A stretch of 64,000 nucleotides of DNA from Methylotenera sp. (GTDB lineage: Bacteria; Pseudomonadota; Gammaproteobacteria; Burkholderiales; Methylophilaceae). The DNA is taken from assembly GCA_013141075.1 (NCBI GenBank), contig JABFRQ010000005.1:558001-622000 (forward strand). The letters run 5' to 3'. Below, one piece after another: positions 1 through 64,000 of this stretch. The notes below the pieces were generated by a model. That model made no database searches, was not told where the DNA came from, and saw only the letters and a program-made list of their open reading frames with translations. How positions within the stretch are numbered: the first letter of the stretch is position 1; every line of letters begins with the position of its first letter. The position numbers and the translations under genes are program-made.

Positions 1-563
1 ATCATCACAGTTTTACCACTTTTTGGGCTGGCGACTAACAGGCCACGCTGACCGCGACCAATAGGTGCAATCATATCAATCACGCGGCTGGTGATATTTT
101 CTACACCTTTAATATCGCGCTCTAAAGTGAGTGGAATAGTAGGGAAAAGCGGCGTTAAGTTTTCAAATAATATTTTATGTTTAGTGTTTTCAGGGGCATC
201 GCCATTCACAACATCTACTTTGACTAGTGCAAAATAACGCTCGCCATCTTTTGGAATGCGGATTTCGCCCTGAATGCTGTCGCCCGTGTGCAGATTAAAT
301 CTACGGATTTGCGAAGGTGAAACGTAAATATCATCTGGACCAGCTAAATAAGATGAATCTGGTGAGCGTAAAAAGCCGAAACCATCTTGTAATACTTCAA
401 GTGTGCCGTCACCAAAAATGCTATCACCTTTTTTTGCTTTATGTTTCAAAATGGCAAAAATCAAATCTTGCTTGCGCATGCGGCTAGCATTTTCGATTTC
501 GTCGGCAATTGCCATATCAACTAGCTCGGTAACGGGTAGGTGCTTAAGGTCAGATAAGTGCAT
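1..563 (-). CDS. rho: Transcription termination factor Rho (partial, 3' end outside the window)
   Basis: Rho is an RNA-dependent ATPase/translocase that releases transcripts from RNA polymerase. Only the first 187 codons are visible. Residues 1-47 are the N-terminal helical domain, about 48-125 the cold-shock-like RNA-binding domain (GFGFLRS at 61-67), and the Walker A region of the RecA-like motor appears at about 174-184 (SPKSGKT) just before the edge. The ATG at 561-563 fits the family's usual start; its upstream sequence GTGAGCC is a weak ribosome binding site. trxA lies upstream on the same strand, as in many proteobacteria, separated by 150 bases that hold a long inverted repeat. Identification is secure; the hexamerisation and most ATPase motifs lie outside the window. 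Confidence 0.97.
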   Translation of the reverse strand, partial: MHLSDLKHLPVTELVDMAIADEIENASRMRKQDLIFAILKHKAKKGDSIFGDGTLEVLQDGFGFLRSPDSSYLAGPDDIYVSPSQIRRFNLHTGDSIQGEIRIPKDGERYFALVKVDVVNGDAPENTKHKILFENLTPLFPTIPLTLERDIKGVENITSRVIDMIAPIGRGQRGLLVASPKSGKTVM

Positions 564-637
564 GGAGGCTCACTAAAACAAGAGTTTGTGGGGTGGTTTG
601 AAAATTACGGGTTTTATAGTAAAGGATGGGTGTTGCA

Positions 638-686
638 AATACTTGGTTTAAATTTGATTTAAACTGTTTAATTTAAACCAAGTATT
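638..686. repeat. 16-bp perfect inverted repeat between trxA and rho
   Basis: Arms 638-653 (AATACTTGGTTTAAAT) and 671-686 are exact reverse complements with a 17-base A+T-rich loop. No run of T follows on the minus strand, so it is not a standard intrinsic terminator. It lies in the rho leader region, 75 bases or more upstream of the rho start, where it could act as an operator, an RNA structure in the rho 5' leader, or an attenuating hairpin after trxA. Confidence 0.75.
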
Positions 687-713
687 GTAAATATTTCGTA
701 CAGCGTAAAGCGT

Positions 714-1040
714 TTAGATGTTGCTGTCAATAAAGGCGGTTAATTGAGACTTTGATAATGCGCCAACTTTGGTCGCTTCAACATTACCATTTTTAAATAA
801 CATTAAAGTTGGAATGCCGCGAATACCGTATTTTGGCGGTGTAAGTTGGTTGTCATCAATATTAAGCTTGCCCACTTTTAGGCGGCCAGCATATTCCTTT
901 GAAATTTCATCTAAAATCGGTGCAATCATTTTGCATGGGCCGCACCATTCTGCCCAGTAATCAACTAAAACAGGCAGTTGCGATTGTAGAACATCTTGTT
1001 CAAAACTCGCGTCGTTTAAGTGGGTGATATGCTCGCTCAT
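714..1040 (-). CDS. trxA: Thioredoxin 1
   Basis: A small cytoplasmic disulfide reductase of 108 residues, the usual family length. The redox motif WCGPC is at residues 32-36 and the cis-proline loop GIPT at about 75-78. It passes electrons from thioredoxin reductase to ribonucleotide reductase, methionine sulfoxide reductases and others. The start ATG is preceded on the minus strand by AGAGG with good spacing. It sits upstream of rho in the same direction, the common proteobacterial trxA-rho order. A good sigma70-type promoter lies 85-113 bases upstream. Confidence 0.97.
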
Positions 1041-1124
1041 GAAAAACCTCTTTAAAATAATACTTTGATGTAAATGTGTATCGTAACGAAAAAAACAGCT
1101 TTAGTGAAGCGTCTTCTGCTTTAA

Positions 1125-1153
1125 ATTATACAATGACGTTTAGACTATGTTAA
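1125..1153 (-). promoter_or_regulatory. Probable trxA promoter
   Basis: Reading the minus strand, TTAACA (1153-1148, 5 of 6 matches to the -35 consensus) is followed after 17 bases by a perfect TATAAT (1130-1125). Transcription would begin near 1118, giving a leader of about 78 bases. The site lies just upstream of trxA, beyond the stop of the upstream PilZ-like gene. Confidence 0.65.
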
Positions 1154-1163
1154 TAAATTGCGC

Positions 1164-2750
1164 CTAACTAATCACGCTATATTGTATACGCTCAAATAAA
1201 TGTGAGCGCTCTACAAGTTTTGTGAGCATAATTAAATGCGTATTGCCGTTATATGTAACTGAAATTTGACGTGCTGGCTCATAAGTGCCAACGCGCGCAA
1301 CAATGGTTGCCAGTTGTTTTACAGCCACAATTTCTGGTAATAACAAGGCCATTTCATCATATTGACTATTGCCAATGCGCACCATAGCGCTTTGTACGCG
1401 AGATGCTATGATTTGTACGCCAATGTCTAAGCGGTCTTTACTGCCACAACTGGCCCAGCGCACCAAGCCGAGTGACCAATTTTTCTCATCTTTAGCTTTA
1501 AAGCTGATTAAGCCGCCGATGCGAATATTTTTTTCTGCGGTTGGATGGCGACGCACAGACATGCCTACCGCGCTGATGTTGATGATATGCCAGCGTGAAG
1601 GGTGAATAGCAGGTTGCGCATTTTCTTGCGTAGTAGCGTTGGCTGACTTTAAGTTTTCTACATTATTAGATGTATTGTTATTAGTCACTTGATAGATAGC
1701 AGGCAACCCTGAAACTAATTCAATATCACCGTTTGTTTGTGTACGATTAAAAATGCGTTTTTGCGTAAGTCCCCAATGTTTGATGAGGTAAGTAAGTAAA
1801 TCAATATACTCATCAATATTCGCATTTGCAGGAATACCGCCGTTTTTTGGTAATTGATTACTTTGTAAGGTGTTTAAATCTTGATGAATGCCAATCACTA
1901 AATCTAATGTTTGCAGTAAAATATCTACATCTGGGTTGGGCGCATCTTTTTGTTTGCTGTATGGAATAGGCGGCTTGTTGGATGTTAAATTGACTATAAA
2001 GCTACTAGTCGTTACTTCTAATGGTGCAACGGCTGATATTCTGGCATCTTCTACATGAAATGCTAGGTACTCTGCAGCTAACCTGACATTCCTTTGTGTT
2101 AAATGCTGAGGATCAGCAAGCGACATCAGCAATGCGTGCTTATACGTGCTTTCTATAGAGGTCGAAAATGCGGCGTTAGAAGTTTCAACAGATTTTTCTG
2201 CAGCAATTTTAATATTTTGAATGCCGAGTTTAACGGCGCAAAAATACAGTTGATGCAAATCACCCCAAATATGTTCTGGCGGAGAAAAATAGGTTTGGTA
2301 ATACACTGTCGCGTGTTCGGCAACGGCGTGCATGGCGCGCTGTATCGCATGTGCAGAGGTTTTATCTGTACCTAGTTTAATGAGCTGGTTTTGTAAGTCA
2401 ACTAAAGCAAGTTTGTAGCCATAACCTAGTTCTAACCATAATGATTCAGTCGCAGAAGCCGCTAATTTAGCTTTATCATGCAAAGGCAACGCGGCATTGC
2501 TGTAGTCTTCAGCCAGTGTATGCGCGGTGTTAATCAATACTGCCCGATAAGCGTCTAAAGCCTGAACTCTGGTGCTAGGTGAAACTCGCTGGCGGTTAAG
2601 TATTTCAAGCTCACCATGTAAATGCGCTGCAATATCTAGCGGGTTTCTTGAATGTAAAATTTCAAGTTTTTGGCTGATTCTTTGTGGGCGCGTCTCAGCG
2701 ATGATGATAGGATCATCTTTAAGAGCAGGAATATTAAGATTTAACGCCAT
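1164..2750 (-). CDS. PilZ-like domain protein of unknown function
   Basis: A 528-residue cytoplasmic protein without signal peptide or membrane segment. Residues 1 to about 330 are mostly alpha-helical and unlike anything I can name. A low-complexity Asn/Thr/Ala linker follows at about 350-375. The C-terminal part resembles a PilZ domain: the (D/N)xSxxG element appears as NISAVG around residue 390, followed by short beta strands. The usual upstream RxxxR half of the c-di-GMP site is not clear, with only one Arg just before the NIS motif, so ligand binding is uncertain. It is followed by trxA and preceded by DUF3579 on the same strand, with separate signals between them. The function is not known; a role in c-di-GMP-linked surface behaviour is only a guess. 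Confidence 0.6.
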   Translation of the reverse strand: MALNLNIPALKDDPIIIAETRPQRISQKLEILHSRNPLDIAAHLHGELEILNRQRVSPSTRVQALDAYRAVLINTAHTLAEDYSNAALPLHDKAKLAASATESLWLELGYGYKLALVDLQNQLIKLGTDKTSAHAIQRAMHAVAEHATVYYQTYFSPPEHIWGDLHQLYFCAVKLGIQNIKIAAEKSVETSNAAFSTSIESTYKHALLMSLADPQHLTQRNVRLAAEYLAFHVEDARISAVAPLEVTTSSFIVNLTSNKPPIPYSKQKDAPNPDVDILLQTLDLVIGIHQDLNTLQSNQLPKNGGIPANANIDEYIDLLTYLIKHWGLTQKRIFNRTQTNGDIELVSGLPAIYQVTNNNTSNNVENLKSANATTQENAQPAIHPSRWHIINISAVGMSVRRHPTAEKNIRIGGLISFKAKDEKNWSLGLVRWASCGSKDRLDIGVQIIASRVQSAMVRIGNSQYDEMALLLPEIVAVKQLATIVARVGTYEPARQISVTYNGNTHLIMLTKLVERSHLFERIQYSVIS

Positions 2751-2844
2751 TTATGTTTTGAATTATAGTAAGGCAGAAATATGATTGTATGATAATGTTT
2801 AAATTAACACTAGTTTATATTCAGTAGCAATAATATTTGTTCAC

Positions 2845-2895
2845 AAAAAAGCCTGCATCACTAAGCGATTCGCTTAGAAATTCAGGCAATTTTTT
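2845..2895 (-). terminator. Intrinsic terminator after the DUF3579 gene
   Basis: On the minus strand a two-tier hairpin forms: GCCTG/CAGGC outside (2887-2883 with 2855-2851) and CTAAGCG/CGCTTAG inside (2877-2871 with 2867-2861), followed by TTTTTT (2850-2845). It starts 21 bases after the DUF3579 stop. The plus strand also has a T run after the hairpin, so it may work both ways. Confidence 0.8.
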
Positions 2896-2907
2896 CGTAA
2901 AATGTGG

Positions 2908-3222
2908 CTAGTGTGGCACCGCAATGCTGTTTCCTGAAGCATCTAATACATTAAGCTGATTTTCATCTGCAAAATGCATGAGTTGCGCATAACCTTCAGG
3001 GTTAACGGCTTTCAATTTCAAATCTACCGCTAAGCAACGCCCGCCATTCAACACTTTTGGCTTTAAATAAGGCGAATATTTTAGCTTACGATCTTCGCCA
3101 AACGTGGCATATGTGCTGCACATACGATCTACCCAGTCGCTAGGGCGAAAAGGCTTGCCCGTACGTGTGTTGCTTTCAATAATAATTTCGTTAGGTGTAT
3201 GAGCTACTTGTTTTTTTTCCAT
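2908..3222 (-). CDS. DUF3579 family protein
   Basis: A 104-residue soluble protein that matches my memory of the DUF3579 family, which is largely limited to betaproteobacteria. Recognisable features are the IIIES start of the domain, the central FRPSDWVDRM segment and the GGRCLAVD segment. No catalytic motif is evident and no function is known to me. It ends before a strong terminator and lies 43 bases downstream of dolP, so it may be transcribed with dolP. Confidence 0.75.
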   Translation of the reverse strand: MEKKQVAHTPNEIIIESNTRTGKPFRPSDWVDRMCSTYATFGEDRKLKYSPYLKPKVLNGGRCLAVDLKLKAVNPEGYAQLMHFADENQLNVLDASGNSIAVPH

Positions 3223-3265
3223 CTGTGTTAGTTACCGTATAGATTGTTGATGAATGTGTAGTGGT

Positions 3266-3859
3266 TTATGGCATGTACTCAAACACTTTAACTACGCGTG
3301 TTACGCCATCTGTAGTGCGTGCAATTTCTGCTGCCGCATCGCCTTCAGCTTGAGTGACAATGCCCAATAAATACACCACATTATTTTCGGTGACCACTTT
3401 CACGTGATTGGCGGCAAATTTACCTTCAGTGACAAACTTGGTTTTTACTTTAGAAGTTAAATAGCCGTCGTTGCTACGTGAGCCAAGTGATGATTTTGGG
3501 CCAACTACAATTTCATTGGTAATAGAGCGCACATTTGGGATTTCTTTTATTAAACTTTCTGCTTTAGGCTTAGATTCAGCCACAGGCACTTCACCTGTCA
3601 GCAAAACATTGCGGTTGTAGCTAATTACGTTCACATGCGCATCTTCGCCCAAGTTAGATTCAATTTTTTTGAACGCTTTTAGCTCAATATTTTCGTCTTC
3701 CACATAAATGCCAGAAGTACGTCTATCGGCCGCCATCGCCCCACCAGCCGCCGCGCCGCCAACTACAACGGGTACACAGGCGGTGATTTGTGAAATAAGG
3801 GCTGCACATAAAATAAGTTTTAGTGCGGTTTGTTTGTTTATGCTTGATTTGATTTTCAT
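3266..3859 (-). CDS. dolP: Outer-membrane lipoprotein with two BON domains (DolP/YraP-like)
   Basis: The 197-residue precursor starts with a lipoprotein signal peptide ending in ITAC, so Cys28 would be lipidated. An Ala/Gly-rich stretch follows, then two BON domains (about 60-120 and 130-195) with the typical valine-rich beta strands (VLLTGEV, VVYLLGIV). In Escherichia coli, DolP is an outer-membrane lipoprotein that helps envelope integrity and localises to division sites. The neighbours yraN and rsmI match the conserved rsmI-yraN-dolP neighbourhood. The ATG has a strong AAGGAG ribosome binding site. The lipid anchor and family are well supported; the DolP role is inferred from synteny and architecture. 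Confidence 0.88.
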   Translation of the reverse strand: MKIKSSINKQTALKLILCAALISQITACVPVVVGGAAAGGAMAADRRTSGIYVEDENIELKAFKKIESNLGEDAHVNVISYNRNVLLTGEVPVAESKPKAESLIKEIPNVRSITNEIVVGPKSSLGSRSNDGYLTSKVKTKFVTEGKFAANHVKVVTENNVVYLLGIVTQAEGDAAAEIARTTDGVTRVVKVFEYMP

Positions 3860-3973
3860 AGATTGCTCCTTGATGTTACTTTTGATAACCCCTAGGTTAA
3901 CTTTTAAAACTTTATAATATTTTTTAGCTTTTAAGTTTTCTTAAAAGCTGTATTTTTGCGAATCATACGCCTT

Positions 3974-4327
3974 TTATGCGTCAAATGCATTACGCAGCCA
4001 TTCTATGTGTGCGGCATCGGCTTTATTCATTAAAATAGCATCAAAGCGGCATTGGCTATCACCATGCTGTTGTAAATAATATTGTGCGGTGAGTATCAAT
4101 TTTTGCTGTTTTTGTGGCGTAATGCTGGCACCTGCGCTGCCAAATTTACTGTTGGTTCTTAGCCGCACCTCAACAAACACAAGGGTCTTGGCGTCTTTCA
4201 TAATTAAATCTATCTCACCATATTTGCAATGATAATTTTGCGCTACCAACTTAAGGCCACGCTCGGCCAAAAAAGTTGCAGCTAACTTTTCTGCCTCAAG
4301 CCCAGCGTTGTTTTTGCTTAATTTCAT
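3974..4327 (-). CDS. yraN: YraN family protein (UPF0102)
   Basis: A 117-residue protein with the UPF0102 core: GEIDLI at 37-42 and FVEVR at 51-55, the acidic positions of a restriction-endonuclease-like fold. No activity is established for the family. The reading frame is open upstream to 4396, but that would overlap the divergent rsmI. The ATG at 4327, beginning MKLSKNN, leaves 35 bases between the two genes and gives the usual family length, so I chose it. The gene lies upstream of dolP on the same strand. Confidence 0.88.
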   Translation of the reverse strand: MKLSKNNAGLEAEKLAATFLAERGLKLVAQNYHCKYGEIDLIMKDAKTLVFVEVRLRTNSKFGSAGASITPQKQQKLILTAQYYLQQHGDSQCRFDAILMNKADAAHIEWLRNAFDA

Positions 4328-4362
4328 AAGCGAGAGTTTACCTAAAGCTGTAAACTTCTGAT

Positions 4363-5226
4363 ATGAATAAATTTGGTACATTATATGTGGTGGCAACGCC
4401 CATCGGCAATTTGGGCGACATCACTTTGCGCGCACTTGAAACCTTAAAAATGGTAGACGCCATTGCGGCTGAAGATACGCGCCATACTTCTGGTTTACTG
4501 TCGCATTTTGGCATCAGCAAAAAGCTTATCGCCGTGCATGAACATAACGAGCATCAGTCGGCTGAAAAGCTACTGGCGCAACTTCAAGCGGGCGAAAATA
4601 TTGCATTAGTTACCGATGCTGGCACGCCAGGCATTAGCGACCCAGGCGCGGTGGTGGTAAATGTAGTGCGTAAAGCGGGCGTTAAAGTGGTGCCGATAGC
4701 GGGCGTTAGCGCCGTGATTGCAGCGCTTTCAGCCAGCGGCATTATGCAAAATGGCTTTCATTTTCACGGCTTTTTGCCTGCTAGTGGCGCGGCACGGCGC
4801 AAAGTGCTTGAAGCTTTAAAAGCGCAAACCGTAACCTTGGTTTTTTATGAAGCGCCGCACCGCATTATTGAAAGTGTAGAAGATATTGCAAAAGTGTTGG
4901 GTGAAGAGCGTCAAATCACCTTTGCCCGCGAGTTGACCAAAACATTTGAGACCATTTATACCTGCCCCGCAAGCCGCGCCAGTGCTTGGCTGCAGGCCGA
5001 TACAAATCAGCAGCGTGGCGAGTTTGTGCTATTGGTAGAAGCCGCCGCAGTGAAAGATGCTGAGGAAATTTCCGAAGAAGCGGTGCGGATATTAAAATTA
5101 TTATTAAGCGAATTGCCGCTTAAACAAGCCGTGAAGTTGGCGGCAGAAATTAGTAATGAAAAGAAAAATGTGTTGTACGAATTAGCTTTAAATATTAAAA
5201 AAGTAAGCGCCGAAAGCTCGCAATAA
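4363..5226 (+). CDS. rsmI: 16S rRNA (cytidine1402-2'-O)-methyltransferase
   Basis: A 287-residue SAM-dependent methyltransferase of the tetrapyrrole-methylase fold that modifies C1402 in the decoding centre of 16S rRNA. Seen directly: TPIGNLGD at 12-19, the EDTRHT segment at about 38-42, and VTDAGTPGISDPG at about 86-98, all RsmI hallmarks. The length is normal. It is divergent from yraN with a very short shared promoter region of 35 bases. Confidence 0.96.
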   Translation: MNKFGTLYVVATPIGNLGDITLRALETLKMVDAIAAEDTRHTSGLLSHFGISKKLIAVHEHNEHQSAEKLLAQLQAGENIALVTDAGTPGISDPGAVVVNVVRKAGVKVVPIAGVSAVIAALSASGIMQNGFHFHGFLPASGAARRKVLEALKAQTVTLVFYEAPHRIIESVEDIAKVLGEERQITFARELTKTFETIYTCPASRASAWLQADTNQQRGEFVLLVEAAAVKDAEEISEEAVRILKLLLSELPLKQAVKLAAEISNEKKNVLYELALNIKKVSAESSQ

Positions 5227-5249
5227 ATATGCTCTCACGTACGCGTGCG

Positions 5250-5322
5250 CTTCATTGTTAAATTGATGTCTCTGCAAGCCAAGCACAGAGCGGCTCGCAG
5301 GCCAATTGCATGCACAATGAAG
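5250..5322 (-). repeat. Palindromic element, copy 3 of a hairpin found three times
   Basis: Between rsmI and pyrC, read on the minus strand, GAGCCGCTCTGT (5296-5285) is followed by four variable bases, GGCTT, one base, and CAGAG. It folds as CTGC/GCAG outside and AGCC/GGCT inside (5272-5300). The 12-base core is identical to the copy downstream of pyk. A further inverted repeat, CTTCATTGT (5250-5258) with ACAATGAAG (5314-5322), encloses it. Confidence 0.6.
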
Positions 5323-5354
5323 AATTGAGCGGCTAAATAATAGGAAGTATGAAG

Positions 5355-6407
5355 ATGACAAAAACACTTACTAGGACTTCAATTACAATCTCGCGCCCAG
5401 ACGATTGGCACTTACACTTGCGCGATGGCGCAGCTTTAAAAGCGGTGTTGCCCGATACGGCTCGCCAGTTTGCTCGTGCCATCGTCATGCCTAACTTGCG
5501 TCCGCCAGTAACGACTACCGAATTAGCCATTGCCTACCGTCAGCGTATTGTGGATGCGCTACCAGCGGGCATGCAATTTGAGCCGTTGATGACTTTGTAT
5601 CTCACTGACAACACCACTGCCGAAGAAGTCGCCACAGCAAAAGCGAGCGGCATTATTCACGGCGTGAAGCTTTACCCAGCAGGTGCGACTACCAATAGCG
5701 ATTCTGGCGTGACCAGTTTAGATAAATGTGCAAGCGCACTGGAAGCCATGGAAAAGCTCGGAATGCCCCTGTTAGCGCATGCAGAAGTGACCGATGCCGA
5801 CGTGGATGTGTTTGATAGAGAGCGCGTATTCATTGAGCGCCACATGATTCCGCTAGTCAAAAAATACCCAGCTTTAAAAATCGTATTTGAGCATATCACC
5901 ACCAAAGATGCGGCAGACTTTGTGATGAATGCGCCTAGTAATGTAGCGGCAACCATTACCGTGCATCATTTATTGATGAACCGTAACGACATGTTTAAAG
6001 GCGGCATACAGCCGCATCATTATTGCTTACCAATATTAAAGCGCGAAGAGCATCGCGTGGCTTTGGTCAAAGCTGCGACTTCTGGCAACCCTAAATTTTT
6101 CTTGGGCACAGATAGTGCGCCACATGCCAAACATACTAAAGAAGCGGCTTGTGGTTGTGCGGGAATGTACACCGCGCATACGGCGATAGAGCTTTACGCT
6201 GAGGTATTTGAGGCGGCAGGTGCTTTAGATAAGTTGGAAGGTTTTGCGAGTTTTTATGGCGCGGATTTTTATGGTTTGCCACGGAATAAAGCGCAGATTA
6301 CTTTGGTGAAAGAAAGTTGGAAAGTGCCTGAGAGTTTGCCGTTTGATGGGGTGGATGTGTTGGTGCCGTTGAGGGCGGGGCAAAGTATTGGGTGGAGAGT
6401 TGGGTAG
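5355..6407 (+). CDS. pyrC: Dihydroorotase
   Basis: Zinc amidohydrolase of pyrimidine synthesis that interconverts carbamoyl aspartate and dihydroorotate. The metal-binding HLHLRDG is at residues 19-25, the MPNLRPP motif near 46, and the probable carbamylated lysine in HGVKLYPAG near 102. Later histidines (HAEVTD, FEHITT) and FLGTDSAPH complete the site. At 350 residues it matches the short type II class typified by E. coli PyrC. An ATG at 5349 is also in frame, but the AGGAAG at 5342-5347 is only one base from it and seven from the ATG at 5355, which I therefore prefer. It is monocistronic by appearance. Confidence 0.96.
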
Positions 6408-6444
6408 TTAAATTTCCTATGGGAATCTTGTTATTCAGCCTTTC

Positions 6445-7125
6445 CTAGTCACCTTCATGTAAATCACTTTTACCGATGTTACATTTTAAGCAAAGTGTTC
6501 TTAGGTTTTCAATAACTGTTTCACCTCCCCTTGACCATGGCTTAATATGGTCGGCATGAAGTTGAACATTTGGGTTTTTTGAGGGACTTGCACCACACAT
6601 TTGGCATATGCAATTGTCACGAATTAAAACTTGAGCTCGTAGTCTCCAATTAACTTTGCGTGGTGTTCTTTTTGTATTCGATATTGATACGTTAGAGAAA
6701 GAGGTTTTTATGCTTGGCGAGATGCCAGAGTTTATGAACTCCTGAAAAGCCATTAAAGCTTTATTCCAAGAACCAAAACGATTTTCATATGTACCTACTG
6801 AAAACTCTGAGAGCCCAAGTGATTTGTCTAACTCGCGCCCATATGGTTGATGCCCGAGGCTAACCCATACATTAGCAATATTCTCAAAAAGCTCAATTTC
6901 TGAAACATTTTGTCTGTTAGGTGCATTCAAACCGGCTTTTTCTAGCGCTAGGTTCCATGATTTGAATCGCCTTAAAAATGTATTTACGCCAAAATTACCT
7001 TTTGTAGCATATTCAATGGATGTGAGTGAATTCTTTGCTAACTCCGTAGCACACCGTCTTAAATCATTGATTAGTTCATCTTCTGTAATGTTTCGTTTTC
7101 TAAGTTTTACTTGGAATTGAGCCAT
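6445..7125 (-). CDS. Free-standing HNH endonuclease with homing-endonuclease-type repeats
   Basis: A 226-residue protein. Two imperfect repeats at about 13-65 and 77-128, each ending in (N/E)xFxxRF(K/G)SWNxAL, resemble the helical DNA-binding repeats associated with homing endonucleases (HNR type). The C-terminal HNH nuclease has two CxxC zinc pairs (174/177 and 212/215), HADHIKPW at 190-197 and an Asn-containing NLRTLC helix. The ATG at 7125 (MAQFQV) is preferred over an upstream alternative at 7176 that would add hydrophobic residues unlike the family. No intron or intein surrounds it. It stands alone between pyrC and a repeat zone, and by eye is more A+T-rich than pyrC, which suggests an acquired gene. 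The target site is unknown. Confidence 0.85.
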   Translation of the reverse strand: MAQFQVKLRKRNITEDELINDLRRCATELAKNSLTSIEYATKGNFGVNTFLRRFKSWNLALEKAGLNAPNRQNVSEIELFENIANVWVSLGHQPYGRELDKSLGLSEFSVGTYENRFGSWNKALMAFQEFINSGISPSIKTSFSNVSISNTKRTPRKVNWRLRAQVLIRDNCICQMCGASPSKNPNVQLHADHIKPWSRGGETVIENLRTLCLKCNIGKSDLHEGD

Positions 7126-7215
7126 TGCTTTTCTACAACCTAGGTAAATAAAATTTATTATAGCAAGTATGGTCAAAGTCCAGTATGAAAGTGGTCGCTA
7201 TCGCGCGACTTGCGA

Positions 7216-7249
7216 GTTACTTTTTCTTGCTTAGCCAAGAAAAAGTAAC
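7216..7249. repeat. 14-bp perfect inverted repeat
   Basis: GTTACTTTTTCTTG (7216-7229), a six-base loop, and CAAGAAAAAGTAAC (7236-7249) form a perfect stem. Sequences of this type (an ACTTTTTCTTG...CAAGAAAAAGT stem followed by ACCAAAAAGAAGGC) recur in many proteobacterial intergenic regions, as far as I recall. A 60-codon open frame crossing it is not a believable gene. Confidence 0.7.
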
Positions 7250-7267
7250 CAAAAAGAAGGCTACCCC

Positions 7268-7383
7268 CTACCGCTTGTTTCCTGAGATTTACATGATTTT
7301 GGGACGGCAAGCGGAAACTCGCTACGCTCAAACAGCCGCTAGCCGAAAACCTCCCAAAATTATGTAAATCTCAGGCGCGGTAG
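7268..7383. repeat. Large quasi-palindrome of 116 bases
   Basis: CTACCGC (7268-7274) pairs with GCGGTAG (7377-7383). CCTGAGATTTACATGATTTT (7281-7300) and the following GGGA pair with the near-complement at 7352-7375, and CGGCAAGCGG (7305-7314) pairs with CCGCTAGCCG (7336-7345). The whole region can fold into one long hairpin. It lies next to the HNH gene and immediately after the 14-bp inverted repeat, so the two may form one element. Confidence 0.7.
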
Positions 7384-7449
7384 CAGGGGAATTTAGGTCA
7401 AAATCTCGATGATTCGCGACTTTCAAGCATTTCTTAAGCCTCTCTTTTT

Positions 7450-7524
7450 CGTCATTCCCGTGAAAACGGGAATCCATTTTGGTTTAAAGCGTTAATTTGG
7501 ATTCCCGCTTTCGCGGGAATGACG
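7450..7524. repeat. Paired REP-like palindromes (ATTCCCG...CGGGAAT type)
   Basis: Two small hairpins, CGTCATTCCCG-tgaaaa-CGGGAATCCA (7450-7476) and TGGATTCCCGC-ttt-GCGGGAATGACG (7498-7524), are themselves inverted to each other around a 21-base A+T-rich centre. This is the layout of REP doublets mobilised by RAYT (REP-associated tyrosine) transposases. No transposase is encoded in the window. It ends 23 bases before rnpB. Confidence 0.7.
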
Positions 7525-7547
7525 GCGGCGCGTGTTAAAATACGCCT

Positions 7548-7886
7548 GAAGCTGGCTAGACAGTCGCCGCTCACGTAAGTGGGGGGAGGAAAGTCCGGGC
7601 TGCATAGAGCGGGATGACGGCTAACGGCCGTACGTTGAAAGCTTGGGCAACCAAGTATAAGGCGCGGAATAGGGCCACAGAGACGAGCGTATTAAGTTAC
7701 GGTGAAACGCGGTAACCTCCATTCGCAGCAAGACCAAATAGGCTAGCACTTTACCTTCGGGTAATAAGGCGTGGTTCGCGCTGCTAGCGGGTAGGTTGCT
7801 TGAGCGTACAAGTAATTGTACGCCTAGATGAATGACTGTCAGCCTTAGTAATAAGGCCTACAGAACCCGGCTTATCGGCCAGCTTC
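7548..7886 (+). ncRNA. rnpB: RNase P RNA, bacterial class A
   Basis: Catalytic RNA of RNase P, which matures tRNA 5' ends. The conserved GAGGAAAGTCCGGGC block lies at about 7586-7600, and the partner ACAGAACCCGGCTTATCGG at about 7860-7877. The terminal helix P1 is visible as GAAGCTGGC (7548-7556) with GCCAGCTTC (7878-7886). The length of about 339 bases fits a type A RNA. It sits just upstream of the dcw cluster and is flanked closely on both sides by palindromic repeats. Confidence 0.95.
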
Positions 7887-7907
7887 AATCACATGAATTT
7901 ATTACCT

Positions 7908-7970
7908 GTCATTGCGAGCGTAGCGCGGCAATCTAAACTATTCAGATTGCCGCGCTACGCTCGCAATGAC
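7908..7970. repeat. 27-bp perfect inverted repeat (GTCATTGCGAGCG family)
   Basis: GTCATTGCGAGCGTAGCGCGGCAATCT (arms 7908-7934 and 7944-7970) forms a perfect hairpin with a nine-base loop, starting 22 bases after rnpB. Another copy of the family is at 46.0-56.1 kb scale position 56046-56114. The family is common in many bacterial genomes. The hairpin may also help to end rnpB transcription, although no T run follows. Confidence 0.8.
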
Positions 7971-8159
7971 GTAACTTGTGAATTTTATTACCTTCTTCAG
8001 CTATATTTAGCCCGCCATTTACAATTCAACCGCTTTCAGCATTATTCTAATAATCTACATTCACTTAATTTCGTATGTACTTAATTTATAACGATATTAT
8101 TTTTATCAACAAAATGCGCTAAGTCATTGAGATATAAAGAGAAAATAGTAAAAAAGGGC

Positions 8160-8188
8160 TTGCATTGCCCTATTTTTTTATCTATAGT
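8160..8188 (+). promoter_or_regulatory. Possible dcw (mra) promoter
   Basis: TTGCAT (8160-8165), 17 bases, then TATAGT (8183-8188, 5 of 6 matches to the -10 consensus). Transcription would begin near 8195, exactly where the MraZ repeats start, which supports the call. The -35 is weak (3 of 6) and the site overlaps a terminator-like hairpin. Confidence 0.5.
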
Positions 8189-8196
8189 TCACCTTA

Positions 8197-8222
8197 GTGG
8201 GGAAAAGTGGGTTTTTGTGGAG
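8197..8222 (+). promoter_or_regulatory. MraZ operator: three GTGG repeats with a 10-bp period
   Basis: GTGGGGAAAA, GTGGGTTTTT and GTGGAGATTT follow one another at 8197, 8207 and 8217. MraZ of E. coli and Mycoplasma binds direct repeats of this kind, with 10-bp spacing, ahead of the dcw operon and represses it. The position, 118 bases before mraZ and just after the possible promoter, fits autoregulation. Confidence 0.8.
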
Positions 8223-8339
8223 ATTTTTCACTTTAACCGATTCTAGCTGAGGCTAAGGGCAGTTGGATAATCCTCACTTTTTTCATCATACTTTTTTGCT
8301 ATATTTTTATGGCGACTATTTTAGGTTAATTATTTAAAC

Positions 8340-8786
8340 ATGTTTCGCGGCGCAACACATTTAAGTTTAGATGCTAAAGGCAGATTAGCAGTGCCAACTA
8401 AGCACAGAGAGGCTTTGCAGCTTCAGTGTGCTGGTGATTTGGTGTTGACTGCGCATCCGCATCGCTGCTTGTTGTTGTATCCGCAACCCGCTTGGGAGCC
8501 GATACAGGCCAAGATGATGGCGTTGTCATCATTCGATAAGCAATCTAGCGCTTTGCAAAGGTTGCTAGTCGGTTTTGCGGAAGACGTGGCGATGGATAGC
8601 GCTGGCCGTATGTTGGTTTCACCAGTGCTGCGTGATTTTGCAGGTTTAGATAAAGAAGTGATGTTGGTTGGTCAAGGTAGCCATTTTGAGTTATGGAATA
8701 TGGAAGCTTGGCGTGCCCAACTGGCGCAAGTAATGCAGGATGACAATTTCGCGATGCCATCAGAACTCGAGGGCTTCTCGCTGTGA
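8340..8786 (+). CDS. mraZ: Transcriptional regulator MraZ
   Basis: A 148-residue protein with two SpoVT/AbrB-like DNA-binding units; each carries the signature [10 protein letters not shown] (about 10-20) or [10 protein letters not shown] (about 84-93). MraZ forms rings that bind GTGG repeats and regulate its own dcw operon; the matching repeats are visible upstream. It is the first gene of the cluster and overlaps rsmH by four bases (GTGA). Confidence 0.95.
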
Positions 8787-9829
8787 TTAGGGGCGTGAAC
8801 AGCGCGCCCACCAAAGCCTTATTGTCTCCAAAAAAAGCGTCTGCAAAAGGCGCTTTAAATTTAGAAAAGCAGCAAACAGAAGTGTCTGAGTCAGCAAATC
8901 CAAATGTTCATATCACAGTACTGCTTAATGAAGCAGTGCAGGCGCTCGCCATTAAAGCGGATGGCGTTTACGTGGATGGCACATTTGGTCGCGGCGGACA
9001 TTCGAGAAAAATATTAGAACAGCTTGGCGCAACAGGCCGATTGATTGCGTTTGACCGCGATTTGAAGGCTGTTGAGTCAAGCAAAGAAATTACAGATGCG
9101 CGTTTTAGCATGGTGCATAGCCATTTTGCGGGCATGCAGGCCAAGTTGAACGCAATGGGCATTTTGAAAGTGGATGGCATTTTGCTAGATTTGGGTATTT
9201 CATCACCGCAAATTGATGATGCTAGTAGAGGTTTTAGTTTTAGGTACGATGCGCCGCTGGATATGCGCATGGATCAAAGTAGTGGGCAAACAGCGGCAGA
9301 TTTTCTAGCCGATACAACAGAGCAGCATTTAGCGGAGGTTATAAAAAATTATGGTGAAGAACGGTTTGCTAAGCAGATTGCAAGGGCGATTATTACGGAG
9401 CGCAATGACGGGCGCGCCATCACCACTACAGGGCAACTTGCCAAGGTCGTGGCAGGGGCAGTCACGCGGTTTGAGCCAGGCCAGAACCCCGCAACGCGTA
9501 CATTTCAAGCTTTACGGATTTTCGTCAATCAAGAGCTTGAGGAGTTATCGCTAACTATGCCGCAGTGTTTGGCATTGTTGGCGCCACAGGGCCGATTAGC
9601 GGTGATTAGTTTTCACTCGCTGGAAGACCGTATTGTGAAGCAGTTCATTCGCGATCAAGCGAATCGGGATGATTTGCCTGCTAACTTTCCAGTACGTGCG
9701 GCAGATTTGCCACAGCCAAAAATGATGAACGTGGGTAAAACCATTAAGCCAAGCGCCAAAGAAGTTAAAGTTAATCTGCGCTCAAGAAGCGCGGTATTGC
9801 GTGTGGCTGAAAGAACAAACGTAGCATGA
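8783..9829 (+). CDS. rsmH: 16S rRNA (cytosine1402-N4)-methyltransferase
   Basis: SAM-dependent methyltransferase acting on C1402, the same nucleotide that RsmI methylates. The motif GTFGRGGHS is at 66-74, the catalytic region [11 protein letters not shown] at about 134-144, and a C-terminal [11 protein letters not shown] is present. It starts at GTG overlapping the mraZ stop, with GAGGG about ten bases upstream. The 348 residues include an N-terminal extension of about 40 residues, rich in Ala/Ser/Lys, before the conserved HITVLL, so a later start is possible although no better one is visible. Confidence 0.95.
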
Positions 9830-10149
9830 CGCGCCTTAACCTCATTTTGTTTTTTGCGTTGATATTCTCAGCATTGGGGCTAGTGAATTCTCAGCACAAA
9901 GCACGCAATTTATATATTGTGCTTGAGCAAGCGAGTCAAACTGCCAAGCAGATTGAGCAAGAATATGGACAGCTGCAATTAGAGCAAAGTACTTGGGCGA
10001 TGCATTCACGCATTGAGCAAATTGCATCACAAAAAATGCAAATGCAGGTGCCAGATGCTAAGCGCGTGCAGGTGGTAGCGCCTACTCAATCTGAAGCCTT
10101 GTTAGCAGCCGACAAGCTCAAAAAACTACAAGGCGAGGCGACGCAATAA
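9826..10149 (+). CDS. ftsL: Cell division protein FtsL
   Basis: A small bitopic divisome protein that forms the FtsQLB complex. It has 107 residues: a short N terminus, one membrane segment at about 4-20, then a periplasmic coiled-coil with many Gln/Glu (about 30-80). Sequence conservation is low, but size, topology and position between rsmH and ftsI are diagnostic. It overlaps rsmH by ATGA and ftsI by one base (TAATG). Confidence 0.9.
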
Positions 10150-11909
10150 TGGCTTTTCGCCTACCTATTCGTCCTTCAGTACAAGCGCCAGTGGTGGTTA
10201 AGTTGCCCGCATGGCGTCGGCGCGTATTGCTGATTCTAGTGTTGCTGGGCTTTGCAACCTTGTTAGGGCGCAGTGTTTATCTACAAGGAGTCCACAAAAA
10301 GTTTCTACAGCATGAAGGCGATGCACGCTATAGCCGTAATTTGGTTTTAACTTCACAACGTGGAAAAATTACCGATAGGAATGGCCAACTCTTGGCCAGC
10401 AGCACACCAGTGGAGTCTGTGTGGGCAAGCCCGCCAGATGTGGAAATTACTGCCACACAAACAAAAGAAATGGCTACATTGTTAGGTTTAAAAGCGAATG
10501 AAATCAGCAAAAAACTGGTGAACACTGAGCGCGAGTTTGTGTATTTAAAACGCAGAATTTCACCTGAGTTAGCTAAAAAAGTGATGGCCTTGGGAATTTC
10601 TGGCATTGATTTACAGCGTGAATATAAACGCTATTATCCTGCAGAAGAAGTGTCTGCGCACTTGGTGGGCTTTACTGGGCCAGGCGATAAAGGAGCTGGC
10701 GACAAAGGCTTAGAAGGCTTTGAACTCGCCATGAATAAAGCGCTTTCAGGCACTGATGGTAGCCGCCGCGTGATTAAAGATAGATCAGGCCATATTATTG
10801 AAGATTTGCAGGCCGTTAAAGTGCCGCTAGATGGCCGAGATGTGGCTTTATCGATTGATCTTAGAGTTCAGTATTTAGCGTATCGTGAGTTGGCTAAAGC
10901 CGTAGCAGCAAATAAAGCCGCTGCGGGCTCGGTGATTGTGTTAGATGCCAAAACAGGTGAAGTGTTGGCAATGGCAAACGTACCAACTTACAACCCAAAT
11001 AACCCTGTGAATATAAAAGGTAAAACTCGTAACCGCGCAATTATTGATAACTACGAACCAGGCTCAACACTTAAACCTGTGACAGCGGCGGCGGCGTTGG
11101 AGTCAGGGCAATATACATCTGAAACGAAAATAAATACCGCCCCTGGTAGCTTGAGCATTGGCCCTGCGACTATTCACGACTCTCACCCGCAAGGCGTTTT
11201 AACGGTTGCGCAAGTGATTCAAAAATCTTCAAACGTAGGTGCTTCAAGAATTGCGCTCACCTTAGATAAAGCTTTTATGTGGGGAATATATAACGATTTA
11301 GGGCTTGGCCGTGTAGAGGGTATTGGCTTTCCTGGTGAGGCGGCTGGCCGTTTGCGCCCTTATAAAACATGGCGACCAATTGAGCAGGCAACCATGTCTT
11401 TTGGGCATGGCATTAGTGTGACGCTGCTACAAATGGCGCGGCTTTACACGGTATTTGCGAATGAGGGTGAGCTTCGCCCAGTTTCATTATTAAAAATTAA
11501 CGACGCGCCAGTTGGTCAGCAGGTATTTTCAGCCACCACTGCAAATCACGTAAAGGATATGCTAGAGCTTGTGGTGCAGCCAGGTGGCACGGCTGTTAAG
11601 GCGCAGGTGTTAGGTTACCGCGTGGGTGGCAAAACTGGTACTGCGCATAAGCTGGGCGACCACGGTTATGTTGAAGATAAATATGTGGCTTCATTCGTGG
11701 GCATGGCACCCGCTTCTAACCCACGTTTTATTATTGCGGTGATGATAGATGAGCCTAGCAACGGCGCCTATTATGGCGGCACAGTAGCCGCGCCAGTATT
11801 TAGCACTATTATGGCGGATGTGTTGCGCTTGTATGCTGTGCCGCAAGATGCGCCCAACAATAACGTAGTGCTTGAAGCGAATGATGAAGACGTGAAGGAG
11901 GGCATGTGA
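10149..11909 (+). CDS. ftsI: Septal peptidoglycan transpeptidase FtsI (PBP3)
   Basis: Class B penicillin-binding protein that cross-links septal peptidoglycan with FtsW. It has an N-terminal membrane anchor at about 24-42, a pedestal domain (RGKITDRNG near 71-79), and the transpeptidase domain with the active serine in STLK (Ser306, Lys309), SSN near 365 and KTGT near 494. At 586 residues the length is normal. It is translationally coupled to ftsL and murE. Confidence 0.97.
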   Translation: MAFRLPIRPSVQAPVVVKLPAWRRRVLLILVLLGFATLLGRSVYLQGVHKKFLQHEGDARYSRNLVLTSQRGKITDRNGQLLASSTPVESVWASPPDVEITATQTKEMATLLGLKANEISKKLVNTEREFVYLKRRISPELAKKVMALGISGIDLQREYKRYYPAEEVSAHLVGFTGPGDKGAGDKGLEGFELAMNKALSGTDGSRRVIKDRSGHIIEDLQAVKVPLDGRDVALSIDLRVQYLAYRELAKAVAANKAAAGSVIVLDAKTGEVLAMANVPTYNPNNPVNIKGKTRNRAIIDNYEPGSTLKPVTAAAALESGQYTSETKINTAPGSLSIGPATIHDSHPQGVLTVAQVIQKSSNVGASRIALTLDKAFMWGIYNDLGLGRVEGIGFPGEAAGRLRPYKTWRPIEQATMSFGHGISVTLLQMARLYTVFANEGELRPVSLLKINDAPVGQQVFSATTANHVKDMLELVVQPGGTAVKAQVLGYRVGGKTGTAHKLGDHGYVEDKYVASFVGMAPASNPRFIIAVMIDEPSNGAYYGGTVAAPVFSTIMADVLRLYAVPQDAPNNNVVLEANDEDVKEGM

Positions 11910-13342
11910 GTATTTTAGCCTCTTTCAATCAGTCCTTTACTGGCATCACTGCTGATAGCCGCGGCGTGCAAGGTGGCGCATTATTCTTAGCTTACAAAGG
12001 CGCAAAAACTGACGGGCGTGATTATATTGTGCAAGCTATTCAAGCAGGTGCGGCGGCAGTGGTTTGGGAGCAAGAAGGCTTTACTTGGAATGCTGATTGG
12101 CAGGTAAGCAATGCACCCGTGCAAGATTTAAAACAAAAAGTTGGGCAAATTGCAGCTGAGTTTTATGGTCGCCCATCAAGTAAATTGGCCATGATAGGCG
12201 TAACTGGCACAAATGGTAAAACCTCTGTAAGCCAATGGATAGGGCAATGCCTAACTGTATTAGGCAAAAAAACAGCAGTGCTAGGCACCATTGGTAATGG
12301 CTTTTTAGGTAATCAAACAACAGCCACAAATACCACGCCAGATGCGATTTTACTGCAAGGCATGCTGGCAGATTATGTGGCACAGCAAGCGGATGCGGTA
12401 GTGATGGAAGTTTCATCGCATGGAATAGACCAGGGCCGAGTGAATGGTGTGGAATTTGATATTGCAGTGTTGACTAATTTAAGCCGCGACCATTTGGATT
12501 ATCACGAAACCATGGGGGCTTATGGCGATGCCAAACAAAAATTGTTCGCTTGGGATGGTCTAAGCGCGGCGATAGTGAATGTGGATGATGCTTTTGGTAG
12601 CGAACTTGCGAATACGCTCAAAACGCAGGGCAAGCCATGCACGACCTATGGTTTTGAAATGGCTGATGTGCTTGGTAGCAGCTTGAAATTGCATGATGCA
12701 GGTTTAAGCATGCAAGTTGTAACCTCACAAGGTGCTGCCCTGCTAGCCGCGCCAGTACTAGGCCGCTTTAATGCGTATAACTTGTTGGCGGTGTTAGCCA
12801 CGTTATTGGCGCTAAAAGTGAACTTGGCAGATGCTGTGGGCGCAATTGCAAAAATTAAACCAGTGCTAGGTCGCATGCAGCAATTTGGTGGTGGCGATAT
12901 GCCGCTAGTTGTGGTGGATTATGCACACACGCCAGATGCTTTAGAAAAAGTATTAAGTACGCTAAAAGAGCAAGCGCAAGGTCAATTGATTTGCGTGTTT
13001 GGCTGTGGCGGAGACCGCGATGCTGGCAAACGCCCACTTATGGGCGCAGTTGCTGGCAAATTGGCGAACGTGGTGATTGTGACTTCAGATAATCCGCGTA
13101 GTGAAGACCCCTCGGCAATTATTGGCGCCGTTGCGAGTGGCATGCAAGGCAAATTTAGCATTGAGCCAGACCGCGCAATTGCTATTCAACAAGCCGTTCA
13201 ATTAGCCAAACTAGGCGATATTGTGCTGGTAGCAGGCAAAGGCCATGAAAATTATCAAGAAATTTCAGGCATAAAACACCCATTCGATGATGTGCTAGTG
13301 GCGCAGGCTGCATTAAAAGCGCGTGCGGGAGCATTCGCATGA
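11906..13342 (+). CDS. murE: UDP-MurNAc-tripeptide synthetase (meso-diaminopimelate adding)
   Basis: Cytoplasmic Mur ligase that adds meso-diaminopimelate to UDP-MurNAc-L-Ala-D-Glu. The ATP loop GTNGKTS is at about 99-105. The DNPR motif (SDNPRSEDP at about 395) is the signature that selects diaminopimelate rather than lysine. It starts at GTG overlapping the ftsI stop (GTGA), with a strong AAGGAGGG upstream. At 478 residues it is slightly shorter than E. coli MurE. Confidence 0.96.
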   Translation: MSILASFNQSFTGITADSRGVQGGALFLAYKGAKTDGRDYIVQAIQAGAAAVVWEQEGFTWNADWQVSNAPVQDLKQKVGQIAAEFYGRPSSKLAMIGVTGTNGKTSVSQWIGQCLTVLGKKTAVLGTIGNGFLGNQTTATNTTPDAILLQGMLADYVAQQADAVVMEVSSHGIDQGRVNGVEFDIAVLTNLSRDHLDYHETMGAYGDAKQKLFAWDGLSAAIVNVDDAFGSELANTLKTQGKPCTTYGFEMADVLGSSLKLHDAGLSMQVVTSQGAALLAAPVLGRFNAYNLLAVLATLLALKVNLADAVGAIAKIKPVLGRMQQFGGGDMPLVVVDYAHTPDALEKVLSTLKEQAQGQLICVFGCGGDRDAGKRPLMGAVAGKLANVVIVTSDNPRSEDPSAIIGAVASGMQGKFSIEPDRAIAIQQAVQLAKLGDIVLVAGKGHENYQEISGIKHPFDDVLVAQAALKARAGAFA

Positions 13343-14715
13343 TGTTGTTGAGCGAAGCCGCTAATGTCCTGAAAGCCAAATTTATTGGCAAAGACGCCGA
13401 GTTTACCAGCGTGGGCACAGATAGCCGCAATGTAACAAAAGGTCAGCTGTTTGTCGCGCTAAAAGGTGAACATTTTGATGGACATGACTATGCCGCGCAA
13501 GCTATAGCGCAAGGCGCAGCGGCAGTGCTATTGTCAAGTCCAAATCTAGGTGTAGAGCCAGTGATTATGGTTGAGGATACCTATCAGGCGCTGGGGTTAT
13601 TGGCGACATATTGGCGTGCGAAGTTTGCGATTCCAGTGGTAGCTATTACAGGCAGCAACGGTAAAACCACTGTGAAAGAAATGACTACGGCGATTTTGGC
13701 GGCTAAAGCGGGCAGTATCGATGCGGTACACGCCACGGTAGGTAACTTGAATAACCATATTGGCTTACCGCTTACGCTACTTAGGTTGCGCGCTACACAC
13801 AAGTTTTCAGTGCTAGAAATGGGCATGAGTCATTTGGGCGAAATTGAATATTTATCGAATATTGCCAAGCCGAATGTGGCGGTTATCAACAATGCAGGCA
13901 CCGCGCATATTGGTGAAGTCGGTTCACGCAACAACATTGCTAAGGCAAAAGGTGAGATTTTTGCAGGCTTGAGTGATAGTGGCGTAGCGGTGATTAACGC
14001 GGATGATGATTTTGCAAGCTATTGGAAATCGCTCAATGCAGGTAAAAAAATGATTACTTTTGCTTTAAAAAATGACGCTGACGTAACTGCTAAATTTGAA
14101 GAAAAAGAAGGCGTAAGCCAAGTACATTTAACTACGCCAGAAGGCAGCATTAGCTTTAAGTTGGCAGTTTTAGGTGCGCATAACATCAGTAATGCGCTAG
14201 CAGCAAGCTCTGTAGCAGTTGCGCTGGGCGTGAGTAATGCAGATATTGCTTGCGGATTAAGTGGCTTTGGCGCAGTAAAAGGCCGCTTGCAACGCAAGAC
14301 GGGGCTGAATGGCGCTGTGATTATTGACGACACCTACAACGCCAACCCAGATTCAATGAAAGCGGCCATTGATGTGTTAGTCAATATGGCAGGAAAAAAA
14401 ATACTAGTGCTGGGCGATATGGGCGAATTAGGCGCAGATGCAAAAAATATGCATGCCGAAATTGGCGTTTATGCAAAGTCGGCTGGTTTAGCTAGTTTGT
14501 TTTGTATAGGTGAATTAAGTGCAGAAATGGTGCGTGGTTTTGGAGTTGGCGCTCAGCAGCATGCAACGCCAGAAGCTATTTCAGATGCAGTTAAGCAGCT
14601 ATTAAGCCAAGGCGTAACAGTACTTGTAAAAGGTTCGCGCTTTATGAAAATGGAACGTGTCGTAGATTTGCTAGAAGAAAAACTGAACGAAAAAACAGTC
14701 ATGGAGGATAAGTAA
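13339..14715 (+). CDS. murF: UDP-MurNAc-tripeptide D-alanyl-D-alanine ligase
   Basis: Mur ligase that adds D-Ala-D-Ala to complete the pentapeptide precursor. GSNGKTT near 110-116 binds [14 protein letters not shown] near 138-148 and [10 protein letters not shown] near 333 are MurF signatures. At 458 residues the length is normal. It overlaps murE by four bases and mraY by one. Confidence 0.96.
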
Positions 14716-15818
14716 TGTTATTAGAGCTTGCTCGTTATTTAGCACACGATATTCGTGGTTTTAATGTAATTAACTACATTACCTTGCGAGCGGTGCTTGC
14801 TACTCTCACAGCCTTGGCGATTTCATTTATCGTAGGCCCAGGCATGATTCGCAAACTGACGGAATATAAAGTTGGCCAAGCCGTGCGCGATGATGGCCCC
14901 CAAACGCATCTCATTAAAACGGGCACGCCAACCATGGGTGGCGCCCTCATATTGGTAGCCATAGCAATCTCTACTTTACTTTGGGCAGACCTAAGTAACC
15001 GTTTTGTGTGGGTGGTGTTGATCACAACGCTAGGCTTCGGTGCGGTTGGCTGGGTGGATGATTACCGTAAAGTCGTTTATAAAAACCCTAAAGGATTATC
15101 AGCAAAAGCGAAGTATTTTTGGCAAAGTTTAATTGGCTTTGCGGTTGCAGGTTTTTTATACAGTACTGCTACAACGCCCGCGGAAACCACGCTCATCGTG
15201 CCGTTCTTTAAGCATTTAGTGCTGCCTTTGAGTGCGGTTGGTTTTATTGTGCTGACGTATTTGGTGGTAGTAGGTAGCAGCAATGCAGTGAATTTAACTG
15301 ATGGCTTAGATGGTTTAGCAATATTGCCAACGGTGATGGTGTCTAGCGCTTTGGGAATTTTTGCTTATGTAGCTGGGCATTTATATTTTTCAAAATATCT
15401 AGGTGTGCCTTATGTGGCGGGCGCTGGTGAGCTCATGGTGTTCTGCGCCGCAATGGCAGGTGCAGGTTTGGGATTTTTATGGTTCAACGCTTACCCAGCA
15501 GAGGTATTTATGGGTGACGTTGGCGCGCTGGCCTTAGGCGCGGCGCTGGGTATTGTGGCGGTGATAGTTCGCCAAGAAATTATTCTTTTCATTATGGGCG
15601 GCGTATTTGTGGTGGAGACTTTTTCGGTAGCCGTGCAAGTGCTGTATTTTAAATACACCAAACATAAAACTGGCACAGGTAAACGTATCTTTTTAATGGC
15701 GCCATTGCATCATCATTATGAAGAAAAAGGTTGGAAAGAAACGCAAGTAGTCGTGCGCTTTTGGATTATTAGCATGATGTTGGTGTTAATTGGTTTGGCA
15801 AGTTTGAAGTTGAGATAA
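14715..15818 (+). CDS. mraY: Phospho-MurNAc-pentapeptide transferase
   Basis: Integral inner-membrane enzyme with about ten hydrophobic segments. It moves phospho-MurNAc-pentapeptide to undecaprenyl phosphate, making lipid I. The TPTMGG loop (about 72-77), WVDDYRK (about 115), [10 protein letters not shown] (about 194-203) and HHHYEEKGW (about 333) are the family's catalytic and cytoplasmic-loop motifs. At 367 residues the length is typical. A 22-base gap separates it from murD. Confidence 0.97.
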
Positions 15819-15840
15819 GGCTAAACTTAAAAAGTAAAAC

Positions 15841-17220
15841 ATGAAAATTGCCCTAAAAGACAAAAAAGTATTAGTGCTAGGCCTAGGTGAAACAGGCTTA
15901 TCAGCTTTGCGCTGGCTAGCTGCACAGGGTGCCCGCTTGTCTGTGGCAGATACACGTGAGAATCCACCTGGGGTTGAAGCGTTACAAACTGAATTGCCCA
16001 ATGTCCAAATGTTCACAGGTGCATTTCAAGCCAGTACTTTTATGGATGTTGATTTAATTGTAGCTAGCCCTGGCGTGCCATTGAGCGAGCCTGAAATTCA
16101 AGCAGCAGTTGCTCGTGGTGTTAGCGTGATAGGGGATGTTGAATTATTTGCACGCTATGTCAATAAAAAAGCCCGCGATAAGCACGCAAAAGTGATTGCA
16201 ATTACTGGCGCTAACGGTAAAACCACCGTGACCACTTTAGTGGGCGAAATGTGCAAAGCGGCGGGTTTAAAAACTATCGTCGCAGGTAATATCGGCTTGC
16301 CAGTGTTAGATGCATTAAGCATGGAAACGCCTGATGTGTATGTGCTTGAACTTTCAAGTTTTCAGTTGGAAACCACCAGCACTTTGCAAGTGGATGCAGC
16401 CACAATGCTGAACTTGTCTGAAGACCACATGGATAGATACGAGAGTTTTCAGGATTACGCCATTGCTAAAGCGCGCATTTTTTACAATGCAACATTGCAA
16501 GTGCTTAATCGTGATGATGCGTGGAGCATGTTGATGGCGCGGCCAAAATTGGCGCAAGTGACCTTTGGGATCAATACAAATACAAATCTGAATAGCGGCG
16601 AGTATGGTTTAAAACAAGATGATGGCGGCACATGGCTTTGTGAGGGCGAAAAAGAGCTGATTAACCTGCAAGACCTTAAAATTGTCGGCTTGCATAACGC
16701 GGCTAATGCTTTAGCAGCCGTTGCGTTGTGCCGCGGCATTGGTATTGATTATGCGCATATCATTCAAACGCTATACAACTTCAAAGGCTTGCCACACCGC
16801 GTGGAATGGGTAGCCAACATTGATGAAGTTGATTATTACGATGATTCAAAAGGCACTAATGTAGGTGCAACCTGCGCTGCGTTGGCTGGGTTGCCACAAA
16901 AAGTGGTGCTAATTGCAGGCGGTGATGGCAAAGGTCAAGACTTTGCGCCATTAAAAAACGCCGTGGCTGAAAACGCCCGTGCTGTGGTGCTCATTGGTCG
17001 CGATGCGCCAATCATTGAAGCTGCATTATTGCAAACGGGCATACCTTTATATCAAGCCATTGACTTGCCTGAAGCGGTGAATATTGCAAAAAAATTAGCA
17101 CAAATAGGCGATGCGGTTTTGTTATCACCCGCTTGTGCAAGTTTTGATATGTTCAAAAATTATGTGCATCGCGCAGAAGTCTTTGTTGCGGCCGTGCAAA
17201 AGTTGAAGGAATTGGCATGA
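15841..17220 (+). CDS. murD: UDP-MurNAc-L-alanine:D-glutamate ligase
   Basis: Cytoplasmic Mur ligase adding D-glutamate to UDP-MurNAc-L-Ala. An N-terminal Rossmann region ([12 protein letters not shown]) is followed by the ATP loop TGANGKTT near 121-128 and LSEDHMDRY near 193. DDSKGTN near 337 and [10 protein letters not shown] near 429 mark the C-terminal domain. At 459 residues the length is normal. It overlaps ftsW by four bases. Confidence 0.96.
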
Positions 17221-18380
17221 TTACCGCCATGTTAAATCGCGACCGTATCAATTCACCAAACTATGACCAAGGATTGTTGTGGGCAGTATTGTGCTTGCTA
17301 GGCATTGGGCTAGTGATGGTGTATTCCGCCTCCATTGCGATTGCAGAAGCCGACAAAGGCGTGGGTCACAACAGCAGTTATTACTTGGTACATCAAGCCA
17401 TATTTATGTTGGTGGCGCTCATTGCGTCATTTGTGGCATTCAATATACCTGTGGCTTGGTGGCAAAAAATGGCGCCGTATTTATTTCTCATAGGGCTGGC
17501 ATTGTTGGTGCTAGTGCTTATTCCTGGTATTGGGCTTAAAGCAGGCGGAAGCCGCCGCTGGTTGAAATTGTTTGTAGTGAACCCGCAACCTTCAGAATTT
17601 ATGAAGCTGTTTGCCGCTATTTATGTGGCAGATTACACCGTGCGTAAAGCAGCAGTGATGCAGAGTTTTAGGCATGGCTTTTTCCCAATGTTAGTTGTGA
17701 TGTTGGTCGTAGGCGGTTTGTTATTACGCGAGCCTGATTTTGGTGCATTTGCGGTCATTGCGGCCATTTCTATCTCAATTTTATGGTTGGGTGGCATTAA
17801 CGGTCGTATTTTTATAGGTTTGATTATTTTATTGGTGGTGGGTTTTGTGTTCTTGATTTGGAGCTCGCCGTATCGGTTAGAACGCGTTATTGGCTTTATG
17901 GATCCGTGGGCTGATCCATATGGTAAGGGTTATCAGCTCTCACATGCATTAATAGCCTTTGGGCGCGGCGAATGGCTTGGCGTGGGCTTGGGTGCTAGCG
18001 TAGAAAAATTACTCTATTTACCTGAAGCACACACCGACTTTTTATTAGCGGTAATCGCCGAAGAATTAGGTTTTATTGGCGTGCTAACTGTAATTGGTTT
18101 GTTCGGCTGGATTGTGATTCGTGCATTTGGCATCGCAAAAGAAGCCATTGAAAATGAGCGCTATTTTGCCGCGTTACTTTCTCAAGGTTTAGGTGTTTGG
18201 ATGGGAGTGCAAGGCATTATCAACATGGGCGTGAATATGGGCTTGCTGCCAACTAAGGGTTTAACGCTACCCTTACTTTCGTTTGGTGGTAGCGGCATCT
18301 TGGCAAATTGCGTAGCGATGGCGATTATTCTCAGAATTGATTTTGAAAATCGCCGCTTGCAGAAAGGCTTGCCAGCATGA
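17217..18380 (+). CDS. ftsW: Septal peptidoglycan glycosyltransferase FtsW
   Basis: SEDS-family polytopic membrane protein that polymerises lipid II at the septum together with FtsI. About ten hydrophobic segments are visible across 387 residues. Signature stretches include [17 protein letters not shown] (with the essential Asp), and the C-terminal PLLSFGGSG. It overlaps murD and murG by four bases each. An alternative start four codons downstream is possible. Confidence 0.96.
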
Positions 18381-19450
18381 CGCAAACTAGCAAAACTTTG
18401 ATGGTAATGGCAGGCGGCACGGGCGGCCATGTTTACCCTGCAATGGCAGTGGCTGATTACTTAAAAGCAAAAGGCTGGAACATCGTGTGGCTATGCACGG
18501 AAGGCGGTATGGAAAATCGCTTGATTGAAAACAGTGGTTACGCAAAAGCCATGATTACCATGCAAGGCGTGCGTGGCAAAGGCCTAATGGGCTGGGTGTT
18601 GTTGCCTGTAAAATTGGTAAAAGCGTTTGCGCAAAGTGTTGCGGCTATTCGTCAGCATCAACCGAACGTGGTGCTGGGCATGGGTGGTTTTGCGGCTTTT
18701 CCAGGTGGTTTGATGGCGAAATTACTGGGCAAACCTTTGGTAATACATGAGCAAAATTCAGTAGCTGGTTTAACCAATAAAGTGTTGGCGAAGTTTGCAA
18801 CGCGTGTATTGGCAGCCTTCCCCGCAGCATTTGGTAGCAAGGCCCAATTAGTGGGCAACCCAGTGCGTGCTGATATTACAACGCTAGCAGCACCAGCAGT
18901 ACGTTTTGCTGGCCGCACAGGTGCACTGCGTTTGTTAGTGGTTGGCGGTAGTTTAGGTGCGCAGGGTTTGAATGAGGTAATACCGCAAGCATTAGCAAAA
19001 TTACCAATCGAACAACGTCCGCAAGTGGTTCACCAAGCGGGTGTTAAGCATATTGAGGTCTTAAAAAACAATTATGAAAACGCAGGTGTAGCGGCGGAAT
19101 CAAAAGCGTTTATTGATGATATGGCTAGCATGTACGCATGGGCAGACTTTGTGATTTGCCGTTCAGGCGCGTTAACCGTGGCAGAAGTTTCAGCAGTTGG
19201 TTTGGGTTCGCTCATGGTGCCATTTCCTTATGCTGTGGATGACCACCAAACTACCAATGCGGCCTATTTGGCTGATGGCGGTGCGGCTTGGGTGGTGCAA
19301 CAAAAAGACTTAACTGCAGAAAAGCTGGCAAAAATGTTAGGCGACTTAAATCGCGAGCAATGCTTGAGCATGGCGGTTAAGGCGCGCACATTAGGCTTAC
19401 CAAAGGCCACAGAAAATGTAGCTAATATTTGTGTTGAGGTTGCTCTTTAG
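18377..19450 (+). CDS. murG: UDP-GlcNAc:lipid I N-acetylglucosaminyltransferase
   Basis: Peripheral inner-membrane GT-B glycosyltransferase that converts lipid I into lipid II. The N-terminal glycine loop [10 protein letters not shown] is at 13-22, a second G-loop [11 protein letters not shown] near 99-109, the HEQNSVAG segment near 124 and the C-terminal nucleotide site [12 protein letters not shown]. At 357 residues the length is normal. Confidence 0.96.
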
Positions 19451-19463
19451 AGATATAAATTAT

Positions 19464-20873
19464 ATGAAACATAAAGTTAAAAATATACATTTTATTGGCA
19501 TCGGCGGTTCTGGCATGAGCGGTATTGCTGAAGTGCTGATTAACTTAGATTTTACCGTCACAGGCTCAGACTTGGCGGCCAATGCGACTACGCAACGATT
19601 AAGAGATTTTGGTGCAACTGTGTACAAAGGTCACACCGCTGAGAACTTAGGTGATGCCGATGTAGTGGTGGTTTCAAGCGCGGTGAATGAAGCCAACCCT
19701 GAAGTGATTGCGGCACGCGCTAAAAACATCCCCGTAGTGCCGCGTGCGTTGATGTTGGCTGAGTTGATGCGCTTTAAACAAGGCATTGCGGTGGCTGGCA
19801 CACATGGCAAAACCACAACAACTAGCTTAATCGCGAGCATTTTAGGCGAAGCTGGCATGGACCCAACCTTTGTGATTGGCGGCAAGTTAGAAGCCGCCAA
19901 TGCCAACGCAAGGCTTGGTACAGGCGAATATATTGTGGCAGAAGCAGATGAATCAGATGCTTCATTCCTACATTTAACGCCTGTGATGGCAGTGGTCACT
20001 AATATTGACCAAGACCACATGGACACTTACGAGCATAGCTTTGATAAGCTCAAAAGTGCCTTCGTAGAATTTTTACAGCAATTGCCGTTTTGGGGCATGG
20101 CGGTCGTGTGCATTGATGATGCGAATATTCGTGAAATTTTACCTCGTGTGACCAAACCGGTGATGACTTACGGTTTTAGTGAAAACGCAAAAGTGCGTGC
20201 AATTAACGTGCGCGCAGATGACGGAAAAATGCACTTTACTGTGCAACGCATTAACGGAAAGATGACAGAGTTTGATGTGACTTTGAACTTACCAGGCAAC
20301 CATTACGTGTTGAATGCGCTTGCTGCCATTGCAATTGCTAGTGAATTAAACGTGCCAGATGCGGCGATTATTAAAGCGCTTAAAGAGTTTAAAGGTGTAG
20401 GTCGCCGCTTTGAGCATTATGGTGAAATTGCCTGTAAAGACGCTGGGACATTCACCTTAATTGACGATTATGGTCACCACCCAGTTGAAATGCAAGCGGT
20501 GATTGCCGCTGCGCGCGCAGCTTTCCCAAATCGCCGATTGGTGATGGCGTTTCAGCCGCATCGTTACACACGCACGCGTGATTGCTTTGAAGACTTTGTT
20601 CGCGTACTTTCAAGCGCAGATGCAGTGTTACTGACAGAAGTGTATTCCGCAGGCGAAGCGCAAATCGTAGCGGCAGATACGCGCTCGCTTATTCGTTCAA
20701 TTCGTGTGGCAGGCAAAGTTGAGCCGCTATTTGTGGAAACGACAGATGAGTTGCCCGAAGCGATTATCAATATAGCGCAAGCGGGCGACGTGGTGATTGT
20801 GATGGGCGCTGGCTCAATCGGCCACGTGGCAGAAAAAACAAGAACGCTAGCAAATGGAGCGCAAGCAAGCTAA
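19464..20873 (+). CDS. murC: UDP-MurNAc:L-alanine ligase
   Basis: First Mur ligase, adding L-alanine to UDP-MurNAc. [12 protein letters not shown] near 10-21 is the N-terminal nucleotide motif, [10 protein letters not shown] near 111 binds ATP, and DDYGHHPVE near 333 is the MurC signature. The frame is open from 19431 but that start would overlap murG by 20 bases. The ATG at 19464 gives [10 protein letters not shown], the usual family start, and a 469-residue product. Murein ligase order in the cluster is conserved. Confidence 0.95.
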
Positions 20874-21770
20874 ATGACACAAGCTGCACACAATTTAACA
20901 GGAAAATTGCTATTAAATGAGCCAATGGCGCGCTATACCAGCTGGCGTGTGGGCGGCAAGGCAGACCAGTTGTATATTCCTGCAGGATTGGAAGATTTAC
21001 GTACGTTTTTAAAAAGCCTAGATAGCGCTAAACCGATTTATTTTGTGGGGCTAGGTTCTAACTTATTGGTGCGCGATGGCGGCGTGCGCGGCATAGTTAT
21101 CATCATGCATAACGTGCTCACTGAGTTAAAAATGGAAGATGACCTTGTGTACTCGGAAGCTGGCGTTACCTGCGGAAAATTAGCCAAATTTTGCGCGAAA
21201 GAAAGTAAACAAGGCGCAGAGTTTTTTGCAGGTATTCCTGGCACATTGGGCGGTGCACTGGCGATGAATGCAGGTTGCTACGGCACCGAAACGTGGAATG
21301 TGGTGCACAGCGTGACCACTATTAACAAGCAAGGTGACCTCAAAAAACGTAACGCAGCTGAGTTTATTGCGAGTTATCGCCATGTAGATATGCCAGTTGC
21401 AGATGAATGGTTTGTTGCCGCTTGGCTAGATTTAAAAGCAGGCGACGCACAGGAATCAGCATTAAAAATCAAAAACTTATTGGCCACAAGGTTAGCTTCG
21501 CAGCCACTTAATTTGCCAAGCGCAGGTTCAACTTTTAGAAACCCAGCGGGTGATTTTGCAGCGCGGTTGATAGAAGCAAGCGGTTTAAAAGGTTACACCA
21601 TGGGTGGTGCGCAAGTGTCAGAAAAGCATGCCAATTTCATTGTGAATATTGGTGAGGCAAATGCGCTGGATATTGAACTGTTGATTAAACATATGCGTGA
21701 AACCGTGCTTGAGAAACAAGGCGTGGCATTGCAGCAAGAAGTAAAAGTGATTGGGGAATATGCGTCATGA
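20874..21770 (+). CDS. murB: UDP-N-acetylenolpyruvoylglucosamine reductase
   Basis: FAD-dependent, NADPH-using reductase that makes UDP-MurNAc. The FAD-binding [10 protein letters not shown] is near 22-31 and [12 protein letters not shown] near 59-70. [18 protein letters not shown] near 121-138 and the catalytic AGSTFRNP near 219 are present. At 298 residues this is the short class lacking the E. coli C-terminal extension. Its ATG follows the murC stop directly. Confidence 0.96.
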
Positions 21771-22702
21771 ATATGAGCCTAAAGCAAAAGTTTGGCAAAG
21801 TAGCCGTGTTACTAGGCGGAAAATCAGGTGAGCGTGAAGTGTCGCTTAAAAGTGGCACGGCGGTGTTAAAAGCATTGCAAGGGCAAGGTGTAGATGCACA
21901 CGGTTTTGACCCGCGTGATAAACCCTTACACGATTTAGAAGCGTTTGACCGCGTATTTATTAACCTGCACGGCCGTTTTGGTGAAGATGGCTGCATGCAG
22001 GGCGCGCTTGAAATGTTGCATATTCCGTACACGGGTAGCGGCGTGATGGCGTCTGCAATTGGTATGGATAAATGGCGCACCAAATTATTATGGCGCGCAA
22101 TGAACGTAATAACGCCAGATTTTGAGTTGGTGACAGCCACCAGCGACTTTGCGGCAATTGAAAAGAAATTAGGTTTGCCACTGTTTGTGAAGCCTGCGAA
22201 TGAAGGCTCTAGCATTGGTATTAGCAAGGTTAAAAATGAGGGTGGCCTAGAAGCCGCATATCTATTGGCTGCCAAGGCAGATCCTTTAGTGATTGCTGAG
22301 AAGTTTGTAGGTGGTGGTGAATATACCGTAGGCATTATTGCGGATGGCAAAGGTGATTTTACGGCCTTACCGATTATCCGCATTGTGCCGAAAAATGAAT
22401 TTTATGATTTCGAAGCTAAATACCTACGCAACGATACCGAGTATTTATGCCCTTGCGGCTTAAGCGATGAGAAAGAAAAACAAATTCAGCAAGAAGCCTT
22501 GCTGGCGTTTAAAGCTGTTGGTTGTAAAGGCTGGGGTCGTGTGGATTTTTTAATGGATGAGGCAGGGACTCATTACTTTTTAGAGCTAAATACCAGCCCA
22601 GGTATGACAGACCATAGCCTTGTACCAATGGCAGCAAAAGCCGCGGGTATTAGCTTTGAAGCATTAGTAGTGCGAATTTTGGAGTCTGCTGATGTGGGAT
22701 AA
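21767..22702 (+). CDS. ddlB: D-alanine--D-alanine ligase
   Basis: ATP-grasp ligase that makes the D-Ala-D-Ala dipeptide used by MurF. Seen: the [12 protein letters not shown] start, HGRFGEDG near 67, the ATP-grasp loop [14 protein letters not shown] near 143, and the metal-binding [16 protein letters not shown] near 271-286. At 311 residues the length is normal. The first ATG overlaps the murB stop; a second ATG two codons later is equally possible. It overlaps ftsQ by 11 bases. Confidence 0.96.
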
Positions 22703-23549
22703 ACCTACATTGTTGAACTGGACTGCAAATCTGCTTTTTGCGATTAGTGTCGTGGTGATGCTATATGCAACTTTATATGTGGTGGTGCATTTGCCCATAT
22801 TTCCGCTACGTGAAGTAAATGTGGAAGGCCAGTTAAACCATGTGAACCGTGAGCAGGTGAAACTAATAGTGGCTAAACATTTAAAAGGTAATTTTTTTAC
22901 GTTAGATTTAATTAAAACGCGTGATGCGTTTGAAAAGTTGCCTTGGGCACGCAATGTGAGTGTTCGCCGCCGTTGGCCAGATACACTAGAGGTGGTGGTT
23001 GAAGAGCATCAAGCATTGGCACGTTGGGGCACAATTGCCTTAGTGAATACGCATGGCGAGTTATTTCATGCGGCTTCTAGCAGTGAGTTGCCTATGTTTT
23101 ATGGCCCAGGAGACGGTGTAATGGAGGTGGCTGCAAATTTTATTGAATTTAGTAAAGCCTTTGAAAACACAAATTTAGAGATTGCAAATTTAGCGCTTAC
23201 GCCAAGGCGTGCATGGCAAATTACCACAACCAACGGCATGGTCATGGAGTTGGGGCGCGTAGAAATGCTGCCTAGATTAAAGAAATTTGTGAATGTGTAT
23301 AGCAATACGATTGCCGCTTTGAATATGAAAGTGACTTATGCAGATTTGCGTTACCCCAATGGATTCGCGGTGCGTAGGCCAGTAAATGCTAAGCCAGTAG
23401 AAGATGTGCTTGTTGAAGAAGCTGGCAGTACCAAGAAATTAGCAAAAGATAAAACAAGCGGCATTAAATTAAATACGACCAAAGCTTTGGGCGTAAGCGT
23501 ACCGAAAAAAGTAGTACCTAGCGTGGATATTCCACGGAGCATTATTTAG
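22692..23549 (+). CDS. ftsQ: Cell division protein FtsQ
   Basis: Bitopic divisome protein of 285 residues. It has an inner-membrane anchor at about 10-32, then a periplasmic POTRA domain ([18 protein letters not shown], about 37-54) and the FtsQ beta domain ([21 protein letters not shown]). It links FtsA/FtsK with FtsL/FtsB. The last 50 residues are Lys/Val-rich and poorly conserved. Position between ddlB and ftsA confirms the call. Confidence 0.95.
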
Positions 23550-23608
23550 CCATTGATTTTTTTGTAGTAGACATAAAGCCGTGCAATTAAGTGCGGAGGG
23601 AGCAAGCC

Positions 23609-24847
23609 ATGAGTAGAGTGAAGGAAGATAAAAATTTGATTGTAGGCCTAGATATTGGCACATCAAAAATCGTTGCAATTGTTGCTGAGTTGCAGCCTGA
23701 AGGCACGATTAAGGTAATCGGGCTTGGTCAGCATATTTCTCGCGGGCTTAAAAAAGGCGTGGTTATCAATATTGAATCTACCATGCAATCTATCCAGCGT
23801 GCGCTTGAAGAAGCCGAACTAATGGCGGATTGCAAAATTAACAATGTCTACACGGGCATTGCTGGTAGCCACATTAAAAGCTTGAACTCTCACGGTATGG
23901 TGAAAATTAAAGACGCAGAAGTCTCACAAATGGATGTAGACCGCGTGATAGAAACGGCGCGTGCAATCGCCTTGCCAGCAGATCAGCAGATTTTACATAT
24001 TTTAACGCAAGAGTTCATTATTGACGGCCAAGAAGATGTGCGCGAGCCACTAGGTATGAGCGGCATGAAGCTTGAAGTAAAAGTGCATATCGTCACAGGT
24101 GCTGTTGCCGCCGCGCAAAATATTGTGAAATGCATTAAGCGTTGCGGTATTGAAGTGAGTGACTTGATTTTACAGCCACTGGCCTCTAGCCTTGCGGTAC
24201 TCACTGAAGATGAAAAAGAATTGGGTGTTTGCTTAGTGGATATTGGTGGTGGAACTACGGATATTGCGGTGTTCAAGCAAGGCGCAATCCGCCACACGGC
24301 CGTTGTGCCCATCGCGGGCGACCAAATGACTAATGATGTAGCAGTAGCATTTCGCACGCCTACACAATCAGCCGAAGAAATTAAAATTAAACATGGCTGC
24401 GCACTCGGTCAGCTGGCTGACCCGCGTGAAATTATTGAAGTGCCAGGCGTAGATGGCCGTGAGGCTCGCCAGTTATCAGTGCAAACGCTATCAGAAGTGC
24501 TAAACCCGCGTGTTGAAGAGCTTTATAAACTCGTGCTAAATGAATTGCGCCGTAGCGGCATGGAAGAAATGATTGCCTCTGGCATCGTGATTACAGGTGG
24601 CTCAGCCATGATGCGCGGCATGGTGGAATTGGGCGAAGAAATATTTCACATGCCAGTGCGCCTAGGCCTGCCGCGCTATGTTGGCGGATTATCTGAGGTG
24701 GTGAGTAACCCAAGATATTCAACGGCTGTGGGTTTGGTGTTAATGGGTAAGCAGCAGTTAGAAAGACATATTACTGGGCAATTGGAAACTAGCTCATTTG
24801 GCCGCATGTTTGACAAAATGAAAAGTTGGTTTGCAGGTAATTTTTAA
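23609..24847 (+). CDS. ftsA: Cell division protein FtsA
   Basis: Actin-like ATPase that tethers FtsZ filaments to the inner membrane. LDIGTSKI near 15-22 is phosphate loop 1, LVDIGGGTTDIAVF near 209 is loop 2, and ITGGSAMMRG near 329 is the adenosine motif. The C-terminal MFDKMKSWFAGNF is the membrane-binding amphipathic helix. The ATG at 23609 has GGAGGG eight bases upstream, which excludes an in-frame GTG at 23591 inside the binding site region. Product: 412 residues. Confidence 0.95.
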   Translation: MSRVKEDKNLIVGLDIGTSKIVAIVAELQPEGTIKVIGLGQHISRGLKKGVVINIESTMQSIQRALEEAELMADCKINNVYTGIAGSHIKSLNSHGMVKIKDAEVSQMDVDRVIETARAIALPADQQILHILTQEFIIDGQEDVREPLGMSGMKLEVKVHIVTGAVAAAQNIVKCIKRCGIEVSDLILQPLASSLAVLTEDEKELGVCLVDIGGGTTDIAVFKQGAIRHTAVVPIAGDQMTNDVAVAFRTPTQSAEEIKIKHGCALGQLADPREIIEVPGVDGREARQLSVQTLSEVLNPRVEELYKLVLNELRRSGMEEMIASGIVITGGSAMMRGMVELGEEIFHMPVRLGLPRYVGGLSEVVSNPRYSTAVGLVLMGKQQLERHITGQLETSSFGRMFDKMKSWFAGNF

Positions 24848-24861
24848 AAAAGTGGTTGTTA

Positions 24862-24935
24862 AAAGTTAGTTAGAAGTAAGTAGTTATGGCAGGCAGTTAA
24901 AGAAGTTTGAGGCAAAGTTAGTTAGCAGTGATTAG
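24862..24935 (+). repeat. Imperfect 22-base direct repeat between ftsA and ftsZ
   Basis: AAAGTTAGTTAGAAGTAAGT (24862-24881) followed by AG recurs as AAAGTTAGTTAGCAGTGATT (24914-24933) followed by AG, 52 bases downstream, with four differences. The pair fills much of the leader of ftsZ. It may be a tandem duplication without function or a binding site pair. Confidence 0.5.
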
Positions 24936-24983
24936 TTGCGAGCATCAACTAATGGCTATTTTTCAAAAAAGAGGAGATATAAA

Positions 24984-26159
24984 ATGTTTGAGATTATGGA
25001 AAAAAATTCACAAGAAGCTGTCATCAAGGTAATTGGTGTAGGCGGTTGTGGTGGTAATGCAGTGGCACATATGATTGAAAAAAATGTCGGTGGCGTAGAA
25101 TTTATTTGCGCTAATACTGATATGCAAGCGCTTAAAAAGAGCCAAGCAAAAACAATATTGCAAATGGGTGTTGCCATGACTAAAGGCTTGGGCGCAGGTG
25201 CTAAGCCAGAAATCGGCCGCGATGCTGCACTAGAAGACCGTGATGCAATTGCTGAACTCATTGATGGTGCAGATATGCTGTTTATTACTGCAGGTATGGG
25301 CGGCGGCACAGGCACAGGCGCAGCACCAGTGATTGCACAAGTGGCGAAAGAAATGGGTATTTTAACCGTAGCGGTGGTGACTAAACCTTTCTCTTTTGAA
25401 GGAAAACGCACTAAAGTCGCGGCAGATGGTCTAGAAGAATTATCAAAGTATGTAGATTCATTGATTGTGATTCCAAACGAAAAATTGATGGAAGTATTAG
25501 GTGAAGATGTACCATTTTTAGAAGCGTTTAGAGCGGCTAACGATGTGTTGCATAATGCGGTTTCAGGCATTGCTGAAATCATCAACTGCCCAGGTTTAGT
25601 GAACGTAGACTTTGCCGATGTGCGCACTGTGATGAGTGAAATGGGTATGGCGATGATGGGCTCTGCCATTGCAACTGGCCCAGACCGCGCACGTATCGCG
25701 GCTGAACAAGCGGTAGCTAGCCCATTGCTTGAAGATGTTAACTTAGCGAATGCGCGTGGCGTTTTAGTGAATATCACTACTTCAGCTTCTTTCAAAATGA
25801 AAGAATATTATGATGTGATGAACACCATTAAAGCCTTTACCGCAGAAGATGCAACCGTGATTGTAGGTAATGTGTTTGATGAAAGCATGGGTGATGGGTT
25901 ACGCGTAACAATGGTAGCCACTGGCTTAACTGGCTCACAACGCCGTCAGCAAAAACCTGAATTGCGTATCATGCAGCAAGAAATCGTGCGTAACGGTACT
26001 ACTGGTCAGCCAATATTTATGGGTGGTGATATGCAAGTAGCGGATGATGCGCCACAAGTATTTGGCTCAAATAGCCGTCGTGCGCAAGTGGAAGCAATGA
26101 AAATGTCTGGTGTGGAAGAATATGATATTCCAGCATTTTTACGTAAACAAGCGGACTAA
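24984..26159 (+). CDS. ftsZ: Cell division protein FtsZ
   Basis: Tubulin-like GTPase that forms the Z ring. The GTP-binding GGGTGTG is near 105-111, and the N-terminal GVGGCGGNAV near 19-28. The C-terminal conserved peptide EYDIPAFLRKQ binds FtsA and ZipA-type partners. The start is fixed by GAGGAG at 24971-24976, eight bases before the ATG; an in-frame start at 24936 has no such site. Product: 391 residues, normal length. Confidence 0.97.
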   Translation: MFEIMEKNSQEAVIKVIGVGGCGGNAVAHMIEKNVGGVEFICANTDMQALKKSQAKTILQMGVAMTKGLGAGAKPEIGRDAALEDRDAIAELIDGADMLFITAGMGGGTGTGAAPVIAQVAKEMGILTVAVVTKPFSFEGKRTKVAADGLEELSKYVDSLIVIPNEKLMEVLGEDVPFLEAFRAANDVLHNAVSGIAEIINCPGLVNVDFADVRTVMSEMGMAMMGSAIATGPDRARIAAEQAVASPLLEDVNLANARGVLVNITTSASFKMKEYYDVMNTIKAFTAEDATVIVGNVFDESMGDGLRVTMVATGLTGSQRRQQKPELRIMQQEIVRNGTTGQPIFMGGDMQVADDAPQVFGSNSRRAQVEAMKMSGVEEYDIPAFLRKQAD

Positions 26160-26186
26160 CTCACTAGGTAAACCACCAGTTTACTT

Positions 26187-26217
26187 TTGTTTATGAGCAA
26201 AGACTCAAGCTTATAAT
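26187..26217 (+). promoter_or_regulatory. Possible lpxC promoter
   Basis: A perfect TATAAT at 26212-26217 lies 25 bases before the first possible lpxC start. The best -35, TTGTTT at 26187-26192, gives a long 19-base spacer. It would separate lpxC expression from ftsZ. Confidence 0.4.
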
Positions 26218-26259
26218 GGGCAAAGTAATCTAAAGGTTTTAATGGGAAATGAAGCGCAA

Positions 26260-27189
26260 ATGTTAAAGCAACGTACATTAAAAAAAGCAATTAGCGCCAC
26301 TGGCGTTGGTTTGCACAACGGCGAAAAGGTTACTCTTACCCTGCGCCCTGCGCCTATCAATACTGGTATTATTTTCAAGCGGGTTGATCTGCCTCAACCC
26401 AATGAAATTGTGGCTACAGCACAGGCGGTGCATGATACGCGCCTGTGCTCAGCGCTTGAGGCCAATGGCGCGCGCGTTGCAACAGTTGAGCATATTATGT
26501 CTGCCCTAGCGGGCTTGGGTATAGATAATATTTATGTAGAAGTGAATGCGTCTGAAATACCGATTATGGATGGTAGTTCAGGCCCATTTGTATTTTTATT
26601 GCAAGAAGCGGGCATTGAAGAGCAGGCTACGCCTAAAAAATTCATACGCATTAAAAAAATGGTAGAAGTGAAAGACGCAGATAAATGGGCTCGCTTTGAA
26701 CCATATCACGGGTTTAAAGTGGACTTTACCATCGCATTTAATCACCCTGTATTTGAGCATTCTGGCTGCCAAGTTAAAATTGACTTCGCGTCAGATTCTT
26801 ATATTAAAGAAATCAGCCGCGCACGCACCTTTGGCTTTATGCACGAAGTTGAATATTTGCGCTCTAATGGATTAGCACGCGGCGGAAGCTTAGATAACGC
26901 TATTGTGTTAGATGAATATCGCGTACTCAATGTTGATGGTTTGCGCTACGACGACGAATTTGCAAAACACAAAGTATTAGATGCAATCGGCGATTTATAT
27001 ATGCTCGGTCACCCGATTTTAGGCGCATTTTATGCGTATAAATCTGGCCATGCGTTAAATAATCAGCTGATTCGCGCACTTATGCAAGATGAAAGCGCTT
27101 GGGAATTCATCACTTTTGAGAATAAAGCAGATGCGCCCAATGAGTTTTTAGCGCAAGTAAACCAGCTTGTCCCAGAGCCTATTTATTAG
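26260..27189 (+). CDS. lpxC: UDP-3-O-acyl-GlcNAc deacetylase
   Basis: Zinc deacetylase and committed step of lipid A synthesis. [11 protein letters not shown] and ATGVGLHNG at the start, [11 protein letters not shown] near 73, and the zinc site [10 protein letters not shown] near 239 are visible. The start at 26260 reproduces the family N terminus (309 residues); an ATG at 26242 adds six residues and has an AAAGG at better spacing, so it cannot be excluded. It ends the dcw cluster, as in E. coli. The product indicates a Gram-negative outer membrane with lipopolysaccharide. Confidence 0.95.
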
Positions 27190-27201
27190 GCTACTCCAAG
27201 G

Positions 27202-27263
27202 CGATACTCTGTAAGCCCCTCTGTAGGCGCCTCTCAGGGCGATGATTTTCTCTCGAACGTTTT
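27202..27263 (+). repeat. Hairpin element, copy 1, downstream of lpxC
   Basis: CTCTGTAAGCCCCTCTGTAG (27207-27226) then GCGCCTCTCAGGGC and ATGATTTTCTCTCGA. It aligns with the element after pyk: CTCTG, AGCC, CTCTGTAGGCG, CAG, GC, and TTTTCTCTCGA are shared. The outer stem CTCTG with CAGGG is kept by a G-U pair. A T-rich tail follows, so it could serve as a terminator of the dcw cluster. Confidence 0.6.
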
Positions 27264-27473
27264 TCAACGTATTCTAAGAGTTTTAAAAGTTAGCGGCATT
27301 CGTAATTGTGGATTAACTATTAGTATTAATCACACATACTGTATTGCTAGATTTTAAGGCATCCCTAAGTTGTCAAATTTATGGCACTTTACACAAAGGT
27401 CAATTAACTAAAACCATTACAGATGTGTCGATATTTCAACAAATACCCTTTGGTAATCGCAGTTAGCAATAAG

Positions 27474-27701
27474 TTATTTTTCTGCTAATTTTTTTGCAAT
27501 AATCTGTAGTTGAGGCGACGCAAAATCATCAGCCCCTAATCCAGTTTCCATCACCCGAGTGAGTGCGTCAATAGCAGCTAAATAACCGCGCTCATACACC
27601 CAGTACTGGCAATCCTCATCGCTTACTAAGTTAGATTTATTGGCTTCTTCACATAATTTACCAAAACTTTCTAAGCATGCATTACGTTCAACAATTTTCA
27701 T
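27474..27701 (-). CDS. Small protein of unknown function
   Basis: A 75-residue acidic, soluble protein that I do not recognise. It begins MKIVERNACLESFGKLCEEA and has three cysteines and no signal or membrane segment. A strong AAGGAG six to nine bases before the ATG, with codon usage like its neighbours, argues for a real gene. It stands alone on the minus strand between lpxC and slt. Confidence 0.65.
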   Translation of the reverse strand: MKIVERNACLESFGKLCEEANKSNLVSDEDCQYWVYERGYLAAIDALTRVMETGLGADDFASPQLQIIAKKLAEK

Positions 27702-27834
27702 TATTAACTCCTTACTTAAGTATTATTTGTGACAAACACAACGTTCACAATTTAAGTATTGCATTTTTCATGCCAACTTTTACAATCAGCAGCATTTGCA
27801 CTAACGATGAAGTTACGCTCTACGCGTGACGTGT

Positions 27835-27862
27835 TTGTGACATATGAGAGTAGTTGTATAAT
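27835..27862 (+). promoter_or_regulatory. Probable slt promoter
   Basis: TTGTGA (27835-27840, 4 of 6), 16 bases, TATAAT (27857-27862, 6 of 6). Transcription would start near 27869, 26 bases before the slt ATG. Confidence 0.6.
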
Positions 27863-27894
27863 GTGAGCTCTACAAAGTAATTAAAAAGGCGCTT

Positions 27895-29874
27895 ATGCTG
27901 ACTTTCCGCCTACTTTTAGCGCTTGCCGCTATCACATTATCAAGCCAGGTTTTTGCGATGTCTGATGAAGCATTGTTTGCGCATGCGCGCGCTGCTTACG
28001 CATCAAAAAATGAAATTGCGTTGAGCGATGATGCTAGCCAACTTAAAACACAGCAATATTTGTTAGCGCCTTATGCTGATTATTGGTTGATGCTGCTAAA
28101 ACTTGAAAAAAATAATGTGCGTGATGAAGAAGTGCAAAACTTTTTAGTGCAATATTTGGATATGCCCTTTGCCGATAGAGTGCGTGGTGAATGGCTTAAA
28201 AAATTAGGGAAAGAGCAAAATTGGGGCCCATTTTTTGAAGAGCTCGACCTTTTTAAGCGTGATGATGTCGCCGTGCAGTGCTATGCCATGCAAGGGCATA
28301 CGCTACTGAACGATGCAGATGTTAAAGCACAGGCTAAAGCCTTATGGTTGAGTAATCTTGCTTTGCCAAGTAACTGCACGCAAACGTTTGATGCGCTGCA
28401 ACTTGCAGAAGTGCTAAGTGTTGATGATATTTGGGCGCGGTTTAGGCTAGCTTTGCAAGATGCAAAATTAGGCGTTGCAAAAAGTACAATTACGCGCGTG
28501 CCAGGGTTTGATACCACTAATTTTAAGTTGCTAGATCGCGCGTACCAATCGCCCAAAGCATTTTTAGAGAACGGTGTTGCTTCATATAAATCACGCTTTG
28601 GTGCAGAAGCTAATTTATATGCGCTGGACCGCCTAGCGCGTACCAAAATAGAAGATGCGATTAGCACGTACAATAAAGTGCAACATCAGTTTGAGGCAGA
28701 TAATCGCGCTTATGGCTGGGGGCGGGTTGCTTACCATGCGGCGCGTAGCCATCACCCACAAGCGGTGAGTTTTTATGCAGAGGCCTATGGTGCAATGTTA
28801 GACAAAGAACAACTCGCTTGGAAGGTGCGCGCGGCCTTGCGCGAGCAAGATTGGCAAGCAGTATTAGACGCAGTGGCTGCTATGCAACCCAAACAGTTAG
28901 AAGAAGGCGCGTGGCGTTATTGGAAAGCACGCGCACTCAAAGCATTAGGTAAAAATGAGTCAGCACAATTGGCAGAAGCCAATGCAATATTCAGCAAGCT
29001 TTCAACAGAACGCCACTTTTATGGCTGGTTAGCAGCAGAAGAGCTAGAAAGTGTGATGAGTAATCCAGCCACAGATTTCATTCCAACCGATAATGAAGTG
29101 ACGGCTATCGCTAGTCAGCTAGGTATTAAACGCGCGTTGGCCTTACAGCGCCTAGATATGCGCGTCGAAGCTAAAGCAGAATGGGTGTGGGCAGCACGCG
29201 GTTTTGATGACCCGCAATTATTGGCCGCGGCAGAATATGGCATACGGCAAAAATGGTACGACATCGCTATTTACTCAGCAGATAACACCAAAATTACCCA
29301 TAATTTTAATTTGCGTTACCCAACACCGTATCGCGATTTATTTCATACATCAGCCAGTAATGCGGGTTTAGATGAAGCTTGGGTCTATGGCATTACGCGC
29401 CAAGAAAGTCGATTCATGCATTATGCAAAATCTGGTGTGGGCGCGGCAGGCTTAATGCAACTCATGCCCGCCACCGCAAAATGGACAGCTAAACGCATGG
29501 GGTTAGATGGCTATCATAATGGTATGATTCACGACCTAAGTACCAATATTGATTTAGGTACCTATTACATGCGTTACACGCTAGACCAAATGGGCGGCAA
29601 CGCTGTGATGGCAACAGCAGGCTATAACGCAGGACCAAGTCGCGCAAAAAAATGGATGCACACCAAGCCGCTAGAGGCAGCCATTTATATAGAAAGTATC
29701 CCTTTTACTGAAACTAGAGGCTATGTGCAAAAAGTAATGGCGAATGCACAAATTTACGCACCTAGATTGATAGACAAAAAAGGCGGCGGCGCAAAAATTC
29801 AAACATTAAAAGCACGCTTGGGTAACGTTCCTGGTACGGGTTTGCCAGTGATTACTGAAGAAGATAGCGAATAA
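27895..29874 (+). CDS. slt: Soluble lytic murein transglycosylase (Slt70-like)
   Basis: Periplasmic enzyme that cleaves peptidoglycan between MurNAc and GlcNAc with 1,6-anhydro product. The 659-residue precursor has a signal peptide at 1-22 (ending VFA). A long alpha-helical superhelix spans about 25-470, then the lysozyme-like domain with catalytic Glu504 in RQESRF, GAAGLMQLMPATA, and NIDLGTYYM followed by AGYNAGPSR. It probably heads an slt-NDUFA9-like-cca operon, with gaps of 16 and 15 bases. Confidence 0.93.
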   Translation: MLTFRLLLALAAITLSSQVFAMSDEALFAHARAAYASKNEIALSDDASQLKTQQYLLAPYADYWLMLLKLEKNNVRDEEVQNFLVQYLDMPFADRVRGEWLKKLGKEQNWGPFFEELDLFKRDDVAVQCYAMQGHTLLNDADVKAQAKALWLSNLALPSNCTQTFDALQLAEVLSVDDIWARFRLALQDAKLGVAKSTITRVPGFDTTNFKLLDRAYQSPKAFLENGVASYKSRFGAEANLYALDRLARTKIEDAISTYNKVQHQFEADNRAYGWGRVAYHAARSHHPQAVSFYAEAYGAMLDKEQLAWKVRAALREQDWQAVLDAVAAMQPKQLEEGAWRYWKARALKALGKNESAQLAEANAIFSKLSTERHFYGWLAAEELESVMSNPATDFIPTDNEVTAIASQLGIKRALALQRLDMRVEAKAEWVWAARGFDDPQLLAAAEYGIRQKWYDIAIYSADNTKITHNFNLRYPTPYRDLFHTSASNAGLDEAWVYGITRQESRFMHYAKSGVGAAGLMQLMPATAKWTAKRMGLDGYHNGMIHDLSTNIDLGTYYMRYTLDQMGGNAVMATAGYNAGPSRAKKWMHTKPLEAAIYIESIPFTETRGYVQKVMANAQIYAPRLIDKKGGGAKIQTLKARLGNVPGTGLPVITEEDSE

Positions 29875-29890
29875 ACTTTAGGAAAAAGCA

Positions 29891-30838
29891 ATGCAACAAA
29901 AAGAAATATGTATATTAGGCGGCTCAGGGTTCGTAGGCAGCGCAATTGTGGCAAAGCTAGATGCCGCAGGGTGTTTGGTAAAAGTGCTTACGCGTCGCAA
30001 AGAGTCGGCTAAGCACTTAATTTTGTTACCTAATGTGCAGGTGGTGGAATGTAATGTGTTAGATTACATGGCCTTGAGCAACGCAATAAGAGGCGCGGAT
30101 GCGGTGATTAACTTGCTGGGAATTTTGCACCAAAGCCGTCGTGTAAGTTTCAATCTTGTACATCAGCAATTACCCGCACATTTGGCTAAAATTTGTGAAG
30201 ACTTAAGTATTAAGCGTTTAATTCACATGAGCAGTTTGCGCGCGGGTAAAAATGCTCCTAGCCAGTATTTGCGCTCTAAAGGGGCGGGTGAAGTTGCCTT
30301 AGCGGCACACCAAGATGCGCTCAATATCACGATTTTTAAGCCGTCAATTATTTTTGGTCGTGGCGATAGTTTCATTAACTTATTCGCCAACATGGCAAAA
30401 ATATTGCCAGCCATTTTGCTCGCCAAACCTAACGCAAAATTTCAGCCAATTTGGGTGGAAGATGTAGCAAGTTGCTTTGTAGCCAGCGTTGAAAGCGATG
30501 CCACCTTTGGCAAAACTTATGAATTAGCTGGCCCTAAAGTCTATACTTTTCGTGAGCTGGTGCAAACTGTGATGACGACTTTGCAACTTAAGCGACCGAT
30601 TATTGGCCTAAATGATGCGCTATCTTACGCGCAAGCTTTTATGATGGAGTTGCTGCCTGTTAAGTTGATGTCGCGCGATAACATTCGCTCTATGGAAACC
30701 GATAGTGTGAGTGATATGCCTTTCCCTACTGTTTTTAACCTAACACCAAGTGCGCTAGAAACTGTAATTCCGCAATATTTGGTTGACCAAACGCCACGCG
30801 GTGCGTACGACCGCTTTCGTCGTTCAGCTGCAAGGTAA
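29891..30838 (+). CDS. NAD(P)-binding protein, complex I NDUFA9 family
   Basis: A 315-residue atypical short-chain dehydrogenase-like protein. The N-terminal GGSGFVGSAIVAKL near 9-22 is the dinucleotide loop; NLLGIL near 74 and HMSSLRAG near 114 replace the usual catalytic YxxxK pattern, although YLRSKGAGE near 126 preserves Tyr and Lys. Related proteins are accessory subunits of complex I in mitochondria and quinone-linked reductases elsewhere. The neighbourhood slt-this-cca recurs in betaproteobacteria in my memory. The substrate is unknown. Confidence 0.8.
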   Translation: MQQKEICILGGSGFVGSAIVAKLDAAGCLVKVLTRRKESAKHLILLPNVQVVECNVLDYMALSNAIRGADAVINLLGILHQSRRVSFNLVHQQLPAHLAKICEDLSIKRLIHMSSLRAGKNAPSQYLRSKGAGEVALAAHQDALNITIFKPSIIFGRGDSFINLFANMAKILPAILLAKPNAKFQPIWVEDVASCFVASVESDATFGKTYELAGPKVYTFRELVQTVMTTLQLKRPIIGLNDALSYAQAFMMELLPVKLMSRDNIRSMETDSVSDMPFPTVFNLTPSALETVIPQYLVDQTPRGAYDRFRRSAAR

Positions 30839-30853
30839 TTAGAGATTATCACC

Positions 30854-32062
30854 ATGCAAATTTATATGGTGGGCGGCGCAGTGCGTGATGAGTTGTTGGG
30901 TTTTGAAGTTAAAGATAAAGATTACGTGGTGGTTGGCAGCACGCCACAAGCCATGCTAGATGCGGGTTACAGGCCAGTCGGCAAAGACTTCCCTGTTTTT
31001 TTGCACCCAAAAACACACGACGAATACGCACTTGCCCGTACCGAACGTAAAACCGCCAAAGGCTACAAAGGCTTTGCAGTGCATGCGTCAATTGATGTGA
31101 CTTTAGAAGAAGATTTAGCCCGCCGCGATTTAACTATCAATGCCATTGCTAAAAGTGAAGATGGTAAGATTATTGACCCATATAACGGTCTCGCCGATAT
31201 TCAATCAAAAACCTTACGCCATGTGAGTGATGCTTTTGCTGAAGACCCTGTAAGAATTTTACGCATTGCTCGCTTTGCCGCAAGGTACGCAGATTTTAAC
31301 GTTGCCCCTGAAACCCATCAACTCATGCAGCAAATGGTTGCTGCAGGTGAAGTAGATGCATTAGTGGCTGAGCGTGTTTGGCAAGAACTCGCAAAAGGTT
31401 TGATGGAAGCTAAGCCCAGCCGCATGTTTGATGTGTTACGCGCATGTGGCGCTTTGCAAAAAATATTACCCGAGCTCAATAAGTTGTGGGGTGTGCCGCA
31501 ACCCGCAAAACATCACCCAGAAATAGACACAGGCGTGCATATCATGTTGGTGATAGATTATGCCGCGGCACAAAATTTTAGCCTGCCCGTGCGTTATGCT
31601 GCGCTGATGCACGACCTAGGCAAAGGCACAACGCCAGCGGATATTCTACCGCGCCATATTGGCCATGAAGCACGTAGCGTGAGCTTGCTAAAAGATATTA
31701 CCAAACGCCTGCGTGTACCCAATGATTGCAAAGAACTCGCACAAATTGTGGCTAAATTTCACGGTAAATTACATGCTGCACCAGTAATGCGACCTAGTAC
31801 TTTGCTTGAGTTTTTAATTGAGTTAGATGCGATTCGTCAACCAGCAAGGTTTATGGATTTTTTAAGCGCCTGCGAGGCAGATTCACGCGGTAGAACTGGT
31901 ATGGAAAATTGCGCTTTGCCAGAAGCTGTGCTTATGCTAAAAGTGCTGGAGGCCGCCTCTAGCATTGATGCTGGCGCGATAGCAAAAACTCATGTGGAAT
32001 CTGAAGAAATTAAAAAAGCCATATTTGAAGCTAGATTAACTGCGGTTAAGCAGATTTTATAG
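30854..32062 (+). CDS. cca: Multifunctional CCA tRNA nucleotidyltransferase
   Basis: Adds or repairs the 3' CCA of tRNA. The nucleotidyltransferase core has GGAVRDELLG near 7-16, the metal-binding DKD at 22-24 and RRDLTINAIA near 91. A C-terminal HD phosphohydrolase domain (ALMHDLGKGTTP near 248, with GHEARS) marks the bifunctional long form as in E. coli. At 402 residues the length is normal. Confidence 0.95.
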   Translation: MQIYMVGGAVRDELLGFEVKDKDYVVVGSTPQAMLDAGYRPVGKDFPVFLHPKTHDEYALARTERKTAKGYKGFAVHASIDVTLEEDLARRDLTINAIAKSEDGKIIDPYNGLADIQSKTLRHVSDAFAEDPVRILRIARFAARYADFNVAPETHQLMQQMVAAGEVDALVAERVWQELAKGLMEAKPSRMFDVLRACGALQKILPELNKLWGVPQPAKHHPEIDTGVHIMLVIDYAAAQNFSLPVRYAALMHDLGKGTTPADILPRHIGHEARSVSLLKDITKRLRVPNDCKELAQIVAKFHGKLHAAPVMRPSTLLEFLIELDAIRQPARFMDFLSACEADSRGRTGMENCALPEAVLMLKVLEAASSIDAGAIAKTHVESEEIKKAIFEARLTAVKQIL

Positions 32063-32071
32063 GATGATTAG

Positions 32072-32293
32072 TTAAACTTTCATATAGTGCTGAATGACAC
32101 TCTTTGCTATAAAGCCGACTAAGCCGAAAGTTAGGCCTAAAAACAGTATAAACGTACCAAACTTACCTACTTTAGATTCCCAGGCAAGGTGCCCAACAAT
32201 AAAAATCATCAAAAGCATCAGACCCCATACACCATAGGTCATGCCTAGCTCGGTAATTTGCGCTTCGGTAAAACCAAATATTGTGCCTTCCAT
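32072..32293 (-). CDS. DUF2788 family membrane protein
   Basis: A 73-residue protein with two hydrophobic segments (about 20-36 and 45-64) separated by WESKVGKFGT. This pattern fits the DUF2788 family. No function is known. It converges with cca and is followed upstream on the same strand by slmA. Confidence 0.7.
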   Translation of the reverse strand: MEGTIFGFTEAQITELGMTYGVWGLMLLMIFIVGHLAWESKVGKFGTFILFLGLTFGLVGFIAKSVIQHYMKV

Positions 32294-32318
32294 GGCGTAC
32301 CCCTAAAATAACTGGCGA

Positions 32319-32897
32319 CTAAGCGTTAATTAGCGTTGTAATTTGTTGTTGCGCAAATTCTGTTGGTTTGCGCTTAAAACTACTTTTTACAAATTGCTGC
32401 CAGCGACCCGCAATATAACAGACCATTAAATTGGCTTGTGCCTCAGCATCAGCTTTAGTGCCAGCTTGTTCAGATGCATGTTGCGCCTCAGCAATGCGTA
32501 GGCTTTGTTTGAGCGTTACTTCAATGCGGTCATACAATTGGTTAATGCGAGCTTGTAGCTTTTCATCTTCATTCACTAATGCATCGCCAATGAGTACGCG
32601 GGTCATGCCAGGGTTTTTTTCAGCAAACACGAGCAACATGGTGATAATGCGTTGCACTTGTCTTAAGCCATCAGTTTCTTCAGTGCTAATTTTGTTAATT
32701 AGACCGAAAATTGTTTCTTCAATAAAAGATATTAAGCCTTCAAACATTTGCGCTTTATTAGCAAAATGGCGGTAAAGCGCAGCTTCGGAAACTTCTAATT
32801 TTGCTGCGAGCGAGGCTGTAGTAATTTTCTCGCGTTTAGGTGACTCCAACATTTTGGCTAAAGTTTCTAAAATTTGTTGTTTGCGCTCGCCTGCCAT
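32319..32897 (-). CDS. slmA: Nucleoid occlusion factor SlmA
   Basis: TetR-family DNA-binding protein that blocks FtsZ assembly over the chromosome. The N-terminal helix-turn-helix is at about 23-46 (TTASLAAKLEVSEAALYRHF), followed by the SlmA-type core (FANKAQMFEGLISFIEETIFG). At 192 residues the length matches. Its gene lies near a HAD nucleotidase and argB, a neighbourhood that recurs in betaproteobacteria. Confidence 0.92.
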   Translation of the reverse strand: MAGERKQQILETLAKMLESPKREKITTASLAAKLEVSEAALYRHFANKAQMFEGLISFIEETIFGLINKISTEETDGLRQVQRIITMLLVFAEKNPGMTRVLIGDALVNEDEKLQARINQLYDRIEVTLKQSLRIAEAQHASEQAGTKADAEAQANLMVCYIAGRWQQFVKSSFKRKPTEFAQQQITTLINA

Positions 32898-32932
32898 TTA
32901 ATATTCCCCATACATTTTAAAAATATCAGAAA

Positions 32933-33565
32933 TTATAGCTTAATGTGAGTGAGTGCTAACACTTCGTTCAAACGATAATCGACAAAACTTGGTTTTTTTA
33001 ATTGGCGGCTAATCCAAATGGTTTTCATGCCCAGCTGTTTGGCGGTCATTAGTGCGGGTAGGCTATCTTCTAGCATCACACAGTCGCTTGCTTTAGCTTT
33101 AATTGTTTGCAGCAACATTTGAAAGCCGCGAACAGAAGGTTTGCTGTGAAACTTGGTAGATTCCACACTAAATACAAGCTCAAAACAGTCTGCAATACCC
33201 ATAATTTCCAGTACGCGCAAAGCGTAAGCACGTGGCGCGTTAGTGAACACTAATTTACGCCCTGAAAGACTATTGAGTAAGTGGCGCAAGCGCTTCACTT
33301 GTAACACCATTTCTGGCAAGTTTAAGTAATGGTGTGTTTCATGCAGAAAGTGGTGCGGGTTTGTATTGTGGTGGCGAACTAAGCCTTTAAGCGTTGCGCC
33401 ATAAACTTGCCAATAATGTTGGCGTAGTTTGTGAGCGCTGGCTTCATCTATTGTAAGCGCATCCATCATGTATTGCGTCATGGCGAGATTCATCACAGGG
33501 AAAATATGCGCCGAGGCGTTGTGAAGCGTATCGTCTAGGTCAAAAATCCAGATTCTGTCAGACAT
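32933..33565 (-). CDS. HAD-family pyrimidine 5'-nucleotidase
   Basis: A 210-residue HAD hydrolase. Motif I is FDLDDTLHN (9-17), motif II VFTNA near 103, motif III Lys near 137, and motif IV VMLEDSLPAL near 157. The N-terminal helical cap (AMTQYMMDALTID) fits the Sdt1/pyrimidine 5'-nucleotidase subfamily, which removes phosphate from UMP/CMP-like nucleotides. The substrate is inferred from subfamily resemblance only. Confidence 0.82.
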   Translation of the reverse strand: MSDRIWIFDLDDTLHNASAHIFPVMNLAMTQYMMDALTIDEASAHKLRQHYWQVYGATLKGLVRHHNTNPHHFLHETHHYLNLPEMVLQVKRLRHLLNSLSGRKLVFTNAPRAYALRVLEIMGIADCFELVFSVESTKFHSKPSVRGFQMLLQTIKAKASDCVMLEDSLPALMTAKQLGMKTIWISRQLKKPSFVDYRLNEVLALTHIKL

Positions 33566-33586
33566 TTAAAAGTAAATTTCCTCGCC

Positions 33587-33660
33587 CGTCATTCTGAGCA
33601 AAGTGAATAATCCAGTGCATTTATATAGCAGTTGGATTCATTGATACACTCTGAATGACG
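33587..33660. repeat. Degenerate REP-like palindrome (GTCATTCTGAG type)
   Basis: CGTCATTC (33587-33594) is the reverse complement of GAATGACG (33653-33660), with imperfect continuation TGAG.../...CTCT and the internal pair GAATAATCC/GGATTC. It lies between the nucleotidase and argB. Confidence 0.55.
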
Positions 33661-33684
33661 AAAGTGGTATTGAGTGCCGAACAC

Positions 33685-34587
<903 letters not shown>

Positions 34588-34728
34588 TTAGAATGATTGA
34601 GATTGTAACGAAAAAACGTTATCGATTGAGGGTTTTTACGCGAAAATATATAACCCATTATTGCAAATGCAGTGTGTGGCAAGCTAATGCATTAGGGCTA
34701 CCACGCCATGTAGCAATAACAGTTAAGT

Positions 34729-36357
34729 TTATAAAGATTTAATAAATACCTTAGATTTACGCTGAAAGTTGTAAAGTTTTTGTTTTTCTTGTGGTAGTTT
34801 TTCAACCGATTGTTGGCTGAAGCCACGCTCTAAAAACCAATGCTCGGTGCGCGTAGTGAGGCAAAACAGCTGCTTAAAGCCTAAAGTTTTGGCTTGGTTT
34901 TGGCAGTAATTAAATAGTTTATCACCACGCCCACCGCCGCGGTATTGCGGGTCAATCGCAAGGCACGCAAATTCTGCCATTTTATTTTCACTAAATGGAT
35001 AAAGCGCCGCGCAGCCAATGGTGTGGTTGTCATGTTCCATCACATAAAAGTGCGCAATTTCCATTTCAATGCGCTCGCGCCCACGGCGCACTAATATGCC
35101 TTCATTTTCTAGCGGCTCTATCAGTTTTAATATGCCACCAACATCGTCAATAGTGGCTTGACGCATGGTTTCTAGTGGCAGTTCGGTCACCATAGTGCCT
35201 ATGCCTTCAAGCGTAAATAACTCTTGAATAATGGCGCCATCAATGTGACGGCTAATTAAATGCGTACGCGCCACGCCGTGCTCACAAGCACGCACAGCAG
35301 CTGGCAAGTAATATAAAGTGTCTTCAGAAACATGTAGCGGATTTTCGTTGCCGCTTACATTTTTGAGTAAGTTTTTGGCTTTATCTGCCGTCATTTCACG
35401 TAATAATTCACCGCGCAAGTTTTGCACACCTTCTGAATCCATCAAAAAGATGAGCTTGTCAGCATCTAAAGCAATGGCGGTGCTTACCGCCACGTCTTCC
35501 AAGCTTAAGTTAAAAACCTCACCTGTGGGTGAATAACCCAGCGGCGATAGCAGCACCAGCTCGCCATCATTTAAACGTTTTTGAATGCTAACTGCATCTA
35601 CTTTGCGCACCTCGCCCGTATGTTGCAGGTCAACACCATCGAGCACACCTAGCGGTTTTGCCGTCACAAAATTACCGCTCGCCACGCGAATGTCCGCGCC
35701 CGCCATAGGTGAATTAGCAATGGCCATTGAAAGTAAAGCTTCAATTTCTACCCGCACCGCACCGTTAGCCTCTTTTACGGCTTCCATCGCTTCATCGTCA
35801 GTCACTCGTAAGCCATTATGAAAAGTGGGAGTGAGCTTGTCGCGCTTTAAACGCTTTTCAATTTGCGGGCGTGCACCATGCACCAGCACCAGCCTTACTT
35901 CAAGGCTGGCAAGCAGATTCAGGTCGTGCGTGAGTGTGATAAATTGCTTTTCATCTACAATTTCGCCACCAAACGCAATCACAAAAGTACATCCGCCAAA
36001 CGCGTGAATATACGGCGTAGCAGAGCGAAACCACTGCACAAAATCTTTGCTGCTGGGCTGGTTTTGCGGCAGCACAGGCGCAGCTTGGTAAGTTGAGCGT
36101 TGCAATTCTGCCGTTAGCGGGAGGCTAGCAGTAGGTAATGAATATGGCGTATTCATTGCATCACTCTGCGCATAAAGCGTTGCTGGCGTGGTATCTAGCG
36201 CCGCCGCAATTTTGCGCAATAGCGCTTCAGAAACGCCTAGCTCACCTCGCTCAATACGCGATAAATTGCCCGCATCTGCCTCAACCGCAATAGCCAGTTG
36301 CTGCAAAGTGAAATGGCGAGATTTGCGTAAATTGCGGATTTGATTGCCGAGAGACAT
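34729..36357 (-). CDS. argA: N-acetylglutamate synthase with an N-terminal Cro/CI helix-turn-helix domain
   Basis: From the ATG at 36357 the product has 542 residues. Residues 1-60 form an HTH_XRE domain (GNQIRNLRKSRHFTLQQLA, then GNLSRIERGE and LLRKIAAALDTTP). A loose linker (about 65-105) leads to the amino-acid-kinase-like domain (about 106-380, FVIAFGGE, LVHGARPQIEKRL), then a GNAT domain (about 390-535; CoA loop QYRGGGRG). The last two domains are the classic ArgA layout, acetylating glutamate with acetyl-CoA. ArgA normally starts near residue 103, so the DNA-binding domain is extra. An in-frame TTG at 36369 is a poorer start; an internal ATG at 36156 could yield an HTH-less form but has a weak binding site. 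Palindromes at its own promoter suggest autoregulation. Confidence 0.9.
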   Translation of the reverse strand: MSLGNQIRNLRKSRHFTLQQLAIAVEADAGNLSRIERGELGVSEALLRKIAAALDTTPATLYAQSDAMNTPYSLPTASLPLTAELQRSTYQAAPVLPQNQPSSKDFVQWFRSATPYIHAFGGCTFVIAFGGEIVDEKQFITLTHDLNLLASLEVRLVLVHGARPQIEKRLKRDKLTPTFHNGLRVTDDEAMEAVKEANGAVRVEIEALLSMAIANSPMAGADIRVASGNFVTAKPLGVLDGVDLQHTGEVRKVDAVSIQKRLNDGELVLLSPLGYSPTGEVFNLSLEDVAVSTAIALDADKLIFLMDSEGVQNLRGELLREMTADKAKNLLKNVSGNENPLHVSEDTLYYLPAAVRACEHGVARTHLISRHIDGAIIQELFTLEGIGTMVTELPLETMRQATIDDVGGILKLIEPLENEGILVRRGRERIEMEIAHFYVMEHDNHTIGCAALYPFSENKMAEFACLAIDPQYRGGGRGDKLFNYCQNQAKTLGFKQLFCLTTRTEHWFLERGFSQQSVEKLPQEKQKLYNFQRKSKVFIKSL

Positions 36358-36376
36358 GAAATTAACCAACTTAAAA

Positions 36377-36419
36377 TGTATAATTTACATTATTTAAACA
36401 TAAATTTGTACTATTTACA
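36377..36419 (-). promoter_or_regulatory. Twin operators TGTA-N5-TACA upstream of HTH-argA
   Basis: TGTATAATTTACA (36377-36389) and TGTACTATTTACA (36407-36419) share both half-sites and spacer length, and their centres are exactly 30 bp apart, about three helical turns. A related TGTA-N4-TACA lies at 36459-36470. The symmetry and size fit an XRE-family dimer site. The argA product carries such a domain. Confidence 0.65.
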
Positions 36420-36420
36420 A
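36392..36420 (-). promoter_or_regulatory. Possible argA promoter between the twin operators
   Basis: On the minus strand, TTGTAA (36420-36415) is followed after 17 bases by TTAAAT (36397-36392). The -35 lies inside one palindrome, and the start point, near 36385, falls inside the other. Bound protein at either site would block RNA polymerase. Confidence 0.45.
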
Positions 36421-36510
36421 TTTATATGGGCTCTAAAGAGTGCTCGTTAAAACGCTGTTGTAAAATTACATCAAAAAATTCGCATGAAAATTTATTAGTT
36501 GGATTTCTTA

Positions 36511-36555
36511 CCCCCCCCCAGAGCGCTTGTATGGTATTGTTTTAGTGAACATATT
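36511..36555 (+). promoter_or_regulatory. Poly-C tract and possible promoter of the exported-protein cluster
   Basis: Nine consecutive C residues (36511-36519) lie seven bases before TTGTAT (36527-36532), which is followed after 17 bases by CATATT (36550-36555), a plausible but weak sigma70 site. The gene's ATG is at 36609 with GGAG at 36595-36598. Such homopolymers can slip during replication. Confidence 0.4.
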
Positions 36556-36608
36556 AAAAAGTTATTCCAATAAACAATAAGAACCAAAAAAATCGGAGAC
36601 CATTCCCC

Positions 36609-38984
36609 ATGCAAATCCCTTATATTTCGCGCATAAGCGTGAGCAAGCTTGCTGTGCCATTAGTTTTGAAAATGGTTCTTAAAATCGGTATCTTAGCTAC
36701 AGCACTTGTGTTTACTAGCTCTGCTACCTTAGCTGGTGGCGTTTTAAGCGCAAATAAAAAAGTGACTACTAACACGCCTAAAAGCAATACGCTACCAGTG
36801 CTGCAAAAACATGCGACATCCGTCAGCAATGCCAGCGGTGGCAATTACACTGTAGATTGGGTAGTGCAATATGCCAACACCAGCGGTCAAACCATTACTA
36901 ATGCCACGGTAAAAGACGGAGCAATTTCTACGATTATTCCAGGCAGCTTACAACAACCAGCAGGCTGGATGGGCGTAACAAGTTCAGGTAACACCATAGC
37001 CACTTGGACGGGTACAAGCGTGCCACCGTTTGGGGTGATGACTGCGCCTTTCCCCGTAGCAATGAGTAGCACACTTACTTTTAGTGGGTCAGGAGATGGT
37101 TATCAGCCAATACCATATACTAAAATTTCAGCACCTTCTGGTCCGCGAATTTATGTAAGGAATCACCATCAAACGCCAAATGCCGTTTTATTTAAATGCT
37201 TAGATTTGACCTCAGGTACGGACTGCATGGGCTGGACTGGTGGCAAAAAACTACCTATGGGCGACTCATCCTCCGATGGGTCGGGAACAATGGGCAATAC
37301 TGCTGAATATGAAATTATTAACGGAAAAATGTATTACGCTGCAATGGGAGTTGCGACTTCTGGAAAAATGGGCATTGGTTGCTATGATTTAGAAACCGAA
37401 TCTAAATGTGGGCTTACTTTGTTTACAGCTTCTCGTCCTTTAGGCTTGCTTATCAACGGCCCTTGGCGTGTAGGAAATGAATTGTATGTAGCAGGTACAA
37501 ATGGCACACTTTATTGCGCAACACTGCCAGCCTTAGGTTTTTGTGTGGGTGCTAGTTACGCCCTGCCTGCAGTGGCCATTAAAGTACATGTTGATTTACC
37601 TGCTTTCGATAATGTGGGTGCAAATTATTTGGCTGGGAAAGTAATAGGTGACAAGCTCTTTATAACATCAACAAAAAGCGGAAACAAATATACTAATTGC
37701 TTTAACGCCACAACAAAAACAGCTTGCTGGTCTGCGACTTTACCAACTATTGGCACATCCGCTTATTCTTACGCTTCAAGTAACAATGTAAGTAATTTTC
37801 TTTATTACAACACTGGTGGTACGGCTATTGCTATTTGCTCAATGCAAACTGCATCACCTTATCAATATTGCGTTGATGCCACAACAGGGACAAGTGTTAC
37901 GTTACCAGTGGTTTTCCCAGGTTTGCATATGGGTGCAGGGCTAGAGGCCGACGCATCAGCAAGCACAGGAAAAACTTATTTTGTTAGTAGCTTATATCAG
38001 GCTAATAACCACAAAGCATATTGTTGGGATTGGACTACGGCTAATGTATGTACTGGTACAACTGCGGGCTTAATTGCCACCCATACTCCGCCATTAGCAG
38101 ATTATGGTTCAAATGTAGATGACCAAGGTTGTATTTGGGTGTATGGAGACCCAGGTGTGCCTGGCAATTTATGGCACTTTGACCCCAATAATATTGACCC
38201 AAACACTCAGCTAGCAAAACCTTGTGGTGCAGAAGCGGGTAAATTTATTAAAGTGTTTCAACCACTTAAGTACTGCTCAGGTGCAAAGCCTTTTCATTGG
38301 TTAAGCGTAGCCGTAACTGGGGCGCCTATTACTAACTATACGGCATTTACTATCAATGTGTTGCACCCCACTAGCAATGCCGTATTGCTCACGCAAAACC
38401 TGATGCCAGCAGGCCCAATGTTGGTGGATATTAGCAGTTTAGATGCGCAAACTTTAAGCCAGCCGCTAAAAATTGAAGTGGTGTATACGCCTAAGCCGAA
38501 TGTGCATGATAAGCCGATTTTAGAGGTGCATTATGATGGCCCACCAATGGAATTTTGCTTTAAGAGTGAGCATAAATGCGACCAAGGGCCAATTACTAAT
38601 AAAGTCAGTACTGAGTTTCCTGATAACCAAAGTGCAAGAGCATCTTTTGGTGGGCAATCTAATGCAAAAGCCAAGCTTTATACAGCGCAAGCCAATGCGC
38701 CCACGGCGCCAGGTTGCCCGTCAACCTGCGGCACAGCTGGTCAGCCGCTTTGCCCATTGTGCGATTGTTTAGGCAACCCTGTACCAGTGTGCGGCACGCC
38801 AGGTCAGCCGCCTTGCCCCAAATGTGGGCAAGTAGGCCAACCCCCATGCCCCGCGTGCGGCCAAGCAGGGCAGCCGCTGTGCCCAGATTGCACTGCTACG
38901 CCAACTAACGGTAGTGGAACGGTGACACCAAAAAATGCTAGCCAGCCAAGAAGCAGCGCAACAAATAGCAGTATTTTTAAATAA
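36609..38984 (+). CDS. Exported Cys-rich protein with DUF11-like domain, propeller-like repeats and CPxC tail
   Basis: The 791-residue precursor has a signal peptide at about 1-42 (ending TLA). A DUF11-like beta domain follows (about 75-175; YTVDWVVQYANTSGQTITNA). At about 180-540 six segments repeat a C-x(7-12)-C pattern, for example FKCLDLTSGTDCMGW, IGCYDLETESKCG, TNCFNATTKTACW and AYCWDWTTANVC, as expected for propeller blades each closed by a disulfide. Residues about 701-762 form a cysteine/proline tail with four CPxC units joined by GQxGQP. No membrane anchor or sorting signal is visible after it. The next gene shares the tail motif. The protein is not one I can name; a surface or matrix role is inferred. 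Confidence 0.75.
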   Translation: MQIPYISRISVSKLAVPLVLKMVLKIGILATALVFTSSATLAGGVLSANKKVTTNTPKSNTLPVLQKHATSVSNASGGNYTVDWVVQYANTSGQTITNATVKDGAISTIIPGSLQQPAGWMGVTSSGNTIATWTGTSVPPFGVMTAPFPVAMSSTLTFSGSGDGYQPIPYTKISAPSGPRIYVRNHHQTPNAVLFKCLDLTSGTDCMGWTGGKKLPMGDSSSDGSGTMGNTAEYEIINGKMYYAAMGVATSGKMGIGCYDLETESKCGLTLFTASRPLGLLINGPWRVGNELYVAGTNGTLYCATLPALGFCVGASYALPAVAIKVHVDLPAFDNVGANYLAGKVIGDKLFITSTKSGNKYTNCFNATTKTACWSATLPTIGTSAYSYASSNNVSNFLYYNTGGTAIAICSMQTASPYQYCVDATTGTSVTLPVVFPGLHMGAGLEADASASTGKTYFVSSLYQANNHKAYCWDWTTANVCTGTTAGLIATHTPPLADYGSNVDDQGCIWVYGDPGVPGNLWHFDPNNIDPNTQLAKPCGAEAGKFIKVFQPLKYCSGAKPFHWLSVAVTGAPITNYTAFTINVLHPTSNAVLLTQNLMPAGPMLVDISSLDAQTLSQPLKIEVVYTPKPNVHDKPILEVHYDGPPMEFCFKSEHKCDQGPITNKVSTEFPDNQSARASFGGQSNAKAKLYTAQANAPTAPGCPSTCGTAGQPLCPLCDCLGNPVPVCGTPGQPPCPKCGQVGQPPCPACGQAGQPLCPDCTATPTNGSGTVTPKNASQPRSSATNSSIFK

Positions 38985-39001
38985 TGCTATCGGAGAATAA
39001 T

Positions 39002-41056
39002 ATGAAAAATAATCACTTCACACATCAATTAGCCACCCGTTTAACTACTTTGGCCGCAACCTTAATTTTTGCTAGTGCCGCATTGGCTGGTGCTGTGGAT
39101 ACGCCTAGACCAAGCGGAGGCGGCGGTGTTGGTATCGGCATTGATATTGGCTCTGTGATAAATATTTTAAAAAATGCAAATAAAAAATGCGACCCAAAAG
39201 TTTTAGAAGAGGCACAAAAAACTTGCGCAGTTAAGTCATCTAACCCAGTGGCAACGCAAGCAGTGGTTGACCAAGCTTGCGTTAAAAAGCTGTGTGCGGC
39301 AGGCGGCACAACTGGCACTGTTATCGTTGAGCCTAAAAAAGAGGATAATAAATGTAACCCTGAAGTTGAAGAAGGTGCGCACTACGCTTACCAACACGGC
39401 GTGGTAAAGGGCATGACAGAAGATGCGTATGTTAAAAAACAGTGCGCGGCCTACGCCGCAGGCATAGGCATGACATTTAAAGCACAATCGGTAAAAAGAA
39501 CTTATCAACCACAAGGGCCAACTTGCAAGGTGAATGGTAATTTTGAAACGGGTGGATTAACTATGTGGACAGGGGCAGATAATGGCCTTATTAGTCCATT
39601 AGATTTCATCAGAACTGGAGGGAGTACTTGGACTAATATTCCTTATGTAGGGATTAAATCTAACACTGCTATTACTAATGATAACGGACATCAAACAATT
39701 GTAAATGCTGGTGTTGACCCATCTGTAGGCGCACTTCTTCAACAACTACCCCCAAGTGGCGGTAGTTCGGCAGCTAGAGTAGGGAACTCTCAAGTTATGT
39801 ATGGCGAAGAGTTGTTGGCAAAATCCTTTATGGTAACCCCTGCTGATGCGATTGTGAATTTTTCTTATGCCTTAGTACTTGAGAATCCATCTGGTCATCC
39901 TGGTTTAGGTCTTAACGGAGGTGCTCAACCAACATTTATGGTGGTGGTACGTGATGCCGCAGGCAATGACATTACTGGTGGTGCTGGCGGTAGGGTGCAT
40001 TTATCTACAGGGTTAAACCCAAATGTAATGGTAGCAGATGCAACGCAACCATTTTTTACACCATTCCCAACCAGTAATCCAACAACGGTTTATAAAGATT
40101 GGTCATGCGCTCAAATCAACTTGGCTGATTTGGTTGGGCAAAATGTAACTGTTGAGTTCATTACTCATGATTGCGGGTGGAGTGGGCATTATGGCTACGC
40201 CTACATTGATGATTTTTGTGGCACTTGTGGCATTAAAGGTAATGATGGTTGGTTGGAACTCGCCCAAAGTGACAAGTGCGGCGTAGGTAAAGTGTGTGTT
40301 GATGTTGGTGTGCCGCATAAAGGTAGCACGATTGGGCAGGCGACCATTAAGTTAGATATTTGGCAAAGTGGCGTGCTGGTTAAAACGCTCACTAGCCCAG
40401 TACAAACCGCCAATGGACAATATTGCTTTACGATTGACCCTGCCACAATATCTGGCCTAGATTTAACTAAAGGATTTGATTACAACGCCACAGCAACCAT
40501 GCAATTAGGCTCAATTACTTTGCCGCCTAAAACTATCGGCGTGCCGATTACTGGCACACTAGCTGCGCAAAATAATGACTACACCCCAAAATGTGCAGAA
40601 CCCTGCGCAAGCTGCGGCACAGCGACTACGCCGTTATGCCCGCCATGTGGACAACAAGGTCAGCCACTATGCCCAGCATGTGGTCAAGCAGGGCAGCCTG
40701 CTTGCCCTGTACAAACGGGTTGCACGCCGAATATGTTGGGTTGCATTGATCCTCCTGATGAGGTTTGCGCGCCAGGTAGCCCAGGTTGGCCGCTATGTAA
40801 ACATAGCCCACCAACCTGTTTAAACCCGCCTTGTATGGTTGTTAAGCCGCCCAAAGTTGCTTGCATTCCTAAAATTAAACCAATGAAAGAGTTGCCCACA
40901 AAAGCAGCAGTTAAACCAAAAGCAAAACCTCGACCAAAACCAGTGGTGAGCAAGGGCGATGTACCAAAACCAGTGCATAAAGTAAAACGCAAACCACGCC
41001 CAAAACCAGCGCAAAGCAGTGCGCCAGTTGAAGCGCCGTTTGATGATGGTTGTTAA
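39002..41056 (+). CDS. Exported Cys-rich protein with jelly-roll-like domain, CPxC motif and Lys/Pro tail
   Basis: The 684-residue precursor starts at an ATG with CGGAG six bases upstream; an in-frame ATG at 38984 touches the previous stop. A signal peptide (about 1-30, ending ALA) is followed by two helical Cys repeats (KKCDPKVLEEA...VKKLCA and NKCNPEVEEGA...VKKQCA, about 58-160). A beta-rich domain at about 170-410 ends in GHYGYAYIDDFCGTC, as in carbohydrate-binding-like jelly rolls of surface proteins. A further beta domain follows, then CPPCGQQGQPLCPAC and GQAGQPACP at about 535-570. The last 60 residues are Lys/Pro-rich and end in Cys. Function unknown; the tail suggests contact with anionic polymers. 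Confidence 0.75.
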   Translation: MKNNHFTHQLATRLTTLAATLIFASAALAGAVDTPRPSGGGGVGIGIDIGSVINILKNANKKCDPKVLEEAQKTCAVKSSNPVATQAVVDQACVKKLCAAGGTTGTVIVEPKKEDNKCNPEVEEGAHYAYQHGVVKGMTEDAYVKKQCAAYAAGIGMTFKAQSVKRTYQPQGPTCKVNGNFETGGLTMWTGADNGLISPLDFIRTGGSTWTNIPYVGIKSNTAITNDNGHQTIVNAGVDPSVGALLQQLPPSGGSSAARVGNSQVMYGEELLAKSFMVTPADAIVNFSYALVLENPSGHPGLGLNGGAQPTFMVVVRDAAGNDITGGAGGRVHLSTGLNPNVMVADATQPFFTPFPTSNPTTVYKDWSCAQINLADLVGQNVTVEFITHDCGWSGHYGYAYIDDFCGTCGIKGNDGWLELAQSDKCGVGKVCVDVGVPHKGSTIGQATIKLDIWQSGVLVKTLTSPVQTANGQYCFTIDPATISGLDLTKGFDYNATATMQLGSITLPPKTIGVPITGTLAAQNNDYTPKCAEPCASCGTATTPLCPPCGQQGQPLCPACGQAGQPACPVQTGCTPNMLGCIDPPDEVCAPGSPGWPLCKHSPPTCLNPPCMVVKPPKVACIPKIKPMKELPTKAAVKPKAKPRPKPVVSKGDVPKPVHKVKRKPRPKPAQSSAPVEAPFDDGC

Positions 41057-41096
41057 AAAGAAATGATAATTGAACAAAAAAACAAGGGATATAACC

Positions 41097-42635
41097 ATGA
41101 GACTAACTAAATCAAGAAAACTTAAGTTTTTAGCAGTCTGTGTATTGCCTCTTTTGGCAAATACGGCACATGCAGCACTGCCAAGCTGTGCGCATCAGGA
41201 GATTACGTATGCCGTTTACGGCAAAAACCAAGCGCAGCAAAAATTAACAACCAATAAAGATTGTAAATTTTTTCTTACTATGAATCATGCGCCTGCTGGC
41301 GACTATAACGTGTATGGTACTTTTTTAAACACCAGTAATGTTTCCAGTGTTGCTACTGGGACCAATACGCCTACAACAACACTTAAAGGAAATATGCTGG
41401 CGAATGGGCGAGTGAATTTAATTGGCATGCTCACCTGTAACGCAGACAAGAAGTGGGTGATTAACTCAGACCCGAACAATACACCACTGTATGACTGCGG
41501 TGCACCAGCAGTTTCTACTGGTAGCGCGCCTGCCAACACGCCTGCAGGGGCATCTTCACCCGTAGCTACTGGTGCAAGTGGTGGATCATGCTGGAAGCTA
41601 GCAAGCACACATTCTGATCATGTGGTTGCCATCAAAAAAGACGGCAGCTTATGGACATGGGGGCTAGGTGCTTGGGGGCAGCTTGGTCATGGTAGTCATG
41701 GGGATGAATCTAATTTAAGCACGCCAATACAGGTTGGGACAGAATCAAATTGGGTGGTGGCAGATGCGGGCGATAATTTTACGCTGGCAGTTAAGTCTGA
41801 TGGCACGCTTTGGGGCTGGGGACTTAATGGGAACAGGGGATTGGGCGATGGCACTCGGGATAATAAAGACACGCCAACGCAAATTGGGGCTGACACTGAC
41901 TGGAAGATGGTGGATGCTGATCGCGCGCACGTGGTTGCAGTAAAGGCCGATGGCTCATTATGGTCATGGGGATATGGCTCTGGTAGGAATCTTCCCAGCG
42001 ACACCGCGCCCGTGCGGGTTGGCACTGATGCAGATTTTCTTCTTGCCACCGCTGGAATGAGCTCAGGCACTGCTTTATCCAACAATGGCACTATCATGTC
42101 TTGGGGCCAAAATAGATATGGGGCTTTAGGTATTGGTCAAACAGGTAGCGCAGGTGAACATGGCGGGTCATCGGGTCTTGATAAATCAGAAAAGCCATTG
42201 GTAGTTGGAAAAGTTACTGATAAATGGAGCGCGGTCAAATCCAGCGGGTTTACCACTTACGCAATTAAATCTGATGGCTCGCTTTGGGTTTGGGGGGTCG
42301 CTCCATTTAAGACTGCAATAGCGAATTCGCCAAAACAAATAGGCAGCAACAGAGACTGGAAATTTATTTCTAACGCTGATGCTGGCATAAGAAATAATGG
42401 ATCACTATGGATTTGGGGAGCTGTTGCAAATGCCAACAATAAAGCCACGCCTATGAAGCAGTTTGGCGCAGATAGGGATTGGAGTTCGATTTCAACTGGG
42501 CGCACAAATTATGTTGCCTTGAAGAGTGACGGCTCATTGTGGACATGGGGCAAAGGCGCTTTCGGGCAGTTGGGAAATGGCACAAACGGTGCAAATGCAA
42601 ACAGTAGTTCGCCAGTTGGTGTAAGTTGCCAATAA
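41097..42635 (+). CDS. Exported RCC1-repeat protein
   Basis: A 512-residue precursor with signal peptide at about 1-23 (ending AHA). The first 160 residues hold a Cys-containing domain and a Thr/Ala/Pro linker. From about 180 on, seven repeats of the RCC1 type are visible, each with (S/K)DGSLWxWG: KKDGSLWTWGLGAWGQLG, KSDGTLWGWG, KADGSLWSWG, NNGTIMSWG, KSDGSLWVWG, NNGSLWIWG and KSDGSLWTWGKGAFGQLG. Seven blades would close a complete propeller. RCC1 folds bind diverse partners, so no function follows. The ATG has AAGGGAT about eight bases upstream; the gene lies 40 bases after the previous one. Confidence 0.82.
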   Translation: MRLTKSRKLKFLAVCVLPLLANTAHAALPSCAHQEITYAVYGKNQAQQKLTTNKDCKFFLTMNHAPAGDYNVYGTFLNTSNVSSVATGTNTPTTTLKGNMLANGRVNLIGMLTCNADKKWVINSDPNNTPLYDCGAPAVSTGSAPANTPAGASSPVATGASGGSCWKLASTHSDHVVAIKKDGSLWTWGLGAWGQLGHGSHGDESNLSTPIQVGTESNWVVADAGDNFTLAVKSDGTLWGWGLNGNRGLGDGTRDNKDTPTQIGADTDWKMVDADRAHVVAVKADGSLWSWGYGSGRNLPSDTAPVRVGTDADFLLATAGMSSGTALSNNGTIMSWGQNRYGALGIGQTGSAGEHGGSSGLDKSEKPLVVGKVTDKWSAVKSSGFTTYAIKSDGSLWVWGVAPFKTAIANSPKQIGSNRDWKFISNADAGIRNNGSLWIWGAVANANNKATPMKQFGADRDWSSISTGRTNYVALKSDGSLWTWGKGAFGQLGNGTNGANANSSSPVGVSCQ

Positions 42636-42652
42636 AATTTAAGGAGAAAGTA

Positions 42653-43144
42653 ATAAGAGTTATCAGTAAACAGTTTTTGGCTTTAAGCCTGCCTGCCGTA
42701 TTTTTGGCGACTACATTAACAACGACATCCGCTTTTGCAGGTGGCTCATCAATCCAAAAAATGGGTTGTGCGCTACCACTTAAGTTGTTCTATATGTCTA
42801 CAGCCTCAACACCACACAGTTTGAATTTCATTTCTGATGTTTTGCCGAATTCAAGTGGATTTTTTACGGCGACAGCTGTGCCAATCCAAGCTGGTGCTGG
42901 TCAATATTTTGTTATGTCGGATAACAAAATAATAACCTGGAATGGAGCTCAAGTTGTAGCTAATCAAGGCGACTATGACCTAGACTATAAGAGAGATGCC
43001 GCTGGTAATATTAAAGGGCGAGTTAAATGTTCTGCCGTTACAGCTCAAGGGCTGGTTTATGTGGAAATTAGAAAAACACAAAATAATCCTAGATCACCTA
43101 ATGGCGGTGTAACGGAAGCGCCTGCTGACCCTAGTACTCATTAA
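42653..43144 (+). CDS. Small exported protein, apparent ATA start
   Basis: The reading frame codes a typical signal peptide (RVISKQFLALSLPAVFLATT, then LTTTSAFA) followed by about 135 residues with two cysteines, ending in a Pro/Ser/Thr-rich tail. The only good ribosome binding site, AAGGAG (42641-42646), stands six bases before ATA (42653), which would start a 163-residue product with a signal peptide like those of its neighbours. The nearest standard alternative, TTG at 42626, overlaps the RCC1 gene and lacks a binding site. Either a rare ATA start is used or an ATG has been lost by one substitution. The domain is unknown to me. Confidence 0.6.
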   Translation: MRVISKQFLALSLPAVFLATTLTTTSAFAGGSSIQKMGCALPLKLFYMSTASTPHSLNFISDVLPNSSGFFTATAVPIQAGAGQYFVMSDNKIITWNGAQVVANQGDYDLDYKRDAAGNIKGRVKCSAVTAQGLVYVEIRKTQNNPRSPNGGVTEAPADPSTH

Positions 43145-43226
43145 ATAATTGCAGATTCATTCAACTAGTCATGCTGGTTTCGCTAGCATAGCCGAAGGGA
43201 CTTATTCATGAATAAATTGGCAAGGT

Positions 43227-43496
43227 TTAGTCCATTTGTAAATCTTGCACAAAGCGCGATGTGCGCTGAATTTCACTTGCAGATAAGCCTTGCTCTTTCA
43301 CGAGCAGGGCTTTTATTTTATCAAAAACGGCGTCGTTGCTAGGGCAAGGGGTTAAGCCATATTTTGCTAGCAATTTTTGGTGAATTAAATTGGTAAATTC
43401 GCCAACTGTAGTGATAAAACTCACCTCGTTATCTGGCAATTGCAGGCCAAATTCCTTTTCGGCAGCCATTACAAATTCAATAATGTCTAAACCCAT
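43227..43496 (-). CDS. Permuted acyl-carrier-protein-like protein
   Basis: An 89-residue protein. Residues 1-40 (MGLDIIEFVMAAEKEFGLQL, then PDNEVSFITTVGEFTNLI) match the second half of acyl carrier proteins, from the DSL site onward, but with Met-Gly in place of Asp-Ser. Residues 56-89 (VFDKIKALLVKEQGLS, SRFVQDLQMD) match the first half of acyl carrier proteins. The order is therefore reversed, and no serine for phosphopantetheine is at the expected site. The ATG has a strong AAGGGAGT; it follows rsmE by 13 bases. I recall similar proteins annotated loosely as acyl carrier proteins, but no established function. Confidence 0.65.
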   Translation of the reverse strand: MGLDIIEFVMAAEKEFGLQLPDNEVSFITTVGEFTNLIHQKLLAKYGLTPCPSNDAVFDKIKALLVKEQGLSASEIQRTSRFVQDLQMD

Positions 43497-43509
43497 AAGC
43501 GCAACTCCC

Positions 43510-44274
43510 TTAAAAGTCGCCCCATAGCGTTTGCATAGCGGCAATTGCGGTGAGTGCGGCGGTTTCGGTGCGTAAAATTCGCGCACCTAGCACTATAGAT
43601 TGAAAACCATTTGCGATGGCAGTGTCAATTTCATGTTGGCTTAGGCCGCCTTCTGCGCCTATCAATAATTCAATATTGCCACTTGGTTTTTGCATGGTTG
43701 CTAGGCGTTGTGCGCCAATTGGGTTGAGTAAAATACGCGTTGGAATTATAGTGCTTAAATGAGCATCGCCAGAAGCCGCATGGTTGTTGGCTTGCAGCCA
43801 TGCTGATAAATGTACAGGGGCGAAAACTTTCGGCACAAACGCACGACCGCTTTGCTCGCAGGCTGAGTTCACCACGTTTTGCCAATGCTCAACACGTTTT
43901 TCTGCACGTTCGGCACTGAGTTTTACTACGCTACGCGTGCTTGAAATGGGCACAATCGCAGTTACGCCTAGTTCTACGGCTTTTTGAATGGTGAAATCCA
44001 TGCGGTCTCCGCTAGAAATTGCTTGTAGCAGGGTGATGCGCAAGGGCGATTCATTGCTTATTTGTTTTGCGGCGGTAATTTTTGCTAATACTTCATTCTT
44101 TTTAATTGAAGTGAGCTCGCAGTTATAATCAAAGCCATCGCCATTAAACACTACCGCGCTATCTCCCACGTTTAATCTTAAAGCCTTTGTTGCATGCGCG
44201 GCGGCGCTTTCTGAGAGTTGAATGGTTGCGCCTAAAGATAAAGAATTGTTGGTGTAAAAACGCAAATTGGCCAT
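43510..44274 (-). CDS. rsmE: 16S rRNA (uracil1498-N3)-methyltransferase
   Basis: SPOUT-class methyltransferase acting on U1498 of 16S rRNA. An N-terminal PUA-like domain (HATKALRLNVGD) is followed by the SPOUT domain: QAISSGDRMDFTIQKAVELGV near 89-109, STRSVVK near 118, and the knot LLIGAEGGLSQHEI near 207-220 and LGARILRTETA near 233. At 254 residues the length is normal. It lies directly upstream of the acyl-carrier-protein-like gene. Confidence 0.95.
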   Translation of the reverse strand: MANLRFYTNNSLSLGATIQLSESAAAHATKALRLNVGDSAVVFNGDGFDYNCELTSIKKNEVLAKITAAKQISNESPLRITLLQAISSGDRMDFTIQKAVELGVTAIVPISSTRSVVKLSAERAEKRVEHWQNVVNSACEQSGRAFVPKVFAPVHLSAWLQANNHAASGDAHLSTIIPTRILLNPIGAQRLATMQKPSGNIELLIGAEGGLSQHEIDTAIANGFQSIVLGARILRTETAALTAIAAMQTLWGDF

Positions 44275-44306
44275 AGATTTATCATCTTTAAAAATTGGTG
44301 AAAAGT

Positions 44307-44327
44307 GATAATATAAACAGTATTATC
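44307..44327. promoter_or_regulatory. Dyad GATAATA-N7-TATTATC between rsmE and the redoxin gene
   Basis: A perfect 7-bp inverted repeat centred in the 88-base divergent region. It could be an operator for either gene, but A+T-rich dyads of this size also arise by chance. Confidence 0.3.
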
Positions 44328-44362
44328 AATATCAATAATTATAACGAAATTAGGAGAACTTC

Positions 44363-44929
44363 ATGGCAGCATTAAATCCCCCCGTTTGTAATTTTGGTCA
44401 GCCAGCCGCCGATTTTAATTTATTGGGCGTTGATGGCAAACGCTATACTTTGGCGGATTGTGCGGGTAAAAATGGCTTATTGGTTATGTTTATTTGTAAC
44501 CATTGCCCGTTTGTTAAAGCCATAAAAACGCGCTTGGTGGCAGACTGCTTGGAGCTAAAAAAATACGGCATCAACACCGTGGCCATTCAAAGCAACGATA
44601 CCGAAAACTATCCTGATGATTCTTTTGAACGCATGAAAGAGGAATCACAACTCTACAATTTTTCGTTTCCGTACTTATTAGATGAAACGCAAGAAGTAGC
44701 CAAGGCTTATGATGCAGTGTGTACGCCAGATTTCTTCGGTTTTAATGCTGATTTAAAATTGCAATATCGCGGCAGGTTTGACGCCGCAGGCCGAGGCGAG
44801 CCGCCAGTAGATAACCCACGCGATTTATTTAACGCCATGAAGTTGATTAGCGAAACTGGCCAAGGGCCAAAAACCCAAATAGCTAGCATTGGTTGTAGTA
44901 TTAAGTGGTTTGCGCAAGAATCTATATAA
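44363..44929 (+). CDS. Thioredoxin-fold redoxin family protein
   Basis: A 188-residue cytoplasmic protein of the AhpC/TSA-redoxin type. The active site CNHCP at 46-50 takes the place of the peroxiredoxin PxxxTxxC. Other stretches are DETQEVAKAYDAVCTPDFFGF and the C-terminal PSIGCSIKW-like IASIGCSIKWF. Related proteins are annotated as thioredoxin family or redoxin proteins; the substrate is unknown. AGGAG precedes the ATG. There is no signal peptide. Confidence 0.85.
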   Translation: MAALNPPVCNFGQPAADFNLLGVDGKRYTLADCAGKNGLLVMFICNHCPFVKAIKTRLVADCLELKKYGINTVAIQSNDTENYPDDSFERMKEESQLYNFSFPYLLDETQEVAKAYDAVCTPDFFGFNADLKLQYRGRFDAAGRGEPPVDNPRDLFNAMKLISETGQGPKTQIASIGCSIKWFAQESI

Positions 44930-44957
44930 TTTTTCATTTAACTAAAAAGATATCTCC

Positions 44958-45515
44958 ATGAAGCTAATTATCACAATGTTATTTTGTATCCTCACTTTTT
45001 CAGCGCAAGCGCTTGAAATTAAAGGCGTAAAAGTAGATGAAAGCACCCAAGTTAGCGGCAGTTCATTAGTGCTAAACGGCGCTGGTGTACGCACTAAAAT
45101 GATGTTTAAAGTATATGTGGCCTCGCTTTATTTAGCGCATAAACAAACCGATGCTGTTGCGGTGATTAGCGACACTGGCAACAAGCGCATCAACATGCAT
45201 TTTTTACGTGCATTAAGCGCAGAAAAATTGTTGCATGGCATGGATGAAGGCTTTACGGATAATAATAGCGCCGCAGAAATGACTGCTATTGATGCGCAAA
45301 TGAAATCATTTCGCCAGCTAATGACATCCGCTAAAGAGGTGAAAGAAGGCGACGTGATTGTGCTAGATTTAACTGCCGCAGGCACGCAAGTGAATTTGAA
45401 CGGCAAAGTGCTTGGCAATATTGAAGGCGCGGCCTTTAACCAAGCGTTGTTGCGCGTGTGGTTGGGTAGCCACCCTGTAGATGGTTCATTGAAAAAAGCG
45501 CTGCTAGGGCAATAA
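44958..45515 (+). CDS. Exported chalcone-isomerase-like protein
   Basis: A 185-residue precursor with a signal peptide (1-18, ending AQA). The mature part fits the bacterial chalcone-isomerase-like family: GVRTKMMFKVYVASLYL near 45-61, MHFLRALSAEK, and FNQALLRVWLGSHPVDGSLKKALLG at the end. In this family the plant enzyme's catalytic residues are not generally conserved, and most members have no known activity. It is probably periplasmic. Confidence 0.85.
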   Translation: MKLIITMLFCILTFSAQALEIKGVKVDESTQVSGSSLVLNGAGVRTKMMFKVYVASLYLAHKQTDAVAVISDTGNKRINMHFLRALSAEKLLHGMDEGFTDNNSAAEMTAIDAQMKSFRQLMTSAKEVKEGDVIVLDLTAAGTQVNLNGKVLGNIEGAAFNQALLRVWLGSHPVDGSLKKALLGQ

Positions 45516-45543
45516 TTGCCTTTTGTAAATATTGAGAAATGCA

Positions 45544-46584
45544 ATGAGTGACATAAAATTACGTTGGGGAATTTTAGGTGCAGCACGTGTGAACGAGCGC
45601 CTGTTGCCCGCCATTATTGAGGCTAAAAATTCGCAACTAGTCGCCATTGCTAGCCGCCGCGCAGGTGCGGCTAAAGCCACATTAGACAAATACGCGCCTT
45701 GCCACCAAAATGTAGCGTGTTATGACAACATGGACGCGCTAATCAATGACAAAAATGTGGATGCCATTTACTGCCCCATGGCCAATGAAGAGCACGCCGA
45801 ATGGGCGCTAAAAGCCATTAACACAGGCAAACATGTGCTGATTGAAAAGCCCATGGCGACGACTTTAAAAGACATTGAAGCCATTGAAGCCGCGGCTAAA
45901 CAAGCCAATGTAAAAGTGATGGAAGGCTTTATGTACCGCTTTCATCCACAACATGCACGCGTGCAAGAAATTGTGGATTCTGGCCTAATCGGCGATGTGC
46001 TTTCAGCCCGCGCCAGCTTTTCTTTTTTAATGAAAGAAGCGCGCATGTACCGCATTAACCGCAGCATGGCAGAAGGTGGCGGTGCAATGTGGGACATTGG
46101 CCCTTACGCGATTCACAGTTTGCGTTGGTGCTTTGCTAAGAATGCGGCTTCAGGTATTAAAATCCCAGCCGAGCCTAAATTCATCATAGCCCACGCCAAA
46201 CTCAACGAACATGGCGCAGATATTGTCACCAGCGGCGTGCTAGATTTTGGTAATGATGCCGAAGGCCGTGCACGCTTTGGGCATTTTGACATTAGTTTTG
46301 AACGTAGCCGAAAATCAGAGTACGAAATTATCGGCACCAAAGGCTGGGTAAAATGCCACGCTGCATGGGTGTTTCAAAACGACGTGCCAGTCATTAGCTG
46401 GGCACTAGAAGATGGCAGATATTGTGAAGAACGCTTTGCGCCCAGTAACCACTTCACGCTAGAAATTGAACATTTCAGCGATTGCGTGCTAAACAACAAA
46501 ACACCACTTTTAACTTTTGCCGATGCAAAGGCAAATTGCACTGCCCTGCAAGCCAGTATCCATGCGGCTCGCAGAGCGATGTAA
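45544..46584 (+). CDS. Gfo/Idh/MocA family oxidoreductase
   Basis: A 346-residue NAD(P)-dependent dehydrogenase. The N-terminal Rossmann motif is WGILGAARVNERLLP, and the conserved EKPMAT lies near 100-105 with the catalytic Lys. HVLIEKP, GFMYRFHPQH and GGGAMWDIGPYAIH are typical of the family. The substrate is probably a sugar or cyclitol derivative but cannot be read from sequence. The ATG at 45544 is preferred to an in-frame TTG at 45532. Confidence 0.88.
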   Translation: MSDIKLRWGILGAARVNERLLPAIIEAKNSQLVAIASRRAGAAKATLDKYAPCHQNVACYDNMDALINDKNVDAIYCPMANEEHAEWALKAINTGKHVLIEKPMATTLKDIEAIEAAAKQANVKVMEGFMYRFHPQHARVQEIVDSGLIGDVLSARASFSFLMKEARMYRINRSMAEGGGAMWDIGPYAIHSLRWCFAKNAASGIKIPAEPKFIIAHAKLNEHGADIVTSGVLDFGNDAEGRARFGHFDISFERSRKSEYEIIGTKGWVKCHAAWVFQNDVPVISWALEDGRYCEERFAPSNHFTLEIEHFSDCVLNNKTPLLTFADAKANCTALQASIHAARRAM

Positions 46585-46663
46585 ATTATCTCACTCCTTT
46601 GGGTGGGCTACTTTGCGAGCTTGCCCTACATGCTAAACTTACATTCATACAAAGGTTAATTCT

Positions 46664-47116
46664 ATGCAGCTTGCACGCACTAAAATTTTTCGTAATCTTC
46701 TAATTATTAGCATCTTTTTATCTTCCCGCGCACTCGCAGATGGCTATGCAAGCCCATATGGTGAATGGCGTGGGCAGACTCAATATCAAGCATTTATTGG
46801 TACTACCTCAGACCCTGCAGCACACATAGTTACTAACTTAACCATTAAGATTGATCCGCAAGGTAAAGTTAATGGTATAAGCTCTGAAAATGGCTGTCAT
46901 TTACTTGGAATTGCTACCCCAAGTATGACCACAACATCTGTAATGCTGGATATCACATTAACAGGTTGCAGTTATCTTGGTCTAAATCGCACTTATAAAG
47001 GCCTCTTGTCATTATATTCGAAGGAAAAATACGCGAGTTTCTCACTTCAAGCTTTTCAAATAGGCTATGGCAAAGTTGGTGGTACGTACAATATTACGTC
47101 AACTATGCGTAGGTAG
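46664..47116 (+). CDS. Small exported protein of unknown function
   Basis: A 150-residue precursor with a signal peptide at about 1-25 (ending ALA). The mature part is beta-rich with two cysteines (GCHLLG and GCSYLG), which may pair. The pattern YGEWRGQTQYQ near 33 and NLTIKIDPQGKVNG near 63 suggests a small beta-barrel or lipocalin-like fold, but I cannot name a family. AAAGG precedes the ATG. Confidence 0.7.
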   Translation: MQLARTKIFRNLLIISIFLSSRALADGYASPYGEWRGQTQYQAFIGTTSDPAAHIVTNLTIKIDPQGKVNGISSENGCHLLGIATPSMTTTSVMLDITLTGCSYLGLNRTYKGLLSLYSKEKYASFSLQAFQIGYGKVGGTYNITSTMRR

Positions 47117-47444
47117 AAAAATAGCAAACGTAGCCTTATTTCACTTCACTCCATCAAGGCTATGCGGCTTCTATAAGCATAGATAAGTCATTATAGCCAA
47201 CGTCACTCCGATGCGATGCAGCACAGTTTTGTGCAGATTATTTATTGCATGCCCGCACACATTTACGCCCTAACCACTTGCTGAAAAAGGCTATTTAAGC
47301 AATAATTTAGTCTTTGCCAAAAAGCAGTGCATTTAACTGGCTTTTTGAAGAATTCAATCAGAGTTTCAGCAGATTTTCTATAAGAGTAAATCAATGAAAC
47401 CTGTAGTTCTAAATCATTAGTTTTAAATCATTAGGGAGAAAACC
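47117..47444 (+). other. Intergenic region upstream of tkt
   Basis: No believable gene. The last 35 bases hold a direct repeat of TAAATCATTAG (47410-47420 and 47424-47434), directly before the tkt ribosome binding site GGGAG. I see no clear promoter; TATAAG at 47379-47384 is a candidate -10 without a good -35. Confidence 0.5.
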
Positions 47445-49430
47445 ATGGCAACACGTAAAGACCTAGCCAACGCAATTCGTGCGTTATCGATGGATGCGGT
47501 ACAAAAAGCGAATTCTGGCCACCCAGGCGCGCCTATGGGCATGGCAGAAATCGCGGAAGAGCTTTGGAATAACCATTTAAGCCATAACCCAAAAAATCCT
47601 AACTGGTCAAATCGTGACCGTTTTGTGCTTTCTAATGGCCACGGTTCAATGTTGATTTATTCATTGCTACACCTGACAGGTTACGCATTGCCAATGGACG
47701 AAATTAAAACATTCCGTCAATTACATTCAAAATGTGCTGGTCACCCAGAATATGGTTACGCACCAGGCGTTGAAACAACCACTGGCCCATTAGGTCAAGG
47801 TATTGCAAATGGTGTTGGTTTCGCAATGGCTGAAAAATTATTAGCTGACCAATTCAACAAACCAGGCCACGACATCGTTGACCATAGCACATACGTGTTC
47901 TTAGGCGACGGCTGTATGATGGAAGGCGTTTCTCACGAAGCTTGTGCTTTAGCTGGTACTTGGGGCTTAGGCAAATTAACAGCATTCTGGGATGACAACG
48001 GTATTTCTATCGATGGTCACATTGAAGGTTGGTACACAGACGATACAGCTAAACGTTTTGAATCTTACGGCTGGCACGTTCAGTCAGTAGATGGTCACGA
48101 TGTTGCTGCTATTGGTAAAGCTATTGATGCTGCTAAAAAAGTTACAGACAAACCATCATTGATTTGCTGTAAAACTGTTATTGGTATGGGTTCACCAAAC
48201 AAATCTGGTTCGCACGATTGCCACGGTTCTGCATTAGGTTTAGAAGAAGTTGCAGCGACACGTGCAAACATCGGTTGGAATCACGAGCCATTTGTTATTC
48301 CTGCTGACGTTTATGCTGGTTGGGATGCAACGGCTAAAGGTGCTGCTGCTGAGAGTGCTTGGAATACTAAATTTGCAGCTTACAAAGCAGCATTTCCAGC
48401 TGAAGCGGCAGAGTATTCACGCCGCATGACGGGTGAATTGCCAGCTAACTGGAAATCAGCGACTGATGCAATTATCGCTTCAACAAATGAAAAAGCTGAA
48501 GGCGTTGCAACACGTAAAGCTTCACAAAACGTTATTGGTGCTTTAGCGCCATTATTACCTGAGTTCTTAGGCGGTTCTGCTGACTTAACTGGTTCAAACT
48601 TAACTTCAACAGCTAGTTTTGTTCACGTTGATGCTAAAAAACCAGGTAACTATATTTCATACGGCGTACGTGAATTCGGTATGTTCGCAATTATGAACGG
48701 TATGGCATTGCACGGTGGTTTAGTACCATTCGGCGGTACATTCCATATGTTCTCTGACTATGCAAAAAGCGCATTGCGTATGGCTGCATTGATGAAACAA
48801 CGTACTATTGCAGTGTTGACACATGATTCTATCGGTCAAGGTGAAGACGGTCCAACGCATCAACCAATTGAAAATACGGCTGGTTTACGTTTGATTCCAA
48901 ATATGGACGTTTGGCGTCCAGGTAACTCAACAGAAACTGCTGTGTCTTGGGTAGCTGCTGTTGAGCGTAAAGATGGTCCATCAAGCTTGGTATTAAGCCG
49001 TCAAAACGTGGCAGGCATGAAGCATGATGCGGCACAGTTTGATTTAATGCGCAAAGGTGGTTATGTATTATCAGATGTTGCTGGTAAAGCAGATGCCATT
49101 ATTATTGCTAACGGTTCAGAGCTTGAATTAGCGGTTAAAGCCGCAGCTGAATTGAATGCTGCTGGCACTAAAGTGCGCGTGGTTTCAATGCCATCAACTA
49201 ATGTGTTTGACCGTCAAGATAAAGCTTACAAAGACAGCGTATTAACTCCAGGCGTAGTTCGCGTGGCTGTTGAAGCTGGTGTAACTGACTTCTGGCGCAA
49301 ATATGTAGGTTTAGAAGGCGGTGTTGTAGGTATCGATACATTCGGTGAATCAGCTCCTGGTGGCGTATTGTTGAAACACTTCGGCTTTACAGTTGAAAAT
49401 GTAGTGGCAACGGTTAAATCAGTACTGTAA
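47445..49430 (+). CDS. tkt: Transketolase
   Basis: Thiamine-diphosphate enzyme exchanging two-carbon units between sugar phosphates; in a ribulose monophosphate methylotroph it would help to regenerate ribulose 5-phosphate. [12 protein letters not shown] near 23-34, the ThDP motif GDGCMMEG near 161-168 with [10 protein letters not shown], and [14 protein letters not shown] near 463 are present. At 661 residues the length is normal. Codon choice is markedly biased (GGT, AAC/AAA, GCT-rich), which suggests strong expression. It is followed by its own terminator. Confidence 0.97.
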
Positions 49431-49495
49431 TTTAAGGTGCTGTAATTCAACTTGCATTACATGCAATAAGCTTAATAAGCTTAGTAAGTTAGTTT

Positions 49496-49527
49496 AATAA
49501 GGCACCTCAATACTGGGGTGCCTTATT
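49496..49527 (+). terminator. Terminator after tkt
   Basis: AATAAGGCACCTC (49496-49508) pairs with GGGGTGCCTTATT (49515-49527), giving a long stem with a six-base loop, followed by TAC and TTTT. Confidence 0.8.
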
Positions 49528-49613
49528 TACTTTTAGAGCTGCTTTAGGCCGCTGATTAGAATTACTTGTTTGATAAATTAAAAATTACCCATTGAATAAA
49601 CTTAGGAAACATC

Positions 49614-50633
49614 ATGGCAATTCGTGTAGCAATTAACGGTTATGGGCGCATTGGGCGCATGGTTTTGCGTGCTTTGTACGAATCTGGTCGTAAAGATATT
49701 GAAATTATTGCCATCAATAGTGCAGGTTGCGATGCGGAAAGTAATGCACATCTCACGCGCTACGATAGTGCGCATGGTCGTTTTCCATTTGCCGTGGGTG
49801 TAGATGGTGACGATATGATTATTGGCAGCCAAAAAATTAAAACGTTTGCAACGCGTAACCCAGCTGAATTGCCTTGGCGCGATTTAGCCATTGATATCGT
49901 ACTTGAGTGTACTGGCGCATTTAACAGCAAAGCCAAGTCGCAAGCGCATATAGATGCGGGGGCTAAAAAGGTTCTGTTATCAGCCCCAGGCGATAAAGAT
50001 ATTGATGCAACAGTGGTTTATGGCGTGAATCATCAGGTGATTAAAGCAAGTCATACCGTTATTTCAAATGCTTCATGTACCACCAATGGCTTAGCGCCAA
50101 TGATTCAGCCATTGCACGAGAAAATTGGCGTGGTGAATGGCCTAATGAACACAATTCACTCATACACAAACGACCAAGTATTAACTGATGCGCATCATAG
50201 TGATATGCGCCGCGCACGCTCCGCTACTACTTCATTGATTCCTACAAAAACGGGCGCCGCCGCGGCCGTAGGCTTGGTGCTGCCTGACTTGCAGGGCAAA
50301 TTGGATGGCTTTGCGATACGCGTGCCAACCCTTAATGTGTCGCTGGTTGATTTAACATTTACTGCAGCACGCCCAACCACTAAAGAAGAAATCAATCACA
50401 TCATGCGCGAAGCCGCAGCTTCTGGGCCACTAAAAGGTATTTTGTCTTACAACGAAGCGCCGTTAGTATCAATTGATTATAACCACACTGCGTACTCATC
50501 TAACTTTGACGCTACACTCACCAAAGTGACCAAAGATGGCTTGTTAGTTAAAGTGTGTGCTTGGTACGATAACGAATGGGGCTTTAGCTGCCGCATGCTA
50601 GATAATGTAGCAGCTATGATGGCCGCTAAATAA
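49614..50633 (+). CDS. gap: Glyceraldehyde-3-phosphate dehydrogenase, variant
   Basis: A 339-residue [17 protein letters not shown] near 8-19 binds the dinucleotide; catalytic Cys155 is in [23 protein letters not shown] and the C-terminal [12 protein letters not shown] fit the family. Two positions differ from ordinary betaproteobacterial enzymes: the residue after AIN is Ser36 rather than Asp, which normally contacts the NAD ribose, and the second Cys of CTTNC is Gly159. The first change is linked in the family to acceptance of NADP. The neighbours tkt, pgk and pyk make the central-carbon role likely. Erythrose-4-phosphate dehydrogenase activity is an alternative. Confidence 0.9.
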
Positions 50634-50644
50634 ACGCTATCAAT

Positions 50645-50881
50645 ATGGTCACACTTAAAGAAAAAAACAGTAATCGCTGGATAGGTACAATGAGCTTTGC
50701 GCAGTTAAAATTTTTTAACGAAGAGCTCAAAGAAGACCATGGCAATGATCAAGATTATCGCATCAGCCGTGCCACGTTAGTTGCGCTCAAACAACGCGAT
50801 ATTGCCCCTGAAATTACAGCGATTTTAGAAAAAGCGATGGGGAATGACAATGTATTAGAGTTTTATTGGATTAAATCTTAA
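50645..50881 (+). CDS. Small protein of unknown function between gap and pgk
   Basis: A 78-residue soluble, charged protein (RISRATLVALKQRDIAPEIT in the middle, EFYWIKS at the end) with no motif that I know. It lies 11 bases after gap and 26 before pgk, in the same direction. The first ATG lacks a clear ribosome binding site; the internal ATG at 50690 has TAGGT upstream and would give 63 residues. Its place in the operon is the main support. Confidence 0.6.
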   Translation: MVTLKEKNSNRWIGTMSFAQLKFFNEELKEDHGNDQDYRISRATLVALKQRDIAPEITAILEKAMGNDNVLEFYWIKS

Positions 50882-50907
50882 CAATATAAATGCAAGTGAG
50901 AATCAGC

Positions 50908-52095
50908 ATGACAAACGTAATCAAAATGACGGATTTAGATTTAAACGGTAAGCGCGTGCTGATTCGTGCAGATTTGAATGTGCCAGTTTCTAATGGAAAA
51001 GTCACTTCAGATGCGCGTATTACGGCGTCAATGGCCACTATTGAGCATGCAATTAAGGCGGGCGCTAAGGTGATGGTCACGTCGCATTTGGGTCGCCCTG
51101 AAGAGGGCGTTTATTCAGTAGAAAACTCGCTCAAACCTGTGGTTGATGTGATTTCAGCAAAACTTGGCAAGCCCGTACGCCTAGTTAAAGACTGGGTTGA
51201 TGGCGGTTTTGAAGTGGCGGCTGGCGAATTGGTGGTGTTAGAAAACTGCAGATTTAATAAAGGTGAAAAGAAAAGCACCGATGAATTGTCACATAAATAT
51301 GCCAATTTATGCGATATATTTGTGATGGATGCTTTTGGTACGGCGCACCGTGCTGAGGCGAGTACACATGGCGTGGCAAAATTTGCCCCCGTTGCAGCTG
51401 CTGGCATTTTGTTGGTGAATGAGCTTGAGGCGTTGACTAAAGCTTTACTAAGCCCCGCGCGACCAATGGTAGCGATTGTCGGCGGTAGTAAAGTTTCAAC
51501 CAAACTAACCGTATTAGAAAGCTTGTCAGAAAAAGTCGATCAAATGGTGGTGGGTGGCGGAATTGCCAATACCTTTTTGAAAGCGGCTGGCAATGAGGTA
51601 GGTAAATCACTTTGCGAAGATGATTTAGTGCCAGTTGCGCGCACCTTAATGGACAAAATGACCCAAAGAGGCGCAACAATTCCAATTGCTGTTGATGTGG
51701 TTTGTGGCAAAAAGTTTGATGCCAATGAGCCAGCAGTCAAGAAAGACGTGGCTGACGTGGCAATAGACGACATGATTTTTGATATTGGCACAAAATCTGC
51801 TAATCAAATAGCAGAGATTATTAAAAATGCTGGCACTGTAGTGTGGAATGGCCCAGTAGGCGTATTTGAATTTGACCAATTTGGTGAAGGCACAAAAACC
51901 ATTGCGCTTGCGATTGCAAATACTAAAGCGTTTACCTTGGCTGGCGGTGGTGACACAATTGCCGCGATTCAGAAATATGGCATTGAAGACAAAATTGATT
52001 ATATTTCTACCGCAGGTGGTGCATTTTTAGAATTTTTAGAAGGTAAAAAATTACCAGCAGTAGAAATACTTGAGCAACGGGCTGGCACTAAATAA
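50908..52095 (+). CDS. pgk: Phosphoglycerate kinase
   Basis: Transfers phosphate between 1,3-bisphosphoglycerate and [15 protein letters not shown] near 15-26, SHLGRP near 58, and the C-terminal GGGDTIAAI near 346 and [13 protein letters not shown] near 365 are diagnostic. The ATG at 50908 has GTGAGA at suitable distance; an ATG six codons later and an upstream start at 50890 are alternatives. Product: 395 residues. A terminator follows. Confidence 0.97.
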
Positions 52096-52114
52096 AAATT
52101 TTTTTAGTAATGTT

Positions 52115-52138
52115 AAAAGGGGCGTTTAGCCCCTTTTT
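52115..52138 (+). terminator. Terminator after pgk
   Basis: AAAAGGGGC (52115-52123), loop GTTTA, GCCCC (52129-52133) and TTTTT: a classic intrinsic terminator 20 bases after the stop. The rest of the space to pyk is A+T-rich and shows nothing else. Confidence 0.88.
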
Positions 52139-52335
52139 AGTTAGTTAATATGAAGATATTTGTATTAAATTTTTAGCCAAGATATTGGCTGAATTATCTA
52201 AATTTTCAGATAATTAGGACGATGCAATCGTTTGCAGTAGAATGGTTGCTATAAATGTAAGAAATAATAATGTATGAATTTGATTGTAAGTAAATGAAGC
52301 TACCTTATATTAGGTGGATTTAATAAGAGGTAAAT

Positions 52336-53772
52336 GTGACGTTACGTAAAACAAAAATTGTTGCAACACTCGGCCCTTCTTCTAATAGTGAGGAAATGTT
52401 AGCGCGCATGATTACAGCTGGCGTAAATGTAGTGCGTCTAAATTTCTCTCACGGTTCGGCAGAAGAGCATATTAAACGTGCTGAAATGGTGCGTGCTATT
52501 GCATTAAAACTAAACCGTCCAATTGGGGTGATGTGCGATTTACAAGGGCCAAAAATACGCATTGGTAAGTTTGAGTTTGGAAAAATCACGCTAAAAACGG
52601 GTGATTTATTTATTTTGGATGCAGATTGTGAGTTGGGTAATCAAGACCATGTAGGGTTGGATTATAAGACGCTGCCGCAAGAGGTGACGGAAGGTGTTGT
52701 TTTATTGCTAGATGATGGCCGTATTACGATGCAAGTGGATAGGGTAAAAGGTAACCAGATTCATTGTTTGGTGTTAAATGGCGGCACACTAAGTAACAAT
52801 AAAGGCATCAATCGCCAAGGTGGCGGTTTAAGTGCTGATGCGCTGACGAAAAAAGATCGTGAAGATATTAAAACTGCGGTGGCGCTTGAGGCAGATTACA
52901 TTGCAATGTCTTTTCCTAAAACGGCTTTAGATGTAGAGCTGGCACGGACTTTGGTTAAAAAGGCAGGCGGCACGGCGAGCATTATTGCCAAAATTGAGCG
53001 CGCGGAAGCGATTGATAACTTAGAAGCAATTATTGAAGCATCAGACGCGATTATGGTGGCACGCGGCGATTTAGGCGTTGAAGTGGGCGATGCTGCTGTG
53101 CCTGGCTTACAAAAACGCATGATACGCATGGCACGTGCGCAAAATAAATTAGTGATAACCGCCACGCAGATGATGGAATCAATGATTACCAGCCCAATCC
53201 CCACGCGGGCAGAGGTGTCAGATGTCGCCAATGCGGTGTTAGATGGCACAGATGCAGTGATGTTATCTGCCGAAACTGCCGCAGGCCAATACCCGCTAGA
53301 AACCGTGCAAGCGGTGCATCGCGTAGTGATGGAGGCTGAAAAAGAATATTACATTCAACCACATGCACCGAAATTAGACCAAAGGTTTGTAAAAACAGAC
53401 GAGGCCATTGCTGCCGCCGCAATTTACACGGCGCAGCATTTAAAAGTAACCGCGATTGCCGCGCTTACGCAATCGGGCAACGCTGCACAATGGCTTTCAC
53501 GCGCGGATTCTGAAATGCCAATTTATGCATTATCGCCAGATAAATATGCCCGCAGAAAACTCACACTACATCGCGGTGTTTATCCATTTCCAATTGAGCA
53601 AGGCGATAAAAATAGAGATGAAATTTTGCACGAAATGGAACAAGTATTACTGCAACAAAAAATGGTGACAACTGGTGACTTGGTATTGCTTACTTTTGGC
53701 GAGCCTATTGGCTGCCAAGGGGGAACAAACACGTTAAAAATAGTTAAAATTGGTGAAATTACGCCAGTTTAG
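52336..53772 (+). CDS. pyk: Pyruvate kinase
   Basis: Last step of glycolysis, making pyruvate and ATP. RKTKIVATLGPSS near 4-16, NFSHG near 39, MVARGDLGVE near 243-252 and the signature IIAKIERAEAIDN near 219 are visible. TATQMMESM near 278 completes the core. At 478 residues the length is normal. It begins with GTG; AAGAGG five bases upstream and the family N terminus support this start. Confidence 0.96.
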   Translation: MTLRKTKIVATLGPSSNSEEMLARMITAGVNVVRLNFSHGSAEEHIKRAEMVRAIALKLNRPIGVMCDLQGPKIRIGKFEFGKITLKTGDLFILDADCELGNQDHVGLDYKTLPQEVTEGVVLLLDDGRITMQVDRVKGNQIHCLVLNGGTLSNNKGINRQGGGLSADALTKKDREDIKTAVALEADYIAMSFPKTALDVELARTLVKKAGGTASIIAKIERAEAIDNLEAIIEASDAIMVARGDLGVEVGDAAVPGLQKRMIRMARAQNKLVITATQMMESMITSPIPTRAEVSDVANAVLDGTDAVMLSAETAAGQYPLETVQAVHRVVMEAEKEYYIQPHAPKLDQRFVKTDEAIAAAAIYTAQHLKVTAIAALTQSGNAAQWLSRADSEMPIYALSPDKYARRKLTLHRGVYPFPIEQGDKNRDEILHEMEQVLLQQKMVTTGDLVLLTFGEPIGCQGGTNTLKIVKIGEITPV

Positions 53773-53835
53773 ATTCACCCAAAAAGTTTAGAAATTGTTA
53801 GCATTATTTAGCATAAACAACACGTACTCATTAAC

Positions 53836-53898
53836 GATGCTCTGAGAGCCGCTCTGTAGGCGGCTTCCAGAGCATTATTTTTCTCTCGAGGGCGTTTT
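53836..53898 (+). repeat. Hairpin element, copy 2, downstream of pyk
   Basis: GCTCTG (53839-53844) and CAGAGC (53868-53873) enclose AGCCGC (53847-53852) and GCGGCT (53860-53865): a two-tier perfect stem. It is followed by ATTATTTTTCTCTCGA, shared with the copy after lpxC. It lies 67 bases after the pyk stop and may terminate pyk transcription. Confidence 0.7.
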
Positions 53899-53986
53899 GC
53901 ACGAAATATAGCCATAAAAATACGCAAAATTGTTTAAAAATATTGGTTTGCATTGTAGCGATACAACGCATTGCCTAAAGATAATT

Positions 53987-54015
53987 TTGCTTGGTTTTTA
54001 CTTGGCCTTTATAAT
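53987..54015 (+). promoter_or_regulatory. Probable purC promoter
   Basis: TTGCTT (53987-53992), 17 bases, perfect TATAAT (54010-54015). Transcription would begin near 54021, about 37 bases before purC. Confidence 0.65.
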
Positions 54016-54057
54016 GGCTCATTGAACTTTTTTCAGCCAAACCATAAGCAGCCTCAC

Positions 54058-54960
54058 ATGCAAAAACCTCTATTAGAAACCAGCATTACTAGCTTAAAAC
54101 GCATTCATCAAGGTAAAGTGCGCGATATTTACGATATTGATGCGAATACTATGCTGCTTGTGAGCACAGATAGGCTTTCTGCTTTTGATGTGATTTTGCC
54201 TACAGGCATTGCCAATAAAGGCGCAATGCTCACACAAATGGCTAACTTTTGGTTTGAAAAACTCAAAAATGTAGTGCCGAATCATTTAACTGGCATAGAC
54301 CCAAATAGTGTAGTGACTAACGCCACAGAGCAGGCGCAGCTTGGCTCACGCGCTGTTGTGGTAAAAAAACTAAAAGCTTTGCCGATTGAAGCCATCGTGC
54401 GCGGTTATTTAGTCGGCAGCGGTTGGAAAGAATACAAAGCCAAAGGCACTGTATGCGGCATTCAGTTGCCAGCGGGTTTGCAAGAGGCTTCAAAATTGCC
54501 AGCGCCAATTTTTACGCCTTCAAGCAAAGCGGCTGTTGGTGAGCATGATGAAAACATTAGCTTGCAGCAATGCGCAGATTTAATCGGTCAAGAAATGGCT
54601 GAGCAAGTAGCAAAAGTCGCCATTCAACTCTACGCACAAGCCGCTGAATATGCGCTTACGCGTGGCATTATTATTGCCGACACTAAGTTTGAATTTGGGT
54701 TAGATGCTAATGGCGTATTACATGTTATGGATGAAGTTTTAACGCCAGATTCATCTCGTTTTTGGCCCGCTGATAGCTATAAAGTGGGCAGCAACCCACC
54801 AAGTTACGATAAACAATTTGTGCGCGATTGGTTAGAAAGCATCGGTTGGAATAAAGCGCCGCCAGCACCAGCCTTGCCAGACGAAATAGCACTAAAAACC
54901 AGCGAGAAATATATGGAAGCTTTTGAGCGTTTAACGGGTCATCCATTAACGCTTGATTAA
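54058..54960 (+). CDS. purC: SAICAR synthetase
   Basis: Purine synthesis enzyme joining aspartate to CAIR. HQGKVRDIY near 16-24 is the ATP-binding start, VSTDRLSAFDVILP near 33-46, and DTKFEFG near 202 with MDEVLTPDSSRFWP near 220 are family signatures. The start at 54058 follows the promoter and gives the standard 300-residue form; an earlier in-frame ATG at 53971 would lie upstream of the promoter. Confidence 0.96.
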   Translation: MQKPLLETSITSLKRIHQGKVRDIYDIDANTMLLVSTDRLSAFDVILPTGIANKGAMLTQMANFWFEKLKNVVPNHLTGIDPNSVVTNATEQAQLGSRAVVVKKLKALPIEAIVRGYLVGSGWKEYKAKGTVCGIQLPAGLQEASKLPAPIFTPSSKAAVGEHDENISLQQCADLIGQEMAEQVAKVAIQLYAQAAEYALTRGIIIADTKFEFGLDANGVLHVMDEVLTPDSSRFWPADSYKVGSNPPSYDKQFVRDWLESIGWNKAPPAPALPDEIALKTSEKYMEAFERLTGHPLTLD

Positions 54961-55254
54961 ATGCTTATGATTGAAAAACTAAAAGCATTATCCAAGCACC
55001 TCAAACAAGAGTTTGAAGTGTATCGCTTAGTACTTAAGCACCCAAAAACGCCTTGGGTTGCCAAAGTGTTTTTGGGTTTAGCGGTTGGCTATTTATTGCT
55101 GCCTTTTGATTTGATTCCAGATTTTATACCTGTGCTAGGCCAGCTTGACGAAGTCGTAATTATTCCCATTTTGGTGTATATCGCATTGTTATTTATCCCG
55201 AAAATGGTCATTGAAAGTTGTAGAGCGCAAGTACAGGCGCAAAAGCAGGCGTAA
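54961..55254 (+). CDS. DUF1232 (YkvA-like) membrane protein
   Basis: A 97-residue protein with two hydrophobic segments (about 34-50 and 63-80). The signature LLPFDLIPDFIPVLGQLDEV between them defines DUF1232. No function is established. Its ATG follows the purC stop directly, so it is cotranscribed with purC. Confidence 0.85.
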   Translation: MLMIEKLKALSKHLKQEFEVYRLVLKHPKTPWVAKVFLGLAVGYLLLPFDLIPDFIPVLGQLDEVVIIPILVYIALLFIPKMVIESCRAQVQAQKQA

Positions 55255-55300
55255 TTGCAAGTACAAACCAGCATTTAGTTAATTTTATTTTTGCTAGGCT

Positions 55301-55309
55301 TGTTATAAT
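55301..55309 (+). promoter_or_regulatory. Possible extended -10 promoter of ppa
   Basis: TGTTATAAT: a perfect TATAAT (55304-55309) with TG one base upstream, the extended -10 form, and no good -35. The ppa start lies 86 bases downstream. Confidence 0.45.
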
Positions 55310-55395
55310 TGCGCCTCAAATTTAAACACCCATATTTTAAAATCAAAAATTAAACCCTCAGAATTATTCAGTTTTTTACTATTTAGGAAATATCC

Positions 55396-55944
55396 ATGTC
55401 GTTAAATCAAGTGCCAACTGGCAAAGATGTCCCCAATGACTTTAATGTCATCATTGAAATCCCAATGCAAGGCGACCCTGTTAAATATGAAGTGGACAAA
55501 GAAAGCGGCGCGATTTTTGTAGATCGCTTCATGGGTACTGCTATGCAATATCCAACCAATTACGGCTACGTGCCGCACACCTTGGCCGATGATGGTGACC
55601 CTGTAGATGTATTAGTGATGACGCCAGTAGCGCTGATTCCAGGTGTAGTGGTGCGTTGCCGCCCACTAGGCGTGTTGTTAATGGAAGACGAAGCAGGGCT
55701 AGATGCAAAAGTGTTAGCCGTGCCAGTAGAAAAAGTATGCGGTTTATACGGCCACCTAAAAACGCATAAAGATGTATCAGCTTGGCGTTTAGATATGATT
55801 GCGCACTTTTTTGAGCATTATAAAGATTTAGACAAAGGCAAATGGGTAAAAATAAGCGGCTGGGGCGACATTGACCAAGCGAAAAAAGAAATTTTAGAAG
55901 GTGTTGAAAATTACAATAACGCTAAAGTAAAACCAGCGTTTTAA
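55396..55944 (+). CDS. ppa: Inorganic pyrophosphatase (family I)
   Basis: Soluble cytoplasmic enzyme that hydrolyses PPi from biosynthesis. The signature DGDPVDVLV near 68-76, [15 protein letters not shown] near 33 and [11 protein letters not shown] near 52 are visible; the catalytic acidic residues are intact. At 182 residues the length is normal. AGGAAA precedes the ATG. The membrane pyrophosphatase hppA lies 1.6 kb away. Confidence 0.96.
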
Positions 55945-55984
55945 GAAGCTAATTTAAGCATTTATTTTCAGTTTCTTGAGTAAT

Positions 55985-56012
55985 AAAAAAGGCAGCGCAA
56001 GCTGCCTTTTTT
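55985..56012 (+). terminator. Terminator after ppa
   Basis: AAAAAAGGCAGC (55985-55996), loop GCAA, GCTGCCTTTTTT (56001-56012). Perfect 12-bp stem with T run; it could also act on the minus strand. Confidence 0.9.
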
Positions 56013-56045
56013 ATTGTAATTAGATCAAGTTAACTAAAAAATATT

Positions 56046-56114
56046 CGTCATTGCGAGCGTAGCGCGGCAATCTGCGAATCTATTTTAGATAGCCTCGCTA
56101 CGCTCGCAATGACG
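56046..56114. repeat. GTCATTGCGAGCG-family inverted repeat, second copy
   Basis: CGTCATTGCGAGCGTAGCG (56046-56064) and its exact reverse complement (56096-56114) flank 31 bases. The arms match the copy after rnpB. It lies in the space between the convergent ppa and VIT genes. Confidence 0.8.
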
Positions 56115-56154
56115 ATAGTTGGTGAGGATGTGGCATCTAAATTTAAGCTGCTAT

Positions 56155-56847
56155 TTAAGCCGCTACCACACCAAATAAACTGCCCACGCCAGCAGTTGCG
56201 GCCATTGCTAAAACGCCCCAAAAAGCCACGCGCCCTGTACCTATCCAAACATTCGCCCCGCCTGCTTTGGCCGCTAAACCGCCTAGCAAGGCTAAAAAGG
56301 CAAGCGACATCAACGCAACATAAAGCACAATATTGGCTGAAGGCACAAGAAATGCAACCAATAAAGGCAAAGCCGCACCCACAGCAAAAGTACCTGCTGA
56401 ATACAGCGCAGCTTGAATGGGGTTAGCACTACTTGCCTCTATAATGCCTAACTCATCTCTAGCGTGTGCGCCTAGCGCATCATGCGCAGTGAGTTGTAGT
56501 GCAACTTGATGGGCTAAATCTGGCGTTAAGCCGCGACCGATATAAATACCTTTTAGCTCATCTAACTCATGCTCTGGCTGGGTAGCAAGCTCCTCACGCT
56601 CACGTGCTAAATCGGCATTTTCAGTATCCGACTGCGAACTCACAGAAACATATTCACCAGCCGCCATAGACATTGCACCAGCAACCAAACCTGCAACACC
56701 GGTGAGCAAAATTGACTCTTGCGTGGCGTGCGCAGCAGCCACACCAATAATTAAACTTGCGGTAGATACAATGCCGTCATTAGCACCCAAAACCGCCGCA
56801 CGAAGCCAGCCAATGCGATGCGAACGATGATTTTCAGAATGTCTCAC
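56155..56847 (-). CDS. VIT1/CCC1-family iron/manganese transporter
   Basis: A 230-residue membrane protein with five likely membrane segments. LRAAVLGANDGIVSTASLI near 15-33 and AGAMSMAAGEYVSVSSQSD near 56-74 are the two metal-site helices. The acidic hydrophilic domain between (about 75-140) binds metal in characterised relatives. These proteins move Fe2+ or Mn2+ out of the cytoplasm by proton exchange. The exact metal is not readable from the sequence. Confidence 0.88.
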   Translation of the reverse strand: MRHSENHRSHRIGWLRAAVLGANDGIVSTASLIIGVAAAHATQESILLTGVAGLVAGAMSMAAGEYVSVSSQSDTENADLAREREELATQPEHELDELKGIYIGRGLTPDLAHQVALQLTAHDALGAHARDELGIIEASSANPIQAALYSAGTFAVGAALPLLVAFLVPSANIVLYVALMSLAFLALLGGLAAKAGGANVWIGTGRVAFWGVLAMAATAGVGSLFGVVAA

Positions 56848-57451
56848 AATGTAACTCCAATAAAGTGCATAAATATTAGCGATATTATAGCGGTTTGCAT
56901 CAGCCTACACTGTAATCTTGCGCTAAGAAAATGTAGCCTTGATGAAACAAAGCGGAATCAGAGTTATTTAATCACTTCGTTATCCTCGATTTCATTGCAT
57001 TGCATCGAGGCTACGCTGGCTAGTTGCTAGATTCTGACCTGCGTCAGAATGACGGAAGGGGTTAAAGTGTTTCAGTTGAAGTTTTTCAATATTAAAATAA
57101 TGCCGCCACAACCCGCATGGATATTGGCTTGCAGGGCATGCTTAAAATGGCTCTGTCATTCTGACGCAGGTCAGAATCTCGTCACTAGCATTGATTTGCA
57201 TTGTCCCCGTATTGCATACGGACTACAACTGCTTACTTTTAACTTGTTGATTTATATATTAAAATGTGAAAATCAATGGAGTCTGACGCTATTGATTAAC
57301 CTGAGTGATGGCTTATTAGTCTCAGGGGCAATATATAAGCCAGTTGCAGCATCACGTTGATAATACAGACTTGCTACACCATTCATTTGTGATGTTTATG
57401 CGCTAGATTTTTCTATTATTCACAGCTCCAGCTAAAGCCTTTTCGTATTTA
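56848..57451. other. Gene-free region between VIT and hppA
   Basis: Short open frames at 56818-57030 and 57049-57360 (plus) have neither ribosome binding sites nor gene-like composition; I see no real gene. The region contains a 24-bp inverted repeat pair (57030-57178) and otherwise irregular A+T-rich DNA. Confidence 0.55.
57030..57178. repeat. 24-bp perfect inverted repeat pair, MITE-like layout
   Basis: Arm 57030-57053 begins GATTCTGACCTGCGTCAGAA and ends TGAC; arm 57155-57178 is its exact reverse complement, 101 bases away. Each arm is itself palindromic (ATTCTGACcTGCGTCAGAAT). Perfect identity suggests a recent or still active mobile or recombining unit. The interior encodes nothing. Confidence 0.7.
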
Positions 57452-57492
57452 AATAAAAAGGCGACCATGTTTAACATCGTCGCCTTTTTATT
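57452..57492 (-). terminator. Terminator after hppA
   Basis: AATAAAAAGGCGAC (57452-57465) and GTCGCCTTTTTATT (57479-57492) form a 14-bp stem, with ATGTT/AACAT pairing further inside the loop. On the minus strand a T run closes the stem; it begins 26 bases after the hppA stop. Confidence 0.85.
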
Positions 57493-57517
57493 ATTTGCAG
57501 CTTACATGTACTAATTA

Positions 57518-59566
57518 CTACATATGTAATAGCGGCACAATCAGCAACGCTACAATGTTGATAATTTTAATCAACGGGTTGACTGCTGGGCCTGCGGTAT
57601 CTTTGTACGGGTCGCCAACGGTGTCGCCAGTCACAGCAGCTTTATGCGCCTCTGAGCCTTTGCCGCCATGGTTGCCATCTTCAATATACTTTTTGGCGTT
57701 ATCCCACGCGCCGCCGCCTGTACACATAGAGATTGCTACGAATAAGCCTGTGACAATGGTACCCATCAACAAGCCGCCCAATGCCACAGGGCCAAGTAAT
57801 AAGCCAACTGCAACAGGCACAGCCACTGGTAATAATGATGGAATCATCATTTCTTTAATCGCCGCTGTGGTCAGCATATCTACTGCTTTGCCGTATTCTG
57901 GCTTGCCTGTGCCATCCATAATGCCTTTAATGTCGCGGAACTGGCGGCGTACTTCTTCAACCACTGCGCCAGCTGCGCGGCCAACGGCTTCCATCGCCAT
58001 AGCTGCGAATAAGAATGGAATTAGCCCGCCAATAAACAAGCCAATAATTACCATTGGGTCGCTTAAATCAAACTTAACATCAATGCCCGCGCCAGAAAGT
58101 TTATGCGTGTAATCGGCAAATAATACCAATGCCGCTAAACCTGCAGAACCAATAGCATAGCCTTTGGTAACGGCTTTTGTAGTGTTGCCAACTGCATCTA
58201 GTGGGTCGGTAACATCGCGCACTTCTTTTGGTAAGCCAGCCATTTCTGCAATGCCGCCAGCGTTGTCGGTAATTGGGCCGTAAGCATCAAGTGCTACCAC
58301 AATACCCGCCATGCTGAGCATTGATGTTGCAGCAATCGCAATGCCATACAAGCCGCCTAAATGAAAGGCTGTCCAAATAGCTAAACACACAGAAAGCACA
58401 GGCCAAGCGGTTGATTTCATTGAAATACCAATACCCGCAATGATGTTAGTTGCGTGGCCTGTGGTTGAAGCTTGTGCAATGTGTTTTACAGGTGCATATT
58501 GTGTGCCAGTGTAGTACTCGGTAATCCACACTAAGGCCGCTGTTAGTACCAAGCCAACTGCACATGCGCCAAATAATTGGTTTGCAGAAATGGTTAAGTC
58601 GCCCGTTGTTAAACCTTCAGGAAACATTTTCATGGTCACAAAATAAAACGCAGCGAGTGATAGCAAACCTGCAACAGCTAAGCCTCTATACAAAGCTGGC
58701 ATCACGTTTTTCATGGTTGGCGTAGCTTTAACAAAGAAGCAGCCAATGATAGAAGCTACAATAGACACCGCGCCCAGCATAAGCGGGTAAAGTACACCGT
58801 TTGTGCCAGTAGCGTTGGTGATGAGTAGGTGACCCAATACCATGGTGGCAATAATTGTGACTGCATAAGTTTCAAATAAATCGGCCGCCATACCCGCGCA
58901 GTCGCCCACGTTATCACCAACGTTATCGGCAATTACGGCTGGGTTGCGAGGGTCATCTTCTGGAATACCTGCTTCAACTTTACCTACTAAGTCTGCACCA
59001 ACGTCTGCCCCTTTAGTAAAGATGCCGCCGCCTAAACGCGCGAAAATTGAAATGAGAGATGAGCCAAATGCAAAACCAATGAGTGGGTCAAGATTGATGC
59101 TTTCTCCTGCAGGGGTCATTAAGCCTAAATACCAGTAAAAACCAGCAACACCTAGCAAGCCTAAACCAACTACTAACATGCCTGTGACTGCACCACCTTT
59201 AAACGCCACATCAAAAGCTGGCGCAATGCCACCAGTAGCCGCTTGAGCGGTGCGCACATTGGCTTTAACTGATACATTCATGCCAATAAAACCGCAGGCG
59301 CCTGATAATAGCGCACCAAGTACAAAACCAATTGCAGTGTTAGCACCTAAAAATACAGCCACCAAAATGGCCAATACGATGCCCACCATGGTGATGGTTT
59401 TATATTGACGGGCTAAATAGGCTGCAGCCCCTTGTTGAATCGCCCCTGCAATTTCTTGCATGCGCGCGTTGCCTGCTGGCAAATTGCTAATCCATTTACT
59501 CATTACTACGCCATACAGCACCGCTAAAATAGCCGCGCCTATAGCAATCATCAATTCAACTGGCAT
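57518..59566 (-). CDS. hppA: Proton-pumping membrane pyrophosphatase, K+-independent type
   Basis: A 682-residue integral membrane protein with about 16 hydrophobic segments. It couples PPi hydrolysis to H+ export. The PPi-binding [35 protein letters not shown] block lies near 187-221 (shown here in part as [13 protein letters not shown]). The GNTTKA motif near 455 carries Lys where K+-dependent enzymes have Ala, which indicates the K+-independent H+ class. GAGGG sits before the ATG on the minus strand. It recycles energy from PPi, beside the soluble Ppa. Confidence 0.95.
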
Positions 59567-59874
59567 AATCTCTCCCTCTATCTAAATTTTTTCATTTAAA
59601 AATAACGATTTAAAACGTAAAAATAAAACTAGTGCGAACCAAAACCTAATCTGAACAAACTAACAGCAATAAAAATGTAAAAACTAATTATGTTGAAACT
59701 GTTACTGAAATGCGGTGTAAACAAGCGAAGCTACACCAAAAATAACTAATGTAACTAATTTGTAACAACAATTCATTATTGCACTATTAAGCAAGGCTAA
59801 CAACCACTAGATTTGTCGACAAGCGTTCATCTGCATGCGCGTTAATTTGACTCGCAAAAGGGATAAGTTATTTT
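59567..59874. other. Region between hppA and dciA
   Basis: A 308-base A+T-rich leader without genes. It holds the hppA ribosome binding site, a dyad GGTGTA (59714-59719)/TACACC (59732-59737), and repeated GTTA(C)ATTAGTTA motifs on the minus strand near 59745-59766. I cannot identify a convincing promoter. Confidence 0.45.
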
Positions 59875-60291
59875 TTAACCAGCTTTGGTAGCTAATCTAG
59901 CCAGCGCATCACCTAGCGCGGTGCCAGATAATTTTTCGGCAAGCTGATGCAAGTCAATTGCAGCTTGCGCGCTGAGCTTTTTAATGACTTTTGGCTTAGC
60001 TTGAGGGGTAGATTTTACTTGCACTTTTACCCGAATTGCAGTAACTTCACACCCTTGCTTTTCTAGCTTAATCAACAAGCTAGGGATGAAAAGTTTAATT
60101 TTTGCAGCCACAGCATTGTTGTGCGCAAATAGGGATAGTTCATTATTTTTAATGCTGCGCGCATGGCTAAATTGCGCTAAGTTATCAGGCGCAATAGTTG
60201 CCCAAATAGCTTGTGCGGCTGCCGCCTCTTTAGTGTGTGCATTCAATGCAAGCAGTTCAGGTTGTTTAAGTAAGGTGTTAAACTGGTGCAT
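59875..60291 (-). CDS. dciA: DUF721/DciA-like protein
   Basis: A 138-residue protein. The first 90 residues fit the DUF721/DciA domain (AIWATIAPDNLAQFSHARS, then LSLFAHNNAVAAKIKLFIP); the rest is basic and less conserved. DciA is the ancestral loader of the DnaB helicase in bacteria lacking DnaC. Synteny with an M23 peptidase and secA recurs in betaproteobacteria. An in-frame TTG at 60300 is a poorer start than the ATG at 60291. Resemblance is moderate, so the loader role is inferred. Confidence 0.75.
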   Translation of the reverse strand: MHQFNTLLKQPELLALNAHTKEAAAAQAIWATIAPDNLAQFSHARSIKNNELSLFAHNNAVAAKIKLFIPSLLIKLEKQGCEVTAIRVKVQVKSTPQAKPKVIKKLSAQAAIDLHQLAEKLSGTALGDALARLATKAG

Positions 60292-60329
60292 GGCAGTCAA
60301 TATTTTGATTATAGGTATTTAGATATACG

Positions 60330-61313
60330 ATGAATATCATCTTTGTCTCAAATGGGTTAGCGAAAGCGAAAACCTTATCAATGCTACAAGTGAGCCTAAT
60401 TGCGCTCGCCTTAATATTGTTGCCAGTATTGCTTACATTGTTACTGATTGTGCCACAGGAAGCTGTCGTACAAAAGGGGGTGAAGTCATTGACTCTCCCA
60501 CATCTTAGATTTTCTTTTAATAATCCACAAAAACATCTTGATGCTTATGCCGTACAACTAGGTGAAATACAGGCACGCATGATGCGTTTAGATGCGCAAA
60601 GTGATCGCTTATCTAAATTGGCGGGTGAAAAGCCAGCAATGCGTACCAATGCTAAGGTAGAAGACAACAAGCCATTCCCCAAGCTCACTTCAAATAAAAC
60701 GCTGTCTGAAGGTCGTGGTGGGCCTTTGGTGCTTAATGCGCCATTGTCTGAAATGCCAGATGTAGTGCCGCCAAATATAACTGTGCTAAGCACGTCAATG
60801 TCAGAAGCTGATTTACAAAAAGCGATAGCGGAATTATTAGTAAAAATTGAGTTTGATACTAATCGTATGGGCAGAATTGAAGCTAAGTTATTGCAGCAGG
60901 GCGTTTTAAAAGACTTGTTGCCGAATAGCAGCCCGATTGCAGTTGCTTTTAAATCGTCTAGTTATGGTTGGCGCTCAGACCCGTTTACAGGCGAAAAAGC
61001 CTTTCATGAAGGCTTGGATTTTCCTGCTGATACTGGCACACCTATTTACGCGGCTGCTGGTGGCATTGTAACGATGGCTGAAGATACTTCTGGATATGGT
61101 AAACTAGTCAAAGTTGAGCATGGCGCTGGCCTTGAAACGCGCTACGCACACAACTCAAAACTATTAGTTAAAGTGGGCGAGCGTGTAGAAAAAGGCCAGA
61201 TAGTCGCTGAAGCAGGTAGTACTGGCCGCTCTACTGGCCCACATTTACATTATGAAATTAGACTAAATGGTAATGCGCTAGACCCTAGACAATATCTTAA
61301 TGCTAGCAATTGA
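60330..61313 (+). CDS. M23-family metallopeptidase, membrane-anchored
   Basis: A 327-residue protein with one N-terminal membrane segment (about 20-45), a linker and coiled-coil (about 65-190), then a LytM/M23 domain (about 210-325). The zinc site is visible: HEGLDFPAD (His and Asp near 228-232) and HLHYEI (near 307). An intact site suggests a real peptidoglycan endopeptidase rather than an EnvC-like activator. It is divergent from dciA and 106 bases before secA. Confidence 0.88.
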   Translation: MNIIFVSNGLAKAKTLSMLQVSLIALALILLPVLLTLLLIVPQEAVVQKGVKSLTLPHLRFSFNNPQKHLDAYAVQLGEIQARMMRLDAQSDRLSKLAGEKPAMRTNAKVEDNKPFPKLTSNKTLSEGRGGPLVLNAPLSEMPDVVPPNITVLSTSMSEADLQKAIAELLVKIEFDTNRMGRIEAKLLQQGVLKDLLPNSSPIAVAFKSSSYGWRSDPFTGEKAFHEGLDFPADTGTPIYAAAGGIVTMAEDTSGYGKLVKVEHGAGLETRYAHNSKLLVKVGERVEKGQIVAEAGSTGRSTGPHLHYEIRLNGNALDPRQYLNASN

Positions 61314-61419
61314 AATACCCGATAACAACCCCATATTCATCCAAACTACATTTTAAACTTTTAATTTATCAAAACGCACACAATCGTTTTTTACTCCTAA
61401 GCGGAAAGCGCATCACTCC

Positions 61420-64000
61420 ATGATTTCAACGTTGTTCAAAAAAATATTCGGTAGCCGTAACGATAGGCTTGTTAAACAATATGCGCAAAAAGTGCAATCA
61501 ATCAATGCGCTAGAGCCTGCCATGCAAGCCTTGTCAGACGAAGCTTTGCGAGCAAAAACTGAAGAGTTCAAACAGCGTTATGCTAAAGGTGAAACTTTAG
61601 ATCAACTTCTGCCAGAAGCCTTTGCCGTCGTGCGTGAGGGCGGTGTTCGTGCACTGGGTATGCGCCATTTTGATGTGCAAATGATAGGCGGTATGGTGCT
61701 TAACGCTGGCAAAATCGGCGAAATGCGTACAGGTGAAGGTAAAACTTTAGTAGCAACATTGCCTGTTTATTTGAATGCGCTCTCAGGTAAAGGCGTGCAT
61801 GTGGTAACAGTAAACGATTATCTAGCTAAACGAGACGCTGAATGGATGGGTAAGCTATACAACTTTTTGGGTTTGAGTATTGGTATTAACTTATCGCAAA
61901 TGCCAACCGACGTAAAGCGCCAAGCTTATGCGGCAGATATTACCTATGGCACTAATAATGAATATGGCTTTGATTACTTGCGCGACAACATGGTGCATGA
62001 GCGTGAAGGCCGTGTGCAACGTGGCTTAAATTACGCACTGATTGATGAAGTGGATTCAATTTTAATTGATGAGGCGCGTACACCGTTGATTATTTCAGGT
62101 CAAGCGGATGGCAGTATTGCGCTTTACAACCAAATCAACGAAGTTGCGGCTAAGTTAATTCCGCAAAAAGAGGAAGAAGGTGCGGGCGACTTTTGGGTAG
62201 ATGAAAAAGGCCAAAATGTAGTTCTTTCTGAGCAAGGCCACGAGCATGCAGAGAATTTACTTACCGAATCAGGCATGTTGCCTGAAGGCTCAAGCTTGTA
62301 TGAAGCGTCTAACATTACTTTAGTGCATCATTTGTATGCTTCACTGCGCGCGCGCAATTTGTACCATAGAGATCAACATTATGTAGTGCGTGATGGCGAG
62401 ATTGTTATCGTTGATGAGATTAACGGCCGTATGATGCCAGGTCGTCGTTGGTCTGATGGCTTGCACCAAGCCGTTGAAGCCAAAGAAGGCGTTGAAATTC
62501 AAAAAGAAAACCAAACGCTAGCTTCAATCACCTTTCAAAATTACTTCCGCATGTATGCAAAATTATCGGGCATGACAGGTACCGCTGATACTGAAGCCTA
62601 TGAATTTAATCAGATCTATAATTTAGAAACCGTGGTTATCCCAACGCATCGCCCTATGTTGCGTAAAGATAATATGGATAAAGTTTTCCGTACTGCAAAA
62701 GAGAAATATGCTGCGGTAATTTTAGATATTAAAGATTGTCAAAAACGCGGGCAGCCAGTGCTGGTGGGTACAACCTCAATTGAAAATTCAGAAATCATTT
62801 CTAATTTATTGAATGTTGAAAAATTAGAGCATCAAGTGTTGAATGCCAAGCAGCATGAGCGTGAAGCCCATGTGATTGCGCAAGCAGGCCGCCCTGGGGT
62901 GATTACCATTGCGACTAATATGGCAGGTCGTGGTACCGATATCGTACTAGGTGGCAACCCAGAAGCAGATATTGAAGCGGTTAAGCATGATCAAGCACTA
63001 AGCGAGGCTGAAAAAACCACGCGTATCGCAACTATTAAAGCTGAATGGCAACTGCGCCATGATGCAGTATTAGCTGCTGGCGGCTTGCATATTGCAGGTA
63101 CTGAGCGCCATGAATCACGCCGTATCGACAACCAATTGCGCGGTCGCTCAGGTCGCCAAGGTGACGCGGGCTCAAGCCGTTTTTATCTTTCATTAGAAGA
63201 CCAATTATTACGTATTTTCGCTTCTGATCGCGTTTCAGCGATTATGGAAAAACTCAACATGCCAGATGGCGAGGCGATTGAGCATCCGTGGGTTACCCGC
63301 GCCATTGAAAACGCACAGCGCAAAGTTGAAGGCCGTAACTTTGATATTCGTAAACAATTGCTTGAATACGATGATGTAGCGAATGATCAACGTAAAGTGA
63401 TTTACGAACAACGTAATGAGCTGCTAGAAGCCGCAGACGTTGGCGATACCATTAAAGCGATGCGTGAAGATGTACTGATTAGCATGATTGCAACGCATAT
63501 TCCGCCCAATAGTGTGGAGGAGCAATGGGATGTGCCTAGCCTAGAGCGTGAACTCAAGGCGGAGGCTAATTTAGAAATCCCGCTACAAAAAATGCTTGAA
63601 GAAAACCCAGATTTGCATGAAGAAACTCTACGCGAACGCGTCATTGATGCGGCTAATAGTGCTTATGTAGCTAAAGAGGATTTAGCGAGTGCAGATGTGA
63701 TGCGTCAATTTGAGCGTTCAGTGATGTTGCAAAGTTTGGATAACCATTGGCGCGAGCATTTAGCTGCGCTAGATCATTTGCGCCAAGGGATTCATTTACG
63801 TTCTTACGCACAAAAAAATCCTAAGCAAGAATACAAACGTGAAGCGTTTGAGTTATTTGAAGGCTTACTCAATACAGTGAAAAGCGAAGTGACAAAAGTC
63901 ACAATGCTGGTGCAGGTAAAAACTGAAGCGGATGTTGAAGCAGTGGAAAGCCCCGTAGAAGTCGCTAATGTGCAGTACCAACATGCAGATTATGATGAAG
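61420..64000 (+). CDS. secA: Preprotein translocase ATPase SecA (partial, continues past the window)
   Basis: Motor of Sec protein export. 860 codons are visible from the ATG at 61420 ([20 protein letters not shown]), with GGAAAG about 11 bases upstream. Walker [11 protein letters not shown] is near 103-112, [14 protein letters not shown] near 208-221, and the second nucleotide-binding half has [14 protein letters not shown] near 505 and [15 protein letters not shown] near 575-589. The helical scaffold and wing follow; the C-terminal linker and zinc-binding segment are outside. It serves the many exported proteins seen in this window. Confidence 0.97.

Follow-up and report, generated by a model that had tools for sequence, protein, structure and literature searches.

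An argA gene fused to a DNA-binding domain

Within the window, i.e. the whole 64,000-nucleotide stretch of the Methylotenera sp. contig analyzed here, the list of open reading frames contains a minus-strand frame (34729-36369) in which a Cro/CI-type (XRE) HTH domain and N-acetylglutamate synthase (NAGS, ArgA) follow each other without interruption. Translation likely starts at the ATG at 36357, giving a protein of 542 amino acids, and not at the TTG at 36369, since relatives align from the equivalent methionine. The locus has the following features:

34729..36357, minus strand: argA coding sequence, HTH-NAGS fusion of 542 amino acids, stop codon included (ORF list, Pfam, NCBIfam)
36169..36357, minus strand: Cro/CI-type (XRE) HTH domain, residues 1-63 (Pfam; modelled as helices)
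36247..36273, minus strand: recognition-helix region AGNLSRIER, residues 29-37 (family alignment)
36049..36168, minus strand: variable low-confidence linker, residues 64-103, holding the internal Met68 at 36156 (alignment, dN, model)
34732..36048, minus strand: NAGS core, AAK domain followed by GNAT domain (Pfam, NCBIfam, structure match)
35455..35457, minus strand: K301, equivalent of the arginine-binding K201 described for Neisseria NAGS (alignment)
35194..35223, minus strand: arginine-site loop ELFTLEGIGT, residues 379-388, matching the described E-(L/I)-(F/M)-(T/S)-X-X-G-X-G-T
33685..34569, minus strand: argB, acetylglutamate kinase, the downstream neighbour, without HTH (Pfam, NCBIfam)

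A sequence-only reading of this DNA had claimed HTH and ArgA in one frame, and this is borne out by the ORF list together with domain models over cut-off. The domain-database search which that reading had suggested recovered HTH, AA_kinase and GNAT families in Pfam: HTH_31 (5e-9, residues 3-60), HTH_26 (residues 7-62) and HTH_3 (residues 7-59), all over cut-off, followed by AA_kinase at residues 124-369 and GNAT families at about residues 431-514. Both ArgA equivalog models agree, NF003641 matching residues 101-542 (9e-209, 693.8 bits against a cut-off of 344) and TIGR01890 scoring 594.3 bits against a cut-off of 202.85. Residues 101-542 therefore form a complete classical NAGS. Among solved structures, Neisseria gonorrhoeae NAGS matches best. 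In the genome of the window, which is about 90% complete, the search recovered no other ArgA, the second match being the adjacent argB.

With classical NAGS ArgA (Neisseria gonorrhoeae 2r8v/3d2p; NF003641, TIGR01890) the fusion shares the AAK and GNAT domains, the arginine-site loop, the lysine and glutamate of that site and most catalytic residues. In contrast, the classical family models and the Neisseria chain lack the HTH, because their alignment begins only at about residue 101. The arginine site, whose loop motif is described in the available text of a NAGS review (PMC4490483), is kept in the alignment with Neisseria NAGS (K301, E379 and the ELFTxxGxGT loop). We mapped the catalytic and glutamate-binding residues given there (PMC4490483) by eye on the same alignment (Neisseria R316, E353, C356, S392, R425 and S427): R425, E462, C465, R533 and S535 of the fusion are identical to their counterparts, and the general acid S392 corresponds to T501, a single Ser-to-Thr change. 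The fusion enzyme is probably active as a NAGS and, by analogy with its Neisseria and Pseudomonas homologues (PMC4490483), presumably forms a hexamer. According to the same available text, arginine moves the N-terminal helix of the AAK domain in Neisseria NAGS and reshapes the hexamer (PMC4490483). In the fusion, the linker from the HTH leads directly into the counterpart of this helix, modelled with low confidence at residues 104-117.

Downstream of argA, at 32319-34569 on the minus strand, the window holds argB along with genes for a HAD-type hydrolase and an SlmA-like TetR protein. In several relatives the sequence after argA is a different one, and its linkage to argB is accordingly not fixed. 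Elsewhere in the window, a long run of genes on the plus strand (10149-26159), of which three tested reading frames are two Mur ligases and FtsZ, is consistent with a division/cell-wall cluster, and one reading frame ends in a Cys/Pro-rich, repeat-like tail.

Distribution of the fusion

Frame-by-frame reading placed the HTH in frame at 148/153 argA loci of Methylophilaceae, whereas it was found at 0/50 loci from other families. The 153 family loci include repeats of one gene; the 148 with an HTH correspond to 102 distinct genes (told apart by the initial 600 core bases) with 98 distinct upstream sequences, and they represent all 24 Methylophilaceae genera, including genomes of 1.3 Mb. Such recurrence of the same in-frame fusion across the family is far beyond chance and confirms that the HTH-ArgA fusion is real and not an assembly error. 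The five misses comprise a locus centred on argB with a truncated argA (L002), one with a masked stretch that leaves the HTH unreadable in frame (L195), two contigs beginning inside argA (L086, L088) and a Methylobacillus glycogenes draft in which the argA frame is broken after an intact HTH (L083), perhaps by a sequencing error.

A search gave a match in 179 of 187 family genomes, some of them to fragments or to argB only; among the matches listed, most of the strongest run from residue 1-3. The matches in the small-genome genera g2 and g16 began near residue 100, yet the HTH is present there. The same protein occurs in named records of Methylotenera, Methylobacillus, Methylovorus, Methylophilus and Novimethylophilus. 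Outside the family, the matches listed for the order (399 genomes, of which 15 belong to Methylophilaceae) and the class (370 genomes) start at residue 67 or later and thus in the linker or the core; three rows begin at residues 26, 55 and 56 but cross in-frame stops.

No independent HTH-ArgA fusion was seen elsewhere with the family HTH profile, a search that would miss a very different DNA-binding domain: 0/50 outgroup loci match it (49 were scanned, L131 having only nine open-frame residues before the core). Among 40 more outgroup stretches with long open frames, none of the 34 extensions scanned scored better than E 1.9; five extensions were shorter than 25 residues, one stretch (L245) had no anchor, and one (G771) had already been seen as L137. 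A six-frame scan of L245 and the short L247 gave no HTH match better than E 0.7. Given this distribution across loci and genera, the fusion is best read as a fixed trait of Methylophilaceae.

Two further observations concern individual records. In the smallest genomes (genus g2, L150-L159) the HTH is much diverged and the N-terminus shorter in some, and several of them still have TGTA/TACA palindromes upstream. A record titled Sulfuritalea sp. (L044) has a fusion of the Methylotenera type whose N-terminus is identical to that of L029, a locus from the genus of the window; the title of the record is probably a mislabel.

Selection on the HTH domain and structure model

We divided dN by core dS in 51 pairs whose core dS was below 1.2 (45 pairs for the linker). 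The median ratio was lowest in the core (0.032), intermediate in the HTH (0.059) and highest in the linker (0.216). Many of the synonymous distances are high, and the motif-defined HTH border comes 10 residues too early in some pairs (L015, L017, L024, L027), so that HTH residues are there counted with the linker. Residues G30, N31, L32, S33, R34, E36 and R37 are invariant in 50 aligned proteins, namely the window protein and 49 of 54 usable relatives from named records. The recognition segment GNLSRIERG occurs in 81/96 family genes, with variants in 15, mostly from g2 and g15. Together, the dN ratio and the residue conservation indicate that the HTH is translated and under purifying selection, which argues against exclusive initiation at Met68. 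The idea that this internal start at 36156 is the sole one is accordingly hard to square with the constraint on the HTH codons; it may serve as a secondary start beside the ATG at 36357.

The linker varies widely among relatives in both length and sequence, and the Pro/Gln-rich character noted earlier in the window protein is not conserved as such. An AlphaFold prediction, proposed in the sequence-only reading, was informative in part. The HTH was modelled well, as five helices with a pLDDT of about 85-91 over residues 1-60, whereas the overall model was poor: from an alignment of 50 rows, again the window protein with 49 of the 54 usable relatives, the mean pLDDT was 60, most of the AAK domain stayed below 60 and the linker reached about 28-35. 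We therefore used only the HTH and GNAT parts. A fold search with the whole model returned NAGS, NAGK and GNAT structures in the best 50 rows and left the HTH unresolved there. By sequence, the nearest HTHs in a phage collection are repressors and regulators with 33-49% identity, and the relatives of the domain include the controller proteins C.AhdI and C.BclI.

Predicted operators at the argA promoter

The region upstream of argA contains a pair of 17-bp palindromes (TTTGY-N7-RCAAA) with a spacing of about 30 bp. In the window, the predicted sites and promoter elements are:

36405..36421, minus strand: predicted operator site 1, ATTGTAAATAGTACAAA, which overlaps with the putative -35 (family comparison)
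36375..36391, minus strand: predicted operator site 2, AATGTAAATTATACATT, which directly follows the putative -10 and lies 30 bp from site 1
36415..36420, minus strand: putative -35, TTGTAA, inside site 1 and 17 bp from the putative -10 (family comparison)
36392..36397, minus strand: putative -10, TTAAAT, abutting site 2 (family comparison)

The palindromes were first noticed in the upstream regions of representative genera and then scored as site pairs (maximum 20). Among the 98 distinct family upstream regions, 86 score at least 15, 69 at least 16 and 53 at least 17; in dinucleotide shuffles of these regions, about 10, 1.65 and 0.15 reach the respective scores. Two of 48 outgroup argA regions reach 15 and none reaches 16, but these regions are more GC-rich (0.51 versus 0.32 in the family), which makes the shuffles the fairer control. 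The geometry is conserved as well: the sites are 30 bp apart in 60 of the 86 pairs (29 bp in 15, 31 bp in nine and 32 bp in two), and 79/86 pairs begin 55-80 bp before the ATG. At this expected place 21/24 genus representatives score at least 15, while g9 and g22 score 14. The representative of g23 (L193) scores 11 there and has a perfect pair (20) further away, which is why its assumed start is probably wrong.

The pairs also coincide with a putative promoter. Site 1 holds a TTGYAW-like -35 hexamer in most of the 79 pairs, and in 47/79 the best TATAAT-like hexamer of the spacer runs right up to the border of site 2, which, with an offset of 30, gives the standard promoter spacing of 17 bp. 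In most relatives scored, the -10 is nearer to TATAAT than the TTAAAT of the window, where a generic promoter scan flagged nothing on the argA strand.

By counts, sequence variation in the HTH strongly follows that of the sites. With Leu after RG-x in the HTH, the variable base of the half-site is T in 173/200 positions, and with Gln it is C in 73/104. On the tree, the residue (Leu/Gln) and the half-site (TGT/TGC) agree in 71/74 rows, but these represent two independent pairs and are not significant; for this reason we kept the covariation out of the proof.

Predicted target specificity and the search for ArgR

With a stricter TTGYA pair pattern applied to eight genomes, argA was the sole best match in five, including the genome of the window, and tied in a sixth. 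In the other two, argA was neither the best nor among the matches listed; there, its sites are spaced by 29 bp or are divergent. The loose consensus gave 46 entries of at least 15 in the 64-kb window, 10 of them of at least 16, compared with a score of 15 for the argA pair. Across the genome, single sites are scarcely more frequent than a reversed control pattern (22 versus 17 matches). A perfect single site outside argA occurs once, within a methyltransferase gene that we take to be metW. Consequently, the operator claim rests on the comparison between genomes.

An arginine regulon under the same control is unsupported for argC, argF, argG and carA: of their upstream regions (10 genomes each, with stretches measured from the profile match instead of a verified start codon), 0/40 reach 16 and 6/40 reach 15. 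The argA promoter looks like the main or only target of HTH-ArgA. ArgR (PF01316) was found over cut-off in 0/187 family genomes, two having weak matches below it. This agrees with the available text of a survey reporting ArgR absent outside gammaproteobacteria among the proteobacterial genomes surveyed (PMC5343134).

Comparison with known regulators

Enzymes with acquired DNA-binding domains form an established class known as trigger enzymes (PMC8249747). Domain matches place an enzyme and a DNA-binding domain in one chain here as well, with DNA binding itself predicted. In this the fusion resembles E. coli PutA, BirA and NadR, but it differs from them in its enzyme, in standing at a biosynthetic entry step, in its XRE domain and in that its DNA binding is a prediction. 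A narrow target has precedent, as PutA binds only the putA-putP spacer according to the available text of the same source (PMC8249747).

BzdR/BoxR (NF006015) likewise combine an N-terminal XRE domain, a linker and an enzyme-derived C-terminal domain, and of the NCBIfam models NF006015 scores highest against the isolated HTH, although below cut-off and over the HTH part only. The shikimate-kinase-like C-terminal domain of BzdR/BoxR is absent from the fusion, which has AAK and GNAT domains instead. As described in the available text of the BzdR study, that domain has lost its activity and BzdR regulates benzoate genes; its authors built synthetic "missing link" chimeras with the E. coli enzyme (PMC3602430). 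Unlike BzdR, the fusion keeps the catalytic residues and seems to target its own gene. It thus looks like a natural counterpart of these chimeras.

Two further groups of regulators share single traits with the fusion. CI-like phage repressors and controller proteins of restriction-modification systems (C.AhdI) have similar HTH sequences, but lack an enzyme domain of the ArgA kind. Such repressors and controllers bind paired palindromic operators. ArgR is an arginine-binding hexamer that regulates arginine genes, as we propose for the fusion, which shows no Pfam match to Arg_repressor (PF01316).

A description of an HTH-NAGS fusion was not found in listings of open-licence papers, within which the earlier statement that no example is known agrees with our searches; the word DNA is absent from the main text of the NAGS review (PMC4490483). 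While the kind is known from PutA, BirA, NadR and BzdR, its HTH-ArgA member appears to be new.

Proposed mechanism and alternatives

We consider it likely that Methylophilaceae ArgA is a trigger enzyme, i.e. a catalytically competent NAGS whose acquired phage-repressor-like XRE domain represses its own gene. The earlier suggestion that the enzyme carries its own transcriptional regulator is supported by comparison, namely by the presence in 24 genera, the purifying selection on the HTH and the palindromes at the promoter. Since the paired predicted binding sites sit on the argA promoter, HTH-ArgA probably switches off its own gene. A NAGS would have gained an N-terminal phage-repressor-like XRE domain, and the HTHs of one hexamer would bind the two 17-bp palindromes, which at about 30 bp lie nearly three helical turns apart; six HTHs per hexamer would suffice for both. 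The palindromes would span the -35 region and the bases directly following the -10, and we propose that the bound protein blocks RNA polymerase in this way. Arginine is the presumed co-repressor: arginine-loaded hexamers would set pairs of HTHs on both operators. Because the arginine-site residues and nearly all catalytic residues are kept, arginine may control both enzyme activity and repression. The coupling of arginine binding or catalysis to gene control, which the sequence-only reading had suggested as well, is conceivable with this conserved arginine site. More tentatively, a single arginine site may run feedback inhibition and gene repression in one hexameric polypeptide that replaces ArgR at the committed step, a still-active intermediate between enzyme and repressor fixed across Methylophilaceae.

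This last proposal competes with a version in which the HTH autoregulates argA without arginine, sensing concentration to hold the amount of enzyme steady, while catalysis is feedback-inhibited separately. The long, poorly conserved linker with its low model confidence suits such loose tethering, and C.AhdI and C.BclI, relatives of the HTH, provide a ligand-free precedent. Both control their own genes without a ligand. A flexible, fast-changing linker also argues against rigid coupling from arginine to the HTH and makes the arginine-independent version almost as plausible. However, the arginine-site residues are conserved, and in Neisseria arginine moves the helix equivalent to the one after the linker (available text of PMC4490483), so that we regard arginine-independent autoregulation as a serious but somewhat doubtful option.

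It is improbable that the palindromes serve a separate argA regulator while the HTH of ArgA acts otherwise, at a different DNA site or in assembly. The covariation between HTH and operator, not being phylogenetically significant, leaves room for this reading; the pairs scoring at least 16, by contrast, occur at HTH-bearing argA and at 0/48 outgroup argA and 0/40 argC, argF, argG and carA regions, and a second regulator conserved alongside argA throughout the family would be less parsimonious. A vestigial or merely structural N-terminal extension that has lost DNA binding is very improbable in view of the strongly conserved recognition helix, the HTH ratio of 0.059 and the retention of the domain in 1.3-Mb genomes. 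Finally, an error of assembly or sequencing that merged two genes, named in the sequence-only reading as grounds for refutation, can be dismissed with near certainty, as the fusion recurs in frame at 148/153 loci (102 distinct genes) in numerous assemblies, among them those of named strains.

In the textbook picture, control by arginine at the committed step has two distinct layers: ArgA is inhibited allosterically, and ArgR represses the genes. Methylophilaceae, in which no ArgR over cut-off was found, appear to have merged both layers into one protein. If true, this would offer a case from nature in which to study the turning of an enzyme into a transcription factor, with specific predicted operators directly open to footprinting, and it would point to the way in which methylotrophs of biotechnological interest adjust their arginine synthesis.
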